Of a DNA stretch of 64,000 bases, positions 1 to 64,000 are shown piece after piece. The stretch lies in assembly GCF_007279655.1 (NCBI RefSeq), contig NZ_QKWN01000004.1:310001-374000 (forward strand), read 5' to 3'. The notes below the pieces were generated by a model. The model had not been told where the DNA came from, made no database searches, and saw only the letters and a list, made by a program, of their open reading frames with translations. Both the position numbers and the translations under genes were made by a program. Origin of the DNA: Robertkochia solimangrovi. Its GTDB lineage: Bacteria > Bacteroidota > Bacteroidia > Flavobacteriales > Flavobacteriaceae. The stretch's first letter is position 1. Every line of letters begins with the position of its first letter.

Positions 1-420
1 ATCGTCAACAGGTGGATCTGAAGTTATCTGTAACAACGCACGCTTCCGCAACTCGTATTCACCATTGACCACTTCCTGAACTGCTTTACACACGCCCTCC
101 TTCTGAACGGTCGCAAGAAAACCCAGTCTGCCGGTATTGATACCAAGGATCGGAATATTGAGATCCCTTACAAAGAGTACTGAACGAAGGATGGTTCCGT
201 CGCCACCGACACTAAACATCATGTCGTAGGATGCATCCAGATCGTTAAAGGAAGAGAACATCGCATATTCTTTGGTAATTCCGGCAAATTTCCGGATCTG
301 CTCGTAATACCCTGCCTCTACAACTATGTTAACGTCATTTTCTTCAAGGGCATTCAGCAGGACCTGAATAAAATCTCCTGCATCTTCCTGATAATACTGA
401 CCGTAAACACCTATTTTCAC
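1..420 (-). CDS. nadK: NAD kinase, C-terminus cut by window edge
   Basis: Phosphorylates NAD to NADP in the cytoplasm. The reading frame starts at a GTG (418-420 on the minus strand) and runs off the left edge, giving about 140 residues: N-terminus VKIGVYGQYYQED, then the NAD-kinase nucleotide motif GGDGTILRS and the following LGINTGRLGFLA block, which together are diagnostic of the family. The rest of the catalytic domain lies outside the window. The GTG start is chosen because the conserved N-terminal strand begins there and no ATG lies nearby. The CBS protein gene is 95 bp upstream on the same strand and pdxJ is divergent, a neighbourhood I recall from other flavobacteria. Confidence 0.9.
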   Translation of the reverse strand, partial: MKIGVYGQYYQEDAGDFIQVLLNALEENDVNIVVEAGYYEQIRKFAGITKEYAMFSSFNDLDASYDMMFSVGGDGTILRSVLFVRDLNIPILGINTGRLGFLATVQKEGVCKAVQEVVNGEYELRKRALLQITSDPPVDD

Positions 421-515
421 TGTAATGGGTTTTTCTTAAATACTAAAAATCCGGCTGTACAGCATAAATCATGCATCACACTGCAACCGGAACCTTGTCA
501 AAAATACAGTTATTT

Positions 516-1172
516 TTAAATATTAAGGTATCTACTCAGGTATTCTGACCTTCTTTTCAGACTTTCCACATAAGAATCATCCTCATTACCCGAAACGATG
601 TTGTAACCATATCGCCGAAAGGTCTGTAGAATATTATTCAACCCGACATTACCGACTTTAAGAGTGATCTGCGTCAAATCTTCCTGCGCATCAGAAACGA
701 ATGCACCCAGCAATTTCCCGTCGTTACTTTCAACGATCTGAGAGATCTCACTAAAAGTATAATCCTGAGTACCCTTTTCTACGATCAGAATACCACCGGG
801 TTCATTCAGGAACGGTGTTTCTTTAAAAAGGCCGATCACATCGATAAGCTCATAATATCCAAGATAATTATCATCCTCATCCAGAACCGGCATTACATTA
901 GCATTGTTTCGGGCAAATGCCTCCAAAACATCGAGCCAACTGGTATTCTTCTTAACGAAAAACACATCCAGCATATACATATAATCGGAAATCTTCTTGT
1001 CGGTTTCAAATCCTTCAAGATCTTCCTCCGAAATATTACCTAATAATTTATGGTCTTCAACAACAGGGAAGTGAGTGAATGTACAATCCGCGAACATCCC
1101 CTCTACCATTCTAACCGGATAATTGGTCAACAATGGCAATATATCATTATTTATGTACGATTGCAGGTTCAT
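516..1172 (-). CDS. CBS domain protein with ACT-like C-terminus
   Basis: 218-residue cytoplasmic protein. The first ~115 residues contain two CBS-type segments (FTHFPVVEDHKLLGNIS and NANVMPVLDEDDNYLGYYE), which in this family bind adenosine nucleotides as energy or ligand sensors. Residues ~125-190 (starting GGILIVEKG) have the beta-alpha-beta look of an ACT-like domain. No catalytic motif is seen, so a regulatory role is likely, but the partner is unknown. It precedes nadK on the same strand with a 95-bp gap and is divergent from pdxJ. The gene starts at an ATG (MNLQSYINND). Family call is firm, function open. Confidence 0.8.
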   Translation of the reverse strand: MNLQSYINNDILPLLTNYPVRMVEGMFADCTFTHFPVVEDHKLLGNISEEDLEGFETDKKISDYMYMLDVFFVKKNTSWLDVLEAFARNNANVMPVLDEDDNYLGYYELIDVIGLFKETPFLNEPGGILIVEKGTQDYTFSEISQIVESNDGKLLGAFVSDAQEDLTQITLKVGNVGLNNILQTFRRYGYNIVSGNEDDSYVESLKRRSEYLSRYLNI

Positions 1173-1231
1173 AGCATTGAATTATAGCCCAAATTAATCA
1201 TTTTATGCCACAATAAATAGTCTGCGCTTCG

Positions 1232-1239
1232 TATTTTTG
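1232..1239 (+). promoter_or_regulatory. Bacteroidota-type -7 box upstream of pdxJ
   Basis: TATTTTTG matches the TAnnTTTG -7 element of Bacteroidota promoters, 27 bp before the pdxJ ATG at 1267. A matching TTG at -33 is not clear. The box overlaps a TTG codon at 1237 that would otherwise extend the pdxJ frame, which argues for the ATG start. Confidence 0.5.
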
Positions 1240-1266
1240 CTTACAAATACTCAGAAAATAAATATA

Positions 1267-1980
1267 ATGACCAAGCTCAGTGTTAACATCAATAAAATAG
1301 CCACCCTGAGAAATGCCAGAGGAGGAAATATTCCCGACTTGCTAAAAGCTGCAAAAGACATTCAGGATTTTGGAGCAGAAGGCATTACTATCCATCCGAG
1401 ACCCGACGAAAGACATATCAGATACCAGGATGCACGCGATCTCAAATCGGTCGTATACACAGAATATAATATAGAGGGAAATCCGGTGAAAAAATTCATC
1501 GACCTGGTTCTGGAAGTACAGCCTACACAGGTTACACTGGTACCGGATGCAGAAGACGCCCTCACTTCAGATGCTGGCTGGAACACTATCAAACATATGG
1601 ATTTCCTGAAAGAAGTTATCGCTGAATTTCATTCAAACGGAATTCGCACGTCTATATTTATCGACCCGGTAACCGACATGATCGAAGCTGCAGTTAAAAC
1701 CGGCACCGACAGGATCGAACTCTATACAGAAAGCTATGCCCGGGACTACCTAAACGGAAATATGGAAGGCATTCGTGTTTATGCAGATGCTGCCCATTTG
1801 GCGGGCAAGCTCGGACTCGGTGTGAATGCAGGACATGATCTCAGCCTGGATAACCTGAAATATTTTAATGACAGCATCCCTGAACTTATGGAAGTTTCCA
1901 TCGGCCACGCGCTTATTTCTGAATCGCTTTACCTGGGCCTTGAAAATGTAATACAAATGTACCTGGCCCGACTACAGTAA
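1267..1980 (+). CDS. pdxJ: Pyridoxine 5'-phosphate synthase
   Basis: Condenses 1-deoxy-D-xylulose 5-phosphate with 3-amino-2-oxopropyl phosphate to give pyridoxine 5'-phosphate, the last ring-forming step of the DXP-dependent vitamin B6 route. The 237-residue TIM barrel shows the family signatures: [17 protein letters not shown] at the N-terminus, [34 protein letters not shown] and the C-terminal SIGHALI. The frame opens ten codons earlier at a TTG (1237), but that codon sits in a promoter-like box and the family begins at MTKLSVN, so 1267 is the start. The hydrolase gene follows after 2 bp, implying co-transcription. Confidence 0.95.
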
Positions 1981-1982
1981 TC

Positions 1983-2753
1983 ATGAAACAACTCTATTCT
2001 AAAATTACGGGCAAAGGACGACCTTTATTAATTCTTCATGGTTTTCTGGGCATGTCTGACAACTGGAAAACTCTTGGAAGTCAATATGCAGAAGCAGGCT
2101 TTGAGGTACACCTCATAGACCAGCGAAATCACGGCAGAAGCTTCCATAGCGAAAACTTCTCCTACGAATACATGGTTGAGGATCTACACAACTATATGGT
2201 ATCGCATAAACTGGACAAGGCTTTTCTCCTCGGTCATTCAATGGGCGGGAAGACCGTAATGAAATTTGCCTGCACCTATCCCGACATGGTGGAAGCCCTG
2301 CTTGTCGCAGATATCGCTCCGAAATCTTATGCACCACACCACCAACAAATTCTCGACGGCCTTACCGCACTTGATTTCAGCAGGATAAATTCCCGAAATG
2401 ATGCCGACGATATGCTGTCACAATATATAAATGAACCCGGAATCAGAATGTTCCTCCTAAAGAATCTTTACCGTAAGGATAAGGACGCCTACGGACTTCG
2501 CATCAATCTGGAGGTTCTAAAAGACAAACAGACCGAGATCGGCGAACCCCTAGAACCCGGAGACCACTATCCCGGACCTGTTCTTTTCCTCAAAGGCGCA
2601 AAATCCGGTTACATCAAAGACGAAGACAAATCTTTAATACTGGAACACTTTCCAAAAGCTGAAATTCAAATCATTAGCAAAGCCGGACATTGGCTGCACG
2701 CTGAAAATCCGAAGGAGTTTTTTGCTAAATCCGTAAAATTCCTTACTGAATAA
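1983..2753 (+). CDS. Alpha/beta-fold hydrolase (YbfF-like esterase)
   Basis: 256-residue cytoplasmic alpha/beta hydrolase. Visible motifs: oxyanion segment HGFLG (~19-23), DQRNHGRS (~46-53), nucleophile elbow GHSMGGK with Ser86, and a C-terminal KAGHWLHAENP that supplies the catalytic His. This arrangement matches the YbfF/acyl-CoA esterase branch; the natural substrate cannot be read from sequence. It starts 2 bp after the pdxJ stop, so the two are almost certainly one transcript. No link to B6 synthesis is implied by the protein itself. Confidence 0.85.
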   Translation: MKQLYSKITGKGRPLLILHGFLGMSDNWKTLGSQYAEAGFEVHLIDQRNHGRSFHSENFSYEYMVEDLHNYMVSHKLDKAFLLGHSMGGKTVMKFACTYPDMVEALLVADIAPKSYAPHHQQILDGLTALDFSRINSRNDADDMLSQYINEPGIRMFLLKNLYRKDKDAYGLRINLEVLKDKQTEIGEPLEPGDHYPGPVLFLKGAKSGYIKDEDKSLILEHFPKAEIQIISKAGHWLHAENPKEFFAKSVKFLTE

Positions 2754-2796
2754 TGTTAATTTTTGCGTATCTGTTAAAAATAATGTAACGTTTGAG

Positions 2797-2827
2797 TTGT
2801 GGAAAATTTAATTTATTGTAATTTTTG
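2797..2827 (+). promoter_or_regulatory. Candidate promoter for the OmpP1 gene
   Basis: A TTG at 2797-2799 is followed after 19 bp by TAATTTTTG at 2819-2827, one base longer than the TAnnTTTG -7 consensus of the phylum. It lies 31 bp upstream of the OmpP1 start, a sensible distance. Assigned by pattern only. Confidence 0.4.
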
Positions 2828-2858
2828 CCACCATAACTTATAGCATTAATCTTTTAAC

Positions 2859-4103
2859 ATGAAGAAAATTTACATATCGGCAATTTTTATGCTGGTAGCC
2901 GTTTTAGCACATGCCGGAGGGTTTAGGGTAGCACTCCAGGGGCAGAAACAGTTGGCTATGGGACATACAGGTGTGGCTGTTGTGAACAGTCCTGAAGTCG
3001 CCTTCTTTAATCCCGCAGGGATGAGTTTCCTCAACAAAAAATTCAGTGTGAGTATTGGAACGAATTTAATATTCTCCAATATCAGTTTTCAGAATGAACA
3101 ATACGGTTGGTACGAGGAAGCCAATAATCCTGTCGTAACACCTTTTAGTGTATACGCAACTTATCAGCTCAACGAATGGGCAACCGTGGGAATCGCCGTT
3201 TATACTCCTTACGGCTCGAGTGTTGAATATGACAAGAACTGGGCTGGCTCTCACCTGGTGAATGATATCAGCCTGAAAGCTATTTTCTTTCAACCAACGC
3301 TTTCTATCAAATTCAACGATCGCTTCAGTATTGGCGGTGGACCTATCTACGCCAACGGAAGTGTAAACTTCAACCGTAATCTCGACAGAGCAACGACTAA
3401 TACCGAAGGTGAACGTCTTAACGTAACCATCGACCAAACCGGTATCAGTGCCTGGGGTTACACATTGGGCATGATGTTCAAGCCAACGACCAATATCACT
3501 TTGGGAGCGAACTACCGATCTAAAATCGCTATGAAAGCCGAAGGCGGGGAAGCAGATTTCCAAAACATCCCTTCTAACCTTCAAGGGCAATTCAGTGATG
3601 GCACTTTTGACGCAGAGCTCCCATTACCGGCAGAGCTAACTGTAGGAGCATCATATGAGATCGCCGATAAATGGCTTATCGCATTTGACTATAACCGAGT
3701 TTTCTGGGATGCCTATAAAGCTCTTGATGTAAAGTTCAGCAATGGACTTGAATCGATCAACCCCAGAAACTATAAAAATTCATCCGTTTACCGTTTCGGA
3801 CTCCAATACAAAGCGAATGAACGTTTTGTGTTGAGAGGAGGATATTATTTCGATGAATCACCTGTTCAGGCAGGATATTTCGCTCCGGAAACACCTCGTA
3901 ATGACTCGAACAACTTTACCTGCGGATTCAGCTTTAATATCAGCGAGCGATTTGCCATAGATGCTTCCTTCCTATATGTACATTTTGATGAGATCGATGC
4001 TTCTTATGACTACTACCAGGAAAATGGATCTAATGTACCTTTCGGAGGAACCTATAAGAACAATGCTTTTATTCCGGGTATTGGAGTTACCTACGGATTC
4101 TAA
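2859..4103 (+). CDS. OmpP1/FadL family outer-membrane transporter
   Basis: 414-residue outer-membrane beta-barrel. A cleavable signal peptide (MKKIYISAIFMLVAVLAHAGG) is followed by the FadL-family N-terminal pattern FRVALQGQKQLAMGHTG and FFNPAGMSFL, then alternating amphipathic strands ending in an aromatic C-terminus (GVTYGF). FadL proteins carry hydrophobic compounds such as long-chain fatty acids across the outer membrane; the cargo here is unknown. An SGNH-hydrolase lipoprotein starts 19 bp downstream, so the pair may import and de-esterify lipidic substrates together (inference). Confidence 0.9.
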   Translation: MKKIYISAIFMLVAVLAHAGGFRVALQGQKQLAMGHTGVAVVNSPEVAFFNPAGMSFLNKKFSVSIGTNLIFSNISFQNEQYGWYEEANNPVVTPFSVYATYQLNEWATVGIAVYTPYGSSVEYDKNWAGSHLVNDISLKAIFFQPTLSIKFNDRFSIGGGPIYANGSVNFNRNLDRATTNTEGERLNVTIDQTGISAWGYTLGMMFKPTTNITLGANYRSKIAMKAEGGEADFQNIPSNLQGQFSDGTFDAELPLPAELTVGASYEIADKWLIAFDYNRVFWDAYKALDVKFSNGLESINPRNYKNSSVYRFGLQYKANERFVLRGGYYFDESPVQAGYFAPETPRNDSNNFTCGFSFNISERFAIDASFLYVHFDEIDASYDYYQENGSNVPFGGTYKNNAFIPGIGVTYGF

Positions 4104-4122
4104 TCTAAACTGAGCTAAGACA

Positions 4123-5595
4123 ATGAAAAAAATATTATACTTTTCCTTAATTGCGGCTGCATTTGCGGGTTGTCAACCCGAGTTTAATGACGCAGTCAAT
4201 GAAACCGGCTTTTACGATAACGGCGAAGCAGATTTCAGCACTTATGTTTCCGTTGGAAACTCCCTGACCGCCGGGTATACCGATGGAGCGGTTTTCAGAT
4301 TCGGGCAGACCAATTCGTTCCCGAATATTATGGCAACTCAATTCGCACATGCAGGTGGAGGCGAATTCACCCAACCTCTTGTCGACGATAATATCGGCGG
4401 ACTTCTTGCCGGAGGACAACAAATCGCAGATGCAAGACGCGTTATTCAGTATAGTGCCGACGGATCTCCAACCCCGGTAATTCTCGATGGAACACCAACA
4501 ACCGATATCACAAATATCGTTGCAGGACCTTATAATAATATGGGAGTACCCGGAGCAAAAAGTTATCACTTATTAGTGAACGGATATGGAAATATCGGCA
4601 ACTTCCCGGCTGCTGCCAACCCCTATTATATCAGAATGGCAAGCACACCGGATGCATCCGTAATTCAGGATGCAGTAGCGATGAATCCAACCTTCTTTAC
4701 ATTATTCATCGGTAGCAACGACATTCTTGGATATGCCACTTCTGGAGGTACTGGAATCGATCAGACCGGCAATCAGAATGTTGCTTCTTATGGTTCGAAT
4801 GATATCACCGATCCAACTGTATTCGCAGGAGTATACAACCAGCTTCTTCAGGCACTAACCGCTAATGGCGCCAAAGGTGCTGTTGCAAGTCTTCCGGAAG
4901 TAAAAGCAGTTCCTTTTTTAACAACAGTACCCTACAATGCAATACCATTGGATGCCGCGACCGCTGCATACCTTAATCAGTCATATGCACAATATAATGG
5001 AGCTATACAACAGTTCCGTTTATTGAATGCGATCACCGAAGAGGAAGCTGCACAAAGAACGATAAGCTTCAGTGCGGGACAAAATGCAGTGGTGATCATG
5101 GACGAAGATCTGACCGATCTAAGCGCATACTCTGTTCCAAACCTAAGACAAGCCACCGCTGCAGATTTCATCCCACTACCTGTATCCTCGGTACTGGGGA
5201 CCCTTGCTGATCCGAATGACCCTACCTCAGTGATCGGAGTTGGAGTTCCATTAAACGATGGACAAGTATTGACAGAAACAGAAGCGATCACTGTTGATAA
5301 TGCACGCATGGCATATAATGCAACTATCGAAGCACTGGCTTCAAACTACGACCTGGCATTTGTAGATATCTATGACCTGATCACACAATTGTCGACTACC
5401 GGAGTTCAATATGATGGCGGGACTTTAACCAGTACATACGCAACCGGAGGGGCATTTTCACTGGATGGAGTACACCCTACTGCACGCGGATATGCGGTGG
5501 TAGCAAACACTTTCATCCATGCGATCAATGACAAATACGGATCAAGCGTTCCTGACGTAAATCCGGGAACCTATCCAACCCTTTATGTAGAATAA
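4123..5595 (+). CDS. SGNH/GDSL-type hydrolase lipoprotein
   Basis: 490-residue lipoprotein: signal MKKILYFSLIAAAFAGC with lipobox FAGC. SGNH blocks are visible: block I reads VGNSLTAGY (GNSL in place of GDSL, the Ser kept), block III is IGSNDIL, and block V is DGVHPTARGYAVVAN with the Asp-His pair. Between blocks III and V it has a long insertion, making it larger than typical ~200-250-residue SGNH enzymes. Members cleave esters; the substrate is not predictable. Located 19 bp after the OmpP1 gene and ended by a clear terminator at 5618-5646, so the two genes form an operon. Confidence 0.85.
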   Translation: MKKILYFSLIAAAFAGCQPEFNDAVNETGFYDNGEADFSTYVSVGNSLTAGYTDGAVFRFGQTNSFPNIMATQFAHAGGGEFTQPLVDDNIGGLLAGGQQIADARRVIQYSADGSPTPVILDGTPTTDITNIVAGPYNNMGVPGAKSYHLLVNGYGNIGNFPAAANPYYIRMASTPDASVIQDAVAMNPTFFTLFIGSNDILGYATSGGTGIDQTGNQNVASYGSNDITDPTVFAGVYNQLLQALTANGAKGAVASLPEVKAVPFLTTVPYNAIPLDAATAAYLNQSYAQYNGAIQQFRLLNAITEEEAAQRTISFSAGQNAVVIMDEDLTDLSAYSVPNLRQATAADFIPLPVSSVLGTLADPNDPTSVIGVGVPLNDGQVLTETEAITVDNARMAYNATIEALASNYDLAFVDIYDLITQLSTTGVQYDGGTLTSTYATGGAFSLDGVHPTARGYAVVANTFIHAINDKYGSSVPDVNPGTYPTLYVE

Positions 5596-5617
5596 GACAG
5601 CGTTCATATACTGTTAC

Positions 5618-5646
5618 AAACGCCTTCGTAATGAAGGCGTTTTTTT
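5618..5646 (+). terminator. Rho-independent terminator after the SGNH gene
   Basis: Perfect 9-bp stem AACGCCTTC / GAAGGCGTT with loop GTAAT, directly followed by a run of T. Ends the OmpP1-SGNH operon. Confidence 0.9.
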
Positions 5647-5677
5647 ATATCTTTAATTCACTAAAAAACAGAATATT

Positions 5678-6022
5678 ATGAAGCTAATTTTAAAAGTACT
5701 TCTCAGTGCACTTGCCGTTATCATCCTGGAAAAGATACTTCCGGGTATCAGTGTCGATAAATTCTCCACAGCGATCATCATCGCGATTGTTCTTGCGATC
5801 CTTAACCTGATCGTTAAGCCAATTCTGGTAATCCTGACCCTTCCGGTAACGATCATTACGCTCGGACTCTTTCTTCTCGTCATCAATGCGATACTGATCC
5901 TTTTTGCCGACGGACTTATCGATGGATTCGACGTGAGCAATTTCTGGTGGGCTATAATATTCAGTGTGCTGTTTTCCATCTTACAATCGATACTTTATTC
6001 GCTGATCAAGGAAGACAAATAA
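5678..6022 (+). CDS. Phage-holin-family IV-like small membrane protein
   Basis: 114 residues with four hydrophobic segments (starting LLSALAVIILEKILPGISV, then IIIAIVLAILNLIVKPILVI, LPVTIITLGLFLLVINAILI and WWAIIFSVLFSILQS). The conserved pattern NLIVKPIL...LTLPVTIITLGLFLLVINA is that of the 'phage holin family / DUF, superfamily IV' chromosomal proteins. Despite the family name there is no phage neighbourhood; it sits alone between a terminator and the tig promoter. Role unknown. Confidence 0.8.
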   Translation: MKLILKVLLSALAVIILEKILPGISVDKFSTAIIIAIVLAILNLIVKPILVILTLPVTIITLGLFLLVINAILILFADGLIDGFDVSNFWWAIIFSVLFSILQSILYSLIKEDK

Positions 6023-6179
6023 GAACTCCTTTATGTACGGAAAGCTCTAATACCTAATATTTAACACATAACTTTCTTTCAAAAGCCGTAATTTTGTTTG
6101 TGGTAAACCGCGCTGCACCATTACTTTCCTGAACGAAATATTAAAATTTTAATAAATTGTTTTACAGCTTATTAAAAAC

Positions 6180-6210
6180 TTGGCTAGCGATTTAAAATGT
6201 CTTATTTTTG
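6180..6210 (+). promoter_or_regulatory. Promoter of tig
   Basis: TTG at 6180-6182 and TATTTTTG at 6203-6210 with a 20-bp spacer, very close to the Bacteroidota TTG / TAnnTTTG consensus. It leaves a leader of roughly 30 nt before the tig start. Confidence 0.7.
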
Positions 6211-6245
6211 CAAGCCGAATTTAAGGGGCAATAATATTTTATATA

Positions 6246-7568
6246 ATGGATATTACTAGAGAGCAAATTGACAAATTAAATGCAATTGTAAAAGTTGCTA
6301 TCACAAAAGAAGATTACAGTGACAGGGTAGATAAGATCCTGACCGACTACCGTAAGAATGCGAACATTCCCGGTTTCAGAAAAGGACATGTACCTATGGG
6401 GCTTGTTAAAAAGCAATATGGAAAAGCCGTATTGGTTGACGAAGTGAACAAGCTTTTACAAGATTCCCTTAACAAGTACCTTGTAGAGGAAAAACTTGAT
6501 GTACTTGGGAATCCGCTTCCAAAAGCTCAGGATGATCTTGACTGGGAAGCAGAAAACTTTTCATTTGAATTCGAACTCGGTCTTGCTCCTGAGTTCGATG
6601 TAGACCTCAACACGAAGAAGCCGATTACACATTATCATATTACCGCTGACGATAAAATGATCGATGAGCAGGTTGATCGTATCGCCAAGCAATACGGAAA
6701 GCTTATTTCTCAGGAGGAAGTAACGGAGGACAGCGAAATCACCGGTACTTTTAAAAATGAGGAGAGAGAACTTGAAAACCGTGTTACTTTAACCCTTGAT
6801 AAAATCAAAGGAAAACGCAACAACGGTAAATTCCTCGGATCTAAAGTTGGAGACACCCTTGAGCTTAAGACCAAAGGCCTTTGCGAAGATGATCATGATC
6901 TGATGTCTTTTGTAAAAGCTTCTCATGACGAGGCACATGACCTTGACATCGAAGTTACTTTTACCATCGAAGAGATCAACAAGAGAGAAGCTGCCGAATT
7001 GAATCAGGAATTCTTCGACAAGTTATTCGGTAAGGACGCTGTTACTTCTGAAGAAGAAATGCGTACAAAGATCAAAGAGGATGCTGAAAAGCAATTCGAG
7101 CAACAATCGGATCAGAAGTTACTGAACGACATCACAGAACATTTGGTTGACAACACCCAGTTTGACCTTCCTGCTGAGTTCCTTAAAAAATGGATCCAGG
7201 CTACAGGAGAAGAATTACTGACTGATGACCAGGCTTCTGAAGAATATGAAAAATCAGAAAAAGGTCTTCGCTACCAATTGATCGAAGGAAAGATCATCAA
7301 GAACAACGATCTTCAGGTAACTTATGAGAACCTGAAGGATTTTGCAAAAGATTACGTTCGTTCTCAAATGGCACAATTCGGTCAAACCAACCCTGAGGAA
7401 TCTGTACTTGAGGATATCGCCGGAAGAGTACTTTCAAATCAGGAAGAAGCGAGACGACTTTCCGAGCAGTTAATGAGTCAGAAACTGATCCAACTGTACA
7501 AGGAAAAAGCGAATCTGAAGACTAAGGAAGTTACCTACGAAAACTTTGTGAAAGAAGTATATGGTTAA
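6246..7568 (+). CDS. tig: Trigger factor chaperone
   Basis: Ribosome-bound chaperone that receives nascent chains at the exit tunnel. 440 residues. The ribosome-docking signature GFRKGHVPMGLVKKQYG is in the N-terminal domain (~42-60). The middle PPIase region is divergent, as I recall from other Bacteroidota trigger factors, and the helical C-terminal substrate cradle occupies ~240-440. It is followed by its own terminator (7597-7629), then clpP and clpX, the classical tig-clpP-clpX order linking folding and proteolysis. A strong phylum-type promoter sits just upstream. Confidence 0.95.
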   Translation: MDITREQIDKLNAIVKVAITKEDYSDRVDKILTDYRKNANIPGFRKGHVPMGLVKKQYGKAVLVDEVNKLLQDSLNKYLVEEKLDVLGNPLPKAQDDLDWEAENFSFEFELGLAPEFDVDLNTKKPITHYHITADDKMIDEQVDRIAKQYGKLISQEEVTEDSEITGTFKNEERELENRVTLTLDKIKGKRNNGKFLGSKVGDTLELKTKGLCEDDHDLMSFVKASHDEAHDLDIEVTFTIEEINKREAAELNQEFFDKLFGKDAVTSEEEMRTKIKEDAEKQFEQQSDQKLLNDITEHLVDNTQFDLPAEFLKKWIQATGEELLTDDQASEEYEKSEKGLRYQLIEGKIIKNNDLQVTYENLKDFAKDYVRSQMAQFGQTNPEESVLEDIAGRVLSNQEEARRLSEQLMSQKLIQLYKEKANLKTKEVTYENFVKEVYG

Positions 7569-7596
7569 TTCCTGTAAAAAATAAATAAGTATATTT

Positions 7597-7629
7597 AAGG
7601 CGTTAGAACGTTAGGTTCAACGCCTTTTT
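7597..7629 (+). terminator. Terminator between tig and clpP
   Basis: Stem AAGGCGTT (7597-7604) pairs with AACGCCTT (7619-7626), followed by T residues. It should reduce read-through from tig into clpP. Confidence 0.8.
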
Positions 7630-7660
7630 ACATACTAATTTATCTAGACAACTTATCCAT

Positions 7661-8338
7661 ATGAACATAGAAAAAGAATTCAAGGCATTTGCCACCGGAC
7701 ATCAGGGTATAAACAGCATGTACTACGACAAGATCGTAAGTGCTATGACCCCTGTTGGCCTGACACCAAATATCATCGAAGAGAGACAGATGAACGCGGT
7801 TGCAATGGATGTATTTTCGCGCTTAATGATGGACAGGATCATCTTTATGGGAACTGCCATCAATGATCAGGTTGCGAACATCATTCAGGCACAACTGCTT
7901 TTCCTGGAGAGCACCGATTCTTCCAAGGATATTCAGATCTATATCAACTCTCCCGGAGGTAGCGTTTATGCCGGGCTCGGTATATATGACACCATGCAAT
8001 ACATCAAACCGGATGTAGCTACTATCTGTACAGGTATGGCTGCTTCCATGGGCGCTGTATTACTTTGTGCAGGAGAGAAAGGAAAACGATCTGCGCTACC
8101 CCATGCCAGAGTGATGATCCATCAACCTCTGGGAGGAGCTCAGGGACAAGCAAGTGATATCGAAATCACTGCTCGCGAGATCCTGAAACTCAAAGATGAA
8201 CTTTATCAGATCATATCCCGTCACAGCGGTCAGTCAATGAAGAAGGTTACCGAAGATAGTGACCGTGATTTCTGGATGAAAGCTAAAGAAGCAAAGGAAT
8301 ACGGAATGATCGACGAAGTATTGGAAAGAAACCCATAA
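7661..8338 (+). CDS. clpP: ATP-dependent Clp protease proteolytic subunit
   Basis: Serine peptidase that forms the 14-subunit degradation chamber fed by ClpX. 225 residues with all triad residues in place: Ser129 in GMAASMGA, His154 in MIHQPLGG and Asp203 in DRDFWM; oxyanion-loop [11 protein letters not shown] is intact. The ~30-residue N-terminal extension over E. coli ClpP is probably a propeptide (inference). clpX follows after 92 bp on the same strand. Confidence 0.96.
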
Positions 8339-8430
8339 TCCCGGGAATTCTGGATTACGCCGATTTAAAGCGTATGAATTTTCCCCCTTAACAGAATTCA
8401 TATAACTTGTGGATTCACAACTGAATAAAG

Positions 8431-9663
8431 ATGGCGAAAGAAGATTTAGAATGTTCGTTTTGCGGTAGAAAAAAACCGGAGACCAACCTCCTGATCGCAG
8501 GACTGGATGCACACATCTGTGACCGTTGTATTGAACAGGCTCACGGAATTGTGCTCGAAGAAACTCACCAGTCTAAGAAGAGTGAACTTTCCTCTGAACT
8601 CACCCTGCGTAAACCGGTTGAGATCAAAAAGTTCCTGGACCAATTCATCATTGGTCAGAATGCGACTAAAAAGGTGCTTTCCGTTGCGGTTTATAACCAC
8701 TACAAACGACTGCTGCAACCACCGACAAAAGATGATGTTGAAATTCAGAAGAGTAATATTATAATGGTGGGTCAAACCGGTACCGGTAAGACTCTTATGG
8801 CCAAGACCATCGCCAAAATGCTGAACGTACCCCTTGCGATTGTAGACGCTACAGTACTTACCGAAGCAGGATATGTTGGTGAAGATGTGGAGAGCATCCT
8901 TACCCGTCTGTTGCAGGCCGCCGATTATAATCTGGAGAAAGCTGAACGCGGAATCGTATTTATCGATGAGATTGATAAGATCGCGCGTAAAAGCGATAAC
9001 CCATCTATTACCCGAGATGTATCCGGTGAAGGTGTACAGCAGGCTCTATTAAAACTTCTGGAAGGAACTACCGTAAACGTTCCGCCAAAAGGTGGAAGAA
9101 AACACCCTGACCAGAAATTTATCGAAGTAAATACCGAAAACATCCTTTTCATCGCAGGAGGTGCCTTTGACGGTATCGAAAGAAATATTTCCAAAAGACT
9201 CAATATGCAGGCAGTCGGGTATAGTGCCCAACGTCAGGATGAAGTTCTTGATAAAGACAATCTGTTGCAATATATCATTCCAAAAGACCTTAAGGATTTT
9301 GGACTGATTCCTGAGATCATCGGTCGTTTGCCGGTACTCACCCACATGGATCCTCTTGATGCTAAAACACTTCGGGCTATTCTTACCGAACCGAAGAATG
9401 CGATCATCAAGCAGTATAACAAGCTTTTCCATATGGATGATATCAAATTCGAGATCACAGATGATGCATTGGATTATATCGTGGAAAAGGCCATCGAATA
9501 TAATCTTGGTGCCCGCGGACTCCGTTCGCTTTGTGAGACCATCCTTACGGACGCTATGTTCGAAATGCCTAGCTCTAAAGACAACAACCTTATCGTTGAC
9601 AGAGAATATGCAGAGGAAAAACTCACTAAATTGAAGATCAAAAAATTAAAGGCCGTTTCCTAA
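8431..9663 (+). CDS. clpX: ATP-dependent Clp protease ATP-binding subunit ClpX
   Basis: AAA+ unfoldase that selects substrates and threads them into ClpP. 410 residues. An N-terminal zinc-binding domain has four Cys (8, 11, 30, 33). Walker A GQTGTGKT is at 114-121, Walker B is [11 protein letters not shown], and the sensor/arginine-finger region ends GARGLRSL. Full family length. It ends in a strong terminator at 9681-9716. Confidence 0.96.
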
Positions 9664-9680
9664 TAATGGACATACCTTAG

Positions 9681-9716
9681 AAAAAAGCCCTGGGAATCAT
9701 ACCAGGGCTTTTTTTT
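9681..9716 (+). terminator. Terminator after clpX
   Basis: Stem AAAAGCCCTGG / CCAGGGCTTTT with an 8-nt loop and a long T run. The A-rich left arm could also let it act on the opposite strand. Confidence 0.92.
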
Positions 9717-9774
9717 GTTTATGTAATACGAGTTAATCACGCAACACAGGATTCTCCGATATTCGACATTATAG

Positions 9775-10566
9775 TCAAACAACGTCTATAGCTACGACAT
9801 ATCCTTCATACGACCTTACATTGAATACGGTATTATCTTCAAAGATCAAATATTGACCCTTCACCCCCTTGAGCACTCCTTCATAATGGGGTGTTTTGTC
9901 TAAATTGAGTGTTTTAGGCTTTACAGGATACTGATGCACCGGGTAAACGATATTCGTCTCTTCCCGGTTTCCCAGAAAATAAGGTAGGGTCTCTTCAGGA
10001 ATGAATGCTCTTAATTCTTCACGTTTACTGATCAGGTCTTCATCCTGAATCTCATTTTTAAGCATGGTTCTCCAATTGGTTTTATCGGAGATATGATCTT
10101 TCAAAGCAACTTCAGTAATTCCGGCCAGGTAACGATTAGGAACTTCAACGATCTCTATCGCTTCGTGCGCACCCTGATCGATCCACCGGGTCGGCACCTG
10201 ATTTTTACGGGTTACCCCTACCTTTATACTACTTGAGTTGGCAAGATAGACGATATGCGGTTGTAACTGAACCTTTTTTTCGAATTCAAGATCACGATCT
10301 TCTTCGTCGAGATGAGCTTTCGAAAGTTCAGGTTTCATTATCCAGTCTGCAGCCTGAGGAATCTCAAAGAAACAATTTCTGCAAAAACCCTGACGATATA
10401 TCGGTTTGTCCAGATGACAATTAAGGCATTCGTGCCGTACGAAGTTGATCGTAATTTTCTTATCTAAAAGTTGATTTATATGGATAAAATCATTTTTAAA
10501 AACAAGGAAGTAATTAACCGGCTTCGTGAATTCCGTTTGCATTTTTGTCAACACACCTTCGTACAT
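9775..10566 (-). CDS. DUF2797 family protein
   Basis: 263 residues. Two CxxC pairs (Cys47/50 and Cys62/65) form a likely zinc ribbon near the N-terminus. The conserved segment HIVYLANSSSIKVGVTRKNQVPTRW follows, which resembles the GIY-YIG fold opening (I infer a structural relation only). Biochemical function of the family is not established to my knowledge. It is divergent from the GH3-type gene with only 41 bp between starts, so their promoters must overlap. Confidence 0.8.
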   Translation of the reverse strand: MYEGVLTKMQTEFTKPVNYFLVFKNDFIHINQLLDKKITINFVRHECLNCHLDKPIYRQGFCRNCFFEIPQAADWIMKPELSKAHLDEEDRDLEFEKKVQLQPHIVYLANSSSIKVGVTRKNQVPTRWIDQGAHEAIEIVEVPNRYLAGITEVALKDHISDKTNWRTMLKNEIQDEDLISKREELRAFIPEETLPYFLGNREETNIVYPVHQYPVKPKTLNLDKTPHYEGVLKGVKGQYLIFEDNTVFNVRSYEGYVVAIDVV

Positions 10567-10607
10567 GGATAAAGTTTTATATTTTTATCAAATATAATTC
10601 AAAATTA

Positions 10608-12134
10608 ATGGCAATCCCACTATTTCATTCCGTTGCCTCCTGGTTATTGAAGAAACGTTTTCACCAGATGGAACTCTTCATGAAATACCCGGAAGAGGTA
10701 CAAATGGAGGTACTCAATCAACTACTGACAGTATCTCAGGATACGGAATTGGGGAGACAATTTGATTTTAAAACACTCAACCGGTACGAAAGTTTCTCCG
10801 AACGCCTTCCGATCAGCAGATATGAAGATATCGAACCTATGATCGAACGATGTCGCCGAGGGGAAAACAACATCTTCTGGCCTACTCCGATCCGCTGGTT
10901 CGCAAAGAGCAGTGGAACGACCAATGCCAAAAGCAAGTTCATTCCCGTGAGTACCGAATCGCTGGAAGACTGTCATTTTAAAGCAGGGAAAGATATGCTC
11001 TCATTGTACTTTAACAATAATGAAGACTCCAAACTTTTTAATGGTAAAAGTCTTCGTTTAGGAGGAAGCAAAGAGCTCTATCAGGACAATCAGACATTCT
11101 TTGGTGATCTTTCAGCGATCATCATAGACAACCTTCCCTTTTGGGCCGAAATGAGCAGCACACCGAGCAATAAGGTGTCACTGATGAGCGAATGGGAAAC
11201 CAAGCTGGAAGCCATTGTTCAGGAAACGATACGCGAAGATGTGACCAGTCTTGCAGGAGTTCCTTCCTGGATGCTGGTTCTTTTAAATAAGGTGTTAGAA
11301 GTGACCGGCAAAAACAATCTTTTCGATATTTGGGAAAACCTGGAGGTCTACTTTCATGGAGGAGTAAGTTTCAACCCTTACAGAGAACAATATGAAAAGT
11401 TACTCCCCAGAAAGAATTTTAAATATTACGAGATCTACAATGCCAGTGAAGGCTTCTTTGCTATCCAGGATCGCAATAATTCGGATGAACTGTTACTGAT
11501 GCTGGATTATGGCATCTTCTATGAATTCATACCGATGAGCACCTACAACACACCTCAACAGCGCATCATTCCGCTTTGGGAAGTGGAACAAGGCAAGAAC
11601 TACGCTATGCTGATCACGACTAATGCCGGTTTATGGCGTTATCTCATAGGAGATACAGTTCGTTTTACATCGGTTAATCCTTATCGCATCAAGGTAACCG
11701 GAAGAACGAAACACCATATCAATGTTTTTGGGGAAGAGCTTATCATAGAGAATGCTGAAGAAGCCCTTAAACATGCCTGTAGTGAAACCTGTGCTGAGAT
11801 TATCGATTATACGGCAGCTCCGGTCTTCATGAGAGGAAAGGAGAAAGGCGCACACGAATGGCTTATCGAATTCCGTAAAATGCCCGACAGCATCGATCAT
11901 TTTGCACGAGCCCTTGATGAGAGTTTAAAGTCTCTGAATTCAGATTACGAAGCCAAAAGATATTTGAACATGACCCTCAACCATCCGGTTCTCAATGTTG
12001 CCAGAAAAAACCTGTTCTACGATTGGCTGAAGCTGAACGATAAACTGGGAGGACAACATAAAGTGCCCAGGCTATCCAACAACCGCATCTATCTGGAAGA
12101 ACTGCTTCAGATGAACGGAACACTCATCAATTAG
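10608..12134 (+). CDS. GH3 auxin-responsive-promoter family acyl-amido synthetase
   Basis: 508-residue adenylate-forming enzyme of the GH3 family, which in plants conjugates jasmonate or auxin to amino acids; bacterial members have unknown acceptors. The ATP-binding P-loop-like motif SSGTTNAKSKFIPVS is clear, with ASEGFFAIQD further on and the C-terminal domain entry VTGRTKHHINVFGEELI. An upstream in-frame start at 10545 would add 21 poorly conserved residues and overlap the divergent gene; the ATG at 10608 (MAIPLFHSVASWLLKKRF) is the usual start. No neighbouring gene hints at the substrate. Confidence 0.88.
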   Translation: MAIPLFHSVASWLLKKRFHQMELFMKYPEEVQMEVLNQLLTVSQDTELGRQFDFKTLNRYESFSERLPISRYEDIEPMIERCRRGENNIFWPTPIRWFAKSSGTTNAKSKFIPVSTESLEDCHFKAGKDMLSLYFNNNEDSKLFNGKSLRLGGSKELYQDNQTFFGDLSAIIIDNLPFWAEMSSTPSNKVSLMSEWETKLEAIVQETIREDVTSLAGVPSWMLVLLNKVLEVTGKNNLFDIWENLEVYFHGGVSFNPYREQYEKLLPRKNFKYYEIYNASEGFFAIQDRNNSDELLLMLDYGIFYEFIPMSTYNTPQQRIIPLWEVEQGKNYAMLITTNAGLWRYLIGDTVRFTSVNPYRIKVTGRTKHHINVFGEELIIENAEEALKHACSETCAEIIDYTAAPVFMRGKEKGAHEWLIEFRKMPDSIDHFARALDESLKSLNSDYEAKRYLNMTLNHPVLNVARKNLFYDWLKLNDKLGGQHKVPRLSNNRIYLEELLQMNGTLIN

Positions 12135-12271
12135 ATTACATAATCTTAAGTCTGCTGTGCGCAAGCAGCCTAAAATATTTTAACAGTCAATTACGCTCCT
12201 TACCGTATTATCTCTTCTACGTATAATCAACTCAGTAGTGTACCATTCTAAAAATTTGCTATCTTTAAATC

Positions 12272-12290
12272 GGAGCATCGGTGATGCTCC
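12272..12290 (+). other. Strong hairpin upstream of ankyrin gene
   Basis: Perfect 8-bp stem GGAGCATC / GATGCTCC with loop GGT. A -7-like box TATCTTTA lies at 12260-12267, so the hairpin would sit at the very 5' end of the ankyrin-gene mRNA. It could instead be a terminator for the preceding gene, although the downstream T run is weak (ATTATATTT). Confidence 0.5.
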
Positions 12291-12322
12291 ATTATATTTA
12301 TAAGCATACTAATTAGGAAAAT

Positions 12323-12793
12323 ATGTCACAGGAAGCTCTTTTCAATGCGATTCGAAATGAAGATAAGGAACAATTAAGGACTATTCTGAAATCAGAACCG
12401 GGACTAATCAATGCAACTGATCCAAGAGGCTCCACTCCTTTATTGCTGACCACATATTACGGATTAGAGGATATGGCGGCGATTCTTATCGGGGAAGGTG
12501 CCGATGTAGATGCCAGAGATCCTTCCGGAAACACACCTTTGATGGGCGTATGCTTTAAAGGATTTACCGGAATTGCATCGCTTCTACTGGAACATGGAGC
12601 TGACCCAAATGCTATTAACGGAAACCATGGAACCGCGCTCATCTATGCGGCAACCTTTGCTAAACCGGAGATCGTAAAACTTCTCCTGGAAAAAGGCGCG
12701 GATAAAACTGCTAAAGACAATCGCGGTTACACGGCTCTAGATCATGCAAAGATGCAGGATGCTAAAGAGGTTATCAGCCTGCTCGAAGCGTAA
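12323..12793 (+). CDS. Ankyrin-repeat protein
   Basis: 156 residues made almost entirely of ankyrin repeats: about four units with the family pattern, e.g. GSTPLLLTTYYGLEDMAAIL, GNTPLMGVCFKGFTGIASLL and GTALIYAATFAKPEIVKLLL. No signal peptide or membrane segment, so cytoplasmic protein-protein interaction is expected; the partner is unknown. It is convergent with the sugar-kinase gene, 16 bp between stops, and stands outside the GlcNAc locus. Confidence 0.85.
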   Translation: MSQEALFNAIRNEDKEQLRTILKSEPGLINATDPRGSTPLLLTTYYGLEDMAAILIGEGADVDARDPSGNTPLMGVCFKGFTGIASLLLEHGADPNAINGNHGTALIYAATFAKPEIVKLLLEKGADKTAKDNRGYTALDHAKMQDAKEVISLLEA

Positions 12794-12809
12794 AGCCCCG
12801 GATCTTTTA

Positions 12810-13664
12810 TCATCGATCCCCTGTATGGTACAATAACAGCCCGTCAATAGGCCTTCTTATAAAATTACCACAGGTCATACCATATTCATCTCTGAGCACT
12901 TCAATAATGGCTTTACGGGCGTAATATGCAATAGAACCCACGAAATGAACCGGCACCTGCTCCGCTTCTTTGGCAAATAAGTGAAGATGTGTATCTGCAA
13001 AGGAACGGATTGAATCCTTGAGAATTCCCTGCAGGAATTCATCCTCCGGATGTTCAAATATAAACCGGGCATAGGTTGCCAGAAAAGCATTAGGATGTGA
13101 CTTTTTATACAGCCGTTTTTTCACTTTACCGGGATCGACATCATAGGCCAATTCAAAAGCGTCGGCCAGATACTGCGGCATTTGTTTAAAATAATAGGCA
13201 CGCAACAGCCGTTTTCCCAGATTATTTCCACTGGCATCATCCATTAGGGTATAGCCCATGGAAGGCATTCTGGTCTCGATGTTCTTTCCATCGAAATAAC
13301 AACAATTAGAACCGGTTCCCAAAATCGAAACAATACCGGGACTGGTCGTACAGCTATAAACAGCGGCATCCAGATCTTCACGTACCCTGATAACTTCTGC
13401 ATTTTCAAAAAAGTTATCAAAGACTTTTTTCAATACATTCTGATATTTTTCGAGTCCGCAACCCGCTCCATAAAAATAAACCTGACCGATCAGGTTTTTG
13501 TATTCCATCAAAAGCGGAGCCCCGGAAAGTATTTCCAGGGCCATTTTTTTTGTTACAAGTGAGGGATTTATACCAGTTGTTCTACATTTCTGAATATCAT
13601 TACCGTCTTCACCGGTAATGATCCAGTCACACTTGGTAGACCCGCCGTCTGCAATAAGGATCAT
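12810..13664 (-). CDS. BadF/BcrA-type N-acetylglucosamine kinase-like protein
   Basis: 284-residue actin-fold sugar kinase of the BadF/BadG/BcrA/BcrD ATPase family, which includes eukaryotic NAGK. The phosphate-1 motif is DGGSTKCDW (6-14), the catalytic-type Asp lies in DLDAA (Asp99), phosphate-2 is GTGSN (116-120), and DDASGNNLGKRLL (142-154) is typical. It lies 9 bp downstream of the NagB fusion gene and is surely co-transcribed with it, so phosphorylation of GlcNAc (or GlcN) to the 6-phosphate is the best guess; the substrate is inferred from context. Confidence 0.82.
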   Translation of the reverse strand: MILIADGGSTKCDWIITGEDGNDIQKCRTTGINPSLVTKKMALEILSGAPLLMEYKNLIGQVYFYGAGCGLEKYQNVLKKVFDNFFENAEVIRVREDLDAAVYSCTTSPGIVSILGTGSNCCYFDGKNIETRMPSMGYTLMDDASGNNLGKRLLRAYYFKQMPQYLADAFELAYDVDPGKVKKRLYKKSHPNAFLATYARFIFEHPEDEFLQGILKDSIRSFADTHLHLFAKEAEQVPVHFVGSIAYYARKAIIEVLRDEYGMTCGNFIRRPIDGLLLYHTGDR

Positions 13665-13673
13665 AAATTTTTT

Positions 13674-15608
13674 TTAGTAAAAATAGCGTTTAAATGCTTC
13701 GATCGCTGCATAATCTGCTAATCCAAGCTTATGATATCTCGATGCGGTCTCTTTATTCCTTTCTTCAGCTCTGACCCAGAACTCTCTGGAGTCATCACCC
13801 TGAAACATCACACCGTCTTTTTGCGACTGATGGAAGAATATAGCTCTTCGCTTACGCAAAACCTGATCCGGGCTCATCGGTACCGCCATTTCGATCTCAT
13901 GCATATCCCATTCATGCCATGCACCGCGATACAGCCAAACCCAGCAATCTTTCATAAAATCTTCATGCTTTAAAATTTCAAGGGCTTTAAAAAGGGCATC
14001 AAGACAAACCTTATGGGTTCCATGCGGATCTGCCAGATCTCCGGCAGCATAGATCTGGTGTGGTTTGATCTCTCTAATCACGTCACACATAATAGCGACA
14101 TCATCATCACTTAACGGACGTTTCTTGATGGCACCGGTCTCATAGAATGGCAGATTAAGAAAATGTGCCTGAGAATCAGGAATCCCTACATAGCGGGTTG
14201 CACCCAGCGATTCCTTTTGACGGATGAGTCCTTTCAATTGCCTTACTTCGGGAGCATCGATATTGAACTCTTCGTTATTTCTGATATGATGAATGATCTT
14301 TTTATACAATTGATCTTCGGGATCCAAAGCAGCTGCTACTTCTGCAAACTTCATCGCTTCATGGTTGGATACCGCAATATTTCCTGAGGTCTGATAAGCG
14401 ATATGTACTTCATGTCCCTGCTCCACCAGTCGATCGAACGTACCTCCCATTGAGATCACATCATCATCAGGGTGCGGACTAAAAATTATCACACGTTTTT
14501 TAGCCGGGTTGGATCTTTCCGGACGTTTGGTATCATCGGAATCAGGTTTCCCTCCGGGCCAACCGGTAATGGTATGCTGCAATACATTGAACATTTTGAT
14601 GTTCAGATCATAAGAAGACCCTTCCAGCGTAAGCAGACTTTCCATTCCGTTATCATTATAATCCTTATCGGTAAGTCTTAGAATCGATTTTCCGGTATGA
14701 TTACAAAGCCATACCACCGATTTTCTGGTAAGCTCTGAAGTCCATTCACAAGGTCCTACCAACCATGGAGTTTTGATTCGTGTCAATTCGGAAGCAGCAC
14801 CTGAATCCATCACGAAAGTAGTATTATGATGTTCCTGCAAATACGTTGCCGGTACTTTTGAAGAAATTTCACCTTCAACCGCTTCCTTAACGATCTCGGC
14901 CTTATTCTGACCCCAGGCGAGTAAGACCACTCGTTTAGCATCCATAACCGTTCTGATTCCCATCGTGATCGCCTTCTTTGGTACATTTTCCAACCCGAGG
15001 AAAGCCGTGGATGCATCACTACGGGTCAGATGGTCCAGTGTTATCAGACGAGTTCTGGAGTTATAATGGGATCCCGGTTCATTAAAACCGATATGTCCCG
15101 TACGACCGATTCCCAATAATTGAAAATCGAGTCCGCCGAAACTCTTTATTTTCTTTTCATAGTTTACACAGAAATCCAGGATATCATCAGGATCAAGATC
15201 ACCCTTGGGAATATTGATGTTTTTTTCGGGGATATCGATATGATTGAATAGATATTCATGCATGAAGTAATAATAACTCTGTGCATTCTGTTTAGTCATC
15301 GGATAGTATTCATCCAGATTAAAGGTCACGACATTCTTAAAGCTCAACCCCTCTTCCTTATGGAGGCGGATCAATTCTTCATAGACCTTGATCGGAGAAG
15401 AACCTGTCGCAAGTCCGAGCACGCAGGTTTCGTTTCTGGCCTGTTTACTACGGATAAGATCGCCTATTTCCCGGGCGACAATTGCGGATGCATTATCGGA
15501 ATCGTCGTAAACTACATTATGAATCTTTTCAAAACGGGTATTTTCGTAGATCCCGGCTTCCTTGTAGCTAATATCGGTCAGGTTACACAATTGTTCTTCT
15601 GCAATCAT
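13674..15608 (-). CDS. NagB-like deaminase fused to a PIG-L/LmbE deacetylase domain
   Basis: 644 residues in two halves. The N-terminal half (~30-290) is glucosamine-6-phosphate deaminase/isomerase: GLATGSSPIKVYEEL, FNLDEYYPM (Asp99 matching E. coli Asp72) and GIGRTGHIGFNEPGS. In that last motif the E. coli catalytic Asp141 position is Thr170, while His and Glu are kept. The C-terminal half (~370-640) is a PIG-L/LmbE zinc deacetylase with HPDDD at 379-383 and a later DPHGTHK. PIG-L enzymes remove N-acetyl from GlcNAc conjugates, so one chain could deacetylate GlcNAc-6-P and then deaminate the product to fructose-6-P. Such fusions are familiar in Bacteroidota; the sequential activity is inference. 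A kinase gene follows 9 bp downstream. Confidence 0.9.
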   Translation of the reverse strand: MIAEEQLCNLTDISYKEAGIYENTRFEKIHNVVYDDSDNASAIVAREIGDLIRSKQARNETCVLGLATGSSPIKVYEELIRLHKEEGLSFKNVVTFNLDEYYPMTKQNAQSYYYFMHEYLFNHIDIPEKNINIPKGDLDPDDILDFCVNYEKKIKSFGGLDFQLLGIGRTGHIGFNEPGSHYNSRTRLITLDHLTRSDASTAFLGLENVPKKAITMGIRTVMDAKRVVLLAWGQNKAEIVKEAVEGEISSKVPATYLQEHHNTTFVMDSGAASELTRIKTPWLVGPCEWTSELTRKSVVWLCNHTGKSILRLTDKDYNDNGMESLLTLEGSSYDLNIKMFNVLQHTITGWPGGKPDSDDTKRPERSNPAKKRVIIFSPHPDDDVISMGGTFDRLVEQGHEVHIAYQTSGNIAVSNHEAMKFAEVAAALDPEDQLYKKIIHHIRNNEEFNIDAPEVRQLKGLIRQKESLGATRYVGIPDSQAHFLNLPFYETGAIKKRPLSDDDVAIMCDVIREIKPHQIYAAGDLADPHGTHKVCLDALFKALEILKHEDFMKDCWVWLYRGAWHEWDMHEIEMAVPMSPDQVLRKRRAIFFHQSQKDGVMFQGDDSREFWVRAEERNKETASRYHKLGLADYAAIEAFKRYFY

Positions 15609-15740
15609 GATATTGTTATTTAATTGATTAATCTATGTTTATGATTTCACACGATCTCTCAATTGTTGCGCGGGTTTGAAAACCGAGAATAAGTTAAGAA
15701 TTTTTCGCCGATTCCCGTGTATTCTATACGATTTAGGTTT

Positions 15741-15771
15741 AAAAAAAGCAAAGGCAGTTCACCTTTGCTTT
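15741..15771 (-). terminator. Terminator, minus strand (distal of two)
   Basis: Perfect 10-bp stem AAAGCAAAGG / CCTTTGCTTT with a 7-nt loop. On the minus strand it is followed by a run of seven T, so it terminates leftward transcription. It lies about 145 bp beyond the first SusCD terminator. Confidence 0.85.
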
Positions 15772-15915
15772 CTCTATAGGACTATTAATTCCTCACCTCA
15801 ACAATCAATTTTTCAATGTAAAATACTATGGCGTTACTTATTGCTAATTTGCAAATTTCAGCAGGGTATATTTAATTATTTCGACTAATAACATCGCTAA
15901 AAAGCTTAATAACGA
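15772..15915 (-). other. Gap between two tandem leftward terminators
   Basis: This AT-rich stretch holds no convincing gene. It is bounded on both sides by strong leftward terminators, so either the second is a back-up or a short leftward RNA is made here. A TACATTG sequence on the minus strand is only a rough match to a -7 box. The rest of the 15609-15996 gap (15609-15740) should hold the nagB-fusion promoter, which I could not pinpoint. Confidence 0.3.
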
Positions 15916-15943
15916 AAAAGGAGAGGGTTGTCCCTCTCCTTTT
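15916..15943 (-). terminator. Terminator of the susCD operon
   Basis: Perfect 12-bp stem AAAAGGAGAGGG / CCCTCTCCTTTT with loop TTGT, 53 bp past the SusD stop. T-rich on the minus strand after the stem. Confidence 0.9.
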
Positions 15944-15996
15944 ATTAAACTAACTAGAAAACAAAATCAAATTATGGTAAAATCTGACTTCATTAA

Positions 15997-17685
15997 TTAT
16001 TTGGCCCACCATAATTTAGTAGCCTGAGTATCCGCTCCCTGAGCACTCACGGCATCTGCATAGTTGGCGCCATTTCCTGTCTGAACACTGGTTCCATAGC
16101 GCATACGTTGTGGGTATGCACCATTAAGAGTACCTGGTTCAAAGATCATATTATCAGAAACTCCTGCAGCCAGATTCGAAGGATATCCTGTATCCCGAAC
16201 CACCGCCCAAGCTTCAAAACCATCGGTATAATCTGCAAGCCATCTCTGAATGGCGATCTTCTCGAGTTTCTCATCGGTAGATCCTGCAGTAATATCAGCA
16301 AGAGCAGCGCTTGCGATATAAGTGTCGATATCTCCTTGTCCGATCTCCCAAACCTTCATCGCTTCGGCGATACCTTTTTCCATCATCTCCTGTGCATTAT
16401 CAGCACCTAACCCCATAACGGCAGCCTCTGCTCTCAGGAAATAGGCCTCCGCACTGGTCATTACGATCTCTTCGTACATAGGACCTGCGAGTTTTGCCTG
16501 AGTAACCTTATCGTTCGGAGTACTGAACATGGAAAAGTTCGCGTAAGACATAGTTTGAGAATTCAATCGGGTTGGCTGTCCGATATATTGTCCCGGATCA
16601 AGGACTATAGTCACCTCATCAGCAGTACCGGAAGTACTATAACTTGCTCCCTGTTCATCCAGCGTGTTGAGAATAAAGTCAACGCGAGCCTGAAAATTAT
16701 CAGCCGCCTCTCCGGATGCAGGCTTCGTATAGGTAATAGTTCCTCCATCAGCAGGTTTCGCATAGGCTGCAAGACGAGGATCGTTATTATCTCTCAGATA
16801 ATTGATAAGCGTTTCACCCATGGTCCATTTCGAACCAAGTCCGCCGAAATTATGCCAAACATCACCATAACAAGCACTGGTCCATTGAGATATCTCAGTA
16901 TCCTTATCCATCAGGACACTTCCGGTTGACTCATCCAGCAAGTCACCAGCAAGTGCTTCGGAAATAGCCGTAGCTGCGAATCCTGCATCTGAAGCTCCGT
17001 AAGCTCTCAATCCCATTCTGAGTTTCAACGTATTCGCCAAACGTTTCCATTTCTGAAGATCTCCTCCACAATACACATCATTCTCACCGATATCATCGAT
17101 ACCTCCACCGGTTCTTTCTGTATCGCCAATGATCTGCATTGCCTGATCGAGGTTTGCGATCACACTGGTGTAAATATCCTTTTGGGAATCGAATTTAGGT
17201 GTTACAATGCCTTCAACTCCAGCTTCACTAAATGGCACCATCCCGAATACATCGGTATACATCTGGTAATACAGTGATTTGGTAATTAATCCAACTGCAT
17301 ACATATACTGGTTTTCAAACTCCCCACCAACATCCGTTAGCGTAAGGAAGTTATCGATCTTACCGAAAGCTCCGGCAAGCCAATCCCAGGTTGCATCGGT
17401 ATAGGCAGCATCATATGAATATCCGAGTCCGTCACTCCACCAGGAACCATGATGTCCAAAAGTAAAGTGTCCGGCATATCTGTCTGAATGTATCAGTTGT
17501 GCTCTCCAATACGGATATCGGTCAGGTCCGAACAGCAGGAACTGTGGTTCCGTAAGGAAGTATTTTGCACTGACCTCCTCCGGTAAGAATCCGTTCGGGT
17601 CCTGGTTGATATCGTCGAATCCGGAGGTACAGGCTACCAGTCCGAAAAACGCGAGTGTTCCTAATTTATATAGCTGTCTTTTCAT
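15997..17685 (-). CDS. SusD/RagB-family nutrient-binding lipoprotein (SusD-like 2 type)
   Basis: 562-residue surface lipoprotein that forms the lid on the SusC channel and binds its ligand. The signal MKRQLYKLGTLAFFGLVAC ends in a lipobox, followed by FDDINQDPNGFLPEE, the typical opening of the SusD-like 2 subgroup. A TPR-like helical body is expected, and the motif AYFLRAEAAVMG occurs near residue 420. It starts 6 bp after the SusC stop and is followed by a strong terminator. Neighbouring GH20 and glycosylasparaginase genes suggest a GlcNAc-containing ligand (inference). Confidence 0.92.
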   Translation of the reverse strand: MKRQLYKLGTLAFFGLVACTSGFDDINQDPNGFLPEEVSAKYFLTEPQFLLFGPDRYPYWRAQLIHSDRYAGHFTFGHHGSWWSDGLGYSYDAAYTDATWDWLAGAFGKIDNFLTLTDVGGEFENQYMYAVGLITKSLYYQMYTDVFGMVPFSEAGVEGIVTPKFDSQKDIYTSVIANLDQAMQIIGDTERTGGGIDDIGENDVYCGGDLQKWKRLANTLKLRMGLRAYGASDAGFAATAISEALAGDLLDESTGSVLMDKDTEISQWTSACYGDVWHNFGGLGSKWTMGETLINYLRDNNDPRLAAYAKPADGGTITYTKPASGEAADNFQARVDFILNTLDEQGASYSTSGTADEVTIVLDPGQYIGQPTRLNSQTMSYANFSMFSTPNDKVTQAKLAGPMYEEIVMTSAEAYFLRAEAAVMGLGADNAQEMMEKGIAEAMKVWEIGQGDIDTYIASAALADITAGSTDEKLEKIAIQRWLADYTDGFEAWAVVRDTGYPSNLAAGVSDNMIFEPGTLNGAYPQRMRYGTSVQTGNGANYADAVSAQGADTQATKLWWAK

Positions 17686-17691
17686 ACTTTT

Positions 17692-20600
17692 TTAGAATTT
17701 AAGATTAAGGTTGAACCCGAGACTTCTTGTAGTAGGAAGGTTATTATATAACACCCCTTGTGCGAAGTTACTGGTCGAATAACTCGACTCAGGATCGAAA
17801 TTATCGATCTCTTTGTAGAAGAAGAACAGGTTTCTTCCGATAAGACTGATAGAAGCACTGTTTATAAAAGTATTATCCAACAGTTTAGAAGGGAAATTAT
17901 ACGTAAGCGCCACCTCTCTCATTCTCACATTGGTCTGATCATATACGTAGTTGGAAGAGATTCCACTTACCGACCCCCAATATTGCTGAGCGGTGATATT
18001 GCTGGTATTTGCAACATATCCTCCAGCACCATCTTCGATAAATCCATCAACTACTACACCATCTTCGCGATATTCAAGTGTTCTTGTAGATACACCTGCG
18101 CCATCAAGTGAAGCATCGGTTCCCGAATAAATTTCTCCACCCAGTCTGAAATCCACAAGGAATCTCAATCCAAGGTTTCCAAACTTGAGGTTATTGGTCA
18201 GACCTCCGGTCATATCCGGCTGATAATTTCCAAGTTTTACAAGTTCATCAGTTCCCTGAGGCCTTCCATTTGCATCAAGCAACAAAGCTCCCGCATTTGG
18301 TCCTTCAGGCACACGCTTATAATCTCTACCCCAGATCTCGCCGAATTCACCACCAACGGTAGCCTGAACTGCGATATTTCCTCCATTACTTGATGAGAAG
18401 GTAAAACTTTCCAGATCATCGATAAGTTCTTCCAGTTTGTTAGTGTTCTTAGCGATGTTTGCAGAAACTTCCCATTCGAATTTATCCGTTTTGACCGGTG
18501 TACCTCCGATGAGCAATTCAAAACCTTTGTTGGTCATTCTACCCACATTCTCTCTAAAGAAATTATACCCGGTTGATTCCGGAACCGGTACATCGAAAAT
18601 CAGATCTTCCGATTCAATACTATAGTAAGAAGCATCGAAGAAAAGTCTGTCCTGAAGCATACGGAACTCTACACCAAATTCAAGTGAAGTAACTGATTCC
18701 GGTTTAAGATCTTCATTAGCCTTTACAGATCTTCTTCCGATCTGCGTAAGCCCTAGATATCCGTTTGAAGCCAGTTCAAAAGTATCGTATAACTGGTATA
18801 CGCCGGTATCATTACCTACCTGAGCCCAGCTCGCTCTTAATTTAAGGAAGTTAAACAATCCATCCTGAAAATCAAAGGCAGTAGATGGAATAAAACTCAC
18901 ACTTGCAGATGGATAGAAGTAGGAACGATTATCCGGTGAAAGTGTAGAAGACCAGTCATTTCTTCCGGTAAAGTCCAGATACAGGTAATTATCATAGGCA
19001 AATGAAAAGGCTCCGTAAAGAGAGTTCACCTTTTTCTCCTGTAGCGGAGTATAGGTCTGCATCGGATCAACCAGGTTCGATACCGTTACCCGTGTAGGGA
19101 TCTTAAATCCTCTACCATTGATTCCGATTTGTTTATACGTACGATAGGAATGATTTCCACCAAAACTCGCATTAAGATTAAGTTTTTCTGTAATGTTCTT
19201 ATTTGCGGTTAAAAGGAAATCAACGTTAGTCTCACCAAAAGTATTCTCGGTGATACTCAATGCTCCCTGTGGCTGATAGTGATGGCCATATTGATTTGCA
19301 GAATACGTGTCATGCTTCACCTGGTCAGTACCTACTCGAACGAAGGCAGACAACCAGTCGGTAAATGCATAATCAACCTTGGCAAAACCATTAACTCTGT
19401 GACGTGAATCTTCGTTCACATCATGTAATTGCATCCAATACGGGTTACCACCTGTTGAATTCCAACTGATGGAAGCATAAGGATTGTCAGGATTAACAGG
19501 ATTCTCAAGATCCTGATAACGCTTAAGGTCATCTAACATCACATTTCTTGGCATTGTATACACCCATGCCAAAACTCCTTCAGTACCCTGAAGTGCTCTG
19601 TTAGTAGCATCCTGAGTAAAATAGGTAACTTTTGCATCAAGAGTCAGCTTATCTGTTAGTTTAGAATAGCCTCTCAGGTTAAAGTTATGTCGTTTGATAT
19701 CTGAATTAGGAAGTATAGAACTCGCATCTGTATTCGTATAGGAAAACAATACATTCGATTTCTCATCACCTCCCGTAAGGGTGATCGCATTGGTAAAAGT
19801 GGTTCCTGTCTTAAAGAAATCTTTTACGTTATCCGGCTGTGCAACATAAGGTCTGTTCTCACCGGTATAATAGAACTGTGAAGATCCGTCAAAAGCAGGA
19901 CCCCATGAATTTGCAGACTTAACCGCATTAACCTGCTCTTCAAATGAACCAGCTGTAGGTATCTGAGGAAAGTTACCTTCACTACCTCTTCCGTATTCAT
20001 TCTGATATTCCGGAAGCAGCAATGGATTTTCAAAAGTAGCCGATGAGGAGATCGCTACTCCTAATCCTCTGCCTGAAGTACCCTTCTTGGTAGTGATAAG
20101 AATCACCCCGTTACTCGCACGTGAACCATAAAGCGCTGCTGCGTTAGGCCCTTTAAGAACGGTCATTGTTTCTATATCTTCAGGGTTGATATCGGAAATA
20201 CCGGTACCATAATCTGCACGGCTATATTCCGAAGTGCTGCTACCAGCAGCAGAACCTACCCCTGAGTTATCGATCGGAATTCCATCTACCACATATAATG
20301 GCTGGTTATTCCCAGTGATAGAGTTATTACCCCTGATCACAACTCTGGAACCTCCACCGGGTCCTGATGTTGATTGCGTAATTACCACACCGGCAACCTT
20401 ACCGGAGAGGGAATTAACAACGTTAGGATCCTTAGTGGTGTTCAGATCTTCATTATTAAGTTCGGTCACTGCGTAACCCAGTGCCTTTTTCTCCCTCGAA
20501 ACCCCGAGGGCTGTTACAACAACTTCTCCCAGTTGCTCCGCATCCTCGGTCAAAGACACATTGATCACCGACTGACTTCCTACGGTAACGGACTTATCTG

Positions 20601-20838
20601 CGAATCCCAGATAAGAGAATTCCAAAACAGCATCTCCGGAAACCTCGATGGAGTACTTTCCGTCAAAATCAGTGGTAGCCCCCACGGTGGTGCCCTGAAC
20701 TACAACGCTCACTCCGGGGAGTGGCATTCCGTCACCTGCCGAGGTAACAGTCCCCGACACCGTACGGTTTTGCGCGAATACTGCCGTTGAAAGCAAAGCA
20801 AACGCACATAGTAAAAAAGATTGTAAATTCTTACACAT
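17692..20838 (-). CDS. SusC/RagA-family TonB-linked outer-membrane transporter
   Basis: 1048-residue TonB-dependent transporter. The signal peptide ends at AVFAQ (~23). A CarboxypepD_reg-like domain (~24-105) opens RTVSGTVTSAGDGMPLPGV, followed by the GEVVVTALG segment and a plug domain with LYVVDGIPIDNSGV, characteristic of SusC. The remainder is the 22-strand barrel, ending SLGFNLNLKF. It imports oligosaccharides with its SusD partner encoded 6 bp downstream. A 31-bp element shared with the CBM9-led operon lies about 100 bp before the start. Confidence 0.95.
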   Translation of the reverse strand: MCKNLQSFLLCAFALLSTAVFAQNRTVSGTVTSAGDGMPLPGVSVVVQGTTVGATTDFDGKYSIEVSGDAVLEFSYLGFADKSVTVGSQSVINVSLTEDAEQLGEVVVTALGVSREKKALGYAVTELNNEDLNTTKDPNVVNSLSGKVAGVVITQSTSGPGGGSRVVIRGNNSITGNNQPLYVVDGIPIDNSGVGSAAGSSTSEYSRADYGTGISDINPEDIETMTVLKGPNAAALYGSRASNGVILITTKKGTSGRGLGVAISSSATFENPLLLPEYQNEYGRGSEGNFPQIPTAGSFEEQVNAVKSANSWGPAFDGSSQFYYTGENRPYVAQPDNVKDFFKTGTTFTNAITLTGGDEKSNVLFSYTNTDASSILPNSDIKRHNFNLRGYSKLTDKLTLDAKVTYFTQDATNRALQGTEGVLAWVYTMPRNVMLDDLKRYQDLENPVNPDNPYASISWNSTGGNPYWMQLHDVNEDSRHRVNGFAKVDYAFTDWLSAFVRVGTDQVKHDTYSANQYGHHYQPQGALSITENTFGETNVDFLLTANKNITEKLNLNASFGGNHSYRTYKQIGINGRGFKIPTRVTVSNLVDPMQTYTPLQEKKVNSLYGAFSFAYDNYLYLDFTGRNDWSSTLSPDNRSYFYPSASVSFIPSTAFDFQDGLFNFLKLRASWAQVGNDTGVYQLYDTFELASNGYLGLTQIGRRSVKANEDLKPESVTSLEFGVEFRMLQDRLFFDASYYSIESEDLIFDVPVPESTGYNFFRENVGRMTNKGFELLIGGTPVKTDKFEWEVSANIAKNTNKLEELIDDLESFTFSSSNGGNIAVQATVGGEFGEIWGRDYKRVPEGPNAGALLLDANGRPQGTDELVKLGNYQPDMTGGLTNNLKFGNLGLRFLVDFRLGGEIYSGTDASLDGAGVSTRTLEYREDGVVVDGFIEDGAGGYVANTSNITAQQYWGSVSGISSNYVYDQTNVRMREVALTYNFPSKLLDNTFINSASISLIGRNLFFFYKEIDNFDPESSYSTSNFAQGVLYNNLPTTRSLGFNLNLKF

Positions 20839-20924
20839 ACATTTTTGAATTTAAGTTAGCTTAGTTAATATTCGTTTTCCGAATTAATTCATTGATTAAA
20901 TGTTGCAATAATGTTAAGTCTTTG

Positions 20925-20955
20925 AAAAGTTTTTCGACCAACAACGGCAATGAAA
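20925..20955 (-). promoter_or_regulatory. 31-bp shared upstream element, susC copy
   Basis: Read on the minus strand: TTTCA, two variable bases, GC, one variable base, the core GTTGTTGGTC, one variable base, AAAAA, then a T-rich tail. It matches the copy at 27264-27294 in 25 of 31 positions by hand alignment, and the 10-bp core is identical. The core lies ~98 bp before the susC ATG, a distance consistent with an activator site or extended promoter. I saw the core nowhere else in the window. Confidence 0.6.
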
Positions 20956-21299
20956 CTCCAAATAACTTTACGCAAACGTTATAGTATTTTCTAAAATTAT
21001 CTTAAAAAATGGTCTGAACCGATGAAAACGCAAGGTCTCACACGTCACCACACCCCCGAAATACCCTTAAAAACAAAGAATTACGGAGCCAAACATCAAA
21101 TCCCGGAACTTTCAATACAAAATCAGGAGTTCACCAAATCAGAATTTCTCCGAACGACATATTTCGAGCGATGAATGCAACTAAAGAATCACGCTGTATT
21201 CAGACACAAAAAATCCCGCTCTCAAAAGAAAACAGGATCTTGAATACTTGTAAATTTAACAATGGTAAGAAACCGGAGACACCCCTTTTCAGGGATCTT
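20956..21299 (-). other. Gap between susC control element and GH20 stop
   Basis: No gene supported. A plausible leftward terminator for the GH20 operon sits at 21207-21238 (see separate entry). A 50-codon rightward frame at 21022-21174 looks like chance. Nothing else recognised. Confidence 0.4.
21207..21238 (-). terminator. Possible terminator of the GH20 operon
   Basis: On the minus strand ATCCTG pairs with CGGGAT (one G-T pair) across a 14-nt loop and is followed by TTTTTTG. It lies ~60 bp past the GH20 stop. The short stem and large loop keep confidence moderate. Confidence 0.5.
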
Positions 21300-23855
21300 T
21301 TAATTTAAAAATCTCCTGGTTTTATCAGGTGAGATTGACAATCCTCCCCTGCCTTCCTGATTGAATGCCCTGATAATAACTTCATCGGATACAGGCACAG
21401 GACCTGAATAGACCTTACTGGACGCATCCGGTAAACTTCCATCAGTTGTATAGCGAATTATCAGTCCGGGAATATCGATATTTGCAAACAGCGTATCATT
21501 AACAACCTTTGCTCCCGGTATCGGTATACGATAATGATATCCACCGTTTATCGTATCAAGTCCCGGAAGTTCACGTAATCCAAGTCGATTAACATATTCA
21601 TTCCAGGCCGCCTCATAGGTATCTGTGCCACTATTCCATTCAGGTGCTTCACTCCAGGCGCGTTCTGCAAGACCCACTAATTTTGGAACCATCATATATT
21701 CCATTCGTTCGGGAGACTTTACGGTTTCTGCCCAAAGTTGACCTTGAATTCCCATAATATTATTTTTACCAGATGCAGTAAGGCGTTCTTTATTCACGAG
21801 TTCGGAAGCTGGTATCGGCCTTCCGTTCACGTCCTCCTTCAGATCGTCATAGATATCAAAGGGTTTAAAACGAAAAGGTTCCTCCTCCGAGACAAAACCG
21901 CCCCAGTAAAAACCTGGCTCTCTGGAATCTTTACTATATGCCATATCAAAGTATAGATGGGTCACATTGCTCATAACCACCTTGTACCCTGCATTGGCAA
22001 GCTTATAGGCTAACTCTTCACCGCCACCACCATAGATACTGTTCCAGGCATACAACCTCAGATCATCTTTAACAAATTCGGTATTCACTATTTTTAACTC
22101 TCGTCCATCAGGAAGTTCCTCTATCGTGAGCCCGACCTCTTCCCATCCGGCAGCATGAAGTCCTCGTTCTTTTAAAATTTCTGAAAACCTGCGAAGGAAA
22201 TAAATCTTCACCTGTTCCCTTGAAAAATGACCACCTTCATCTAATGCCGCACATTTTTCTGACGCTTCCCAAACACCAAACGGAACTTCATCTCCCCCTG
22301 TATGCACCGTATTTAGTGGAAGTCCGGCAATTTCATGCATGTTTTTCAATTCATCAACAACCTTTGCCAGAAAGGTATAAGTGCTCTCGACACACGGACT
22401 TACCACATTGTCGTGGTAATTCTGAACCGACCTGTATACAGAATGATCTTCCGGATCATGTAAAAGGTATTCCTTAGCTTTGAGTGTATCTCCTTTCGAA
22501 AGGTAATAATTCTCACGGGCTTTCATGGCAACGATCGCTGCTCTTGCATGACCCGGCATATCGATCTCCGGAATCACCTCTATTTTACGCTCCCGAGCAT
22601 AGCGGAGAATCTCTATATAATCTTCCTTGGAATAAAACCCACTTCCGGATTCGCTTTCAGCTGAACCATATTGATGATGCAATCCATCAAGTTCATTCCG
22701 TGTATGAATGCGTTTCCCTCCGACAGCAGTAAGTTCCGGAAGGCCACTAATCTCAACCCTCCATCCCTCATCATCCGTCAAATGGAAATGAAACTTATTC
22801 AGCTTGTAGCGTGCCATCACATCCAGCAATTTCATCACGGCTTCCTTAGACTGGAAATTACGTGCTACATCAAGGTGTAATCCACGATATGAAAATCTGG
22901 GCATATCAATGATATCCACCCCCTCTGCCGTAGCCATTCCTCTGTTGAATTTCAACACCGACAATAAGGATTGTAACCCGTAAAAAGCACCTTTCCCGGT
23001 GACTGCTGTTAATCGAATTCCATCTTCTCCTGTATGTAACGTATAAGATTCACCGACACCAGGAGATGAAGATATATTCTCACTTAACCCCAGAAAGATA
23101 TCTGCTAAATCCGCAGAGTCTGCAAAAGCTACCTTGATTGAATCTCTGTAGACCGATTCGATTTGTTCTTTAAGGAATAATATTTCCTCTTTGAATTCCG
23201 GCGCCGAAAAAAGTTTTAAGGAACCCTGCCTTTGAAAAAACTGACCGTTTCTTTTCTCAGAAAATGGTTTAGGCGTCACCAGACCGATCTCAGATTCCTT
23301 CAATCTATGTACCCGGGTATTCTTTTGATAGATGGATTCTGCAGTTGGAACCTCCGTAAAATCTTTTGCATTACGTTTCATCATTTCAAGATTCGTAGCC
23401 ACCCTGACCGAAACTTCCGGAGTCAAAGGATGTGCATCATCTCTATCGAGTATGAAGTAGAATCCTGAAGGAGCATCGGTATCCTTGATCACCCAGCTAG
23501 CTGCAACCACAGGAATCTTCAAAGTATCACCGGGAGCAATTGGAGTATACGTGTCTGCAGGACTGATCCTATAAAAATCACCGGCAACATTCTGGATGGT
23601 GACACTTCCTGACATAGCGGTCGTATCTATAAATCGACATGCTGAATAATTCAAAAACAACTCCCAATTATCCCGGAGTGGTTCATCATTGCGATTTATT
23701 ACATCCAGCCTCGCCTGAAATGCATTTTTATCATTCAGGTTATTGGCCAAAAGTTGCCAGCTGACCTCCAGGTCAGACTGCCTTCCCTCTTCCTTCGGTT
23801 TGCAACAAACCGAAAGTAGAAGAACCATACAAATAATTGAAAATCTGAGTCTCAT
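21300..23855 (-). CDS. GH20 beta-N-acetylhexosaminidase lipoprotein
   Basis: Removes terminal beta-linked GlcNAc or GalNAc from glycans by substrate-assisted catalysis. 851 residues with lipoprotein signal MRLRFSIICMVLLLSVCC. Domains in order: chitobiase-type N-terminal beta domain (~25-160), GH20b (~170-310), GH20 barrel (~320-750) with HTGGDEVPFGVWE carrying the catalytic Asp-Glu pair, and a C-terminal Fn3-like segment (TTDGSLPDASSKVYSGPV). It is the last gene of the CBM9-GHL10-asparaginase-GH20 operon, 100 bp after the asparaginase, and sits just before susC. Anchored outside or in the periplasm. Confidence 0.94.
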   Translation of the reverse strand: MRLRFSIICMVLLLSVCCKPKEEGRQSDLEVSWQLLANNLNDKNAFQARLDVINRNDEPLRDNWELFLNYSACRFIDTTAMSGSVTIQNVAGDFYRISPADTYTPIAPGDTLKIPVVAASWVIKDTDAPSGFYFILDRDDAHPLTPEVSVRVATNLEMMKRNAKDFTEVPTAESIYQKNTRVHRLKESEIGLVTPKPFSEKRNGQFFQRQGSLKLFSAPEFKEEILFLKEQIESVYRDSIKVAFADSADLADIFLGLSENISSSPGVGESYTLHTGEDGIRLTAVTGKGAFYGLQSLLSVLKFNRGMATAEGVDIIDMPRFSYRGLHLDVARNFQSKEAVMKLLDVMARYKLNKFHFHLTDDEGWRVEISGLPELTAVGGKRIHTRNELDGLHHQYGSAESESGSGFYSKEDYIEILRYARERKIEVIPEIDMPGHARAAIVAMKARENYYLSKGDTLKAKEYLLHDPEDHSVYRSVQNYHDNVVSPCVESTYTFLAKVVDELKNMHEIAGLPLNTVHTGGDEVPFGVWEASEKCAALDEGGHFSREQVKIYFLRRFSEILKERGLHAAGWEEVGLTIEELPDGRELKIVNTEFVKDDLRLYAWNSIYGGGGEELAYKLANAGYKVVMSNVTHLYFDMAYSKDSREPGFYWGGFVSEEEPFRFKPFDIYDDLKEDVNGRPIPASELVNKERLTASGKNNIMGIQGQLWAETVKSPERMEYMMVPKLVGLAERAWSEAPEWNSGTDTYEAAWNEYVNRLGLRELPGLDTINGGYHYRIPIPGAKVVNDTLFANIDIPGLIIRYTTDGSLPDASSKVYSGPVPVSDEVIIRAFNQEGRGGLSISPDKTRRFLN

Positions 23856-23955
23856 TCTAAGTTTTCTTATCTAAAAAACAGGCATAAAAGTCCTGTATCC
23901 TTCTCCAATGGGAAAAGGATCTGTTACAAAATCCTCAATAAAAGATTATAAATCT

Positions 23956-24945
23956 TTACTGCATCTTGAAACCGGCATCGATCAGACGATTTCCTTCTGT
24001 TTCGTTACAAACCGCATAATTAAATCCAGGTCTCAGACAATAGCTGCCTGTTTCTCCGGATTTACTAAGTGCGATAAAGCCAACCTGCAAATACTCAAGA
24101 TCCGGCAGGTCTTTATAAATATTATGGATCCGTTCAACGATTTCCTCACAAGCTTCCTGTGGAGATTTTCCCTGACGCATCAATTCTACCACCATTGCAC
24201 TTCCGGCTGTTTTTATAATCGCTTCTCCCAAGCCTGTTGCTGCAGCACCCCCTACTTCATTGTCTACAAACAATCCCGCACCGATCAAAGGTGAATCTCC
24301 CACTCTACCATGCATTTTCCAGGCAGCACCTGAAGTTGTACAAGCTCCTGACAAATTACCCTCCGCATCCAGTGCCAGCATACTGATCGTATCGTGATTT
24401 TCAATATTGATCACGGGTTTATAATCTGCGGTCTCCAGCCATTTCTTATAGGCCTTTTCGGCTTCCGGCGTTAAAAGGTTCTGAGCTTCAAAACCTGAAT
24501 TCAAGGCAAACTCGCGAGCACCTTCTCCAACAAGCATAACATGTGGTGTATCTTCCATGACCTTTCGAGCTACTGAAACAGGGTGCATGATATCTTGTAG
24601 AAAAGCCACTGATCCGGCATTACTTTTATGATCCATTATACAGGCATCAAGAGTCACGACCCCATCACGATCCGGAAAACCTCCATATCCCACACTCGAC
24701 ACCTTGGGGTCGGCTTCGGTTATACGCACTCCGGCTTCAACTGCATCCAGAGCACTCTTTCCTTCTCCCATCACTTTCCATGCTTCCTCATTGGCCGCCA
24801 GTCCATGATTCCAGGTGGAGATTAATACATTCGCTCCTCTTTTTACATTTACCGGTACCCCGACTCCATTGTCAGCACATGCCTGTAAACTACCAAGAGC
24901 AAGGGTTCCCCACGCTGTGTTCTTTATAAATTTCCTTCTTTCCAT
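23956..24945 (-). CDS. N4-(beta-N-acetylglucosaminyl)-L-asparaginase (glycosylasparaginase)
   Basis: Cleaves the GlcNAc-Asn bond left after N-glycoprotein breakdown. 329 residues of the Ntn-hydrolase family. The autocleavage/nucleophile motif is HDTISMLALD with Thr186 becoming the new N-terminus of the beta chain; later motifs GACTTSGAAWKMHGRVGDSPLIGAG are split by the active-site fold (GRVGDSP, GAG). The N-terminus has a Tat-like MERRKFIKN and then LQAC, which could make it a Tat-exported lipoprotein. It closely resembles the classical flavobacterial enzyme in plan. It lies 21 bp after the GHL10-like gene in the same operon. Confidence 0.93.
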   Translation of the reverse strand: MERRKFIKNTAWGTLALGSLQACADNGVGVPVNVKRGANVLISTWNHGLAANEEAWKVMGEGKSALDAVEAGVRITEADPKVSSVGYGGFPDRDGVVTLDACIMDHKSNAGSVAFLQDIMHPVSVARKVMEDTPHVMLVGEGAREFALNSGFEAQNLLTPEAEKAYKKWLETADYKPVINIENHDTISMLALDAEGNLSGACTTSGAAWKMHGRVGDSPLIGAGLFVDNEVGGAAATGLGEAIIKTAGSAMVVELMRQGKSPQEACEEIVERIHNIYKDLPDLEYLQVGFIALSKSGETGSYCLRPGFNYAVCNETEGNRLIDAGFKMQ

Positions 24946-24966
24946 AACAATGTTTTTTTTGAAGTT

Positions 24967-26085
24967 TTAAAGCTCCATATTTTTTATCACTTCAAGATGC
25001 TCCGGTTTTAATGCGCCTCCGTCAAAGAAAGAAACCCCTTTAGCACCATTGTTTTTTGCTTCTAAAATAGCCTGCTTTAATTCTTCAGGTGTTAGCGAAG
25101 GTACAAAAACACCGGTATGCAATTCCGTATCCTTATCTTTAAGATCCGTCACTCCCTGCTTTGTAGCATAACCGATCCAATCGATCTCTTCGTTATAGAA
25201 ATTATGATAGATCATCGGTAATACCATATCGATATCCCATTTATCCCAACGTTGTCTTACCATGTGATCGGCCATTTCCGGATAAGGAAATACTGCTGCT
25301 GAAAGTTGCTTCCCATTCTCATGTACGATCTTATAAGCATCATTAACGACCGCTCTGATCTGATTCAGACGGAACTGTTTCCATTCAATATCCAATTCAG
25401 GATGCTCCATTTCTCTTGGATTCTTATGATGTAATTTCTCGAAGGTATCCACACAAACATCACAATAACAAAAATCGAACTCAGGAAGTTCAACATTCTG
25501 TTCCAGATCATACTTCGGAAGTAGACCAATCGGAAGGAATATATCACAAAAACGAATGTAATCGAGATGAACCGTACTGATCCCTTCAACTTTCGACAAA
25601 CCTTCAACAAGAGAAAGCACATGTTCTCTGGACTCTTTTCGGGTAGGACATAGCCACTGATAATAATCTACATAAGGCCTTGTATCAAAACATGATTTCC
25701 CGTCTCTGCTTACAGTATACCAATCTGGATGCTGTAAAGCAACAGAATCCCCAGGCCTGTTCATCGCCATGATCCATGCATGCACCTCCAATCCTTCCGC
25801 TTTCGCAAGAGGTGTTATGTGAGCCAGCAATTCCGGATCGGTATTCGTATTGATCAACACCGCTTCGATCCCACTGGCTGCATATTTCTTAAACTCCGCA
25901 GTATAGTCCTCATCGGTCTTTTCCTTGTTAGCTCCGGTCCATACCCAAAATTTAAAGGAGTCATTCTCTTCAACAGAAATGTCTTCTGCCATCGATGGTT
26001 CTGAGGTTTCCTGATTCTGTTTACATGCCACTGTCATCAACGACACCAGTACTAGTAGTTTGAGGTAATTCTTCATATTATTCAT
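24967..26085 (-). CDS. GHL10-like putative glycoside hydrolase lipoprotein
   Basis: 372 residues from the ATG at 26085, whose ATGA overlaps the stop of the preceding CBM9-like gene, so translation is probably coupled. A frame extension further upstream is unlikely. The lipoprotein signal ends LMTVAC. The body looks like a TIM barrel of the DUF187/GHL10 group: ILINTN-type strand AVLINTNTDP, VHLDYIRFCD (the family HLDYIR motif), DMVLPMIYHNFY and GVSFFDGG. Enzymes related to it cleave modified GlcNAc/MurNAc or other glycans, but specificity here is unknown. The Cys-rich FCYCDVC stretch (~190) is noteworthy and might bind a metal. Confidence 0.8.
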   Translation of the reverse strand: MNNMKNYLKLLVLVSLMTVACKQNQETSEPSMAEDISVEENDSFKFWVWTGANKEKTDEDYTAEFKKYAASGIEAVLINTNTDPELLAHITPLAKAEGLEVHAWIMAMNRPGDSVALQHPDWYTVSRDGKSCFDTRPYVDYYQWLCPTRKESREHVLSLVEGLSKVEGISTVHLDYIRFCDIFLPIGLLPKYDLEQNVELPEFDFCYCDVCVDTFEKLHHKNPREMEHPELDIEWKQFRLNQIRAVVNDAYKIVHENGKQLSAAVFPYPEMADHMVRQRWDKWDIDMVLPMIYHNFYNEEIDWIGYATKQGVTDLKDKDTELHTGVFVPSLTPEELKQAILEAKNNGAKGVSFFDGGALKPEHLEVIKNMEL

Positions 26086-27167
26086 TTGTTTTCGGTATAC
26101 TTTCCATCCTGATCGATGATCATAGTCTTTTGTGAGAACGGACTTTCGACCCACAGGTACCAGCCCGCTTTATGATCCACTACATGAGCCTGCATAGTTT
26201 TTCCTTCTATTGCTATGGTTTCAGGAGTCTCCTGCTGCTTTCCACGATGTAAGCGATGTTGCTTTCTCCATAGTTCATAGAGTTTCCGTTTGAGCACTTC
26301 ATCAACGTCGGGAGTCACATCCTTATCATTTTCCGGATTTTCCGAAAAATAAACATACCCCCAATGCTCAGGTTCATGCATATTGATCACTCCCTGAGGT
26401 GACCAGACCCAGTTATATTCGCGAAGATACTTCCCGTTTTCATCCTTCTTACGGCTATATTTTTTACCATCGATCTCATGATCCCAGTTGACTCTGGAAA
26501 AATTGATCCGGTAAAATCGATCAACCGGAATCTTACCGGTGGGATCCGATTCCAGAAGGGCACTCCATGGCATCGCAACTTCAAGAGTCCAGCCTTTATC
26601 CACATCGCCCGGATCATTGATCGTACCTTGCACCGATACTGCGGTTTTCAAACCTTTTATGTCCCAGTTATCGATAATGGGTCCGCCGGCCCGATAAGGT
26701 TTTACGAGCCACAGATCCCACACCGTATTCAGTGCGTTCATTTCGAACTCCATATAATTATGGGTGTCGCCATCCGGATCGATGAAAATTTCAAAATCAT
26801 TATTGTAAAAGATGATGGTGTCTCGCTGATGTAACGTACCCCACACATGTGGTTCCTGAAGTTCGGCATAGAAATACAGATACTGATCATCCCAGGCCAT
26901 CTTCATACGAGTTTGATATCGGGGAACCTTATCTCCTTCGATATCCGTAAAATCCTTTGTAAAAGGTATAGCATCCCACAAATGCTCCGCCTCACCATCG
27001 ATCTCCACAGGAACACTTAGTTTTGGAGCTATATAAACCTCCGGCATCTGCTGGGCACATAGTTGTAATGTGCCCATGAAGAGCACTAAAAAAACGGCGG
27101 TCGTCATGGCAGATCCGATCGGCATACAACCGGGATTAAAACTTACTATTCTCAACAATTTATTCAT
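26082..27167 (-). CDS. CBM9-like carbohydrate-binding protein, secreted
   Basis: About 361 residues. The core (~40-280) is a CBM9-type beta sandwich (IDGEAEHLWDAIPFTKDF, KMAWDDQYLYFYAELQEPHVWG, NDFEIFIDPDGDTHNYMEFEMNA given here in pieces: NDFEIFIDPDGD, YMEFEMNALNTVWD). A signal peptide ends at LQLCAQ. The frame stays open to an ATG at 27257, but that places the 31-bp control element only 7 bp before the start, whereas it is ~98 bp from susC. I therefore prefer the ATG at 27167 (MNKLLRIVSF), 97 bp from the element; 27125 is also possible. First gene of the operon, overlapping the next by 4 bp. Confidence 0.75.
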   Translation of the reverse strand: MNKLLRIVSFNPGCMPIGSAMTTAVFLVLFMGTLQLCAQQMPEVYIAPKLSVPVEIDGEAEHLWDAIPFTKDFTDIEGDKVPRYQTRMKMAWDDQYLYFYAELQEPHVWGTLHQRDTIIFYNNDFEIFIDPDGDTHNYMEFEMNALNTVWDLWLVKPYRAGGPIIDNWDIKGLKTAVSVQGTINDPGDVDKGWTLEVAMPWSALLESDPTGKIPVDRFYRINFSRVNWDHEIDGKKYSRKKDENGKYLREYNWVWSPQGVINMHEPEHWGYVYFSENPENDKDVTPDVDEVLKRKLYELWRKQHRLHRGKQQETPETIAIEGKTMQAHVVDHKAGWYLWVESPFSQKTMIIDQDGKYTENK

Positions 27168-27263
27168 TCCTACATTTTTCCTGATACGAGACATCGCGGT
27201 TCGCATGTCAGAAATAATATTTGTCAATTTGAAATAAATATTCATATTTTTAGGCAATTCATT

Positions 27264-27294
27264 AATAATTTTTAGACCAACAACAGCTGTGAAA
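27264..27294 (-). promoter_or_regulatory. 31-bp shared upstream element, CBM9-operon copy
   Basis: Same orientation and 25 of 31 bases identical to 20925-20955, including the core GTTGTTGGTC (minus strand, 27275-27284) and the AAAAA that follows. It lies in the 27168-27342 gap between the leftward CBM9 operon and the rightward histidine-kinase gene, so the two-component pair may also be affected. Confidence 0.6.
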
Positions 27295-27342
27295 AGCTAA
27301 ACACCAAAGCTAACCTCACCGCTAAATTAACCAACCACGCTA

Positions 27343-28422
27343 ATGAATTTGTTTGGAAATTCCCTAAAGTACCAGGTGGGCGGAATTTACCGCATCCATT
27401 TCTGGCACCACTTTTTGATGTGGTTGATCTATTTTATTTTCAATACGCTAAGATGGGGAAATTACTATCAGGATTACGTGTATTCTCTGAAAAGTAACCT
27501 TGTCGGATTCCCGATACATATCATCCTTAGCTATTATACGATCTATTTCCTGATGCCGCGTTTTGTATATAAGCGCAAGTTTATAACTTTCAGTGTTTTA
27601 CTGATAGCAGGAATCTTTACCATGGTCTATATAAAATACCTGCTTACCTATGCCCTTATCAATCACAATGTATGGCCTGAAGGCCCGGGTGTCACCTCGA
27701 CCCTAACCCCAAATTATCTCGTAACCATGATGCTGGGTGAGATCTATGTAGTTTCCTTCGTAACTGCCATAAAGATCACTATTGACTGGGCAAGGGAAAA
27801 TAAAAGAGCCAGCTTACTGGAAAAGACGCAAATGGAGACAGAACTCCGCTTTCTTAGAACACAGGTATCACCTCATTTTTTCTTTAATACGCTCAACAAC
27901 ATTTATTCACTGAGTATAGAAAAGTCTGATAAGGCTCCGGAAACCATTTTAAAACTATCAGAGCTGATGCGCTATCTGCTATACGAGACAAAAGACCGTT
28001 ATCAAAGTCTGATTCAGGAGATCATGTGCATTCAGAACTACCTCGATCTGCAACGGATCAGATATGGCGAAATGGTAACCATAAACATGAACATAACCGG
28101 TGATATTGAAGACCGTACCGTTCCTCCCATGTTACTCATAACCTTTATAGAGAACTGTTTTAAGCATGGAGCAGACAAAAGCTTGGGAAGGATCTTCATC
28201 GACATCGATTTCATCATCGATGGAGACTACCTGCATTTCAGAGTTTCCAACACCATGCCACAGGAAACCAACAGTAAACACCGTGTCAATAATTCGGGGG
28301 GTATCGGTATAGAAAATGCAAGGAAAAGACTGGCATTGGGCTACAAACCCGAAGAATACGAATTAAAAAATTACATCGATAACAACAGGTATATCGTGGA
28401 ACTTAAACTCAAAATAACATGA
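27343..28422 (+). CDS. LytS/YehU-type sensor histidine kinase
   Basis: 359-residue membrane kinase. Four hydrophobic segments lie between ~22 and ~150, then a short coiled linker (RENKRASLLEKTQMETELRF in part) and the His_kinase domain with the phospho-acceptor His178 in SPHFFFNTLNNIYSL. The ATPase has an N-box IENCFKHG and a glycine box GGIGIENARKRL. No periplasmic sensor domain of note, so the signal may be in the membrane. It overlaps its response regulator by 4 bp (ATGA) and is divergent from the CBM9-led glycan operon. Confidence 0.93.
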   Translation: MNLFGNSLKYQVGGIYRIHFWHHFLMWLIYFIFNTLRWGNYYQDYVYSLKSNLVGFPIHIILSYYTIYFLMPRFVYKRKFITFSVLLIAGIFTMVYIKYLLTYALINHNVWPEGPGVTSTLTPNYLVTMMLGEIYVVSFVTAIKITIDWARENKRASLLEKTQMETELRFLRTQVSPHFFFNTLNNIYSLSIEKSDKAPETILKLSELMRYLLYETKDRYQSLIQEIMCIQNYLDLQRIRYGEMVTINMNITGDIEDRTVPPMLLITFIENCFKHGADKSLGRIFIDIDFIIDGDYLHFRVSNTMPQETNSKHRVNNSGGIGIENARKRLALGYKPEEYELKNYIDNNRYIVELKLKIT

Positions 28423-29147
28423 AACTAAAGTGCATAATTGTAGATGATGAGCCATTAGCGGTAAATGTGATAAAAAAATACGTATCGGAACTCGGAAAAC
28501 TTGAGTTAGTCGAAACGTTTAACAGCGCGGTAGCCTGTATAAAGTTCCTGGAAGAGAACCATGTTGACATCATTTTTCTGGATATCAATATGCCATTACT
28601 CGACGGACTCAACTTCGTTCAAAGTCTGAATCCGGCAGAACGCCCAATGATTATTCTGACAACTGCTCATGTTGAATATGCCATCAAAGGCTACGAACTC
28701 GATGTACTCGATTACCTGGTCAAACCCATACCCTTCCACCGTTTCGTCATGGCAGTAAACAAAGCCTTCAAACTTGTGGATAATAAAGGGTTAAAGGAAG
28801 AAACATCAGACAAAGATTTCCTTTTCATCAAGGTGGATAAGAAAAAATTGCAAAAGATCTATTTCAGTGAAATCTCTGTGATCGAAAGCCTTAAAGATTA
28901 CATAAAGATTATAACAGACAAAGGAAAGTTCATCGTACATCAGACTTTGAGCAGTTTTACCGACGAACTTCCTTCCGATAAATTTTTAAGAATCCACCGT
29001 TCTTATACGATCTCGATCGACAAGGTCGAAATGATAGAAGGCAACAGTCTTGGCATTAATGGTATGCGGTATACCATCGGAAGAAGTTACCTCAACGATG
29101 TCAAGAAAACAATTCTCGACACCGAGATCAACGAAAACTTTAATTAA
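28419..29147 (+). CDS. LytTR-family response regulator
   Basis: 242 residues: receiver domain (~3-120) with acidic DDE start and phospho-acceptor Asp55 in FLDINMP, then a LytTR DNA-binding domain (~138-238; FLFIKVDKKKLQKIYFSEI, FLRIHRSYTISIDKV). Start codon overlaps the kinase stop. LytTR proteins usually bind paired direct repeats; the 31-bp elements at 20925 and 27264 are the obvious candidate targets, though they do not fit the classic LytTR repeat well. Its 3' end overlaps the convergent AsmA-like gene by 8 bp. Confidence 0.93.
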   Translation: MKLKCIIVDDEPLAVNVIKKYVSELGKLELVETFNSAVACIKFLEENHVDIIFLDINMPLLDGLNFVQSLNPAERPMIILTTAHVEYAIKGYELDVLDYLVKPIPFHRFVMAVNKAFKLVDNKGLKEETSDKDFLFIKVDKKKLQKIYFSEISVIESLKDYIKIITDKGKFIVHQTLSSFTDELPSDKFLRIHRSYTISIDKVEMIEGNSLGINGMRYTIGRSYLNDVKKTILDTEINENFN

Positions 29148-31737
29148 CGGTATCCTTTTTCTTTTTAAAGAGATTTCCCAATACATCCTTTGCTACCTTC
29201 TCCACGGAAGATTTTTCTGTGGTTTCGGTTTTGGTCGTATCAGAATCTTTCGATCCTGACTTTATCAGATCATTTAAAGCTTTATTCACTTCCTCTTTAC
29301 CTTTTGAAACCAGCTGATCCTTCTGTTGGCTTACGAGTTCCTGGCTCAGTTTTGTAACCGTAGATTCCATATCGGTACTGATCTGAGGCGACTTCATGGT
29401 TCCTCCGATTACCGCGGTAACCGGTACAGTAATATCCTTACCACTATCTCCCAGATTACTCAAAAGTTTCTGAACATCATTCCCCAGATAGGATGCCGGC
29501 ACATCAAATACGGCGTTATAATGCAAGGAGCCATCAAAGCCGTGATCTCCTGCGATAGTTACGCTTACATCTTTATTCTTAACTGTGAAAGGTGCTATCT
29601 TAACTCTTCCGTTCTCAAAACTAAAGTTCGTTTTGATCGTTCTGTTCAACCATTGATTCAAATCAACAAAAGCCACTTTACTATCGAAAGTCGACAACAG
29701 GTTAGATTGCCCTCCTTCAATACCTTTCGCATTAACTTCTGCATCTGCCTTTCCAGAAATTCCCGACAATATCGGTGTAAGTGCTTCACTTAACTGACCT
29801 GACAGACGAATCGTTGAGTTCAGATCTCCCTTAATCGATCCGAAAACCGGCGCCAGTGCATTCAAAAGATCCATAGAGGCGAATGACTGCGCAATATCGA
29901 AAGAGGAAATATTCAATCCGAGATCAAAGTCCGGCGTATCCGCCTTCGTCGACACATTACCCTCCAGATTTATTTTTCCGTTAAAGACGTTCGCTTCAAA
30001 TTTTTCCAGTTTTACAGTTTCGTCAGCAACCTTCAACGAAGTATTTACCTGCTGCAAAACGATATTATCATAATGTAATTTCCCAACCTTTCCATTGAGA
30101 TTCAGGTCCAGAAAAGCAGGGATTTTAAAGCTATTATCGCCGGTTTCAGCAACAGTAGAATCTGTCACAGATTCTTCACTGGTCATCAGGTCGGCCAGAT
30201 ATACTTCATTCGACGAAAGATTGAATTCGCCCTTCAATTGCTGGTCACTCAGAAAAGCTTGCAAGTAATCCTGGAATACACCATTTCCTTCCAAATCTGT
30301 CTTTCCGGTCTTCAGACTCAGATCGTTCACGCGCAATTCACGCTGATCGAACACTACATTTCCCTGCTCCAGATTTACAGGTTCTGGCATCATGGCTGAT
30401 GAGAAAGACACCCCGTTGAACTGCATAGAACCGGACGTCTTTGTATCTGCATACCTTCCTTCTTCGATCGCTTTTGAATCGAAAGCCGTACGCACATCCA
30501 TATTGATCCTTCCTTCCAGTCCGGACACCATTTCTGCAGGTACCGCATCAGAAACATTTTTAAGATTCAGCGCTCCTTTCAAAAGTGCATCCACTTTGGT
30601 ATTCCCCATTAATTCTGCAACCGATGCTCTGGCACCAAATTCATCTCCTGCAATCTTAAAATGAAGGGTATCGAGATCTACTCTTGTATCTTCAGTAATA
30701 CCTGAATCATTATAAATTCGCGTTCTGAATGTGATATCCTCCACGGTCTTTGGAAGGTCGGGATATTTAAAAGAGGCTTGTTCAGAGGCCAATAACACTT
30801 CGAAATGCGGTATTGTTTTTTCCGTCACTTTACCTTTCACTTCCCCTTTTACGCTAAGTTCACCGGTCGTTTTAACTCCCTCGATATTTCCGGAATATTT
30901 CTCCGGGATCAATGCGAGGAAATTTCGAAAATCTGAATCAGGTGTACTGAAAGTAAGTTGTACATCCTGCCCTTCCTCAAGCATTTGCACATAACCGTCA
31001 AAAATGAGCGGCAACTGATTTATTGTCGCTGTATTTTCCTGAAAGATATATTTCTGTGTAGCCAGATCAATTCCCAGATCGGCATCGAGGGAAATTGAAT
31101 TCCGGTTCAGATATACGGTACTATCCATAATGACCGACACCAATGTATTGGATTCCGTACGTAGGGTTGATTGCTGAAGTGAAAGATCCCCTTCCCCTTT
31201 ATGATTGAAAGCTTCCAGAAGTAATTCAATTCCTGAAGAATCATCCTTATAGCGTATACGACTGTCTTTGATACTATAGGATTTCAGGTCGAGTTTAAAG
31301 TTGCTATCTGAGGATTCGGATTCCACGGCAGCAGTATCAGTATCCAGTGCTATATCATAGTTTGTCTTTCCTTCGCCATTTACCAGAACATTGACAGAAG
31401 CTTTATCCACTGAAATGGTATTCACGGTTATTGCGTCACCTCCAAAGAGTGTGCCTACAGGAAGCGAAAGATGTAGATTATCTGCATAGAAAAGGGTATC
31501 TCCTTCAAACGGAGCATTGTTGACCAAAGCGACTTTGTCCATATCCAGGCCAATATTCGGAAAGCTACTCAAAAAACTCAGATCAGCATTTTCAAAATCA
31601 AACTTAGCATTGATATTCTTATTGACAAGCTTCCTGATCTGTTCAACAATAGTCCCCTCAAAAAAGATCGGTAGCACCAGTATCAAAACGAGGAAAAATG
31701 CTATGATACCTAGGAATATTTTAAGAAATTTCTTCAT
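29140..31737 (-). CDS. AsmA-like (DUF-rich) inner-membrane protein
   Basis: 865 residues. One N-terminal transmembrane anchor (FLKIFLGIIAFFLVLILVLPIFF) is followed by a very long, beta-rich periplasmic region with AsmA hallmarks: GTIVEQIRKLVNKNINAKFDF, LDMDKVALVNNAPFEGDTL, and repeated segments such as LEGNVSTKADTPDFDLGLN. The lysine-rich tail ends KKKKDTVN. AsmA relatives are proposed lipid-bridge proteins between the membranes. Not part of the glycan locus; convergent with the response regulator. Confidence 0.88.
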   Translation of the reverse strand: MKKFLKIFLGIIAFFLVLILVLPIFFEGTIVEQIRKLVNKNINAKFDFENADLSFLSSFPNIGLDMDKVALVNNAPFEGDTLFYADNLHLSLPVGTLFGGDAITVNTISVDKASVNVLVNGEGKTNYDIALDTDTAAVESESSDSNFKLDLKSYSIKDSRIRYKDDSSGIELLLEAFNHKGEGDLSLQQSTLRTESNTLVSVIMDSTVYLNRNSISLDADLGIDLATQKYIFQENTATINQLPLIFDGYVQMLEEGQDVQLTFSTPDSDFRNFLALIPEKYSGNIEGVKTTGELSVKGEVKGKVTEKTIPHFEVLLASEQASFKYPDLPKTVEDITFRTRIYNDSGITEDTRVDLDTLHFKIAGDEFGARASVAELMGNTKVDALLKGALNLKNVSDAVPAEMVSGLEGRINMDVRTAFDSKAIEEGRYADTKTSGSMQFNGVSFSSAMMPEPVNLEQGNVVFDQRELRVNDLSLKTGKTDLEGNGVFQDYLQAFLSDQQLKGEFNLSSNEVYLADLMTSEESVTDSTVAETGDNSFKIPAFLDLNLNGKVGKLHYDNIVLQQVNTSLKVADETVKLEKFEANVFNGKINLEGNVSTKADTPDFDLGLNISSFDIAQSFASMDLLNALAPVFGSIKGDLNSTIRLSGQLSEALTPILSGISGKADAEVNAKGIEGGQSNLLSTFDSKVAFVDLNQWLNRTIKTNFSFENGRVKIAPFTVKNKDVSVTIAGDHGFDGSLHYNAVFDVPASYLGNDVQKLLSNLGDSGKDITVPVTAVIGGTMKSPQISTDMESTVTKLSQELVSQQKDQLVSKGKEEVNKALNDLIKSGSKDSDTTKTETTEKSSVEKVAKDVLGNLFKKKKDTVN

Positions 31738-31824
31738 ATCAATTTGGGCAAATGGTTAAGTTTAAACACATGAAATTAAGATTTTAAAAGGCAGATTTTG
31801 TTATTATAGCGTTAAAATCGACGA

Positions 31825-32535
31825 TCAGATATCCAAACGGATCTCTTCGCCTTGTTCCAATCCAAAATATCTACGCATGATATAAACGGAAATATACAGA
31901 AACGGGGTATCCAGTACGGCGATCATCAACTTAAAGGCAAATCCGCTGACCACCAAACCGAAGAACATCGACCAGGGAAGTACCTCAAAGATGCAGAGTA
32001 AAAGCACCACTGTAAATGTATCGATGAATTGTGAAGTGAACGTTGAAAAGTTGTTTCGCACCCATAGATATTTTCCTTTAGTAACACGCTTCCAGAAATG
32101 ATAAATGCTGATATCGATATATTGAGCAAAAAGATACGCGATCATCGAAGCCAGCACGGCCACCGGGCTAAGCGCAAAAACCTTATGAAAAAGCTGATCA
32201 TCCACCGGAGAATCTACAGTAGCGGGAGCATGATTCGCCACCAGAATGATCGTCATCGAGAACAAGGAAGCAAAGATCCCTGCAGTAACGACCTGATTTG
32301 CCTTTTTCTTACCGTAGATCTCTGAGATAAGGTCAGTGATCAGGAACGTTATCGGATAAGGCAGTATTCCTACTGAGATCACAAAAAGTCCTACTCCGAA
32401 GATCTTAACATCCCCGAAAGGGTGCCAGTAAAAGAACTTCTGGAATATCAGGTTTGAAACAACCAGGGAGGTTATAAACAAGGCCCCGAGATACAGATAT
32501 ATACGGAATGCATTTTTTTTCTGAGAAACTGTCAT
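31825..32535 (-). CDS. Queuosine precursor transporter (YhhQ family)
   Basis: 236-residue inner-membrane protein with about six hydrophobic segments. The family core GVGLFVISVGILPYPITFLITDLISEIYGKKKA (seen as PITFLITDLISEIYG) and the later ASMIAYLFAQYIDISIYHFW and NFSTFTSQFIDT are characteristic of the VUT/YhhQ group, which imports queuine or preQ0/preQ1 for tRNA modification. The gene starts 3 bp after the sppA stop, so it is in one transcript with sppA. Confidence 0.9.
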   Translation of the reverse strand: MTVSQKKNAFRIYLYLGALFITSLVVSNLIFQKFFYWHPFGDVKIFGVGLFVISVGILPYPITFLITDLISEIYGKKKANQVVTAGIFASLFSMTIILVANHAPATVDSPVDDQLFHKVFALSPVAVLASMIAYLFAQYIDISIYHFWKRVTKGKYLWVRNNFSTFTSQFIDTFTVVLLLCIFEVLPWSMFFGLVVSGFAFKLMIAVLDTPFLYISVYIMRRYFGLEQGEEIRLDI

Positions 32536-32538
32536 GAA

Positions 32539-34302
32539 TTACTTGATATTAATCTCGAAAGGCATTCTAGCCTGAAGTCCGCGTTGAGAAACAGCCGTCT
32601 TAACCCGCTGCATTAAACCGTAGAATTCCTCTCCTAATTCTTCCTTGATAAGATCTTCCCGGCTCTCCATAAAACCAAAACCACTAAGTCCTTTCAGCAA
32701 TTCCTCGAGACTGGTTTCGTAGACCGGATAATCATTAACGGTATAATCGGAAACACCAGCTTCACTGGCTGCATAGGCTATTGCATCCTTCAATCCGCCG
32801 ATCTCATCGACCAGTCCATTTGCTTTAGCCTGATTTCCTGTCCAAACCCTCCCTTGGGCAATGGAATCAACAGCTGCTACCTCCATACCTCTTGCATTGG
32901 CGACCAGCGTTATAAAATCCTGATAAAATTCTTCGATCTGTTCTTTTAAAAATTCCTTGAAGGATTCATCTGCAGGTTCAAATAGGCTGTAGGCGGTTGA
33001 ATTCTTATTGGTATTGACCTGTTCAGCATTGATGCCCCATTTTTCCGCCAGCTCACTAACGTTAGGTATCGTTGCGAATACCCCGATTGATCCTGTGATC
33101 GTATTTGGTTCTGCGAAGATATGCTGACCGGCTGCGGCCATATAATAACCTCCTGAAGCGGCATAGTCTCCCATCGAAACGATCAACGGTTTTTCTTTTT
33201 TGGTGATTTCCATTTCTCTCCAGATTATATCTGAGGTCAGGGCGATTCCCCCTGGCGAATTAATACGAACCACCACTGCTTTCACACGATCATCCTCTCT
33301 TGCATTTTTCAATGCCTTATGCATGATTTCCTGTCCGATATAGCTTTCACTTCCTTTCCCATAACCGATCTCTCCCTGAGCATAAACCACTGCAATACGG
33401 TTACTGCCTCCTGATCTTGCAGTTCTTGCAACCACTTCCGAATAATCCCGTATTGAGATAAAATTTAAATCTTCCGTGGACGATAAACCGACCTTTTTTC
33501 GGATCATTTCAGCATATTCATCAAAATAACCCAGGACATCCACAAAATTATTCTCCAAGGCTAACGCCGGGGTGCGGGCAGCCAGTTCATCAGCAAAACC
33601 ATCAAGTTTCTCAACGCTTATTCCGCGATTTTCTGAGATATCCGTAAGATATGTACCCCAAACCGACTCAAGCAATTCGGTGATTTGTTCCCGGTTCTCC
33701 TTACTCATATTCTGGTTGAGATAAGGCTCCACGGCGCTTTTATATTTACCGTGACGAATCACTTCCATCTTAACTCCTGTCTTTTCCTGGAGGTCTTTAT
33801 AAAAAAGCACTTCCGAAGAGAGTCCGCGAAAATCCATTTCCCCTTTCGGGTTCAGGAAGATCGTATCAGCCACCGATGCCAAATAATAATTTTTCTGCAA
33901 AAAGAGATCCCCATAAGCATACACGAACTTACCGGACTCCTTAAAATCACTAAGTGCATTTCGTATCGCTCTTACAGAAGCGGCACCTGTAGATAGCAAT
34001 GTACTCTGAATACTGATCCCCTTGATATTAGTATCAGTTTTTGCCTTTTCAATGGCTCTGAGAATATTATTGAGTCCGTTATATCCTTCAAATTCATATT
34101 GAAGATCCGTATATCGGAATTTACCTCCATAATCATTCACAGGCATATCGAAAGCGATCTGAAGTACCGTATTTTTCGATACCGGCTTAACGGCATCGGT
34201 ACTTCCCGCCAATGCAACCAGGATCAGAAGGAACATAAACATTATTCCAAATGCGATCATTGATCCCAGGATTGAGGCTAATAAATTTCTTAAGAATTTC
34301 AT
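32539..34302 (-). CDS. sppA: Signal peptide peptidase SppA, long (67 kDa) type
   Basis: Membrane serine protease that degrades cleaved signal peptides. 587 residues: one N-terminal transmembrane helix, then two tandem S49 protease-like domains. The second has VRINSPGGIALTSD and the nucleophile motif MGDYAASGGYYMAAAG; the general-base Lys is expected in the first domain (RHGKYKSAVEPYLNQNMS). Length matches the E. coli-type enzyme. The yhhQ gene follows after 3 bp; folK-dNK is divergent, 119 bp away. Confidence 0.95.
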   Translation of the reverse strand: MKFLRNLLASILGSMIAFGIMFMFLLILVALAGSTDAVKPVSKNTVLQIAFDMPVNDYGGKFRYTDLQYEFEGYNGLNNILRAIEKAKTDTNIKGISIQSTLLSTGAASVRAIRNALSDFKESGKFVYAYGDLFLQKNYYLASVADTIFLNPKGEMDFRGLSSEVLFYKDLQEKTGVKMEVIRHGKYKSAVEPYLNQNMSKENREQITELLESVWGTYLTDISENRGISVEKLDGFADELAARTPALALENNFVDVLGYFDEYAEMIRKKVGLSSTEDLNFISIRDYSEVVARTARSGGSNRIAVVYAQGEIGYGKGSESYIGQEIMHKALKNAREDDRVKAVVVRINSPGGIALTSDIIWREMEITKKEKPLIVSMGDYAASGGYYMAAAGQHIFAEPNTITGSIGVFATIPNVSELAEKWGINAEQVNTNKNSTAYSLFEPADESFKEFLKEQIEEFYQDFITLVANARGMEVAAVDSIAQGRVWTGNQAKANGLVDEIGGLKDAIAYAASEAGVSDYTVNDYPVYETSLEELLKGLSGFGFMESREDLIKEELGEEFYGLMQRVKTAVSQRGLQARMPFEINIK

Positions 34303-34421
34303 TCACGTAAATTTTTGTCTTATCATCAGCAATTTAAGGCATAATCCGTACACATTCCTACATACTGACAGATAACAAAGATAAACTTTTGTAGATTTCT
34401 TTTAGTTACTTTGCATCAATT

Positions 34422-35561
34422 ATGGAAATTCAGAACAGGGCTTATATATCATTAGGGAGCAATAAGGGAAATCGCCTTGAACAATTGCAAAGCGCAACCG
34501 AAATGCTAAATGAATCGGCAGGTAAAGTGCTGGCCGTTTCTCCGATCTATCAAACGCCGCCGTGGGGATTTGACAGTGATGATTTCCTAAATGCCTGTCT
34601 TTTATTACAAACCGATTTGAGTCCGGAGGACCTGATGCTTTTATTGCTTGAAATCGAAAAAAAACTTGGCAGGGTTCGGGGGGATCAGGAAGGGTATCAG
34701 GCGAGAACCATCGATCTGGACATGTTGTTCTATAATGACCTGATCATTGACAACTCCCTGCTACAGGTACCGCATCCGGCTTTGCATAAAAGACGTTTTG
34801 TACTACAACCACTTGCAAGTATCGGGGCAGATATGATTCATCCTGTTTTACACCAAACTATGGAAGCCCTGTTAAAAGAATGTTCCGACCATAGTGAATT
34901 AAAGCTCACCCCCTACCAGCTCCTAAAGGGCAAAAGGGATTTTCGCGGAATAAATTATATAGCCATCGAAGGAAATATCGGTGCAGGGAAGACCACACTG
35001 GCCAATATGCTTTCCCAGGATTTCCAGGGAAAACTGATCCTAGAACAATTCGCAGACAATCCGTTTCTACCTAACTTTTACAAGGATCAGGACCGTTATG
35101 CATTCCCTCTGGAAATGTCATTTCTGGCAGAACGTTATCAGCAATTTACCTCTGATACTGCGAGAACGGATTTATTTTCCAATTTCATGGTGAGCGATTA
35201 TGATATCAACAAATCCCTGATATTCGCCGGAGTCACCTTACAGTCGGAAGAATACCGTCTTTACAGAAGATTATTCAACATCATGTATAAAGAGGTGCTC
35301 AAACCTGACATTTATGTTTATTTATTTCAAAATACAACCAGACTGCTCGAAAACATCCGGAAACGTGGGAGAAGTTACGAACAGCAGATCGCTCCGGATT
35401 ACCTGAACAAGATCAATACGGCCTATTATAATTTTATCAGATCCCAGCCCGACATGAATCCATTGATCATCGATATTTCAGATATTGACTTTGTAAAAAA
35501 TTTAGAAGACTATCATTTAATTATCGATAAAATACATGATTTTCGAGATAAAAATCAATAA
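34422..35561 (+). CDS. folK: Bifunctional HPPK (FolK) fused to deoxynucleoside kinase
   Basis: 379 residues with two enzymes. Residues ~7-150 are 6-hydroxymethyl-7,8-dihydropterin pyrophosphokinase (SLGSNKGNRLEQLQSA, LGRVRGDQEGYQARTIDLDM split as GRVRG and RTIDLDMLFYND, PHPALHKRRFVLQPL), a step in folate synthesis. Residues ~178-379 are a deoxyadenosine/deoxyguanosine-type kinase with P-loop GNIGAGKTT (183-191) and an RGRSYEQ-type lid (KRGRSYEQQI). The two halves are joined without a frameshift by a short linker. Fusion is known in flavobacteria as I recall. A terminator follows at 35666. Confidence 0.93.
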   Translation: MEIQNRAYISLGSNKGNRLEQLQSATEMLNESAGKVLAVSPIYQTPPWGFDSDDFLNACLLLQTDLSPEDLMLLLLEIEKKLGRVRGDQEGYQARTIDLDMLFYNDLIIDNSLLQVPHPALHKRRFVLQPLASIGADMIHPVLHQTMEALLKECSDHSELKLTPYQLLKGKRDFRGINYIAIEGNIGAGKTTLANMLSQDFQGKLILEQFADNPFLPNFYKDQDRYAFPLEMSFLAERYQQFTSDTARTDLFSNFMVSDYDINKSLIFAGVTLQSEEYRLYRRLFNIMYKEVLKPDIYVYLFQNTTRLLENIRKRGRSYEQQIAPDYLNKINTAYYNFIRSQPDMNPLIIDISDIDFVKNLEDYHLIIDKIHDFRDKNQ

Positions 35562-35665
35562 TCCCGGTTTTTTAAGTTTTTTTTTGGTTTTTCCAATAAG
35601 GTTCTTTTAATTAGTACCAGAATAATAACAGAGAAACTAGCTAACTTTACTTAATATATTTACCC

Positions 35666-35694
35666 GGGATTCGATACATCGAATCCCTTTTTTT
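35666..35694 (+). terminator. Terminator after folK-dNK
   Basis: Stem GGGATTCG / CGAATCCC around a 6-nt loop, followed by TTTTTTT on the plus strand. Ends the folK-dNK transcript. Confidence 0.88.
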
Positions 35695-35744
35695 ATCTCC
35701 AAATCCCGCTAATAGCAATAGCCGATCCAGTGAATTTATTTTTT

Positions 35745-36476
35745 TTAAAAAGTGAAGGTTTCGTTGGTTTGTGCGATCGCAACTTCCAGCGGTTTCAAAA
35801 GATTTTTTGAAAGACGGATAGAACTGATCAGTTGCAAATGTCTTGGATTATGAGCATCTGTAGCAACAAAATCTATAAGTCCGTTTTTAAGTAACTGCAC
35901 AGCCTTCTGCTGTTCATATTTTCCATAATACCCCTGCAATGACAAACAATTAAGTTGAAACAGACATCCACGGTTCTTTAGTTCGATATACTCATCAAGA
36001 CTATCGATATAGCCATAGCGCTCAGGATGAGCGAGCAGGGGCAGATAATCCTTGTTTCGCATTTTAAAAAGCAATTCCTCTAACCCCAATGGTTTTGCCA
36101 TAAAACCGGTTTCTATCAACACGATATTATCGATATGAGGTAAAACTTTACCCGAATTAACCAGCTGCTCAAAGGCCGGATCAGTCATATGTTCAGCTGC
36201 AGGGCGTATTCTGAAAGAGCTCTTCCCTTGCATCAGATTGTTTTTCAGTTCATCATATACGGAATGGATGATTTCAGCGTTAAGATTATAGTGGTCCTCC
36301 ATAATATGAGGAGTACAATAGGCAGCGGAGATTCCCATTTCTAGATAGGCATCCACCATAGCCATCGAGACCTTTGTATCTGTGGCTCCATCATCGATAC
36401 CTGGCAATAAATGACAGTGGATATCAATGAAGTTATCAAAAAGGTCTGTTAGATTAAATTTGGATGAAAAAAACAT
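35745..36476 (-). CDS. CpsB/CapC-type (PHP-like) tyrosine phosphatase
   Basis: 243 residues of the metal-dependent PHP fold that dephosphorylates tyrosine kinases controlling capsule or exopolysaccharide export. Motifs: DIHCHLLPGIDDGATD (HxH metal site), YCTPHIMEDHY, AHPERYGYID and the final VATDAHNPRHLQL. Its usual partners (Wzc/CpsD kinase, Wza) are not in the window. Divergent from the Wzi gene, 112 bp between starts, so a shared link to surface polysaccharide is likely. Confidence 0.9.
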   Translation of the reverse strand: MFFSSKFNLTDLFDNFIDIHCHLLPGIDDGATDTKVSMAMVDAYLEMGISAAYCTPHIMEDHYNLNAEIIHSVYDELKNNLMQGKSSFRIRPAAEHMTDPAFEQLVNSGKVLPHIDNIVLIETGFMAKPLGLEELLFKMRNKDYLPLLAHPERYGYIDSLDEYIELKNRGCLFQLNCLSLQGYYGKYEQQKAVQLLKNGLIDFVATDAHNPRHLQLISSIRLSKNLLKPLEVAIAQTNETFTF

Positions 36477-36588
36477 ATGGTTTCGTACCTATCTTATTTA
36501 TTTATATCTTGGTGCCCTAAAAACCGAAATTACTGATAAAGCCCTCAAAGCTTGTAAAAATATAATTTAAAAAATTAACCTGCTAACC

Positions 36589-37929
36589 ATGAACTGTAAA
36601 ACCTGGCTTGCCCTGCTTGGGTTTATGTTATGTGTTTGTTTCACATACGCACAACGTACTACCTTGACCGGAGAGGTCGAAGCTACCGCTCTGTATGGTA
36701 CTGATGAAGAACTACCTTTCTGGACTTACACCAACACTTTCGGAAGAATGGAAAAGACCACCAACACCATGGCTCTTGCCTCGGTGAAGGTAAATCACAT
36801 TCTCGATCGCTGGGCGATCCTTGAAGCCGGCGCCGGAATTATGGGTGCAGAAGGCGGTGACCCTTCCGTTAGAGCAGATCATTATTATATCAGATACCAA
36901 AACTTCTGGTTCGGTGTTGAAGCTGGAAAGACACAACCAAAAGAAAACTATGATGGTATCGCGACTGTTAATACCAATTTCATTTGGACCAATAACGCAA
37001 GACCGATGCCGGGACTGCGATTCTATACCCGCGAACCCCTTCCTTTAGATAAAGATGAACGACTGTGGATTGAGGCAGACTGGGCTGACTATGTTATGGA
37101 TGATGATCGCGGTGTTAAAAACACCCGGGTACATTCCAAAAGCGTTAACTTCATCTATAACGTAAACTACGAGAATACCATTGAACTAGGCTTGCAACAT
37201 GTGGTACAATGGGATGGCGGATGGCCAGTAAAAGGGAGCTTTGGAAAGGGATTTCTGGACTACACCTCTGCAGTTATGGGGAAAGACCGCATAGGAAGAT
37301 GGGGAAGCAAATCGGAAACCCAGGGTGACTGGAACCAAATGGGCCTCATCATTATGAAATACAGAAAATCCTGGAGAGATACTTCTCTTGAATTCTTTTA
37401 TAACTACTACCTGGAACAGGTTAATTCCATCGGTCAGAACTTTCCCGACGGACGCTATGGTATTTACCTAAAGAACCTGGATGACCGGCACAGTTTCTGG
37501 AGAAGTTTTATCTATGAATTCTATTACACCAAAAGCCAAGGCTATAACGGAACCTCCGGTGACAAAGCAGATAATTATTTTAATCACTCTCCGTTCACCT
37601 CAGGATGGACCTTCCACAATCGCGTTGTCGGGAACCCATTCTTCACTGAAGATCCGAACGGAAATGGCATCATAAACAATCACATTATGGTACATCATTT
37701 CGGTATGGCAGGTAAATTCGGAGAATTCCCATTTAAAGCCGTTATGAGTTACCGCAAAAATTACGGTCTACAGGGAGAGCCTTATACCGGACCGGCCAAT
37801 GTACTTTCAGGAGGGTTCGACATGCTGTTTCAAAATGATTTCGTGCCGATCCACCTTTTGATCACTGCAGACTATGCCAAGGAGAATAAAAATGCAGCGA
37901 TAGGGGTACGACTTCAAAAACAATTTTAG
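36589..37929 (+). CDS. Capsule assembly Wzi-family outer-membrane protein
   Basis: 446 residues. Signal peptide MNCKTWLALLGFMLCVCFTYAQ, then a Wzi-type beta barrel: LTGEVEATALYGTDEELPFW, FGVEAGKTQPKENYDGIAT (in parts), LFQNDFVPIHLLITADYA and a strand ending GVRLQKQF. Wzi is the outer-membrane lectin that anchors group 1 capsule; flavobacterial relatives presumably have similar surface-polysaccharide roles. No capsule biosynthesis genes nearby; the divergent CpsB-like phosphatase supports the link. Confidence 0.85.
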   Translation: MNCKTWLALLGFMLCVCFTYAQRTTLTGEVEATALYGTDEELPFWTYTNTFGRMEKTTNTMALASVKVNHILDRWAILEAGAGIMGAEGGDPSVRADHYYIRYQNFWFGVEAGKTQPKENYDGIATVNTNFIWTNNARPMPGLRFYTREPLPLDKDERLWIEADWADYVMDDDRGVKNTRVHSKSVNFIYNVNYENTIELGLQHVVQWDGGWPVKGSFGKGFLDYTSAVMGKDRIGRWGSKSETQGDWNQMGLIIMKYRKSWRDTSLEFFYNYYLEQVNSIGQNFPDGRYGIYLKNLDDRHSFWRSFIYEFYYTKSQGYNGTSGDKADNYFNHSPFTSGWTFHNRVVGNPFFTEDPNGNGIINNHIMVHHFGMAGKFGEFPFKAVMSYRKNYGLQGEPYTGPANVLSGGFDMLFQNDFVPIHLLITADYAKENKNAAIGVRLQKQF

Positions 37930-37945
37930 TCCTTCGAAGTGACGT

Positions 37946-37991
37946 GTACCTGACGGTACTTAGTGTCGATCCTGATCGCTGGCGCGATCAG
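37946..37991. repeat. Two adjacent hairpins after wzi-like gene
   Basis: GTACC-TGAC-GGTAC at 37946-37959 and CTGATCGC-TGGC-GCGATCAG at 37972-37991 are perfect inverted repeats with 4-nt loops. No good T run follows, so they may be transcript-end stabilisers rather than a simple terminator. Confidence 0.6.
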
Positions 37992-38096
37992 TTCTCTAGT
38001 GTCGCGGTTTGTTTTGCTGGCACAAAACTCCCTTGAGTGACCTTACTGCTCGCTCCCCTTCGGGTCGCATTGCTCTTATAAGTTTTATTTCGGGCT

Positions 38097-38156
38097 CGCT
38101 TCGCATTGTCTTTCGCTTCGCATTGTCATTCGCTTCGCATCGCTTTTTGCTTCGCA
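38097..38156. repeat. Tandem 17-bp repeat, about 3 units
   Basis: Unit CGCTTCGCATTGTCTTT at 38097-38113, a second copy differing at one base at 38114-38130, then two shortened units (CGCTTCGCATCG..., CTTCGCA). Non-coding, between the Wzi and TrmH genes, and richer in G+C than the surrounding sequence. Confidence 0.75.
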
Positions 38157-38167
38157 GGATCAGCGAT

Positions 38168-38701
38168 TTAGCTATTTTTTGTTTTATTATAAAAATCCCA
38201 AATCACAATCCCGGTGGTCACGGCGATATTTAAAGAATGCTTCGTACCGAATTGTGGGATCTCTACGACGGCATCACAGGCAGAAACCACCTTTTGACTC
38301 ACCCCTTTAACTTCATTTCCCAACACAAAAGCATAAGACTGACCTTTTTCAGGACGAAAGGCATCAAGCATTACGGCACCTTCCGCCTGTTCGATCGCTA
38401 CGGTGATCACACCGTCTTCCTTCAATCTTTTAATCACCCCAAGACAATCCTGCGCATACTCCCAATGCACACTCTCAGTAGCACCCAAGGCGGTTTTTTG
38501 TATATCCTTATGAGGTGGTCTGGCAGTGATTCCGCAAAGGATGATCTTCTCGACAAGGAAGGCATCGGAAGAACGAAATACAGAACCGATATTATTAAGA
38601 CTGCGAATATCATCAAGAATGATGGTCAGTGGCATTTTATCACTTTCTTTAAAAGCTTCCACGCCGATTCTGTTCAATTCACTGTTCTTTAGTTTTCTCA
38701 T
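38168..38701 (-). CDS. TrmH/SpoU-family RNA 2'-O-methyltransferase
   Basis: 177-residue SPOUT methyltransferase. Motif 1 is DIRSLNNIGSVFRSSDAF, motif 2 is YAFVLGNEVKGVS, and motif 3 is IPQFGTKHSLNIAVTTGI, the AdoMet-binding knot. The protein is the catalytic domain with only a short N-terminal extension, like TrmH-type tRNA Gm methyltransferases; the RNA target cannot be fixed. The 17-bp repeats lie beyond its stop; mutS is divergent. Confidence 0.88.
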   Translation of the reverse strand: MRKLKNSELNRIGVEAFKESDKMPLTIILDDIRSLNNIGSVFRSSDAFLVEKIILCGITARPPHKDIQKTALGATESVHWEYAQDCLGVIKRLKEDGVITVAIEQAEGAVMLDAFRPEKGQSYAFVLGNEVKGVSQKVVSACDAVVEIPQFGTKHSLNIAVTTGIVIWDFYNKTKNS

Positions 38702-38854
38702 CCCGGTAATTTTCCGACAAAAATAAGGAGCATCCTTCGAAGGGTAAAGCCTGATGGCCTTAAAAGCGGAATTTTCAACATTATTTGTTTATAAAGAAAG
38801 AGGAAACGCTTCGTGCCTCCCCTTAAAAAGTCATATTTTCGTGATTACTAAAAA

Positions 38855-41476
38855 TTGAGCGTTTTGGCAGGATCCAGCAGTAAAAAAGAGACCCCGTTAA
38901 TGAAACAGTATAACACCATCAAGGCTAAATACCCTGATGCACTATTGCTGTTCCGCGTTGGCGATTTTTATGAAACCTTTGGAGAAGATGCTGTTCGTAC
39001 CGCAAAGATCCTGGGTATTGTACTTACGCATCGGAATAACGGAAGTGATCGTACCGAACTCGCTGGATTTCCTCATCACTCGCTCCACACCTACCTTCCA
39101 AAACTGGTAAAGGCAGGAGAACGTGTTGCCATTTGTGACCAGCTTGAAGACCCTAAACAAACCAAAACAATCGTCAAAAGAGGAGTAACCGAACTGGTAA
39201 CCCCCGGCGTAGCACTCAATGACGATATTTTGAATGCCAAATCAAATAATTTCCTTTGCGCCCTGCATTTTGAAAAGAAGCAACTGGGTATTTCCTTTCT
39301 TGATGTATCAACAGGAGAGTACCTTACCGCCAAAGGAAATGAAGAGTATATCGATAAATTACTTCAGAACTTCCACCCTAGTGAAGTACTGATCTCAAAA
39401 AAATACAAGACCGAATTCACTGCCCGATTCGGAAAGGAGCTACATTGTTTCTATATGGAAGACTGGGTATTCCAGGAGGATTACACCCATGAACTTCTGA
39501 ATAAACATTTCAAAACCTCTTCACTGAAAGGTTTTGGTATCGACCATCTAACCGAAGGAATCATAGCTGCCGGAGCTATCCTGCACTATCTTTCCGAAAC
39601 CCAGCACAAACAACTGGAACACATCAATACGATAAGTCGTATTGCTGAAGATGAATATGTCTGGATGGATCGATTTACCATCCGAAATCTCGAACTTTAT
39701 TACGCTAACCAATCAGGAGCGGTCACTTTACTCGACGTGATCGACAAAACGATCTCTCCTATGGGCGGACGCCTGCTAAAAAGATGGCTGGCACTCCCCC
39801 TGAAAAGCATTGACAAGATCCGACAACGACATGAGATCGTCGCCTATCTGAAAAACAACGCATCCCTGCATCACGCTTTTCAAACACAGATCAAAAGGAT
39901 CAGTGATATCGAACGCCTGATCTCCAAGGTGGCTACCGGGAAGATCAATCCGAGGGAAGTCGTCCTGCTAAAAGAATCGCTGGATGCCATTATACCCTTA
40001 AAAAAAGCGTCTGCAGAAAGTGATAATCAGAGTCTGAAGGTCATCGGTGACAAACTTCAGGAATGCAGCCTGCTCCGTGAAAGAATCGGTCAAATGATCA
40101 ATCCGGAAGCGCCGGTGAATATCGCCAAAGGAAATGTGATCGCCCAAGGCTATTCCAAAGACCTGGATGAACTCCGAAATATCGCCTTTTCCGGTAAAGA
40201 CTATCTGGATGCAATGCTGGAAAGAGAAATGGAACGCACCGGAATCTCTTCCCTTAAGATCGCAAGTAACAACGTTTTCGGATATTACATCGAGGTCCGT
40301 AACACCCATAAAGATAAAGTACCCGAAAACTGGATACGAAAGCAAACTCTGGTCAATGCAGAACGCTACATCACCGAAGAACTCAAAGAATATGAAACCA
40401 AGATCCTCGGAGCCGAAGAAAAGATAGGCACCCTGGAGCTTCAGCTATTCAATCAACTGGTTGTTTGGATGCACGAATATATCGCTCCGGTACAACAAAA
40501 TGCCGGTCTGATCGCACAACTCGATTGTCTGTGTGGCTTCGCTGAACTGGCCACCAGCAACAGCTACATCAAACCGGAACTCGATGAAACTCATGACCTC
40601 GAGATCGTTAACGGGAGACATCCTGTCATCGAAAAACAATTACCACCCGGCGAACCTTATATAGCCAATGACATTACTCTGAATCGGGAAGAACAACAAA
40701 TCATCATGATCACTGGCCCGAATATGAGTGGTAAATCTGCGATTCTGCGGCAAACTGCTCTTATCACACTCATGGCCCAAATGGGATGTTTCGTTCCTGC
40801 GGAATCTGCGAGAATCGGTATCGTCGATAAGATCTTTACCAGGGTCGGTGCCAGCGATAATATTTCAATGGGTGAATCGACATTTATGGTTGAAATGAAC
40901 GAAACGGCAAGTATTCTTAATAATATTTCGGAACGAAGCCTGGTATTGCTTGATGAGATCGGCAGAGGAACCAGTACTTATGATGGTATTTCCATCGCCT
41001 GGGCGATCGCCGAATATCTACATGAGCACCCGAGTAAAGCCAAAACTTTGTTCGCCACTCATTACCACGAACTGAATGAAATGACCGAAACCTTTGACCG
41101 CATTAAGAATTTCAATGTTTCGATCAAAGAGCTTAAAGACAATGTACTATTTCTCCGAAAACTGATTCCCGGAGGCAGCGAACACAGTTTCGGTATTCAC
41201 GTGGCTAGAATGGCCGGGATGCCATCAGCTGTGATCAGTAAAGCCAATAAAATACTCAGCAAACTCGAAAAATCACACGGAAGAGAAGAACTCACCGATA
41301 ACCTCAAAGCTGCCCAGGATGAAATGCAACTCAGTTTCTTTAATCTGGACGATCCTTTACTCGAAGAGATCCGTGATGAGATCCTTCACACAGACATCGA
41401 TACACTCACCCCGGTTGAAGCGCTGATGAAGCTGAATGAAATCAAAAGGATGTTGGTGAAAAAAAAGGCATTATAA
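38855..41476 (+). CDS. mutS: DNA mismatch repair ATPase MutS
   Basis: Recognises mismatches and recruits MutL. 873 residues: mismatch-binding domain with [14 protein letters not shown] (Phe-x-Glu motif), connector, lever/clamp, then the ABC-type ATPase with Walker [14 protein letters not shown], Walker [17 protein letters not shown] and FATHYHEL. The frame starts at TTG 38855; the sequence from there to the first ATG ([20 protein letters not shown] in part) looks like conserved MutS N-terminus, so the TTG start is favoured. tRNA genes follow 170 bp downstream. Confidence 0.95.
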
Positions 41477-41573
41477 ACTCATTACCAATAGCTTCACAGT
41501 AGAAAGCGACAATAGCCTCTTTTGCAAAACCTAAATTTTTCAGGGTGCTCATGATTCTTTTTTAGAAAATACT

Positions 41574-41602
41574 TTGCAATTATGAGAATTGTATTAAATT
41601 TG
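41574..41602 (+). promoter_or_regulatory. Promoter of the tRNA-Gly/tRNA-Leu region
   Basis: TTG at 41574-41576 and a perfect TAAATTTG (TAnnTTTG) at 41595-41602 with an 18-bp spacer, 45 bp upstream of tRNA-Gly. The best promoter match in the window. Confidence 0.75.
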
Positions 41603-41646
41603 CATCCGCATTGATCACTGGTCAATGTTATGTTCATATTACAATC

Positions 41647-41719
41647 GCGAAAATAGCTCAGTTGGTAGAGCGCAACCTTGCCAAGGTTGAGGTCGCGGGT
41701 TCGAATCCCGTTTTTCGCT
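41647..41719 (+). tRNA. tRNA-Gly (anticodon GCC)
   Basis: Full cloverleaf: acceptor GCGAAAA / TTTTCGC, D arm GCTC...GAGC, anticodon stem CAACC / GGTTG with loop TTGCCAA, T arm GCGGG-TTCGAAT-CCCGT. Discriminator T; the CCA end is not encoded (CCG follows). Confidence 0.97.
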
Positions 41720-41726
41720 CCGATCG

Positions 41727-41755
41727 TACGCAAGCAGTACTTGCGTATTTTTTTT
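41727..41755 (+). terminator. Terminator after tRNA-Gly
   Basis: Stem TACGCAAG / CTTGCGTA with a 5-nt loop and a run of eight T. It separates tRNA-Gly from tRNA-Leu. Confidence 0.85.
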
Positions 41756-41818
41756 AAACTCCGATCCTATCCCTGAAGCGTCAGGCAAAGATAGTTCGGA
41801 CTTGCAACAAAAATAGTT

Positions 41819-41866
41819 GCTCAAGTGGTGGTCCCGAAACATCGGGAGGTAGACACAACTTAAATG
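41819..41866 (+). pseudogene. Broken tRNA-Leu copy with a palindrome in the D loop
   Basis: GCTCAAGTGGTGG at 41819-41831 and GGTAGACAC at 41848-41856 match the 5' half of the intact tRNA-Leu at 41881 (one mismatch in the first block). Between them the four bases AATT are replaced by the 16-bp palindrome TCCCGAAACATCGGGA. A degraded ACTTAAA anticodon-like stretch follows and the 3' half is missing. The preceding AGTT also matches the real gene's upstream bases. Confidence 0.7.
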
Positions 41867-41880
41867 CAGCAAAGACAGTT

Positions 41881-41966
41881 GCTCGAGTGGTGGAATTGGT
41901 AGACACGCTGGACTTAAAATCCAGTGGGCAGCAATGTCCGTGCGGGTTCAAGTCCCGCCTCGAGTA
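41881..41966 (+). tRNA. tRNA-Leu (anticodon TAA)
   Basis: Acceptor GCTCGAG / CTCGAGT (first pair G-T), anticodon stem CTGGA / TCCAG with loop CTTAAAA giving anticodon TAA, a long variable arm (GGGCAGCAATGTCC), and T arm GCGGG-TTCAAGT-CCCGC. Discriminator A at 41966; CCA not encoded. Its last 12 bases are part of a 62-bp direct repeat. Confidence 0.96.
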
Positions 41967-42016
41967 CTTATTTATGAAAAGCCAAGACGAAAGTCCTGGC
42001 TTTTTTGTTTTACGCA
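41955..42016 (+). repeat. 62-bp direct repeat, copy 1 (tRNA-Leu 3' end plus terminator)
   Basis: Begins CCGCCTCGAGTACTTATTTA inside the tRNA-Leu T arm and acceptor, and runs through the terminator hairpin to TTTTACGCA. Identical at every base to 42134-42195. The copies are 179 bp apart start to start. Confidence 0.92.
41977..42006 (+). terminator. Terminator after tRNA-Leu
   Basis: Stem AAAAGCCA-GAC / GTC-TGGCTTTT with one mismatch, loop GAAA and a T run. An identical copy occurs at 42156-42185 in the second repeat. Confidence 0.85.
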
Positions 42017-42133
42017 GGTCGGGAAAGCTGCGCTTTTACGAAACCGCAGGAAAATAAAAAAGGTATGGCCCGAAGGGATGGCTTTTCATACTCACCAAGT
42101 TCGAACGGGACTCGTGAGTGCAATGAAACAACA

Positions 42134-42195
42134 CCGCCTCGAGTACTTATTTATGAAAAGCCAAGACGAAAGTCCTGGCTTTTTTGTTTTACGCA
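42134..42195 (+). repeat. 62-bp direct repeat, copy 2
   Basis: Perfect copy of 41955-42016. The 117 bp between the copies (42017-42133) contain a T-arm-like remnant (AGTTCGAACGGGACTC) but no gene. It looks like an attachment-site or slippage duplication at a tRNA 3' end; no integrase lies in the window. Confidence 0.92.
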
Positions 42196-42220
42196 ACATT
42201 TTTCTCTTTTTCTGAGGAAT

Positions 42221-43129
42221 TTAATACGCATGCGGATAATAGGTATTCACCATCTCTCCGCCTTCGTAGAGATCGATAATGCAGTACCCCGGAGGCGTCT
42301 GGTAGTAATAATTCTTTCCGGCAGAATTCTCGTCTCCTTCACCCCACCAGAATCCGCTCATCGATCCATTACAAAAATAATGGACGTCATTATAAACCGC
42401 CTTATCCAGTAAATGCATATGCCCGCTGATACAATGAATACGCTTATCCTTATGTTTATAAAACAGATCGGTGATATACAGACCATCTGTATGATTTCCT
42501 CCCAGCATGATCGTACTCACACCGAGGATGGGATAATGCGACATCACTAATACCGACGAATTCTCAGGAATCTCAGCAAGGGTATTCTCCAGCCATTGGC
42601 GCTGTTCTTCATCCAGAGATCCTGCATTCGCATTGTTACTATCCAACACGATAAAGTGCCATCCGTTTCTCTGAAAACTATAATAACGATCCGGCATGCC
42701 GAGTTGCTGCTGAGCGAATGGTTTCCCATACATAGGGTCTTCTTTAGAAGGTGCTGCCCACCACATATCATGATTCCCAAGACAGGCATACATCTCATAA
42801 TCATCGAAAGACTTTCTCAAACGTTGCCAGGTATCCCATTGCATATTTACCTGTTCCCTTGTCTTGTCATCATAATCGGCTGCCATAATCGTATCGCCTC
42901 CATTCAGAAAAAAATCAACCTTATGTACCTTAATGTCTTCCATGCATTTTAAAAATCGCTCCGGAGCAGCATTTTCGGGGGTCATATGGATATCGGTGAT
43001 ATTGGCAATTCGCAATACCCTTTTTTTATCTTCCGGTAAAGGAGTTACACAGGTCGCCATTACGGTTGGCCCCATTACTGCCAAACCTGCAGTGATCCCA
43101 AGTTGTTGAAGTACTCGTCTTCTGTTCAT
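42221..43129 (-). CDS. Metallophosphoesterase with Tat-type signal
   Basis: About 302 residues. All calcineurin-type motifs are present: NITDIHMTPE (DxH), NGGDTI, LGNHDMW, SHYPI and SGHMH, so it binds two metals and hydrolyses phosphoesters; substrate unknown. The N-terminus MNRRRVLQQLGITAG has a twin-arginine-like signal with a hydrophobic stretch ending VMATC, so export as a lipoprotein via Tat is possible. The frame is open further upstream, but the ATG at 43129 (or 43132) best fits the signal. A 14-bp palindrome lies ~60 bp upstream. Confidence 0.87.
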   Translation of the reverse strand: MNRRRVLQQLGITAGLAVMGPTVMATCVTPLPEDKKRVLRIANITDIHMTPENAAPERFLKCMEDIKVHKVDFFLNGGDTIMAADYDDKTREQVNMQWDTWQRLRKSFDDYEMYACLGNHDMWWAAPSKEDPMYGKPFAQQQLGMPDRYYSFQRNGWHFIVLDSNNANAGSLDEEQRQWLENTLAEIPENSSVLVMSHYPILGVSTIMLGGNHTDGLYITDLFYKHKDKRIHCISGHMHLLDKAVYNDVHYFCNGSMSGFWWGEGDENSAGKNYYYQTPPGYCIIDLYEGGEMVNTYYPHAY

Positions 43130-43189
43130 CATATAGTTTATAATCCTAAAAGTTAGTACCGGCAAGTCACTCCTTCAAAAAACGAGTGC

Positions 43190-43203
43190 TTTAGCATGCT
43201 AAA
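43190..43203. promoter_or_regulatory. 14-bp perfect palindrome, possible operator
   Basis: TTTAGCATGCTAAA, perfect twofold symmetry, 61 bp upstream of the metallophosphoesterase start and ~210 bp from the DUF1508 start. Could bind a dimeric regulator; no other evidence. Confidence 0.35.
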
Positions 43204-43413
43204 CCCAACCATGTACTTTTTAAATTTCCGGCAAATTAGCTATTAAACAAAAGCTCATGATGAGCACATTCCTACCTAAAGGTTAAATTATGGTAAAGCG
43301 ATCTAAATCGTCCCCCATGTATTTCGGAGAAAAAAAACAAGTTTAAACTCTCTTTATTTTATTTTAGATTAGCAGTCTGTTCCTAATTAACAATCAAAAT
43401 CAGAGATTTGCTT

Positions 43414-43788
43414 ATGGCGATGTTTGTAATCAGCAAACAAGAGAATGGAAATTTTAAATTTGAATATACTTCGAGAAAAGGGACCCCTATTTTTACAAGT
43501 ATAACCTGTAAGAACAAATCCGATTGCGAGATGATCATCAATGCGATCCGATCCGATGTTCAGGCATTTACCTTTACCCGAAAGAGCTATTCTTCCAAGC
43601 ATTATTTCTTCCGTATCGCAAAAGACGGATATGTGTTGGCAACCAGCAGAAGGTATTCTTCCGAACAAAGCCTTAATAATGGAATCGTTCGTCTTTTAGA
43701 CACCCTACACAAAGGAGAGATTCTGGACTTCTCCATCAATGATTTTGTTTTTCCCGAAGAAGAGTCTCTGGGTGAAACAGGATCCTGA
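43414..43788 (+). CDS. DUF1508 (YegP-like) protein
   Basis: 124 residues with two DUF1508 repeats: MFVISKQENGNFKFEYTSRKG ... (FEYTSRKGTPIFTS) and HYFFRIAKDGYVLATSRRYSS, ending in the shared helix pattern. Function of this widespread small family is not known. Start is the ATG at 43414 (or 43420); a TTG two codons earlier is less likely. It stands alone between the metallophosphoesterase and an apparently acquired nuclease gene. Confidence 0.85.
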   Translation: MAMFVISKQENGNFKFEYTSRKGTPIFTSITCKNKSDCEMIINAIRSDVQAFTFTRKSYSSKHYFFRIAKDGYVLATSRRYSSEQSLNNGIVRLLDTLHKGEILDFSINDFVFPEEESLGETGS

Positions 43789-43815
43789 TCATCTAATTGA
43801 TTAATAGTAAACAAT

Positions 43816-43843
43816 TTGACTTCATTACGGCTTCCCGTATAGA
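43816..43843 (+). promoter_or_regulatory. Sigma70-like promoter before the HsdR-N-like gene
   Basis: TTGACT, 16-bp spacer, TATAGA: the enterobacterial pattern, not the TAnnTTTG pattern of this phylum. Sits 62 bp before the start of an AT-rich gene. Could be chance in AT-rich DNA. Confidence 0.3.
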
Positions 43844-43904
43844 ATTAAAATTAGATCATGATATTTTTAGCTAAAACTATTAATATCAACCTAATTTTAT
43901 ACCA

Positions 43905-44957
43905 ATGGAAATCCTAAACAACTTAAGAAAACTTTCTTCCAAAATTGAAGAATTAAAATCCCAAATTACCACCGAAGAAGCCACAAAGACAGCATTTGTA
44001 ATGCCTTTTATACAACTTTTGGGTTATGATATTTTTAATCCTACCGAGGTTGTACCTGAGTTCACTGCAGATTTAGGTATTAAAAAAGGAGAAAAAGTTG
44101 ATTTTGCTGTTTTTGAGAACGGATTCCCTATCCTAATCATAGAATGCAAAAAATGGATGGAGGATTTAAATGTACACAATTCACAATTACACAGATATTT
44201 CCATGTAACTAAAACAAGATTTGCACTTTTAACAAATGGCATTGAATACAGATTTTATGCAGATCTTGAAAAAAACAACATCATGGATGACAAACCATTT
44301 CTTGAATTTACTATTAATAATTTAAAAGAGAGTACTGCAAATGAAGTCGCAAAATTTCATAAATCTAATTTCGACGTAAATAAAATACTAAGTAATGCCA
44401 GCGCGTTGAAATACACAAAAGAGCTTAAGAAGCTAATTTATAACGAACTGAGCAACCCAACTGTAGAGTTCGTAAAATTATTCGCGAATCGTGTTTATAA
44501 AGGCCGATTAACTGAAAAAGTTGTTGAACAATTTACAGATATGGTAACAAAAGCTGCAAATCAAATGATCAGTGATAAAGTAAGTGATCGTTTAACTTCA
44601 GCTTTGAGCAAAGAAACGGAGCAACAATTATCTGAAGATGAGCTTAACAACGAAGAGCCGAGCAAAATAATAACCACCGAAGAAGAGATGGAAGCTTACA
44701 GAATTGTAAAAGCTATCCTTAGAAGAAAAGTCTCCATTTCCAGAATACATCATAGAGACACTCAATCCTACTTCGGCATTCTATTAGACGACAATAATCG
44801 TAAACCTATTTGTCGATTACATCTAGATGGCTCTAAAAAACAAATCAGTCTTTTTGACCGGGATAAAATTGCTGTGAAAAAAGAAATAGAAAGTCTAGAT
44901 GATATCTATTCATTTGAAAATGAATTATTGGCAACTATAGAACTTTATCACGATTAA
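43905..44957 (+). CDS. Solitary HsdR-N-terminal-like nuclease domain protein
   Basis: 350 residues. The N-terminal ~150 resemble the type I restriction HsdR N-terminal nuclease domain: TKTAFVMPFIQLLGYDIFNP, then a PD-(D/E)xK-type site Asp66 ... Glu80-x-Lys82 (KVDFAVFENG, LIIECKKW), and FALLTNGIEYRFYAD. The remaining ~200 residues include a helical linker and a C-terminal domain (SISRIHHRDTQSYFGILLDDN in part) that I do not recognise. No HsdM/HsdS or helicase domain nearby, so it acts alone or is an orphan. Visibly more AT-rich than its neighbours, which suggests transfer. Confidence 0.75.
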   Translation: MEILNNLRKLSSKIEELKSQITTEEATKTAFVMPFIQLLGYDIFNPTEVVPEFTADLGIKKGEKVDFAVFENGFPILIIECKKWMEDLNVHNSQLHRYFHVTKTRFALLTNGIEYRFYADLEKNNIMDDKPFLEFTINNLKESTANEVAKFHKSNFDVNKILSNASALKYTKELKKLIYNELSNPTVEFVKLFANRVYKGRLTEKVVEQFTDMVTKAANQMISDKVSDRLTSALSKETEQQLSEDELNNEEPSKIITTEEEMEAYRIVKAILRRKVSISRIHHRDTQSYFGILLDDNNRKPICRLHLDGSKKQISLFDRDKIAVKKEIESLDDIYSFENELLATIELYHD

Positions 44958-44959
44958 TT

Positions 44960-45742
44960 TCAGATCTGAATATGGATATGATCATCATGCCGTACGGCAG
45001 CGCAACCATGAAACCTTACTTTGGCATCTGAAAGTTTCATTCGGGATTTCAAATGGGGCTCGATGAACATCTTTTGGAGTGCTGGCTGTTTTAGAATTAT
45101 TTTGCACAACCCTCTGGTATAATTTTCATTAAATAAAAGTTCTTTATTCCACGTTCCGAAGGTTGCGTATCGCGTTATCCCATATTGCCAGTAACCTGCA
45201 GCCCTACATTTTGACGGCATACTTTTTTCGTTTTCAGCTGGACCTTCAAATATGCCATACCCACTTACCGAGACCTTCTTATTCGTAGGAGAACGATCAG
45301 GTTGCATGTAAATGAAAGCTATATCCACCTTTCGTCCATCATTATGACTTCGATGCGGTAATAGAGGAAAACCTGTAAAGAAAGGAAAGTTCGCATCGAG
45401 ACACACCACTTTCATTCCCGGATATTTCTGTGCAAATTCGTCGGAAATATTCAATAATGTATTGTTCATCTCCTCAGTTACATAATTCCTGTTAAGCATC
45501 CTGTATACAATAGACCTGAGTACAAGATCATCATTCACCTTTATGGGTTCTCTTCCAAAAATCGGAGCCAACTGGGGTACAATTATCAAAACAGACATCA
45601 GATAAAGAACCATAAAAGTTAGCAACCTACGAGGCAGGTCCCGAAATATCAGGATACTGATCAGGTACAAAACACCTCCGATCTGAGTAAAAACCGTAAG
45701 CATACAAATGATTAGCAAATGGACAAAAAACCTTACGATCAT
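44960..45742 (-). CDS. Membrane-anchored LAS-type metallopeptidase-like protein
   Basis: 260 residues. Two N-terminal hydrophobic segments (~1-58), then a soluble domain with the zinc pattern of LAS peptidases (MepA, D-Ala-D-Ala carboxypeptidases): SHNDGRKVDIAF with His133 and Asp140, and the C-terminal HDDHIHIQI with the HxH pair His255/His257. This fits a cell-wall peptidase, but overall similarity to a named family is not evident to me. It lies 5 bp after the DUF998 gene, so co-transcribed. Confidence 0.55.
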   Translation of the reverse strand: MIVRFFVHLLIICMLTVFTQIGGVLYLISILIFRDLPRRLLTFMVLYLMSVLIIVPQLAPIFGREPIKVNDDLVLRSIVYRMLNRNYVTEEMNNTLLNISDEFAQKYPGMKVVCLDANFPFFTGFPLLPHRSHNDGRKVDIAFIYMQPDRSPTNKKVSVSGYGIFEGPAENEKSMPSKCRAAGYWQYGITRYATFGTWNKELLFNENYTRGLCKIILKQPALQKMFIEPHLKSRMKLSDAKVRFHGCAAVRHDDHIHIQI

Positions 45743-45747
45743 ACAGG

Positions 45748-46374
45748 TTAATTATTTTTAACAAATTTTGCACACAGCACTATCCAAAAAAGAAAAGCTC
45801 CTTCAACAACCCTCTGAAAGAGTCCGATATACGCCGACCCTGAATCAAATGTAAGAATTACCACAAAAAGTATGATCATTACTCCCAAAAAATAGGTTTG
45901 TCTTACAAATTTTATCGGTCCGTATAAATGATGAATACCTACACCGGTCATCAGGATACAACACGGTGTAAACAAATAGGTAATGATTCCTGTAAAATTA
46001 TGAACCATGTTCGAAAATGTGGGAGCACCGGTCGCGAAGATACAACCTTCATCGCAAGGAAAAAGCCCGGCTATTATCGTCGCAACCCCATAAAAGATCC
46101 CGATTCCGGCAAGACCGATACTTACCAACAAACTCCCTTTTATGAGTCTTCTGACTCCAAAAGCAAATAAAGTGAAACATATTCCAGCGGGAATGTATCC
46201 AAACAGACGAATCGGTATACTATACGGAGTATTACGTGCATAAGATTCACTGATCAATTGTGATATCGAATTATAATCCTCAACGGTAACGGATCCAATA
46301 AAGGCCGCAAAAAAGAAGAGAAAGACTCCGGCAAGACCGATTGTATATAAAAACTTTTTTCCCATACACTCCAT
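45748..46374 (-). CDS. DUF998 family membrane protein
   Basis: 208 residues with about six hydrophobic segments. The DUF998 signature is visible: a conserved IIAGLFPCDEGC loop followed by HNFTGIITYL. The family has no assigned function. Part of a leftward set with the upstream ~195-residue membrane protein (33 bp away) and the downstream LAS-like gene (5 bp). Confidence 0.78.
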   Translation of the reverse strand: MECMGKKFLYTIGLAGVFLFFFAAFIGSVTVEDYNSISQLISESYARNTPYSIPIRLFGYIPAGICFTLFAFGVRRLIKGSLLVSIGLAGIGIFYGVATIIAGLFPCDEGCIFATGAPTFSNMVHNFTGIITYLFTPCCILMTGVGIHHLYGPIKFVRQTYFLGVMIILFVVILTFDSGSAYIGLFQRVVEGAFLFWIVLCAKFVKNN

Positions 46375-46407
46375 TTAAAATTATGGAATAGAGAAATATC
46401 GAAGTAA

Positions 46408-46995
46408 TCAGGGTAGTGCCAAGGCCGCAGCGACAGGCATTTGTTTCAGGCGGTAAACTGCTTTCCGAAATAATTCACTCTCCACTGAATCCCACATGTC
46501 ATGTTCGGTGAACAACACCCCTACCGTAATACCCTCATACTTTATAATAAGACATTCATGAACATAACCGGTAATACCATATTTAAGATTCCCCAGGCCT
46601 ATCACGATCTCGTCGGCGGAATAAGTTTTTTCTATTAGGGTGGTTGATGTTGGCTTTCTTGTAGCGATTTCTATAACGCCTTTAGCCGCATCAACCCCAA
46701 AACCTACAACTACAGGTCTGCTACCAAGAACTCTGTCGGTAATGCGAGTACTTAAGGCTACCGTAATTGCGATGAGTATAACTCCAATTGCCATGTACTG
46801 ATAATCCATATGAACGAATCCGTTCAATATACGTTCAAAAAAACCATAGGGTGCTTCATGCGCCATTCTTACTTCAGCGAAGGAAGCAGCATAGAAAGCC
46901 AGAACCAGAATGCTCATTACAATTGAAATCAGAATTTTATAACGTCGGTGACTGATCCCAAAAGGCTCGTCAAAAAAACGTGACTTGATCTCCAT
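46408..46995 (-). CDS. Unrecognised two-helix membrane protein
   Basis: 195 residues. Two transmembrane helices (~22-40 and ~70-86) precede a soluble C-terminal region that alternates beta strands (VVVGFGVDAAKGVIEIATRK, TLIEKTYSADEIVIGLGNL in part) like a bacterial PH-type domain. I recognise no family. It is probably in one transcript with the DUF998 and LAS-like genes. Confidence 0.6.
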   Translation of the reverse strand: MEIKSRFFDEPFGISHRRYKILISIVMSILVLAFYAASFAEVRMAHEAPYGFFERILNGFVHMDYQYMAIGVILIAITVALSTRITDRVLGSRPVVVGFGVDAAKGVIEIATRKPTSTTLIEKTYSADEIVIGLGNLKYGITGYVHECLIIKYEGITVGVLFTEHDMWDSVESELFRKAVYRLKQMPVAAALALP

Positions 46996-47057
46996 AGTTT
47001 CAGGTTTAGAGGGTTTAGTTTTGGTGAAATGAATCTATTTTAAACTCAAATCGCCTT

Positions 47058-47231
47058 TCACAAGATAAGAAATAATAGCACATATACCCCCAGAATACCG
47101 TTAAACGCCATTTTAATACAGATGATCATCCCTTTTTCATAACGATCAAAGGCTTTAAAAAATATACAGGACATGCAAGGTTGTCTTCGAAAATCAATAA
47201 TAAAATCATGATTAGCATGTCTTAAATCCAC
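47058..47231 (-). CDS. Possible 57-residue membrane microprotein
   Basis: A GTG-initiated frame gives VDLRHANHDFIIDFRRQPCM and then a C-terminal hydrophobic helix (MAFNGILGVYVLLFLIL) ending at TGA 47058-47060. The soluble Arg/Asp-rich N-terminus plus single C-terminal helix looks protein-like, and the frame is 62 bp upstream of, and parallel to, the 46408-46995 gene. In AT-rich DNA a frame this short may be chance. The rest of the 46996-47317 gap shows nothing. Confidence 0.3.
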   Translation of the reverse strand: MDLRHANHDFIIDFRRQPCMSCIFFKAFDRYEKGMIICIKMAFNGILGVYVLLFLIL

Positions 47232-47317
47232 TATTTCTTAAAAATATACTCCCCTCATGGTTTACAGTTAAAAATTAATATCTTGCAGCCGTTTAATTAT
47301 AACCGATTAATGTAATA

Positions 47318-48091
47318 ATGATGAGATCCCTTTTCCCTTTACTTATCTTACTGGTATTAAGTACGAATGCTTTTGGACAGCGTAAAAGCGACCTGATCGC
47401 TCAGATCGATGGTCTGAATAAAGAATTGGATTCCACACAAACGGAACTTTATGTTTCCCAAAGAAGACTGGCTACTGCTGAAACCAAGGCTGAAAACCTG
47501 GATTTGCAAATGAAGCAACTTCGGGAAACAAATGAAGGTCTTTTGAAGAACCTCAATAATTTTATTTCTGCTTCAACAGAAAGAACTAACAATATCGGGA
47601 AAACACTGGAGACCTTACAACGCAAAGAGGCACAATTAAAAGAGATCCGTCAGAATTTCAGCGCTCATGATTCAGTTTCCTTTGCTGTATTAACCGACCT
47701 TAAAAGAACTTTAGGAGAAAATTCCCAGATCACTGTTGAAAATGGAGCTGTAACCGTAGTGCTTACCAATGAATTCCTGTTCGGTGCTTCCGTAAACAAA
47801 GCAGTTGTTCAGGAATCTGCAAAGACTATGATCGGAAAGATCTCTGAAGCAGCTCAAAAACATCAAGGTCTGTCTATCAGTGTTGAAGGATTAGGTCCTG
47901 ACGATATCGCTATGAATTCTCAAAGGGCAGGAGCCGTTGCTCAGGTATTAAAAACGGATTATGAATTCGATCCTGCAAAACTAATGGCAGTAGCGAAGGC
48001 AAGCGGCCCAAGTACGGTATTTGTACGCCTTCACCCTGACTTCAATAATTTCTACCTCTGGTTACGAGAACACATGAAGAACGGAAACTAA
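47318..48091 (+). CDS. Secreted coiled-coil protein with OmpA-like C-terminus
   Basis: 257 residues. Signal peptide ends at NAFGQ (~21). Residues ~25-115 are a coiled coil (LIAQIDGLNKELDSTQTEL, LDLQMKQLRETNEGLLKNL). The C-terminal half resembles an OmpA/MotB peptidoglycan-associating fold: ITVENGAVTVVLTNEFLFG, then ISVEGLGPDDIAMNSQRAGAVAQVL, where the usual HTD is replaced by a degenerate loop. Likely periplasmic and wall-associated; role unknown. Confidence 0.7.
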   Translation: MMRSLFPLLILLVLSTNAFGQRKSDLIAQIDGLNKELDSTQTELYVSQRRLATAETKAENLDLQMKQLRETNEGLLKNLNNFISASTERTNNIGKTLETLQRKEAQLKEIRQNFSAHDSVSFAVLTDLKRTLGENSQITVENGAVTVVLTNEFLFGASVNKAVVQESAKTMIGKISEAAQKHQGLSISVEGLGPDDIAMNSQRAGAVAQVLKTDYEFDPAKLMAVAKASGPSTVFVRLHPDFNNFYLWLREHMKNGN

Positions 48092-48163
48092 AATCCGCTT
48101 CCTCTACAGCATAGAAATTGCTATCCTTATTTGTTTTATCTTGCAGTACACAAAACGCTCACT

Positions 48164-48607
48164 ATGAAACAGGTATCGATAGCAATTTCCTTTTTTATAC
48201 TTTTCATTTTTATTTTCGGATGTAAATCCGATACCCGTCAAAATGCAGCCAACACCCTCAACCTAAGTGGGATTTACCGCTATGACCTGAACAATAACCT
48301 GATCGAAATGGTCTTAAACCAGGAAAATGATAAGGTCAGTGGTACAGTAACCTATGCGCTGGATGGTAAGGATAAAAATCTCGGTCATTTCGAAGGTTCG
48401 CTCAACGACAACTTGCTGCTGGGCACATTTCATTTTCAGTCGGAAGGAGTTATGAGCAGCCGCCAAATGGCCTTTGAAATCCATGGTGATACCTTATACG
48501 AAGGATTTGCTCCGGTTCAGGAAACAGATTCGGGAATGGTATTTAAGGATCCGCGATCACTTACTTTCAACAAAAGTATGCCTATCCTCCTCATACAGTC
48601 AGAATAG
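48164..48607 (+). CDS. Small lipoprotein of unknown function
   Basis: 147 residues from the ATG at 48164 (MKQVSIAISFFILFIFIFGC, lipobox FIFGC). The frame extends upstream but without a signal peptide. The mature part is a predicted small beta-sandwich (GIYRYDLNNNLIEMVLNQEN, VSGTVTYALDGKDKNLG), a pattern seen in many Bacteroidota lipoproteins of unknown role. Lies between the coiled-coil protein and the S9 peptidase. Confidence 0.6.
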   Translation: MKQVSIAISFFILFIFIFGCKSDTRQNAANTLNLSGIYRYDLNNNLIEMVLNQENDKVSGTVTYALDGKDKNLGHFEGSLNDNLLLGTFHFQSEGVMSSRQMAFEIHGDTLYEGFAPVQETDSGMVFKDPRSLTFNKSMPILLIQSE

Positions 48608-48709
48608 GTGAATAGTACTTCTTTTTCAGAGAAGTGTATTTTGTAAAATTGTCTATCGATTTCCTATATTAGCAATTCATTCATTTTCATTAATCAACCC
48701 TGACAATAC

Positions 48710-51079
48710 ATGAAAAAACTTTCCTCAGTTCTTTTTTTAATGTTATTCACATTTTGCCTTCAGGCACAAGACACCAATACTTCAAGCCTAAGCATAAAAC
48801 AGATTATGGATGGCGATGACTTCGTGGGCCATCTTCCCTCAAGACCACAGTGGTCTCTGGATGGAAACTCCATATATTTCCAATGGAATCCGGATAACGC
48901 CTGGAGCGATTCCCTCTATGTCTACGATGTTAAATCAAAAAAAATTAATAAGGCTGGGTTCGAAACCGACTGGAATCTCCCTAATGATCGTATGACTACA
49001 AACGCTGAGGGATCAAAAGCCTTGTACGAAAAACATGGAGATATCTTTATAACCGATCTGAAAACAGGTAAGATCACTCAGGTAACCAATACCACCGATC
49101 GGGAAAGAAGCGCTCATTTTACAAATAACTATTCCGCTATCGCTTATGTCAGTGGAAATGATCTGTATACCTGGGATATCGCTTCCGGAAGGATTTCTCA
49201 GCTCACAAATTTTACCGATCGAAACAAAAGAGCTGTAAAAAGAAGTGATAAGGATGAATGGCTTTACCAGGATCAACTGGAACTTTTCGATGTTTTAAAA
49301 GAAAGAAAAGCTAAAAGAGATGCAGGAGACAGTCTTGCCTATAAGGATGATCTGAAACGCCCACTTCCACTTTACACCAACGGAAAATCTGTTTACGGGC
49401 AAATGGTAAGTCCTGACGGAGATTATGTAACCTATCTTAGCGTAGACCGGCCGGATAACAAAGGTACTATCGTACCTCATTTCGTAACAGAATCCGGTTA
49501 TACCGAAGATCAGAACACCCGATCTAAAGTTGGAGATAAGCCTGCCGAATATGAAATGTTCGTTTACGATATCAAAAACCGAAAGTCATATCCGGTGAAA
49601 CTAGACAATCTTGAAGGCCTTGATTATATACCGGAATACACGAAAGACTACCCGGATAAAGAATATAAAAACGAGAATCGAATAGGCAATATCGGCGGAC
49701 CCGTATGGAGTTCTGACGGAAAGTATGCATTGTTGAATATCATTAGTAACGACTGGAAAGATCGCTGGATCGTATTGCTGAATCCAGAGGATGGTACTGT
49801 AACCAATCTCGACCATCAACATGATACCGCATGGATCGCAGGGCCGGGAATCGGCGGTTATGGCATGGGAGACATGGGGTGGATGCCGGACGATAAATCG
49901 TTTTGGTATATCTCGGAAAAAACGGGATATGCTCACTTATATGCTATGGAGGTTACGTCAAAAAAAGCGGTTGCGCTTACTTCCGGAGACTTTGAGATCT
50001 ACGATCCGTTCATCAGTAAAGACAAAAAATACTGGTATCTCACTGCCAATCCTGACACTCCCGGAATTCGCCATTTTTACAGGATGCCTCTTAAAGGTGG
50101 AAAGATGATGCAACTTACCACCGAAGCCGGGAATAATGCGGTTACCCTTTCTCCTGATGAGAAAAAGATGGCTATCATGTATTCCTTCGCAAATAAACCA
50201 ACCGAACTATATATTTCAAATAATCCTGCTAAAGGAGGAAAGTTTGAAATGACTCCAGTAACACAATCAACGACAAAGGCATTTGAAGCCTATGACTGGA
50301 GAACCCCTGAATTCATCACCTTTAAAGCAGATGATGGCGCCTCTGTTCATGCAAGACTCTATACGCCGGAAGCTTCCAAGAAGAATAAAGCAGCTGTTAT
50401 TTTTGTACATGGTGCAGGATACCTTCAAAATGCACACCAATGGTGGAGCAGTTATTTCCGTGAATATATGTTCCACAACATTCTCGTCGATAACGGATAC
50501 ACGGTATTGGATATCGATTATCGGGGAAGTGCAGGTTATGGAAGAGATTGGAGAACCGGAATCTATCGTCATATGGGAGGTAAAGACCTAAGCGATCAGG
50601 TAGATGGTGCCGAATTTCTTGTTTCAGAACATGGAGTGGATGCAGATAAGATCGGTATCTATGGAGGTTCCTATGGAGGTTTTATCACCCTTATGGCACT
50701 CTTTAAAAACCCTGAGACCTTTAAAGCAGGTGGTGCCATTCGTTCTGTAGGTGACTGGGCAGCCTATAACCACGGTTATACATCCCGGATCCTGAACACA
50801 CCTGTAAACGACCCGATCGCATACAAACAAAGCTCCCCCATCTATTTTGCTAACGGACTGGAAGGAGATTTGTTGATACTGCATGGGATGGTCGATGACA
50901 ATGTACATTTTCAGGATATGGTCCGCCTTTCACAAAAATTGATCGAACTCGGTAAAGAAAATTGGGAAATGGCAGTTTACCCTGTTGAAAGACATGGATT
51001 TGTAGAACCGAGCAGCTGGACAGATGAATACAAACGTATCTTTAAACTCTTTCAGTCAAGCCTTTTGGGTATAGAGTAG
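48710..51079 (+). CDS. S9 family (DPP IV-like) exported prolyl peptidase
   Basis: 789 residues. Signal peptide ends at LQAQ. Residues ~30-520 form a WD-like beta-propeller (repeats such as PQWSLDGNSIYFQWN, MGWMPDDKSFWYISE). The C-terminal ~250 are a peptidase S9 domain with AAVIFVHGAGYLQNAH, nucleophile motif GIYGGSYGGF, Asp region GMVDDNVHFQD and the His in PVERHGFVEP. Cleaves dipeptides after proline or alanine in family members. Secreted or periplasmic. No operon partner; a weak TTG / TATATTAG promoter lies at 48649-48672. Confidence 0.92.
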   Translation: MKKLSSVLFLMLFTFCLQAQDTNTSSLSIKQIMDGDDFVGHLPSRPQWSLDGNSIYFQWNPDNAWSDSLYVYDVKSKKINKAGFETDWNLPNDRMTTNAEGSKALYEKHGDIFITDLKTGKITQVTNTTDRERSAHFTNNYSAIAYVSGNDLYTWDIASGRISQLTNFTDRNKRAVKRSDKDEWLYQDQLELFDVLKERKAKRDAGDSLAYKDDLKRPLPLYTNGKSVYGQMVSPDGDYVTYLSVDRPDNKGTIVPHFVTESGYTEDQNTRSKVGDKPAEYEMFVYDIKNRKSYPVKLDNLEGLDYIPEYTKDYPDKEYKNENRIGNIGGPVWSSDGKYALLNIISNDWKDRWIVLLNPEDGTVTNLDHQHDTAWIAGPGIGGYGMGDMGWMPDDKSFWYISEKTGYAHLYAMEVTSKKAVALTSGDFEIYDPFISKDKKYWYLTANPDTPGIRHFYRMPLKGGKMMQLTTEAGNNAVTLSPDEKKMAIMYSFANKPTELYISNNPAKGGKFEMTPVTQSTTKAFEAYDWRTPEFITFKADDGASVHARLYTPEASKKNKAAVIFVHGAGYLQNAHQWWSSYFREYMFHNILVDNGYTVLDIDYRGSAGYGRDWRTGIYRHMGGKDLSDQVDGAEFLVSEHGVDADKIGIYGGSYGGFITLMALFKNPETFKAGGAIRSVGDWAAYNHGYTSRILNTPVNDPIAYKQSSPIYFANGLEGDLLILHGMVDDNVHFQDMVRLSQKLIELGKENWEMAVYPVERHGFVEPSSWTDEYKRIFKLFQSSLLGIE

Positions 51080-51159
51080 AAATCCGATAAAGTACGGGGA
51101 ATTTTAAATAGATAATGTATTGTTTTTCAGTACTTAATACGTATTTTTAAAAGAAAAAC

Positions 51160-52050
51160 ATGGATCGGTTCCAAGCCCAGTACCAGCGTATCAAAGAAGA
51201 TTCAGGATTCATCGCTGCCCTTGACCAGAGTGGCGGAAGTACCCCGGGAGCATTAGCTTCCTATGGAATCACTGAAAATGAATTTCACTCGGAAGCAGAA
51301 ATGTTCGAGAAGATTCATGAGATGCGAACAAGAGTAATGACCGACCCCCGATTCACCAGTGATAAGATTCTTGGGGTCATCCTATTTGATAAAACCATGA
51401 AATCCAAAGTAGAGGGGGTACCTACTCCCTCCTACCTTTGGGAAAAACATATAGTTCCATTCCTTAAAGTTGACAAAGGTCTTGAAGAAAAGCGCAACGG
51501 AGTTAAACTTATGAAACCAATGCCGGATCTTGACGAGCGACTTGAAGAAGCTGCTTCCCTTGGTATCTTCGGAACCAAGATGCGGTCTGTGATCTACGAA
51601 CTGAACAGCCGGGGTATCGAAGATATCGTCAGTCAGCAATTCGAAGTTGGCAGGCAAATCCTGTCACACGGTTTGATCCCAATTCTTGAACCGGAAGTGG
51701 ATATTCATGCTCCGGAAAAAAAGGATATCGAACACCTGTTAAAGGATGCTATAAAAAGATATCTGGACAAATTAAAAGGGGATGAAGTGATCATTCTGAA
51801 ACTCACGATACCAACCACAAACAATTTATATCTTGAACTGGTTCATCACCCAAGAGTGTTACGTGTTTTTGCGCTTTCAGGTGGATATTCACTCGATGAC
51901 GCCAACCATTTCCTCATCAAGAACAACGGCATGATCGCCAGCTTCTCCAGAGCCCTTCTCAACGGCCTCCATAAAAGTCAGACGAATGAAGAATTCTCTG
52001 CAGCCCTGGGTAGGGCCATCGATAGTATTTACAAAGCTTCCGTAAGCTGA
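51160..52050 (+). CDS. Class I fructose-bisphosphate aldolase
   Basis: 296 residues. N-terminus shows the class I hallmark GFIAALDQSGGSTPGALASYG; Schiff-base lysine is expected in EVIILKLTIPTTNN; the barrel ends LSGGYSLDDANHFLIKNN. Converts fructose-1,6-bisphosphate to DHAP and GAP, or the reverse. The FGE-like lipoprotein starts 13 bp downstream, so the two share a transcript, without an obvious functional link. Confidence 0.92.
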   Translation: MDRFQAQYQRIKEDSGFIAALDQSGGSTPGALASYGITENEFHSEAEMFEKIHEMRTRVMTDPRFTSDKILGVILFDKTMKSKVEGVPTPSYLWEKHIVPFLKVDKGLEEKRNGVKLMKPMPDLDERLEEAASLGIFGTKMRSVIYELNSRGIEDIVSQQFEVGRQILSHGLIPILEPEVDIHAPEKKDIEHLLKDAIKRYLDKLKGDEVIILKLTIPTTNNLYLELVHHPRVLRVFALSGGYSLDDANHFLIKNNGMIASFSRALLNGLHKSQTNEEFSAALGRAIDSIYKASVS

Positions 52051-52063
52051 AAACTCTTAATAT

Positions 52064-53194
52064 ATGATCTTATACAGCCATTTAAAAACCAATACTGACC
52101 CTCGATTCCTTCCTGTACTACTCTGTGTTTGGGTTCTAGTCTTTACCGGCTGTAACGACGGTGAAAAGAAACCTAAAGAACCAACGACTAAACAGGATAT
52201 TTCCCTGGTCACCGATATACCAGAAAACATTAAGGTACCGGAAGGCATGGTTTGGATCCCCGGTGGAGTATTTACTCAGGGAGCCCTTGATAGCGACCAA
52301 CAGGCACTTAACCACGAACGTCCTGCACATCCGGTTAGTGTGGATGGCTTCTTCATCGATAAGACCGAAGTGACTAATGAACAATTTAAAAAATTCATCG
52401 ATGCCACCGGTTATGTTACCATAGCAGAAAGACCGGTTGACTGGGAAGAATTAAAAACACAACTACCTCCAGGCACTCCAAAACCTCATGATTCAGTATT
52501 ACAACCCGGATCCCTGCTCTTCCACAAAACCCCAGGTCCTGTACCGAATCTTTTCGACTACTCACAATGGTGGGAATGGAAGATCGGAACAAACTGGAAA
52601 CATCCTCAGGGTCCGGATAGCTCAATAGAGGGGAAAGAGAATTATCCCGTAGTACATATCGCTTATGAAGATGCATTGGCCTATTGCGAATGGGCAGGTC
52701 GACGTTTGCCAACAGAGGCAGAATGGGAATTTGCTTCCAGAGGGAGCTTTACCAATTCAAAATACAACTGGGGAGACGAAAGGAATGAACTAGAAACCCA
52801 TGCTAATTCCTGGACTGGAAGATTTCCTGATACAAATTCCGCCACTGATGGTTATGAGAATAAAGCTCCTGTTAAATCTTTCCCTCCCAATAGTTACGGA
52901 CTTTACGACATGGCCGGAAATGTTTGGGAATGGACATCAGACTGGTATAACACGAATTATTACCAGGAAGCTCTTAATCAGGGAACCTTGCATAATCCTT
53001 CTGGGGCCGCCAAGCCATTTAACCCAAACAATCCTTATGTTCAGGAAAAAGTGATCAAAGGGGGATCCTTCCTTTGTAATGATGACTATTGCAGTAGTTA
53101 TCGCATCTCGGCCCGAATGGCAACAGAATTGAAATCAAGTCAGGAACATTTGGGATTCCGAACGGTGGCGACTCCTGAAATGCTGAAACGCTAG
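52064..53194 (+). CDS. Formylglycine-generating-enzyme (SUMF1) family lipoprotein
   Basis: 376 residues. Lipoprotein signal ends LVFTGC (~28). The FGE fold follows: MVWIPGGVFTQGALDSD, VDGFFIDKTEVTNEQFKKFI, CEWAGRRLPTEAEWEFASRG, YDMAGNVWEWTSDWYNTN, and GGSFLCNDDYCSSYRISAR with the two redox/copper Cys (338 and 343) of true FGE. That pair suggests real oxidase activity rather than a non-catalytic relative, so it may mature secreted sulfatases. No sulfatase is in the window. Start 13 bp after the aldolase. Confidence 0.9.
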   Translation: MILYSHLKTNTDPRFLPVLLCVWVLVFTGCNDGEKKPKEPTTKQDISLVTDIPENIKVPEGMVWIPGGVFTQGALDSDQQALNHERPAHPVSVDGFFIDKTEVTNEQFKKFIDATGYVTIAERPVDWEELKTQLPPGTPKPHDSVLQPGSLLFHKTPGPVPNLFDYSQWWEWKIGTNWKHPQGPDSSIEGKENYPVVHIAYEDALAYCEWAGRRLPTEAEWEFASRGSFTNSKYNWGDERNELETHANSWTGRFPDTNSATDGYENKAPVKSFPPNSYGLYDMAGNVWEWTSDWYNTNYYQEALNQGTLHNPSGAAKPFNPNNPYVQEKVIKGGSFLCNDDYCSSYRISARMATELKSSQEHLGFRTVATPEMLKR

Positions 53195-53240
53195 AACGAA
53201 GGCCAAAATTATAATATCGCTTTTCTGATTCACGGATGCA

Positions 53241-55172
53241 TCAATCAATAATCAGGAACTCAGAACGCCTGTTTTCGGCATTCTCCATTTCAGAACAGGG
53301 CTGATCATCGGCACAATCATTCAGCAACTTCGATTCACCATAGCCTTTGGCTTCCAGCCGATTTACAGCTATGCCTTTTGAAAGAAGATAATTCATGGTA
53401 GCAGTGGCGCGCTTCTCCGACAAGATCAGATTATAACGGCTACTCCCCTTACTGTCGGTATGTGAACCGATTTGAATTTTAAGATCCGGATAGGCCTCCA
53501 TAACTACTGCAATACCATCCAGAATCTCAGCAGATTTCTCATTGATGCTGTAACTGTCATTTTCAAAGAATATAGGTGCAAGCGACAGTGCTTCTGCCAA
53601 GTCTTCTCCGGCCTGTACCCGAATCACCTCCTTGTTCATAACAATGCTTAGAGAATCCTGTCCTACCACCAACTTTTCCACCGTTTCATAGCCTTCTAAT
53701 GCAACTTTCACAAAGTAAGTACGATCACATTCCGTATCGAATTTGTAGATTCCATTTTCCGCGTAGAATGGCAACATAATACTTTGATCATCCGGAAACC
53801 TCATATGTACCAACGGTTGCACTGTCGAGCTATCACCTATAGCAGCTACATTTAAAACGAAGGTCTGAAGACAAGTTGTATCGAGCGGTGATTTTTGGAT
53901 AAAGGAATAGATATCATCACTCCCCTTTCCCCCTTCCCGGTTGGATGCAAAATACCCGGAAACATTATTTTCATCGATCGAATAACAAAAATCATCTCCG
54001 GTACTGTTCACGGGCACACCCAGATTAAAAATCTTTTGATCAGGAATCATGTTCTCATCAAGTCCAACTGCAAAAACATCGAGCCCTCCTAATCCCGGTC
54101 TACCGTCTGTAGCGAAATAAAGTGTATTATCCGGAGCGATAAAAGGAAAAGTATCCTTTCCCTCCGTATTGATGCCAGGCCCCAAATTGACAGGCTCTCC
54201 AAAAGAACCATTTTCCTGAACGGATACATACCAGATATCCGACTCGCCATATCCTCCAGGTCGATCAGAGGCGAAGAAAAGATATTTTCCATCTTCACTC
54301 AGACTCGGATGTGCATTTGAAAAACCATCATCATTAATAGACAGATCTTCAGGTCTGGTCCAATTCCCTTTAGGATCTAAATGCGAACGTAGTATTCTCA
54401 ACTTGGTATATCCAAGACTATCTGTAACCTGCTTACCTTTTAAGAAATTATTACGAGTAAAATACAATTGCTTTCCATCTGTACTGACTGCCATAGTCGA
54501 TTCATGAAGTTCCGTATTCACACCTCCTGGTAATTTCGTATACCTATGATGAGAAACATCAATAAGCGAATTCGAAATGGTATAAATATCGAGAAATGGC
54601 TCATCATTCCAGTGATCTACAACGCCCCTGTATACTCCGGTATCCCTTGCTGAAGCGAACAGTAAATTCTCACCGGAAATTACCGGAGCGAAATCGGAAA
54701 AACGCGAATTGATCGCTAGGTTACAAACTTCATAGCGTCCGGACTGATGAAGGATACCTCTGAGATAATCACTTTCCTTATGAAAATTATAACTACGTCT
54801 ATCTATATCCACTTCTTGTTGAAAACGAAGCATCAGACTATCGGACCTGATATAGTCACCGGCTGATTTCAGCGTTTGTGCATACCGGTAATAATACTCC
54901 GCAGGCAGTTCAGTTCCAAGGCCAAAAAGATCTTCGTACCAGTGCATCGCAGTAATAAATTCTGCTCTGAAATAATAGGAATCGGCAAGTTTCATATAAT
55001 CTTCCGGAATAGCCTCCCCCTCGAGAATACGTTTCTCATAGAGAACCCCGGCTTTAATAAAATGATAGTCGTCGAACTTTTTTTCCGCTCTGTCGCGGGA
55101 AGGGTATGGCTGCTGACTTCTCATACTGAAAGAAAGCAACAATACTGCAATTATGATGATCCGGTGCCCCAT
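53241..55172 (-). CDS. PD40-repeat protein with C-terminal OmpA domain
   Basis: 643 residues. Signal peptide, a TPR-like N-terminal part (~25-130), several PD40/WD-type blades (SLSEDGKYLFFASDRPGGYGESDIW in parts: FFASDRPGGYGESDIW, LYFATDGRPGLGGLDVF), and a C-terminal OmpA domain (IQIGSHTDSKGSSRYNLILS, RLEAKGYGESKLLND, ENRRSEFLI) that binds peptidoglycan. This composition is common in Bacteroidota envelope and gliding-related proteins; the exact role is unknown. Convergent with the FGE-like gene. Confidence 0.9.
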   Translation of the reverse strand: MGHRIIIIAVLLLSFSMRSQQPYPSRDRAEKKFDDYHFIKAGVLYEKRILEGEAIPEDYMKLADSYYFRAEFITAMHWYEDLFGLGTELPAEYYYRYAQTLKSAGDYIRSDSLMLRFQQEVDIDRRSYNFHKESDYLRGILHQSGRYEVCNLAINSRFSDFAPVISGENLLFASARDTGVYRGVVDHWNDEPFLDIYTISNSLIDVSHHRYTKLPGGVNTELHESTMAVSTDGKQLYFTRNNFLKGKQVTDSLGYTKLRILRSHLDPKGNWTRPEDLSINDDGFSNAHPSLSEDGKYLFFASDRPGGYGESDIWYVSVQENGSFGEPVNLGPGINTEGKDTFPFIAPDNTLYFATDGRPGLGGLDVFAVGLDENMIPDQKIFNLGVPVNSTGDDFCYSIDENNVSGYFASNREGGKGSDDIYSFIQKSPLDTTCLQTFVLNVAAIGDSSTVQPLVHMRFPDDQSIMLPFYAENGIYKFDTECDRTYFVKVALEGYETVEKLVVGQDSLSIVMNKEVIRVQAGEDLAEALSLAPIFFENDSYSINEKSAEILDGIAVVMEAYPDLKIQIGSHTDSKGSSRYNLILSEKRATATMNYLLSKGIAVNRLEAKGYGESKLLNDCADDQPCSEMENAENRRSEFLIID

Positions 55173-55342
55173 ACCTTATATCCAATTGAAGTTGATAGTA
55201 AACCACTTAGAATTAGTGATGGATAAAATTAGAGGATAATTTCCTAATAAAATTGTGTTAAAAACGAATTAAATCGTAGTTGAACGAAAAATAAGACAAA
55301 ATGAAAGCAAAGGAAATTGATAAGGCTAAAACAAAGGTCTGT

Positions 55343-55612
55343 TCAATAAGATTCTATAAGAGAATCCTTTAGGTTTTCGAATGCGATCTTTATGATCGTT
55401 TCAATCTCCTCCATGGAAAGTATGATCTTATAATCTTCAAGATCATTGAGTTCCTGCAGGATCATCCGACAACACTCAAAAGACTTTTTCAGACTGGTTA
55501 GCTTCATTTCCTTCTCGAGGGCTGTACCCATAATAGGATTATTCAGGCAATCGCGCTCGAGGTTACGTAACATGGTGTTTTCACATACCTGGACGAATTT
55601 CCTTCTGCTCAT
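55343..55612 (-). CDS. Hypothetical 89-residue helical protein
   Basis: Short, mostly helical, with Cys residues at 10, 22, 47 and 48 and an ATG start (MSRRKFVQVCENTM). No signal or membrane segment. I do not recognise the family. It stands alone in the gap between the OmpA-type gene and the second glycan locus; the rest of 55613-55889 holds only the terminator noted below. Confidence 0.45.
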   Translation of the reverse strand: MSRRKFVQVCENTMLRNLERDCLNNPIMGTALEKEMKLTSLKKSFECCRMILQELNDLEDYKIILSMEEIETIIKIAFENLKDSLIESY

Positions 55613-55807
55613 ATATCAACGCTGTGGTAAAAATTTTCATAATGATCTTACAAAGTTAGAAAAACTGACCACTAATTATTATTCACCTATATCTTGTTAA
55701 ACTGATAAAAAATGAATTACATCGAATAAATCAATGCTTTGTACGAAGAATCTTAACACATATATGCACTTTTCTGAAAAAAGGCTTAGAAAGTAATACT
55801 ACCCTAC

Positions 55808-55843
55808 AAAAAAAGGGCTGCAGGAATAAATTCCCACAGCCCT
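55808..55843 (-). terminator. Terminator of the second PUL operon
   Basis: AGGGCTG / CAGCCCT outer stem with further inner pairing, and on the minus strand a T run follows. Located ~50 bp past the GH3 stop. Confidence 0.85.
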
Positions 55844-55889
55844 GGTAACTACTTAACATTATTGGTACAACCGTTAGGTATATATGTAA

Positions 55890-58214
55890 TTAATCAACAA
55901 CGGTTAATGTTTGTTTAAGATCCTTAATCATGATCTCAAAATCCCCAGCCTCCACAACAGATTTATTATCCCTTCCGATATAGGCCAGATCTGATACTTT
56001 GAGGTCGAACGTAACGGTTCTTTGCTCTCCCGGTGACAGAGACACCTTTTCAAACCTTCTCAAACGCTTTACATCCGGAGTAATTTGAGATGCATACAGG
56101 TCTGAAGTATAAAGTTCAACAACTTCCTTCCCTGCCATTTTTCCGGTATTCTTTACCGAAACACTCACGGAGATACTCCCATCACCGCCAACCTGAGATT
56201 TATCAATCTTCAGATCACTGTATTCAAAGGTCGTATAACTCAATCCGAACCCAAACGGGAATTGTGGGTTGAAATCTGCTTCATAGTTATAAACTCCTTC
56301 AGCCTTTTTCTGTTCTTCGGAAGGTTTATGGATATAAGGAATGGTCGCGTTTGGATATCTTGGATAAGTATAGGGTAATTTACCGGAAGGATTCACGTCC
56401 CCATAAAGAATATCCACGATTGCATCTCCTCCAAAGTTACCGGGCAAATATGCCTGAACGATCGCATCCATTTCACGTTCGAACTTACTGATCACTCTTG
56501 GACGGCCTTCATTCAGTACAAGAACTACCGGCTTACCAGTTGCAGCGATCTTCAAAGCGAGTTCTGTCTGCAGATCATTAATGTACAAATCATTGAGATC
56601 ACCCGGCTTCTCCGTATAGGTATTCTCCCCCAGACACAGGATCACTATATCCGATTTCTCAGCAGCCTTAACCGCCGCATCCATACGGTCTTCCTTTTGT
56701 TCATAATACTGCCCGCCATCAACATAGCTCACTCCTGGAACATAGGTCACATCCGATTTTCCGATTTTTTTCTGAACGGCTTCAAGAATGGTATTATAGC
56801 GCTCCGCAAATTCCGGAGTCTTCTCTCCCTGCCAGGAATAGGTCCAGGCCCCGTTTAACGTACGCATGGAATTAGCATTCGGACCAGTCACTAAAACCTT
56901 TACCCCTTTCTTTAAAGGCAAAATATCATTTTCATTCTTCAATAAGGTGATCGCTTCAGCGGCCATATCATATGAAGCTTTTTCAAAGGCTTTGCTTCCA
57001 AATTCCGGGTAATTCTTATAATTCGTCACCGGCACTTCAAATAGCCCTAATGCGATCTTAACTTTTAAGATTCGTCGCACAGCATCATCGATTCGAGATT
57101 CAGATACGCTTCCCTCCGTCACTAATTCCTTCAGATTATCGACAAAGACTTCGTACTGGTAAGGTACCATCGACATATCGATACCTGCATTGATCGCCAT
57201 TTTAATAGCTTCCTTATCGCTTTCAGCCACACGGTCACGGCGATGAAGATTTTCGATATCTGCCCAGTCTGTAACTACGAGTCCTTCAAAACCCAGTTCC
57301 TCCTTAAGCAGTTTCGTCAGTAGGTTATAATTCGCGTGCACAGGAATACCGTTGATAATACCTGAATTGATCATAATGGTATGAGATCCCGCTTCAATCG
57401 CTGCTTTGAAGGAAGGGAGATGATACTCACGCAATACATCTTCAGGAATATAGGAAGGTGTTCTGTCTTTCCCGGAAGTAACTGCATGATAGCCCAGAAA
57501 ATGCTTCATACAGGAAGCAAGGTGATTCGGATCAGCGATATTATTATCTTCACCTTCATAACCATCGATCATGGCTACGCCAAGTACCGAAGCAAGATAA
57601 GGGTCTTCACCAAAAGATTCCCACATTCTTGAAAAACGAGGGTCGATTCCAAGGTCAAGAACGGGGGAAAAGTTCCAAGAAATACCACTGGCTCGGGTTT
57701 CATAGGCTGTAATTTCCGCACCGCGTTTCACCATTTCTGGATTCCTTGCAGCCGCCTGGGCGATCTGTTGTGGAAACATGGTAGCGTCGGCGGTATAGGT
57801 AGCTCCGTGGATCATATCGACACCATATATGATCGGAATATTCAACCGGCTTTCTTTCGTATTTACCTCCGCGATCTCATTGATGACATCGAACCATTTT
57901 TGCCTTGGAAAGGCACGGTTATTGGCAGTATTCAGGAAGGAACCCACATGGTATTCACTGATCGCCTTTTTCAACAGGGCAGGATCCAGCGAAAATGGCT
58001 CAAAACTGGAATAGCGGTTATCGCCTTTTCCGATAACATCCAGTGTCACCTGCGTCATTTGCCCCACTTTCTCCTCCATGGTCATCTTTGAGAGGATCTC
58101 CTCCGCCTTAGCGGCTATTTCCGCCTTACTCATCGGCTTTGTTTCCTGTGCCGTCAACGTTTTCAAAGAAAACATGACCATCACTACAGCCAGAAATTTC
58201 GCGTAATGTTTCAT
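55890..58214 (-). CDS. GH3 family beta-glucosidase (BglX-like)
   Basis: 774 residues from the ATG at 58214 (MKHYAKFLAVVMVMF), with signal peptide ending LTAQ; the longer frame is spurious. The GH3 N-terminal barrel carries the nucleophile segment LVVTDWADIE (Asp in VTDW). GH3-C and Fn3-like domains follow (LPGNFGGDAIVDILYGDVNPSGKLPYTYPRYP in parts: GDVNPSGKLPYTYP; FPFGFGLSYTTFEYSDL). Removes terminal beta-linked glucose from oligosaccharides. Last gene of the operon, 10 bp after the GH30; it would finish degradation in the periplasm. Confidence 0.93.
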   Translation of the reverse strand: MKHYAKFLAVVMVMFSLKTLTAQETKPMSKAEIAAKAEEILSKMTMEEKVGQMTQVTLDVIGKGDNRYSSFEPFSLDPALLKKAISEYHVGSFLNTANNRAFPRQKWFDVINEIAEVNTKESRLNIPIIYGVDMIHGATYTADATMFPQQIAQAAARNPEMVKRGAEITAYETRASGISWNFSPVLDLGIDPRFSRMWESFGEDPYLASVLGVAMIDGYEGEDNNIADPNHLASCMKHFLGYHAVTSGKDRTPSYIPEDVLREYHLPSFKAAIEAGSHTIMINSGIINGIPVHANYNLLTKLLKEELGFEGLVVTDWADIENLHRRDRVAESDKEAIKMAINAGIDMSMVPYQYEVFVDNLKELVTEGSVSESRIDDAVRRILKVKIALGLFEVPVTNYKNYPEFGSKAFEKASYDMAAEAITLLKNENDILPLKKGVKVLVTGPNANSMRTLNGAWTYSWQGEKTPEFAERYNTILEAVQKKIGKSDVTYVPGVSYVDGGQYYEQKEDRMDAAVKAAEKSDIVILCLGENTYTEKPGDLNDLYINDLQTELALKIAATGKPVVLVLNEGRPRVISKFEREMDAIVQAYLPGNFGGDAIVDILYGDVNPSGKLPYTYPRYPNATIPYIHKPSEEQKKAEGVYNYEADFNPQFPFGFGLSYTTFEYSDLKIDKSQVGGDGSISVSVSVKNTGKMAGKEVVELYTSDLYASQITPDVKRLRRFEKVSLSPGEQRTVTFDLKVSDLAYIGRDNKSVVEAGDFEIMIKDLKQTLTVVD

Positions 58215-58224
58215 TTTTAAAAAT

Positions 58225-59625
58225 TTAGATAATAAGCGTTGCCACTGCTCCGGCAACGAGGTTTAGTTGATAGTTTTCATTATTTATATGCACCGATACG
58301 TCCGTATCAGCCGTATTAGTGTTCTGTAAAATAACCACGATCTTTCCTCCAGGAGTGCGATAAGCAACATCGATCACCCCTTTATCATCGTTCGAACCTA
58401 TCCTAACAGATCCGGGTCTGACAAACTTTGAAGCATGTCCGATGATATAATAAGCCGGATTTCGGACAACCTCATCTCCAGTGATCGTAATAGCGCCTAA
58501 ACAGCGGTCACATCCCCCCCTGTCCGTATGCGGCTCCTGGTGTTCGTCGGCCGCAAGATTCCATTCCAATACAGTTCTCGCCCAGTTTTTTGGAGCGCCG
58601 ATAATAAGGTTCTCAGTATGCCAGGCCATTTCCTTGGCAAAATCTCCGGGTGCACCTACCCATTGCTCTGTAAAGTAAAGATTTTTGTCCGGATATGCCT
58701 CATGAACCTTGCTTAGGGCTGATATTTCCCCGCCGTATAAATGAAAAGCTGAACCATCCACGAATTTTGATGCAGCAGAATCGGCAAGAATAGTCATCGG
58801 ATATTCAGGTTTATCACAATTGTGATCATAGACGATGATCTTGGTATTGATCCCGTTTTTTTCAAATTCAGGTCCAAGATAACCTTTGATGAAATCAGCC
58901 TGATCGGTTGCAGTCATATACATACTCGGATTATTTCCGGGATGTAAGGGTTCATTCTGAATGGTAACAGCATCGATGATGATCCCCGCTTCCGCCATGC
59001 CCTGGATATATTTCACGAAATATTTTGCATAAACCGCATAAGCTTCCTTTTTCAGACTTCCCCCACGAGTATCTCCGTTATCCTTCATCCATACCGGAGC
59101 AGACCATGGAGATCCAAGGATCTTTATGTCAGGATTGATCTTTAAAATTTCCTTCAGTACCGGTATCAGGTATAATGTGTCATATGACATACTGAATCGT
59201 TCTAATTCCGGATCGGCCTCCCCTGTAGCAAGATCGTTATATGACCAGGTTTTTTCATCAAGATCCGACGCTCCAATACTCAATCGCAGATAACTGACAC
59301 CAATACCTTTTCCATCGGTGTCAAACAGTTCATTGAGGATCCAGCTTCGTGCGTCCTTACTCATCTTAGCCAAATGTAGCGCGCTTCCTCCGGTAAGTGT
59401 ATAACCGAAACCATCCATTTCCTGGAAGGTCATACTACTGTCAATTCTGATCTCTGCGGCATTTTCCGATGGTCCTTCTGAAGACGCTGTGATCTTGTGG
59501 GGAATAAGTAATGAATTTTTATCAAGGGTGGTCAGCCAGTAAGCTGCGGTACTTTCCTTCTCTTCAACACACCCCGTTAACAATATTGCCAAAAATCCGG
59601 CAATAACATGAATAGTTCTGATCAT
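58225..59625 (-). CDS. GH30 glycosidase lipoprotein (copy A)
   Basis: 466 residues. Lipoprotein signal ends FLAILLTGC. GH30 barrel motifs: MDGFGYTLTGGSALH, LRLSIGASDL, GSPWSAPVWMKDNG, acid/base Glu225 in TIQNEPLH, nucleophile Glu320 in LYFTEQW; a C-terminal beta-sandwich follows. Its core (residues 71-320) aligns without gaps to copy B at 61400, 159 of 250 identical by hand count. GH30 subgroups of this type include beta-1,6-glucanases and beta-glucosidases. Starts 9 bp after the GH5 stop. Confidence 0.92.
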   Translation of the reverse strand: MIRTIHVIAGFLAILLTGCVEEKESTAAYWLTTLDKNSLLIPHKITASSEGPSENAAEIRIDSSMTFQEMDGFGYTLTGGSALHLAKMSKDARSWILNELFDTDGKGIGVSYLRLSIGASDLDEKTWSYNDLATGEADPELERFSMSYDTLYLIPVLKEILKINPDIKILGSPWSAPVWMKDNGDTRGGSLKKEAYAVYAKYFVKYIQGMAEAGIIIDAVTIQNEPLHPGNNPSMYMTATDQADFIKGYLGPEFEKNGINTKIIVYDHNCDKPEYPMTILADSAASKFVDGSAFHLYGGEISALSKVHEAYPDKNLYFTEQWVGAPGDFAKEMAWHTENLIIGAPKNWARTVLEWNLAADEHQEPHTDRGGCDRCLGAITITGDEVVRNPAYYIIGHASKFVRPGSVRIGSNDDKGVIDVAYRTPGGKIVVILQNTNTADTDVSVHINNENYQLNLVAGAVATLII

Positions 59626-59634
59626 CTTCTTCTC

Positions 59635-61374
59635 TTAAGGTCTTTTCAGCGTTATTTCTTTTAATTTACTGTTCCCATTATCAAAATAGATTCGTAGTGG
59701 CAGCAACCCTTTCTTTAATTCCAGAGTTCCCAGATCAAGGTTTTTCCATTGTCCGAAAGTATCCGGTACAGTCGCCGAAACCGACTGATCGGCTGCCGTG
59801 ATCCTGAGGTTTGTCTTCTCAGCGGTCTGAAGTAATGCAGCCAATGCATACATTCCATCCTCCTTTACTTCCACAGTATATTGCAGCCACTCACCTGTTA
59901 CGATATCCGCTGTGTAATAACCATCGGAATCCGCATAGATATCTACACCATCGTTTCGGTAGGCTCTTCCATTATTCCATTGAGTTCTATCTTTACCGGT
60001 AGAAACATGATAGTTGGCCGCATCCGTATCGAAATAAGCCTCCCCCATTCTTCCAAGGTCGTAATCAACCGCAGCAATTACCAGTGAATTGGCTAATACA
60101 TGCTTTTTGAAAGGACGGGTTTCTGTAGTATGCGGTTGACGAATCATTGCATCGATCACATCATAATGAATGATATTATTCTCGAATCTTGTATTTTCAG
60201 CCAGTTGCATGATCGCCGAAAAGGCAACTTCCGGATCTGGTTTTGAGACATTCCCACGCCAGTATTCCAGGATATTCTCATATCCGGGATTTACTTTTAC
60301 TTCCAAAGGATTATTTGAACCCAATTTTTTAAGGGGCCACCAACACCAACCGATATTATTGGTTTCCATAAGGGTTATTGCCTGTTGAAACCAGACATTA
60401 GAATTTTCTCCCGATTCTCCGAGCCATATCGGTGTATTATATTTTTTTCGCATATCCAGTACCGCCTCTATGGATCCTTCATCATTATAATTCCAGTACT
60501 TATGGAAACTGATCACCATATTATCATCCCAAGGCGGCATGACTCCGGCATAATTATTTCCCCAGCCATTTCCTTCAATAATGACGATGTGAGTTTTATC
60601 CTCTTTACGGATCGCTTCCGTAATCTCCATCATTAATTTTCTAAGCGGTGTATTATCTTTTTCTGCGACCCCATTCTTAAGTACCCCTTCGAGGGTACCA
60701 TCATCAGTGAATGCCCAATTCGGTTCATTGATAATATCATAAGCACCGATCCAGGGTTCCGTGCTATATCGCTTTGCCAACTTCTGCCAAAGCGCAATAA
60801 GTTTCTGCTGATTTTCTTTGCTTTCCCATAATGAAGGCTTCGAAGGATCCCTGTCTGAAATATTGAGGTCATGCCCTTGTCCGCCAGGGGTTGCATGCAT
60901 ATCCAGGATCAGGTACATTTCGTTTTCGGCACACCATTTCAATAATTCGTCGGTCATAAGGAAACCAGTTTCAAACCATGTATTCTCTCCCTTTACGGGT
61001 TCCTTTTCCACGGGTGGAGTGAACAGATTGTAATGCATGGGTAACCTGATAGAATTGAATCCCCACTTCTTTAAGGAATCAACATCGATCTTCCGGGTAT
61101 GATTAGCTAACCAGGCTTTATAGAATTCTTTGGTCTTCTCTGTCCCTACGAGACTGATCAGGCTATCCCGGTAAATATATTGCTGACCTGAAAATGGCAC
61201 CCGGAGCATATAACCTTCCTGAAGCATATGACCTCCAAGTCCGATTCCTCTTAAAACTATATTTTCCCCGGATGAATTGACGATTTTTTCTCCATTTGTT
61301 CTGAGAAAACCTTGTGCATTTCCCAGCGAAATGGATAGGATCATGATCATTCCGGTTAAAAGTATTTTTTTCAT
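59635..61374 (-). CDS. GH5 family hydrolase with C-terminal CBM6-like domain
   Basis: 579 residues from the ATG at 61374 (MKKILLTGMIMILSISLGNAQ, signal peptide); the upstream extension lacks a signal. GH5 barrel ~25-365 with acid/base Glu217 in DIINEPNW and nucleophile Glu320 in IWLGESGEN; FNSIRLPMHY is the family strand. The C-terminal ~140 residues look like CBM6 (YFDTDAANYHVSTGKDRTQW, GEWLQYTVEVKEDGMYAL). Endo- or exo-beta-glucanase is likely; linkage not determinable. Sits between the two GH30 genes in one operon. Confidence 0.9.
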   Translation of the reverse strand: MKKILLTGMIMILSISLGNAQGFLRTNGEKIVNSSGENIVLRGIGLGGHMLQEGYMLRVPFSGQQYIYRDSLISLVGTEKTKEFYKAWLANHTRKIDVDSLKKWGFNSIRLPMHYNLFTPPVEKEPVKGENTWFETGFLMTDELLKWCAENEMYLILDMHATPGGQGHDLNISDRDPSKPSLWESKENQQKLIALWQKLAKRYSTEPWIGAYDIINEPNWAFTDDGTLEGVLKNGVAEKDNTPLRKLMMEITEAIRKEDKTHIVIIEGNGWGNNYAGVMPPWDDNMVISFHKYWNYNDEGSIEAVLDMRKKYNTPIWLGESGENSNVWFQQAITLMETNNIGWCWWPLKKLGSNNPLEVKVNPGYENILEYWRGNVSKPDPEVAFSAIMQLAENTRFENNIIHYDVIDAMIRQPHTTETRPFKKHVLANSLVIAAVDYDLGRMGEAYFDTDAANYHVSTGKDRTQWNNGRAYRNDGVDIYADSDGYYTADIVTGEWLQYTVEVKEDGMYALAALLQTAEKTNLRITAADQSVSATVPDTFGQWKNLDLGTLELKKGLLPLRIYFDNGNSKLKEITLKRP

Positions 61375-61399
61375 AATATCTGATTTTAATGGCATAGAT

Positions 61400-62851
61400 C
61401 TATTCCCAAACGTAAGTACCAACACTACCTGCATCGAGCGCAGTAGTGAACCACTTACCTTTCATCTTTACATTAAACTTTTTTCCAATTGTCCCATTGT
61501 TGAGGACGACAAGTACGGTCTTACCTTCAGGTGTTTTAAAGGCAACATTGGAAAGATCTCCCGGTATATTGGATGCGATCCTGATGGAACCGGAAGGCAC
61601 AAAAGCGGATGCATGGGCAATGATATAATAACTAACGTTGCGGGTTATATTACCAGCACCATCAATTGTCAAGGCGCCTTTACAAACCGTACACCCTCCT
61701 TCGGTATGAGGACCAAAACCTGCATTACTTGCGAGATTCCATTCCAGTGCATTTCTACTCCAGTTTCGCATAGACCCAATGATGATATTTTTTAAATGCC
61801 ATTTTAGATCGCCACCAAAATCACCATCTGAGGGAGTATATTGTTCTGTAAAATACAAATGTTTATCCGGAAATGCATTATGCACGGTACTCAATGCTGA
61901 GATATCTCCAGCATAAAGATGAAATGCCGATCCGTCTATATAAGCATTGGCTTCAGGATCGGAGAGCACTTCGATCGGATAGGAGTAATTATCACAGTTA
62001 TGATCCCAGACGATGATCTTAGTCTGGAGACCAGCTGCCTCAAAAGCAGGCCCAAGATGGGTACCAACAAAAGTTGCCTGCTCAGCCGCCGTCATATACA
62101 TACTGGGATTATTTCCATCATGGAGTGGTTCATTCTGAACCGTGACTGCTTCAACGGTAATACCCTGTTCTGCCATCGACTGTATATATTTTACAAAATA
62201 GGAAGCATAGACCCCGAAATAAACCTCCTGTAAACTGCCTCCAATAAAACTATTATTGTCTTTCATCCAAACCGGCGCACTCCAGGGAGAACCCAGAATA
62301 TGAAGATCAGGATTGATTTCAAGAATTTCCTTTAAAACCGGAATCACAGTTTCTGTATCCGGCTCAAGACTGAAATCCTCAAGATCCGGATCGGTTTGCC
62401 CTTCGGGCATATCATTATAGGTAAACGGGACGTCATTCAGATCGGATGCCCCGATACTGATTCTAAGATAACTGACACCGATAGCGCCATTATCCATTCC
62501 AAAAAGTTCTTCGAGCAATACTTTGCGTTCCGCTTCGGGAAGCGACAATAGTACCTTTGCACTACCTCCGGTCAATGTATATCCAAAACCATCCACTTCC
62601 TGGTATTCGGAATTCGCATTGATCTCGATATCCGGATTGATATTGGGTGTGGTTCCAAATGCAAGAATATCATCCTGCTTCATGAATTTAACACTCCCGT
62701 TTTCTTTGGTCAGGTAAAAATCCACTTCATTTTCAAGTACGGGTGGTGCAGGTGGATCTACCGGCACCGGATCATCATCCGGAGTTGAGGAGGAACATCC
62801 CAGGCTTAGCGCAATAATCACAGTGCTGAGAACAATCTGGTATATCTTCAT
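61400..62851 (-). CDS. GH30 glycosidase lipoprotein (copy B)
   Basis: 483 residues from the ATG at 62851 (MKIYQIVLSTVIIALSLGC, lipobox); a TTG at 62863 lies further upstream. Has a Pro-rich linker (DDDPVPVDPPAPPVL), then the GH30 barrel with DGFGYTLTGGSAKVL, ISIGASDL, GSPWSAPVWMKDN, acid/base Glu241 in TVQNEPLH and nucleophile Glu336 in LYFTEQ. The paired Cys motif GGCTVCKGALTI is also present in copy A (GGCDRCLGAITI). Begins downstream of a hairpin at 62902-62931 that follows the binding-protein gene. Confidence 0.92.
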   Translation of the reverse strand: MKIYQIVLSTVIIALSLGCSSSTPDDDPVPVDPPAPPVLENEVDFYLTKENGSVKFMKQDDILAFGTTPNINPDIEINANSEYQEVDGFGYTLTGGSAKVLLSLPEAERKVLLEELFGMDNGAIGVSYLRISIGASDLNDVPFTYNDMPEGQTDPDLEDFSLEPDTETVIPVLKEILEINPDLHILGSPWSAPVWMKDNNSFIGGSLQEVYFGVYASYFVKYIQSMAEQGITVEAVTVQNEPLHDGNNPSMYMTAAEQATFVGTHLGPAFEAAGLQTKIIVWDHNCDNYSYPIEVLSDPEANAYIDGSAFHLYAGDISALSTVHNAFPDKHLYFTEQYTPSDGDFGGDLKWHLKNIIIGSMRNWSRNALEWNLASNAGFGPHTEGGCTVCKGALTIDGAGNITRNVSYYIIAHASAFVPSGSIRIASNIPGDLSNVAFKTPEGKTVLVVLNNGTIGKKFNVKMKGKWFTTALDAGSVGTYVWE

Positions 62852-62901
62852 TTTTAATTTCAATTGGAATGAATTTCCCCTTGCAGGGGTTAAAATAATG
62901 T

Positions 62902-62931
62902 AAAGCCCGCCCTTTAAGTCGGACGGGCTTT
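62902..62931 (-). terminator. Hairpin between binding-protein and GH30 genes
   Basis: AAAGCCCG / CGGGCTTT stem with extra inner G-C pairs. On the minus strand only ACATTATTTT follows, so it is a weak terminator or attenuator that may set a lower level of enzyme genes than of SusCD and binding protein. Confidence 0.6.
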
Positions 62932-62951
62932 AAAAACTAGCTAACATATAA

Positions 62952-63833
62952 TCAACTTCCTCTGAGTTCTACGTCATCGATGGTGATCCCTTCTGGAGAG
63001 AAGGTATTTCCACCACAACGAATCACCAGATAAATCGTACCTGATGCTTCAGGAGTAAAAGTATTTGTAACACTATCGGTTTGAGAATTCTTTACACATC
63101 CTACTTCAGAAAGCGAACCTTCAAAAGGAGTCAGTGCACAACCATCCCAGGTGCTTAATCCCATGATCTTAGTGTCGGCGTATTCAGTTCCGTTCACCGG
63201 TGGTGTGGTTCCTGCATAGACTTCGAACCAGGTCTCATCAAAACTTCCACTGCTTCTTACTGCCATATCGATGGTATAGGTTCTTCCTCCTTCCACCTCG
63301 ATTGCCTGGTAAAGCCCTTGCTGAGCCCAACCACCGTTGGAGTGGATAGTTGCAGAACCATCACTGAACACCCATTCAGCACCACTGGCACTGATCTCCA
63401 GGATCGTCCATTCAGCAATGTCAGCCTCCGAATCGAATCTTCCACCTTTTACAAGGTTTCCTGCAACCGGATCTGATTCATCAACGACCAATTCCTGAGA
63501 TGCTGAATTTGAAAGTCCACCTCTTCCTATAGCTTCATGAACCACTTCATAGGTCCCTGCATCCGGAAGGAATATTTCATATTCAAATTTATTTTTAATC
63601 ACTCTGGAACCCACCTTCCAATTGGAAGTGACTACATTTTCTGTTCCTGACTTTAACAGATAATGATTGAATTCTCCATCGACCGGAGTAATCGTAAAGG
63701 ACGCATCCGCATTCGGATCTGAGAGTCCGTTCCCGTCATTGGGATCTTCAGGCGAACAACTCGTCGCCAGGCCTATTCCTGCTGCCGTCAGCAGGAAAAA
63801 AGCCCAGTGTTTATATGTGTTTATCATTCTCAT
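62952..63833 (-). CDS. PKD/CBM-type surface glycan-binding lipoprotein
   Basis: 293 residues. Lipoprotein signal ends LATSC. Residues ~40-120 look PKD-like (NKFEYEIFLPDAGTYEVVHE); residues ~125-293 resemble a CBM4-type beta sandwich (VKGGRFDSEADIAEWTIL, GWAQQGLYQAIEVEGGRTYT, FSPEGITIDDVELRG). Proteins of this plan directly after SusD act as surface glycan-binding proteins that hold polysaccharide near the transporter. Begins 12 bp after the SusD stop. Confidence 0.85.
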   Translation of the reverse strand: MRMINTYKHWAFFLLTAAGIGLATSCSPEDPNDGNGLSDPNADASFTITPVDGEFNHYLLKSGTENVVTSNWKVGSRVIKNKFEYEIFLPDAGTYEVVHEAIGRGGLSNSASQELVVDESDPVAGNLVKGGRFDSEADIAEWTILEISASGAEWVFSDGSATIHSNGGWAQQGLYQAIEVEGGRTYTIDMAVRSSGSFDETWFEVYAGTTPPVNGTEYADTKIMGLSTWDGCALTPFEGSLSEVGCVKNSQTDSVTNTFTPEASGTIYLVIRCGGNTFSPEGITIDDVELRGS

Positions 63834-63845
63834 TGGTCTCTGTTT

Positions 63846-64000
63846 TTAGTAGTTAGGATTTTGAACAAGTTGTGTGTTTTCCAGTTCCTGTAGCGGAATT
63901 GGGAAGATCTCATTCTTACCAGCTGTAAAACCACGATCGGCAAGTTCAGCTGCAGCTCGCCCTGTTCTTACAAGGTCGAACCAACGATGTCCTTCACCGG
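63846..64000 (-). CDS. SusD/RagB-family lipoprotein, C-terminus only
   Basis: The last 51 codons are present; the rest runs off the right edge. The frame reads GEGHRWFDLVRTGRA, then NEIFPIPLQEL and QNPNY before TAA, the standard SusD C-terminus. Too short for an ORF finder that requires a start. A susC gene should lie just outside the window, upstream. Confidence 0.93.
   Translation of the reverse strand, partial: GEGHRWFDLVRTGRAAAELADRGFTAGKNEIFPIPLQELENTQLVQNPNY

Follow-up and report, generated by a model that had tools for sequence, protein, structure and literature searches.

A predicted two-part LytTR-type operator at a probable GlcNAc and N-glycan utilization locus of Flavobacteriaceae

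Organization of the Locus

The DNA analyzed here (the window) is a stretch of 64,000 nucleotides from Robertkochia solimangrovi. It contains, on the reverse strand, a CBM9-GHL10-asparaginase-GH20 gene cluster, a susC-susD pair and a gene for a nagB/PIG-L fusion and, on the forward strand, the genes for a histidine kinase and a response regulator (Table 1). Since terminator-like hairpins close the GH20 and the SusD units, the reverse-strand genes were divided into three transcription units. The BadF/BadG-type protein encoded next to nagB is a possible candidate for a GlcNAc kinase.

The kinase had originally been called LytS. It does carry the LytS-family His_kinase domain PF06580; however, this was the only match in a Pfam search, which detected neither a separate sensor domain nor the 5TM domain found in LytS, BtsS and YpdA. 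Its N-terminal membrane region is short, with about 3-4 hydrophobic segments. Strictly, the protein should be called a PF06580 kinase rather than LytS. In the response regulator, the phosphorylation-site aspartate D55 is invariant among 27 aligned regulators, and in a search of solved structures the best hits matched the receiver domain only.

Table 1. Genes, hairpins, predicted operators and promoter boxes in the window.
Feature	Position	Strand	Details
BadF/BadG-type ATPase	12810..13664	-	Sub-threshold Pfam match; directly after nagB, same strand
nagB/PIG-L fusion (glucosamine-6-phosphate deaminase-like protein)	13674..15608	-	
Predicted operator 3	15877..15916	-	Before nagB/PIG-L; distal half ATTAAGC 15910-15904; proximal half GTTATTAGTCGAAA 15892-15879
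Terminator-like hairpin after SusD	15943-15916	-	
SusD-like lipoprotein	15997..17685	-	
SusC/RagA-family transporter	17692..20838	-	
-7-like box, promoter 2	20897..20904	-	AACATTTA; TTTA offset 45
Predicted operator 2	20930..20969	-	Before susC-susD; distal half ATTTGGA 20963-20957; proximal half GTTGTTGGTCGAAA 20945-20932
Terminator-like hairpin after GH20	21241-21210	-	
GH20 beta-N-acetylhexosaminidase	21300..23855	-	Last gene of unit 1
Asparaginase_2 family protein (glycosylasparaginase or isoaspartyl peptidase)	23956..24945	-	
GHL10-type glycosyl hydrolase-like protein	24967..26154	-	From longest ORF start
CBM9-domain protein	26082..27167	-	First gene of unit 1
-7-like box, promoter 1	27235..27242	-	AATATTTA; TTTA offset 46
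Predicted operator 1	27269..27308	-	Before CBM9-GHL10-asparaginase-GH20 operon, divergent from kinase gene; distal half GTTTAGC 27302-27296; proximal half GTTGTTGGTCTAAA 27284-27271; 21-bp register
Histidine kinase	27343..28422	+	PF06580, E 7e-24
Response regulator, receiver and LytTR domains	28419..29147	+	PF00072, PF04397; proposed binder of the sites

An Element Shared by Two Upstream Regions

The original prediction described a 31-bp element upstream of both CBM9 and susC. Positions 27264-27294 and 20925-20955 indeed agree in 25 of 31 bases on the same strand, which is the best 31-mer match between both upstream regions, and the stated distances of 98 bp to the susC ATG (20838) and of 108 bp to the CBM9 ATG (27167) are correct. 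None of 2000 dinucleotide shuffles of the two regions reached 25/31 (maximum 24) and the core, GTTGTTGGTCNAAAAA, is found without mismatch only twice in the 4.41-Mb genome, each time within the locus. The pair of elements is therefore real. No third stretch in the window scored at least 20 against the 31-bp element. When up to two mismatches were allowed in the core, the genome of R. solimangrovi, which was searched by pattern and not by matrix, yielded 16 hits vs 31 for the reversed pattern. This background level is uninformative and implies that the core is too short for looser scans, for which the two-half-site pattern or a matrix is needed.

Within the family, we compared 38 regions that surround an orthologous regulator gene or a CBM9 gene. 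In these relatives the core recurred before susC, CBM9, nagB and the gene divergent from the kinase gene, and regions aligned on the core showed a second conserved block upstream (GTTTAGC...GTTGTTGGTC). This degenerate distal half-site lies exactly 21 bp upstream of the proximal one, and the full sites extend over about 27269-27308 and 20930-20969. The 31-bp element, although a genuine match, is thus only the promoter-proximal half of a longer two-part site, with a GTTTAGC-like distal half, a proximal half of consensus GTTRTTRGTC(G/T)AAA and a register of 21 bp, corresponding to two helical turns.

The register was examined at sites picked by the proximal core alone. The match of the 10-mer core to its own upstream sequence was best at 21 bp, with 5.18/10 vs a mean of 2.92 (sd 0.56) over 40 offsets, and it also peaked there in both subsets, with 4.87/10 for CBM9/divergent sites and 5.44/10 for the others. 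For 37 uncurated core hits from the named genomes the highest value was again obtained at 21 bp (4.65 vs 2.85, sd 0.47) and, in all, this register ranked first of 40 offsets in three sets of sites. Published LytTR sites consist of two repeats of 9-11 nt with spacers of 11-13 nt (PMC4847170). As the 21-bp register matches this layout, the site appears to be an ordinary LytTR-type operator of which one half had been seen before. The LytTR double repeat, earlier described as not obvious, is present, and the site type itself is not new.

A matrix was trained on 41 sites that had been hand-curated from core hits. With this matrix, a third site, before nagB, reached a score as high as that of the susC site, and the earlier statement that the element was seen nowhere else is wrong. 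Scores were 48.3 for operator 1, 35.0 for operator 2 and 36.5 for operator 3, or 45.2, 29.6 and 30.7, respectively, with a matrix lacking the own genus. Each of the three transcription units is therefore preceded by one site, and the distal half is weak at the susC site. A weak fourth site-like match was noted upstream of susC (21143-21182, minus strand; 14.4, or 15.9 with the matrix lacking the own genus). An additional site is likewise found at loci L132 and L133, where it precedes the susC site by about 350 bp.

Distribution of the Site Across Regulator Clades

Test loci were taken from the named genomes and fetched by regulator alignment. Some species may be represented in both genome sets, but near-identical loci were not found. 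In the clade of the window regulator (L115-L135), whose loci were all less than 90% identical to the training loci, 36 sites were present in 20 of 21 loci from other genomes, with none in reversed sequence, whereas 0 of 53 loci of distant LytTR regulators scored 18 or higher. On a maximum-likelihood tree this clade had a support of 100/99, and the site label required 2 changes vs a mean of 18.7 after shuffling. Clade and sites occurred, among others, in Zhouia, Flagellimonas, Maribacter, Arenibacter, Salegentibacter, Aquimarina, Flavobacterium, Croceitalea and Gelidibacter; Zhouia amylolytica (L115) and Flavobacterium sp. Leaf82 (L126) are members with the clade. Because the loci were fetched through the regulator, part of this conservation reflects shared synteny; some sites are nevertheless found before susC at a distance of 20-56 kb or on a different contig.

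A search for the two-half-site pattern in 199 genomes of the family gave 29 hits vs 7 for the reversed pattern. With the own genome excluded, the pattern was found in 17 of the 26 genomes that encode a clade regulator and in 3 of the 172 that do not (p = 2e-15). For a pattern of core plus -7 box, these counts were 12 and 3, respectively (p = 7e-10), both p-values being inflated by genome relatedness. Pattern hits in genomes G202 and G109 were discarded as chance matches, as both were under the matrix threshold. These results tie the site to the response regulator, in the same clade and at the same loci, as had been proposed for the adjacent LytTR pair and two operons, except that there are three sites and not two.

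The window clade is separate from, and sister to, a second clade (100/99) whose loci have the layout of a chitin locus. In this sister clade (L103-L105, L113, L114, L136-L141) susC is mostly divergent from the kinase gene, and nagB and GH20 genes occur at several loci. Of 9 upstream regions on the kinase side, 6 contain two copies of GT(T/C)GT exactly 21 bp apart, and among spacings from 10 to 45 this was the only one that occurred. The predicted operator of the sister clade has the same 21-bp layout with different letters (GTYGTYKRT-type). On the kinase side of L103, L105, L113, L114, L138 and L140, a conserved AT-rich stretch and a ATAGTTTGGC-like box come after the predicted GTYGT-type half-sites.

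Exceptions to the association were also encountered. One locus of the window clade, L125, has no site. Conversely, two high-completeness genomes, G034 (locus L109) and G010 (L110), contain strong sites (31.7 and 31.3, and 41.4 and 24.4, respectively) and only sister-clade regulators, with no member of the window clade. The sites may therefore be served by another regulator in these genomes; alternatively, the pair has been lost or escaped detection. In G034, kinase and regulator genes are absent between the CBM9 and AsmA genes and both sites are kept; a sister-clade regulator adjoins nagB together with a site-like stretch scoring 17.7, and takeover by the sister regulator is therefore possible.

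Sites that persist without the pair in these two genomes favor the view that some other transcription factor, sensing GlcNAc or GlcNAc phosphate, binds them and that the LytTR pair is a mere neighbor. We consider this unlikely. The half-sites are repeated directly, 21 bp apart, and form no palindrome, whereas palindromic sites are expected for ROK, GntR and LacI regulators; the site follows the regulator clade in the counts of both genomes and loci given above; a related 21-bp repeat adjoins the sister clade's own genes; and both exceptional genomes do hold a LytTR regulator that might have taken over. Binding by the LytTR pair is thus the preferred reading, in which our confidence is high and is held short of near certainty mainly by G034, G010 and L125.

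Genes Following the Sites

Among the first genes listed downstream of sites, GH92 was the most frequent (38, including two longer relatives), followed by susC (21), nagB/PIG-L (15) and CBM9 (11). Less frequent were genes for a sulfatase, a fucosidase, GH125, SSF and MFS transporters, a lactonase, a GMC oxidoreductase and PSCyt/PSD1. In the own genome, two GH92 genes outside the window locus (contig C23) have no site. The joint occurrence of GH92, GH125, GH20, fucosidase and an Asparaginase_2 enzyme suggests that the predicted regulon is directed at glycoprotein N-glycans rather than chitin. The earlier reading as a GlcNAc locus appears incomplete, since related genomes also have sites in front of genes for GH92/GH125 mannosidases and fucosidases, which points to the use of N-glycans plus GlcNAc.

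An unexpected member was observed at L116, L118, L119 and L086, where a site precedes a large PSCyt1/PSCyt2/PSD1 gene (planctomycete-type cytochrome/DUF1549/DUF1553) just after the regulator gene.

Position Relative to the Promoter

The tetranucleotide TTTA was found at an offset of 45 from the first core base in 51 of 101 distinct sites and at 46 in a further 16, compared with a mean of 3.2 per offset, and the operator ends about 30 bp upstream of a -7-like WAnnTTTA box. The -7 box of Bacteroidota is TAnnTTTG. The TTTA offset is consistent with such a box, and the proximal half, just upstream of the -33 box position, fits the position of an activator. A scan for E. coli-type promoters gave no more hits than in shuffled sequences. 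The alternative CBM9 starts at 27245 and 27257 fall upstream of the -7-like box and are therefore unlikely, which supports the start at 27167.

Located about 100 bp from the start codons, the element would be within reach of a 5' leader and might act as transcribed RNA instead of as a protein-binding DNA site. This is very improbable, given that the TTTA at offset 45 or 46 (67 of 101 sites) would place the start of transcription past the element, that an Rfam search of 15000-30000 returned no family at gathering score and that a 21-bp register suits the helical phasing of DNA. Just as improbable is a core promoter part, the -33 box of a housekeeping or ECF sigma factor, for although the element contains TTG and keeps a fixed distance from the -7-like box, this distance is about 35-40 bp, whereas the -33 box of Bacteroidota promoters is about 20 bp from the -7 box, and the core is rare genome-wide and limited to one functional gene group.

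At the nagB site there is no clean -7 box at the usual offset. A strong terminator-like hairpin (15742-15772, minus strand; AAAGCAAAGG...CCTTTGCTTTTTTT) was observed between operator 3 and nagB, which a transcript from operator 3 would reach within about 100 nt or less; none was seen in the congeners L106 and L107. It is possibly an attenuator, a short RNA or the mark of a displaced promoter.

Proposed Model and Comparison With Known Systems

Discussions of glycan-use loci in Bacteroidota usually center on regulators of the hybrid two-component, SusR or ECF-sigma type. In the open literature searched, we found no description of the operator and regulon proposed here, nor of the operators of glycan-locus LytTR regulators in Bacteroidota. 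According to our model, which we hold to be quite likely, the kinase/LytTR pair activates a GlcNAc/N-glycan regulon through the two-part operator. In response to an inducer, presumably a sugar, the regulator would be phosphorylated by its partner kinase and would then bind the two half-sites from one side of the helix. Bound regulator would activate, rather than repress, the CBM9-GHL10-asparaginase-GH20, susC-susD and nagB-PIG-L units, the last including the gene of the possible GlcNAc kinase. Together, these units would serve the uptake and degradation of glycans that contain GlcNAc, probably the N-glycans of glycoproteins. Operator 1 ends 35 bp from the kinase start and may overlap the kinase promoter, which would allow autoregulation of the kinase gene.

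The closest parallel in layout is the YpdB operator at E. coli yhjX, with two GGCATTTCAT copies 21 bp apart (PMC4847170). Both systems have two direct half-sites in a 21-bp register and a LytTR regulator with a PF06580-type kinase and, as YpdB activates a transporter gene, so the window system is proposed to activate the susC transporter unit. In contrast, the half-site sequences are unrelated, the half-sites in the window are unequal, the regulons differ, and YpdA has GAF and membrane sensor domains, neither of which was detected in the window kinase. AgrA sites of Staphylococcus aureus likewise consist of two direct repeats upstream of a promoter, recognized by a LytTR domain, but differ in sequence, promoter type and biology (PMC4227749).

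With regard to biology, CusS/CusR of Flavobacterium johnsoniae is comparable, being a two-component pair in a SusCD/GH20/nagB locus and needed for its expression; without cusS-cusR, the bacterium no longer grows on chitin or produces ChiA, as shown by deletion (PMC5127042). The layout of that locus, with the kinase gene divergent from susC and with nagB and GH20, is shared by the sister-clade loci, CusR being assigned to this clade by layout only. Unlike CusS/CusR, pairs of the window type go with GH92, CBM9, GHL10 and asparaginase genes, and the predicted sister-clade operator differs. It is conceivable, though short of probable, that a LytTR-controlled N-glycan regulon (GH92/GH125, GH20, a possible glycosylasparaginase, SusCD and NagB) exists throughout the Flavobacteriaceae, its regulator and the chitin-locus one having diverged after a duplication, with diverged operator letters and the 21-bp register kept, and with the sister regulator serving the operator where the pair was lost.

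With consensus, spacing and promoter position defined, the GlcNAc/N-glycan regulon could be predicted in marine and soil Flavobacteriaceae alike. How LytTR domains read DNA could be tested directly on the two sister regulators, whose half-sites differ.

Sites also fell into two classes by the base after GTC, with TCTAAA before CBM9 and GH92 and TCGAAA before susC and nagB, and this distinction was kept across genera.
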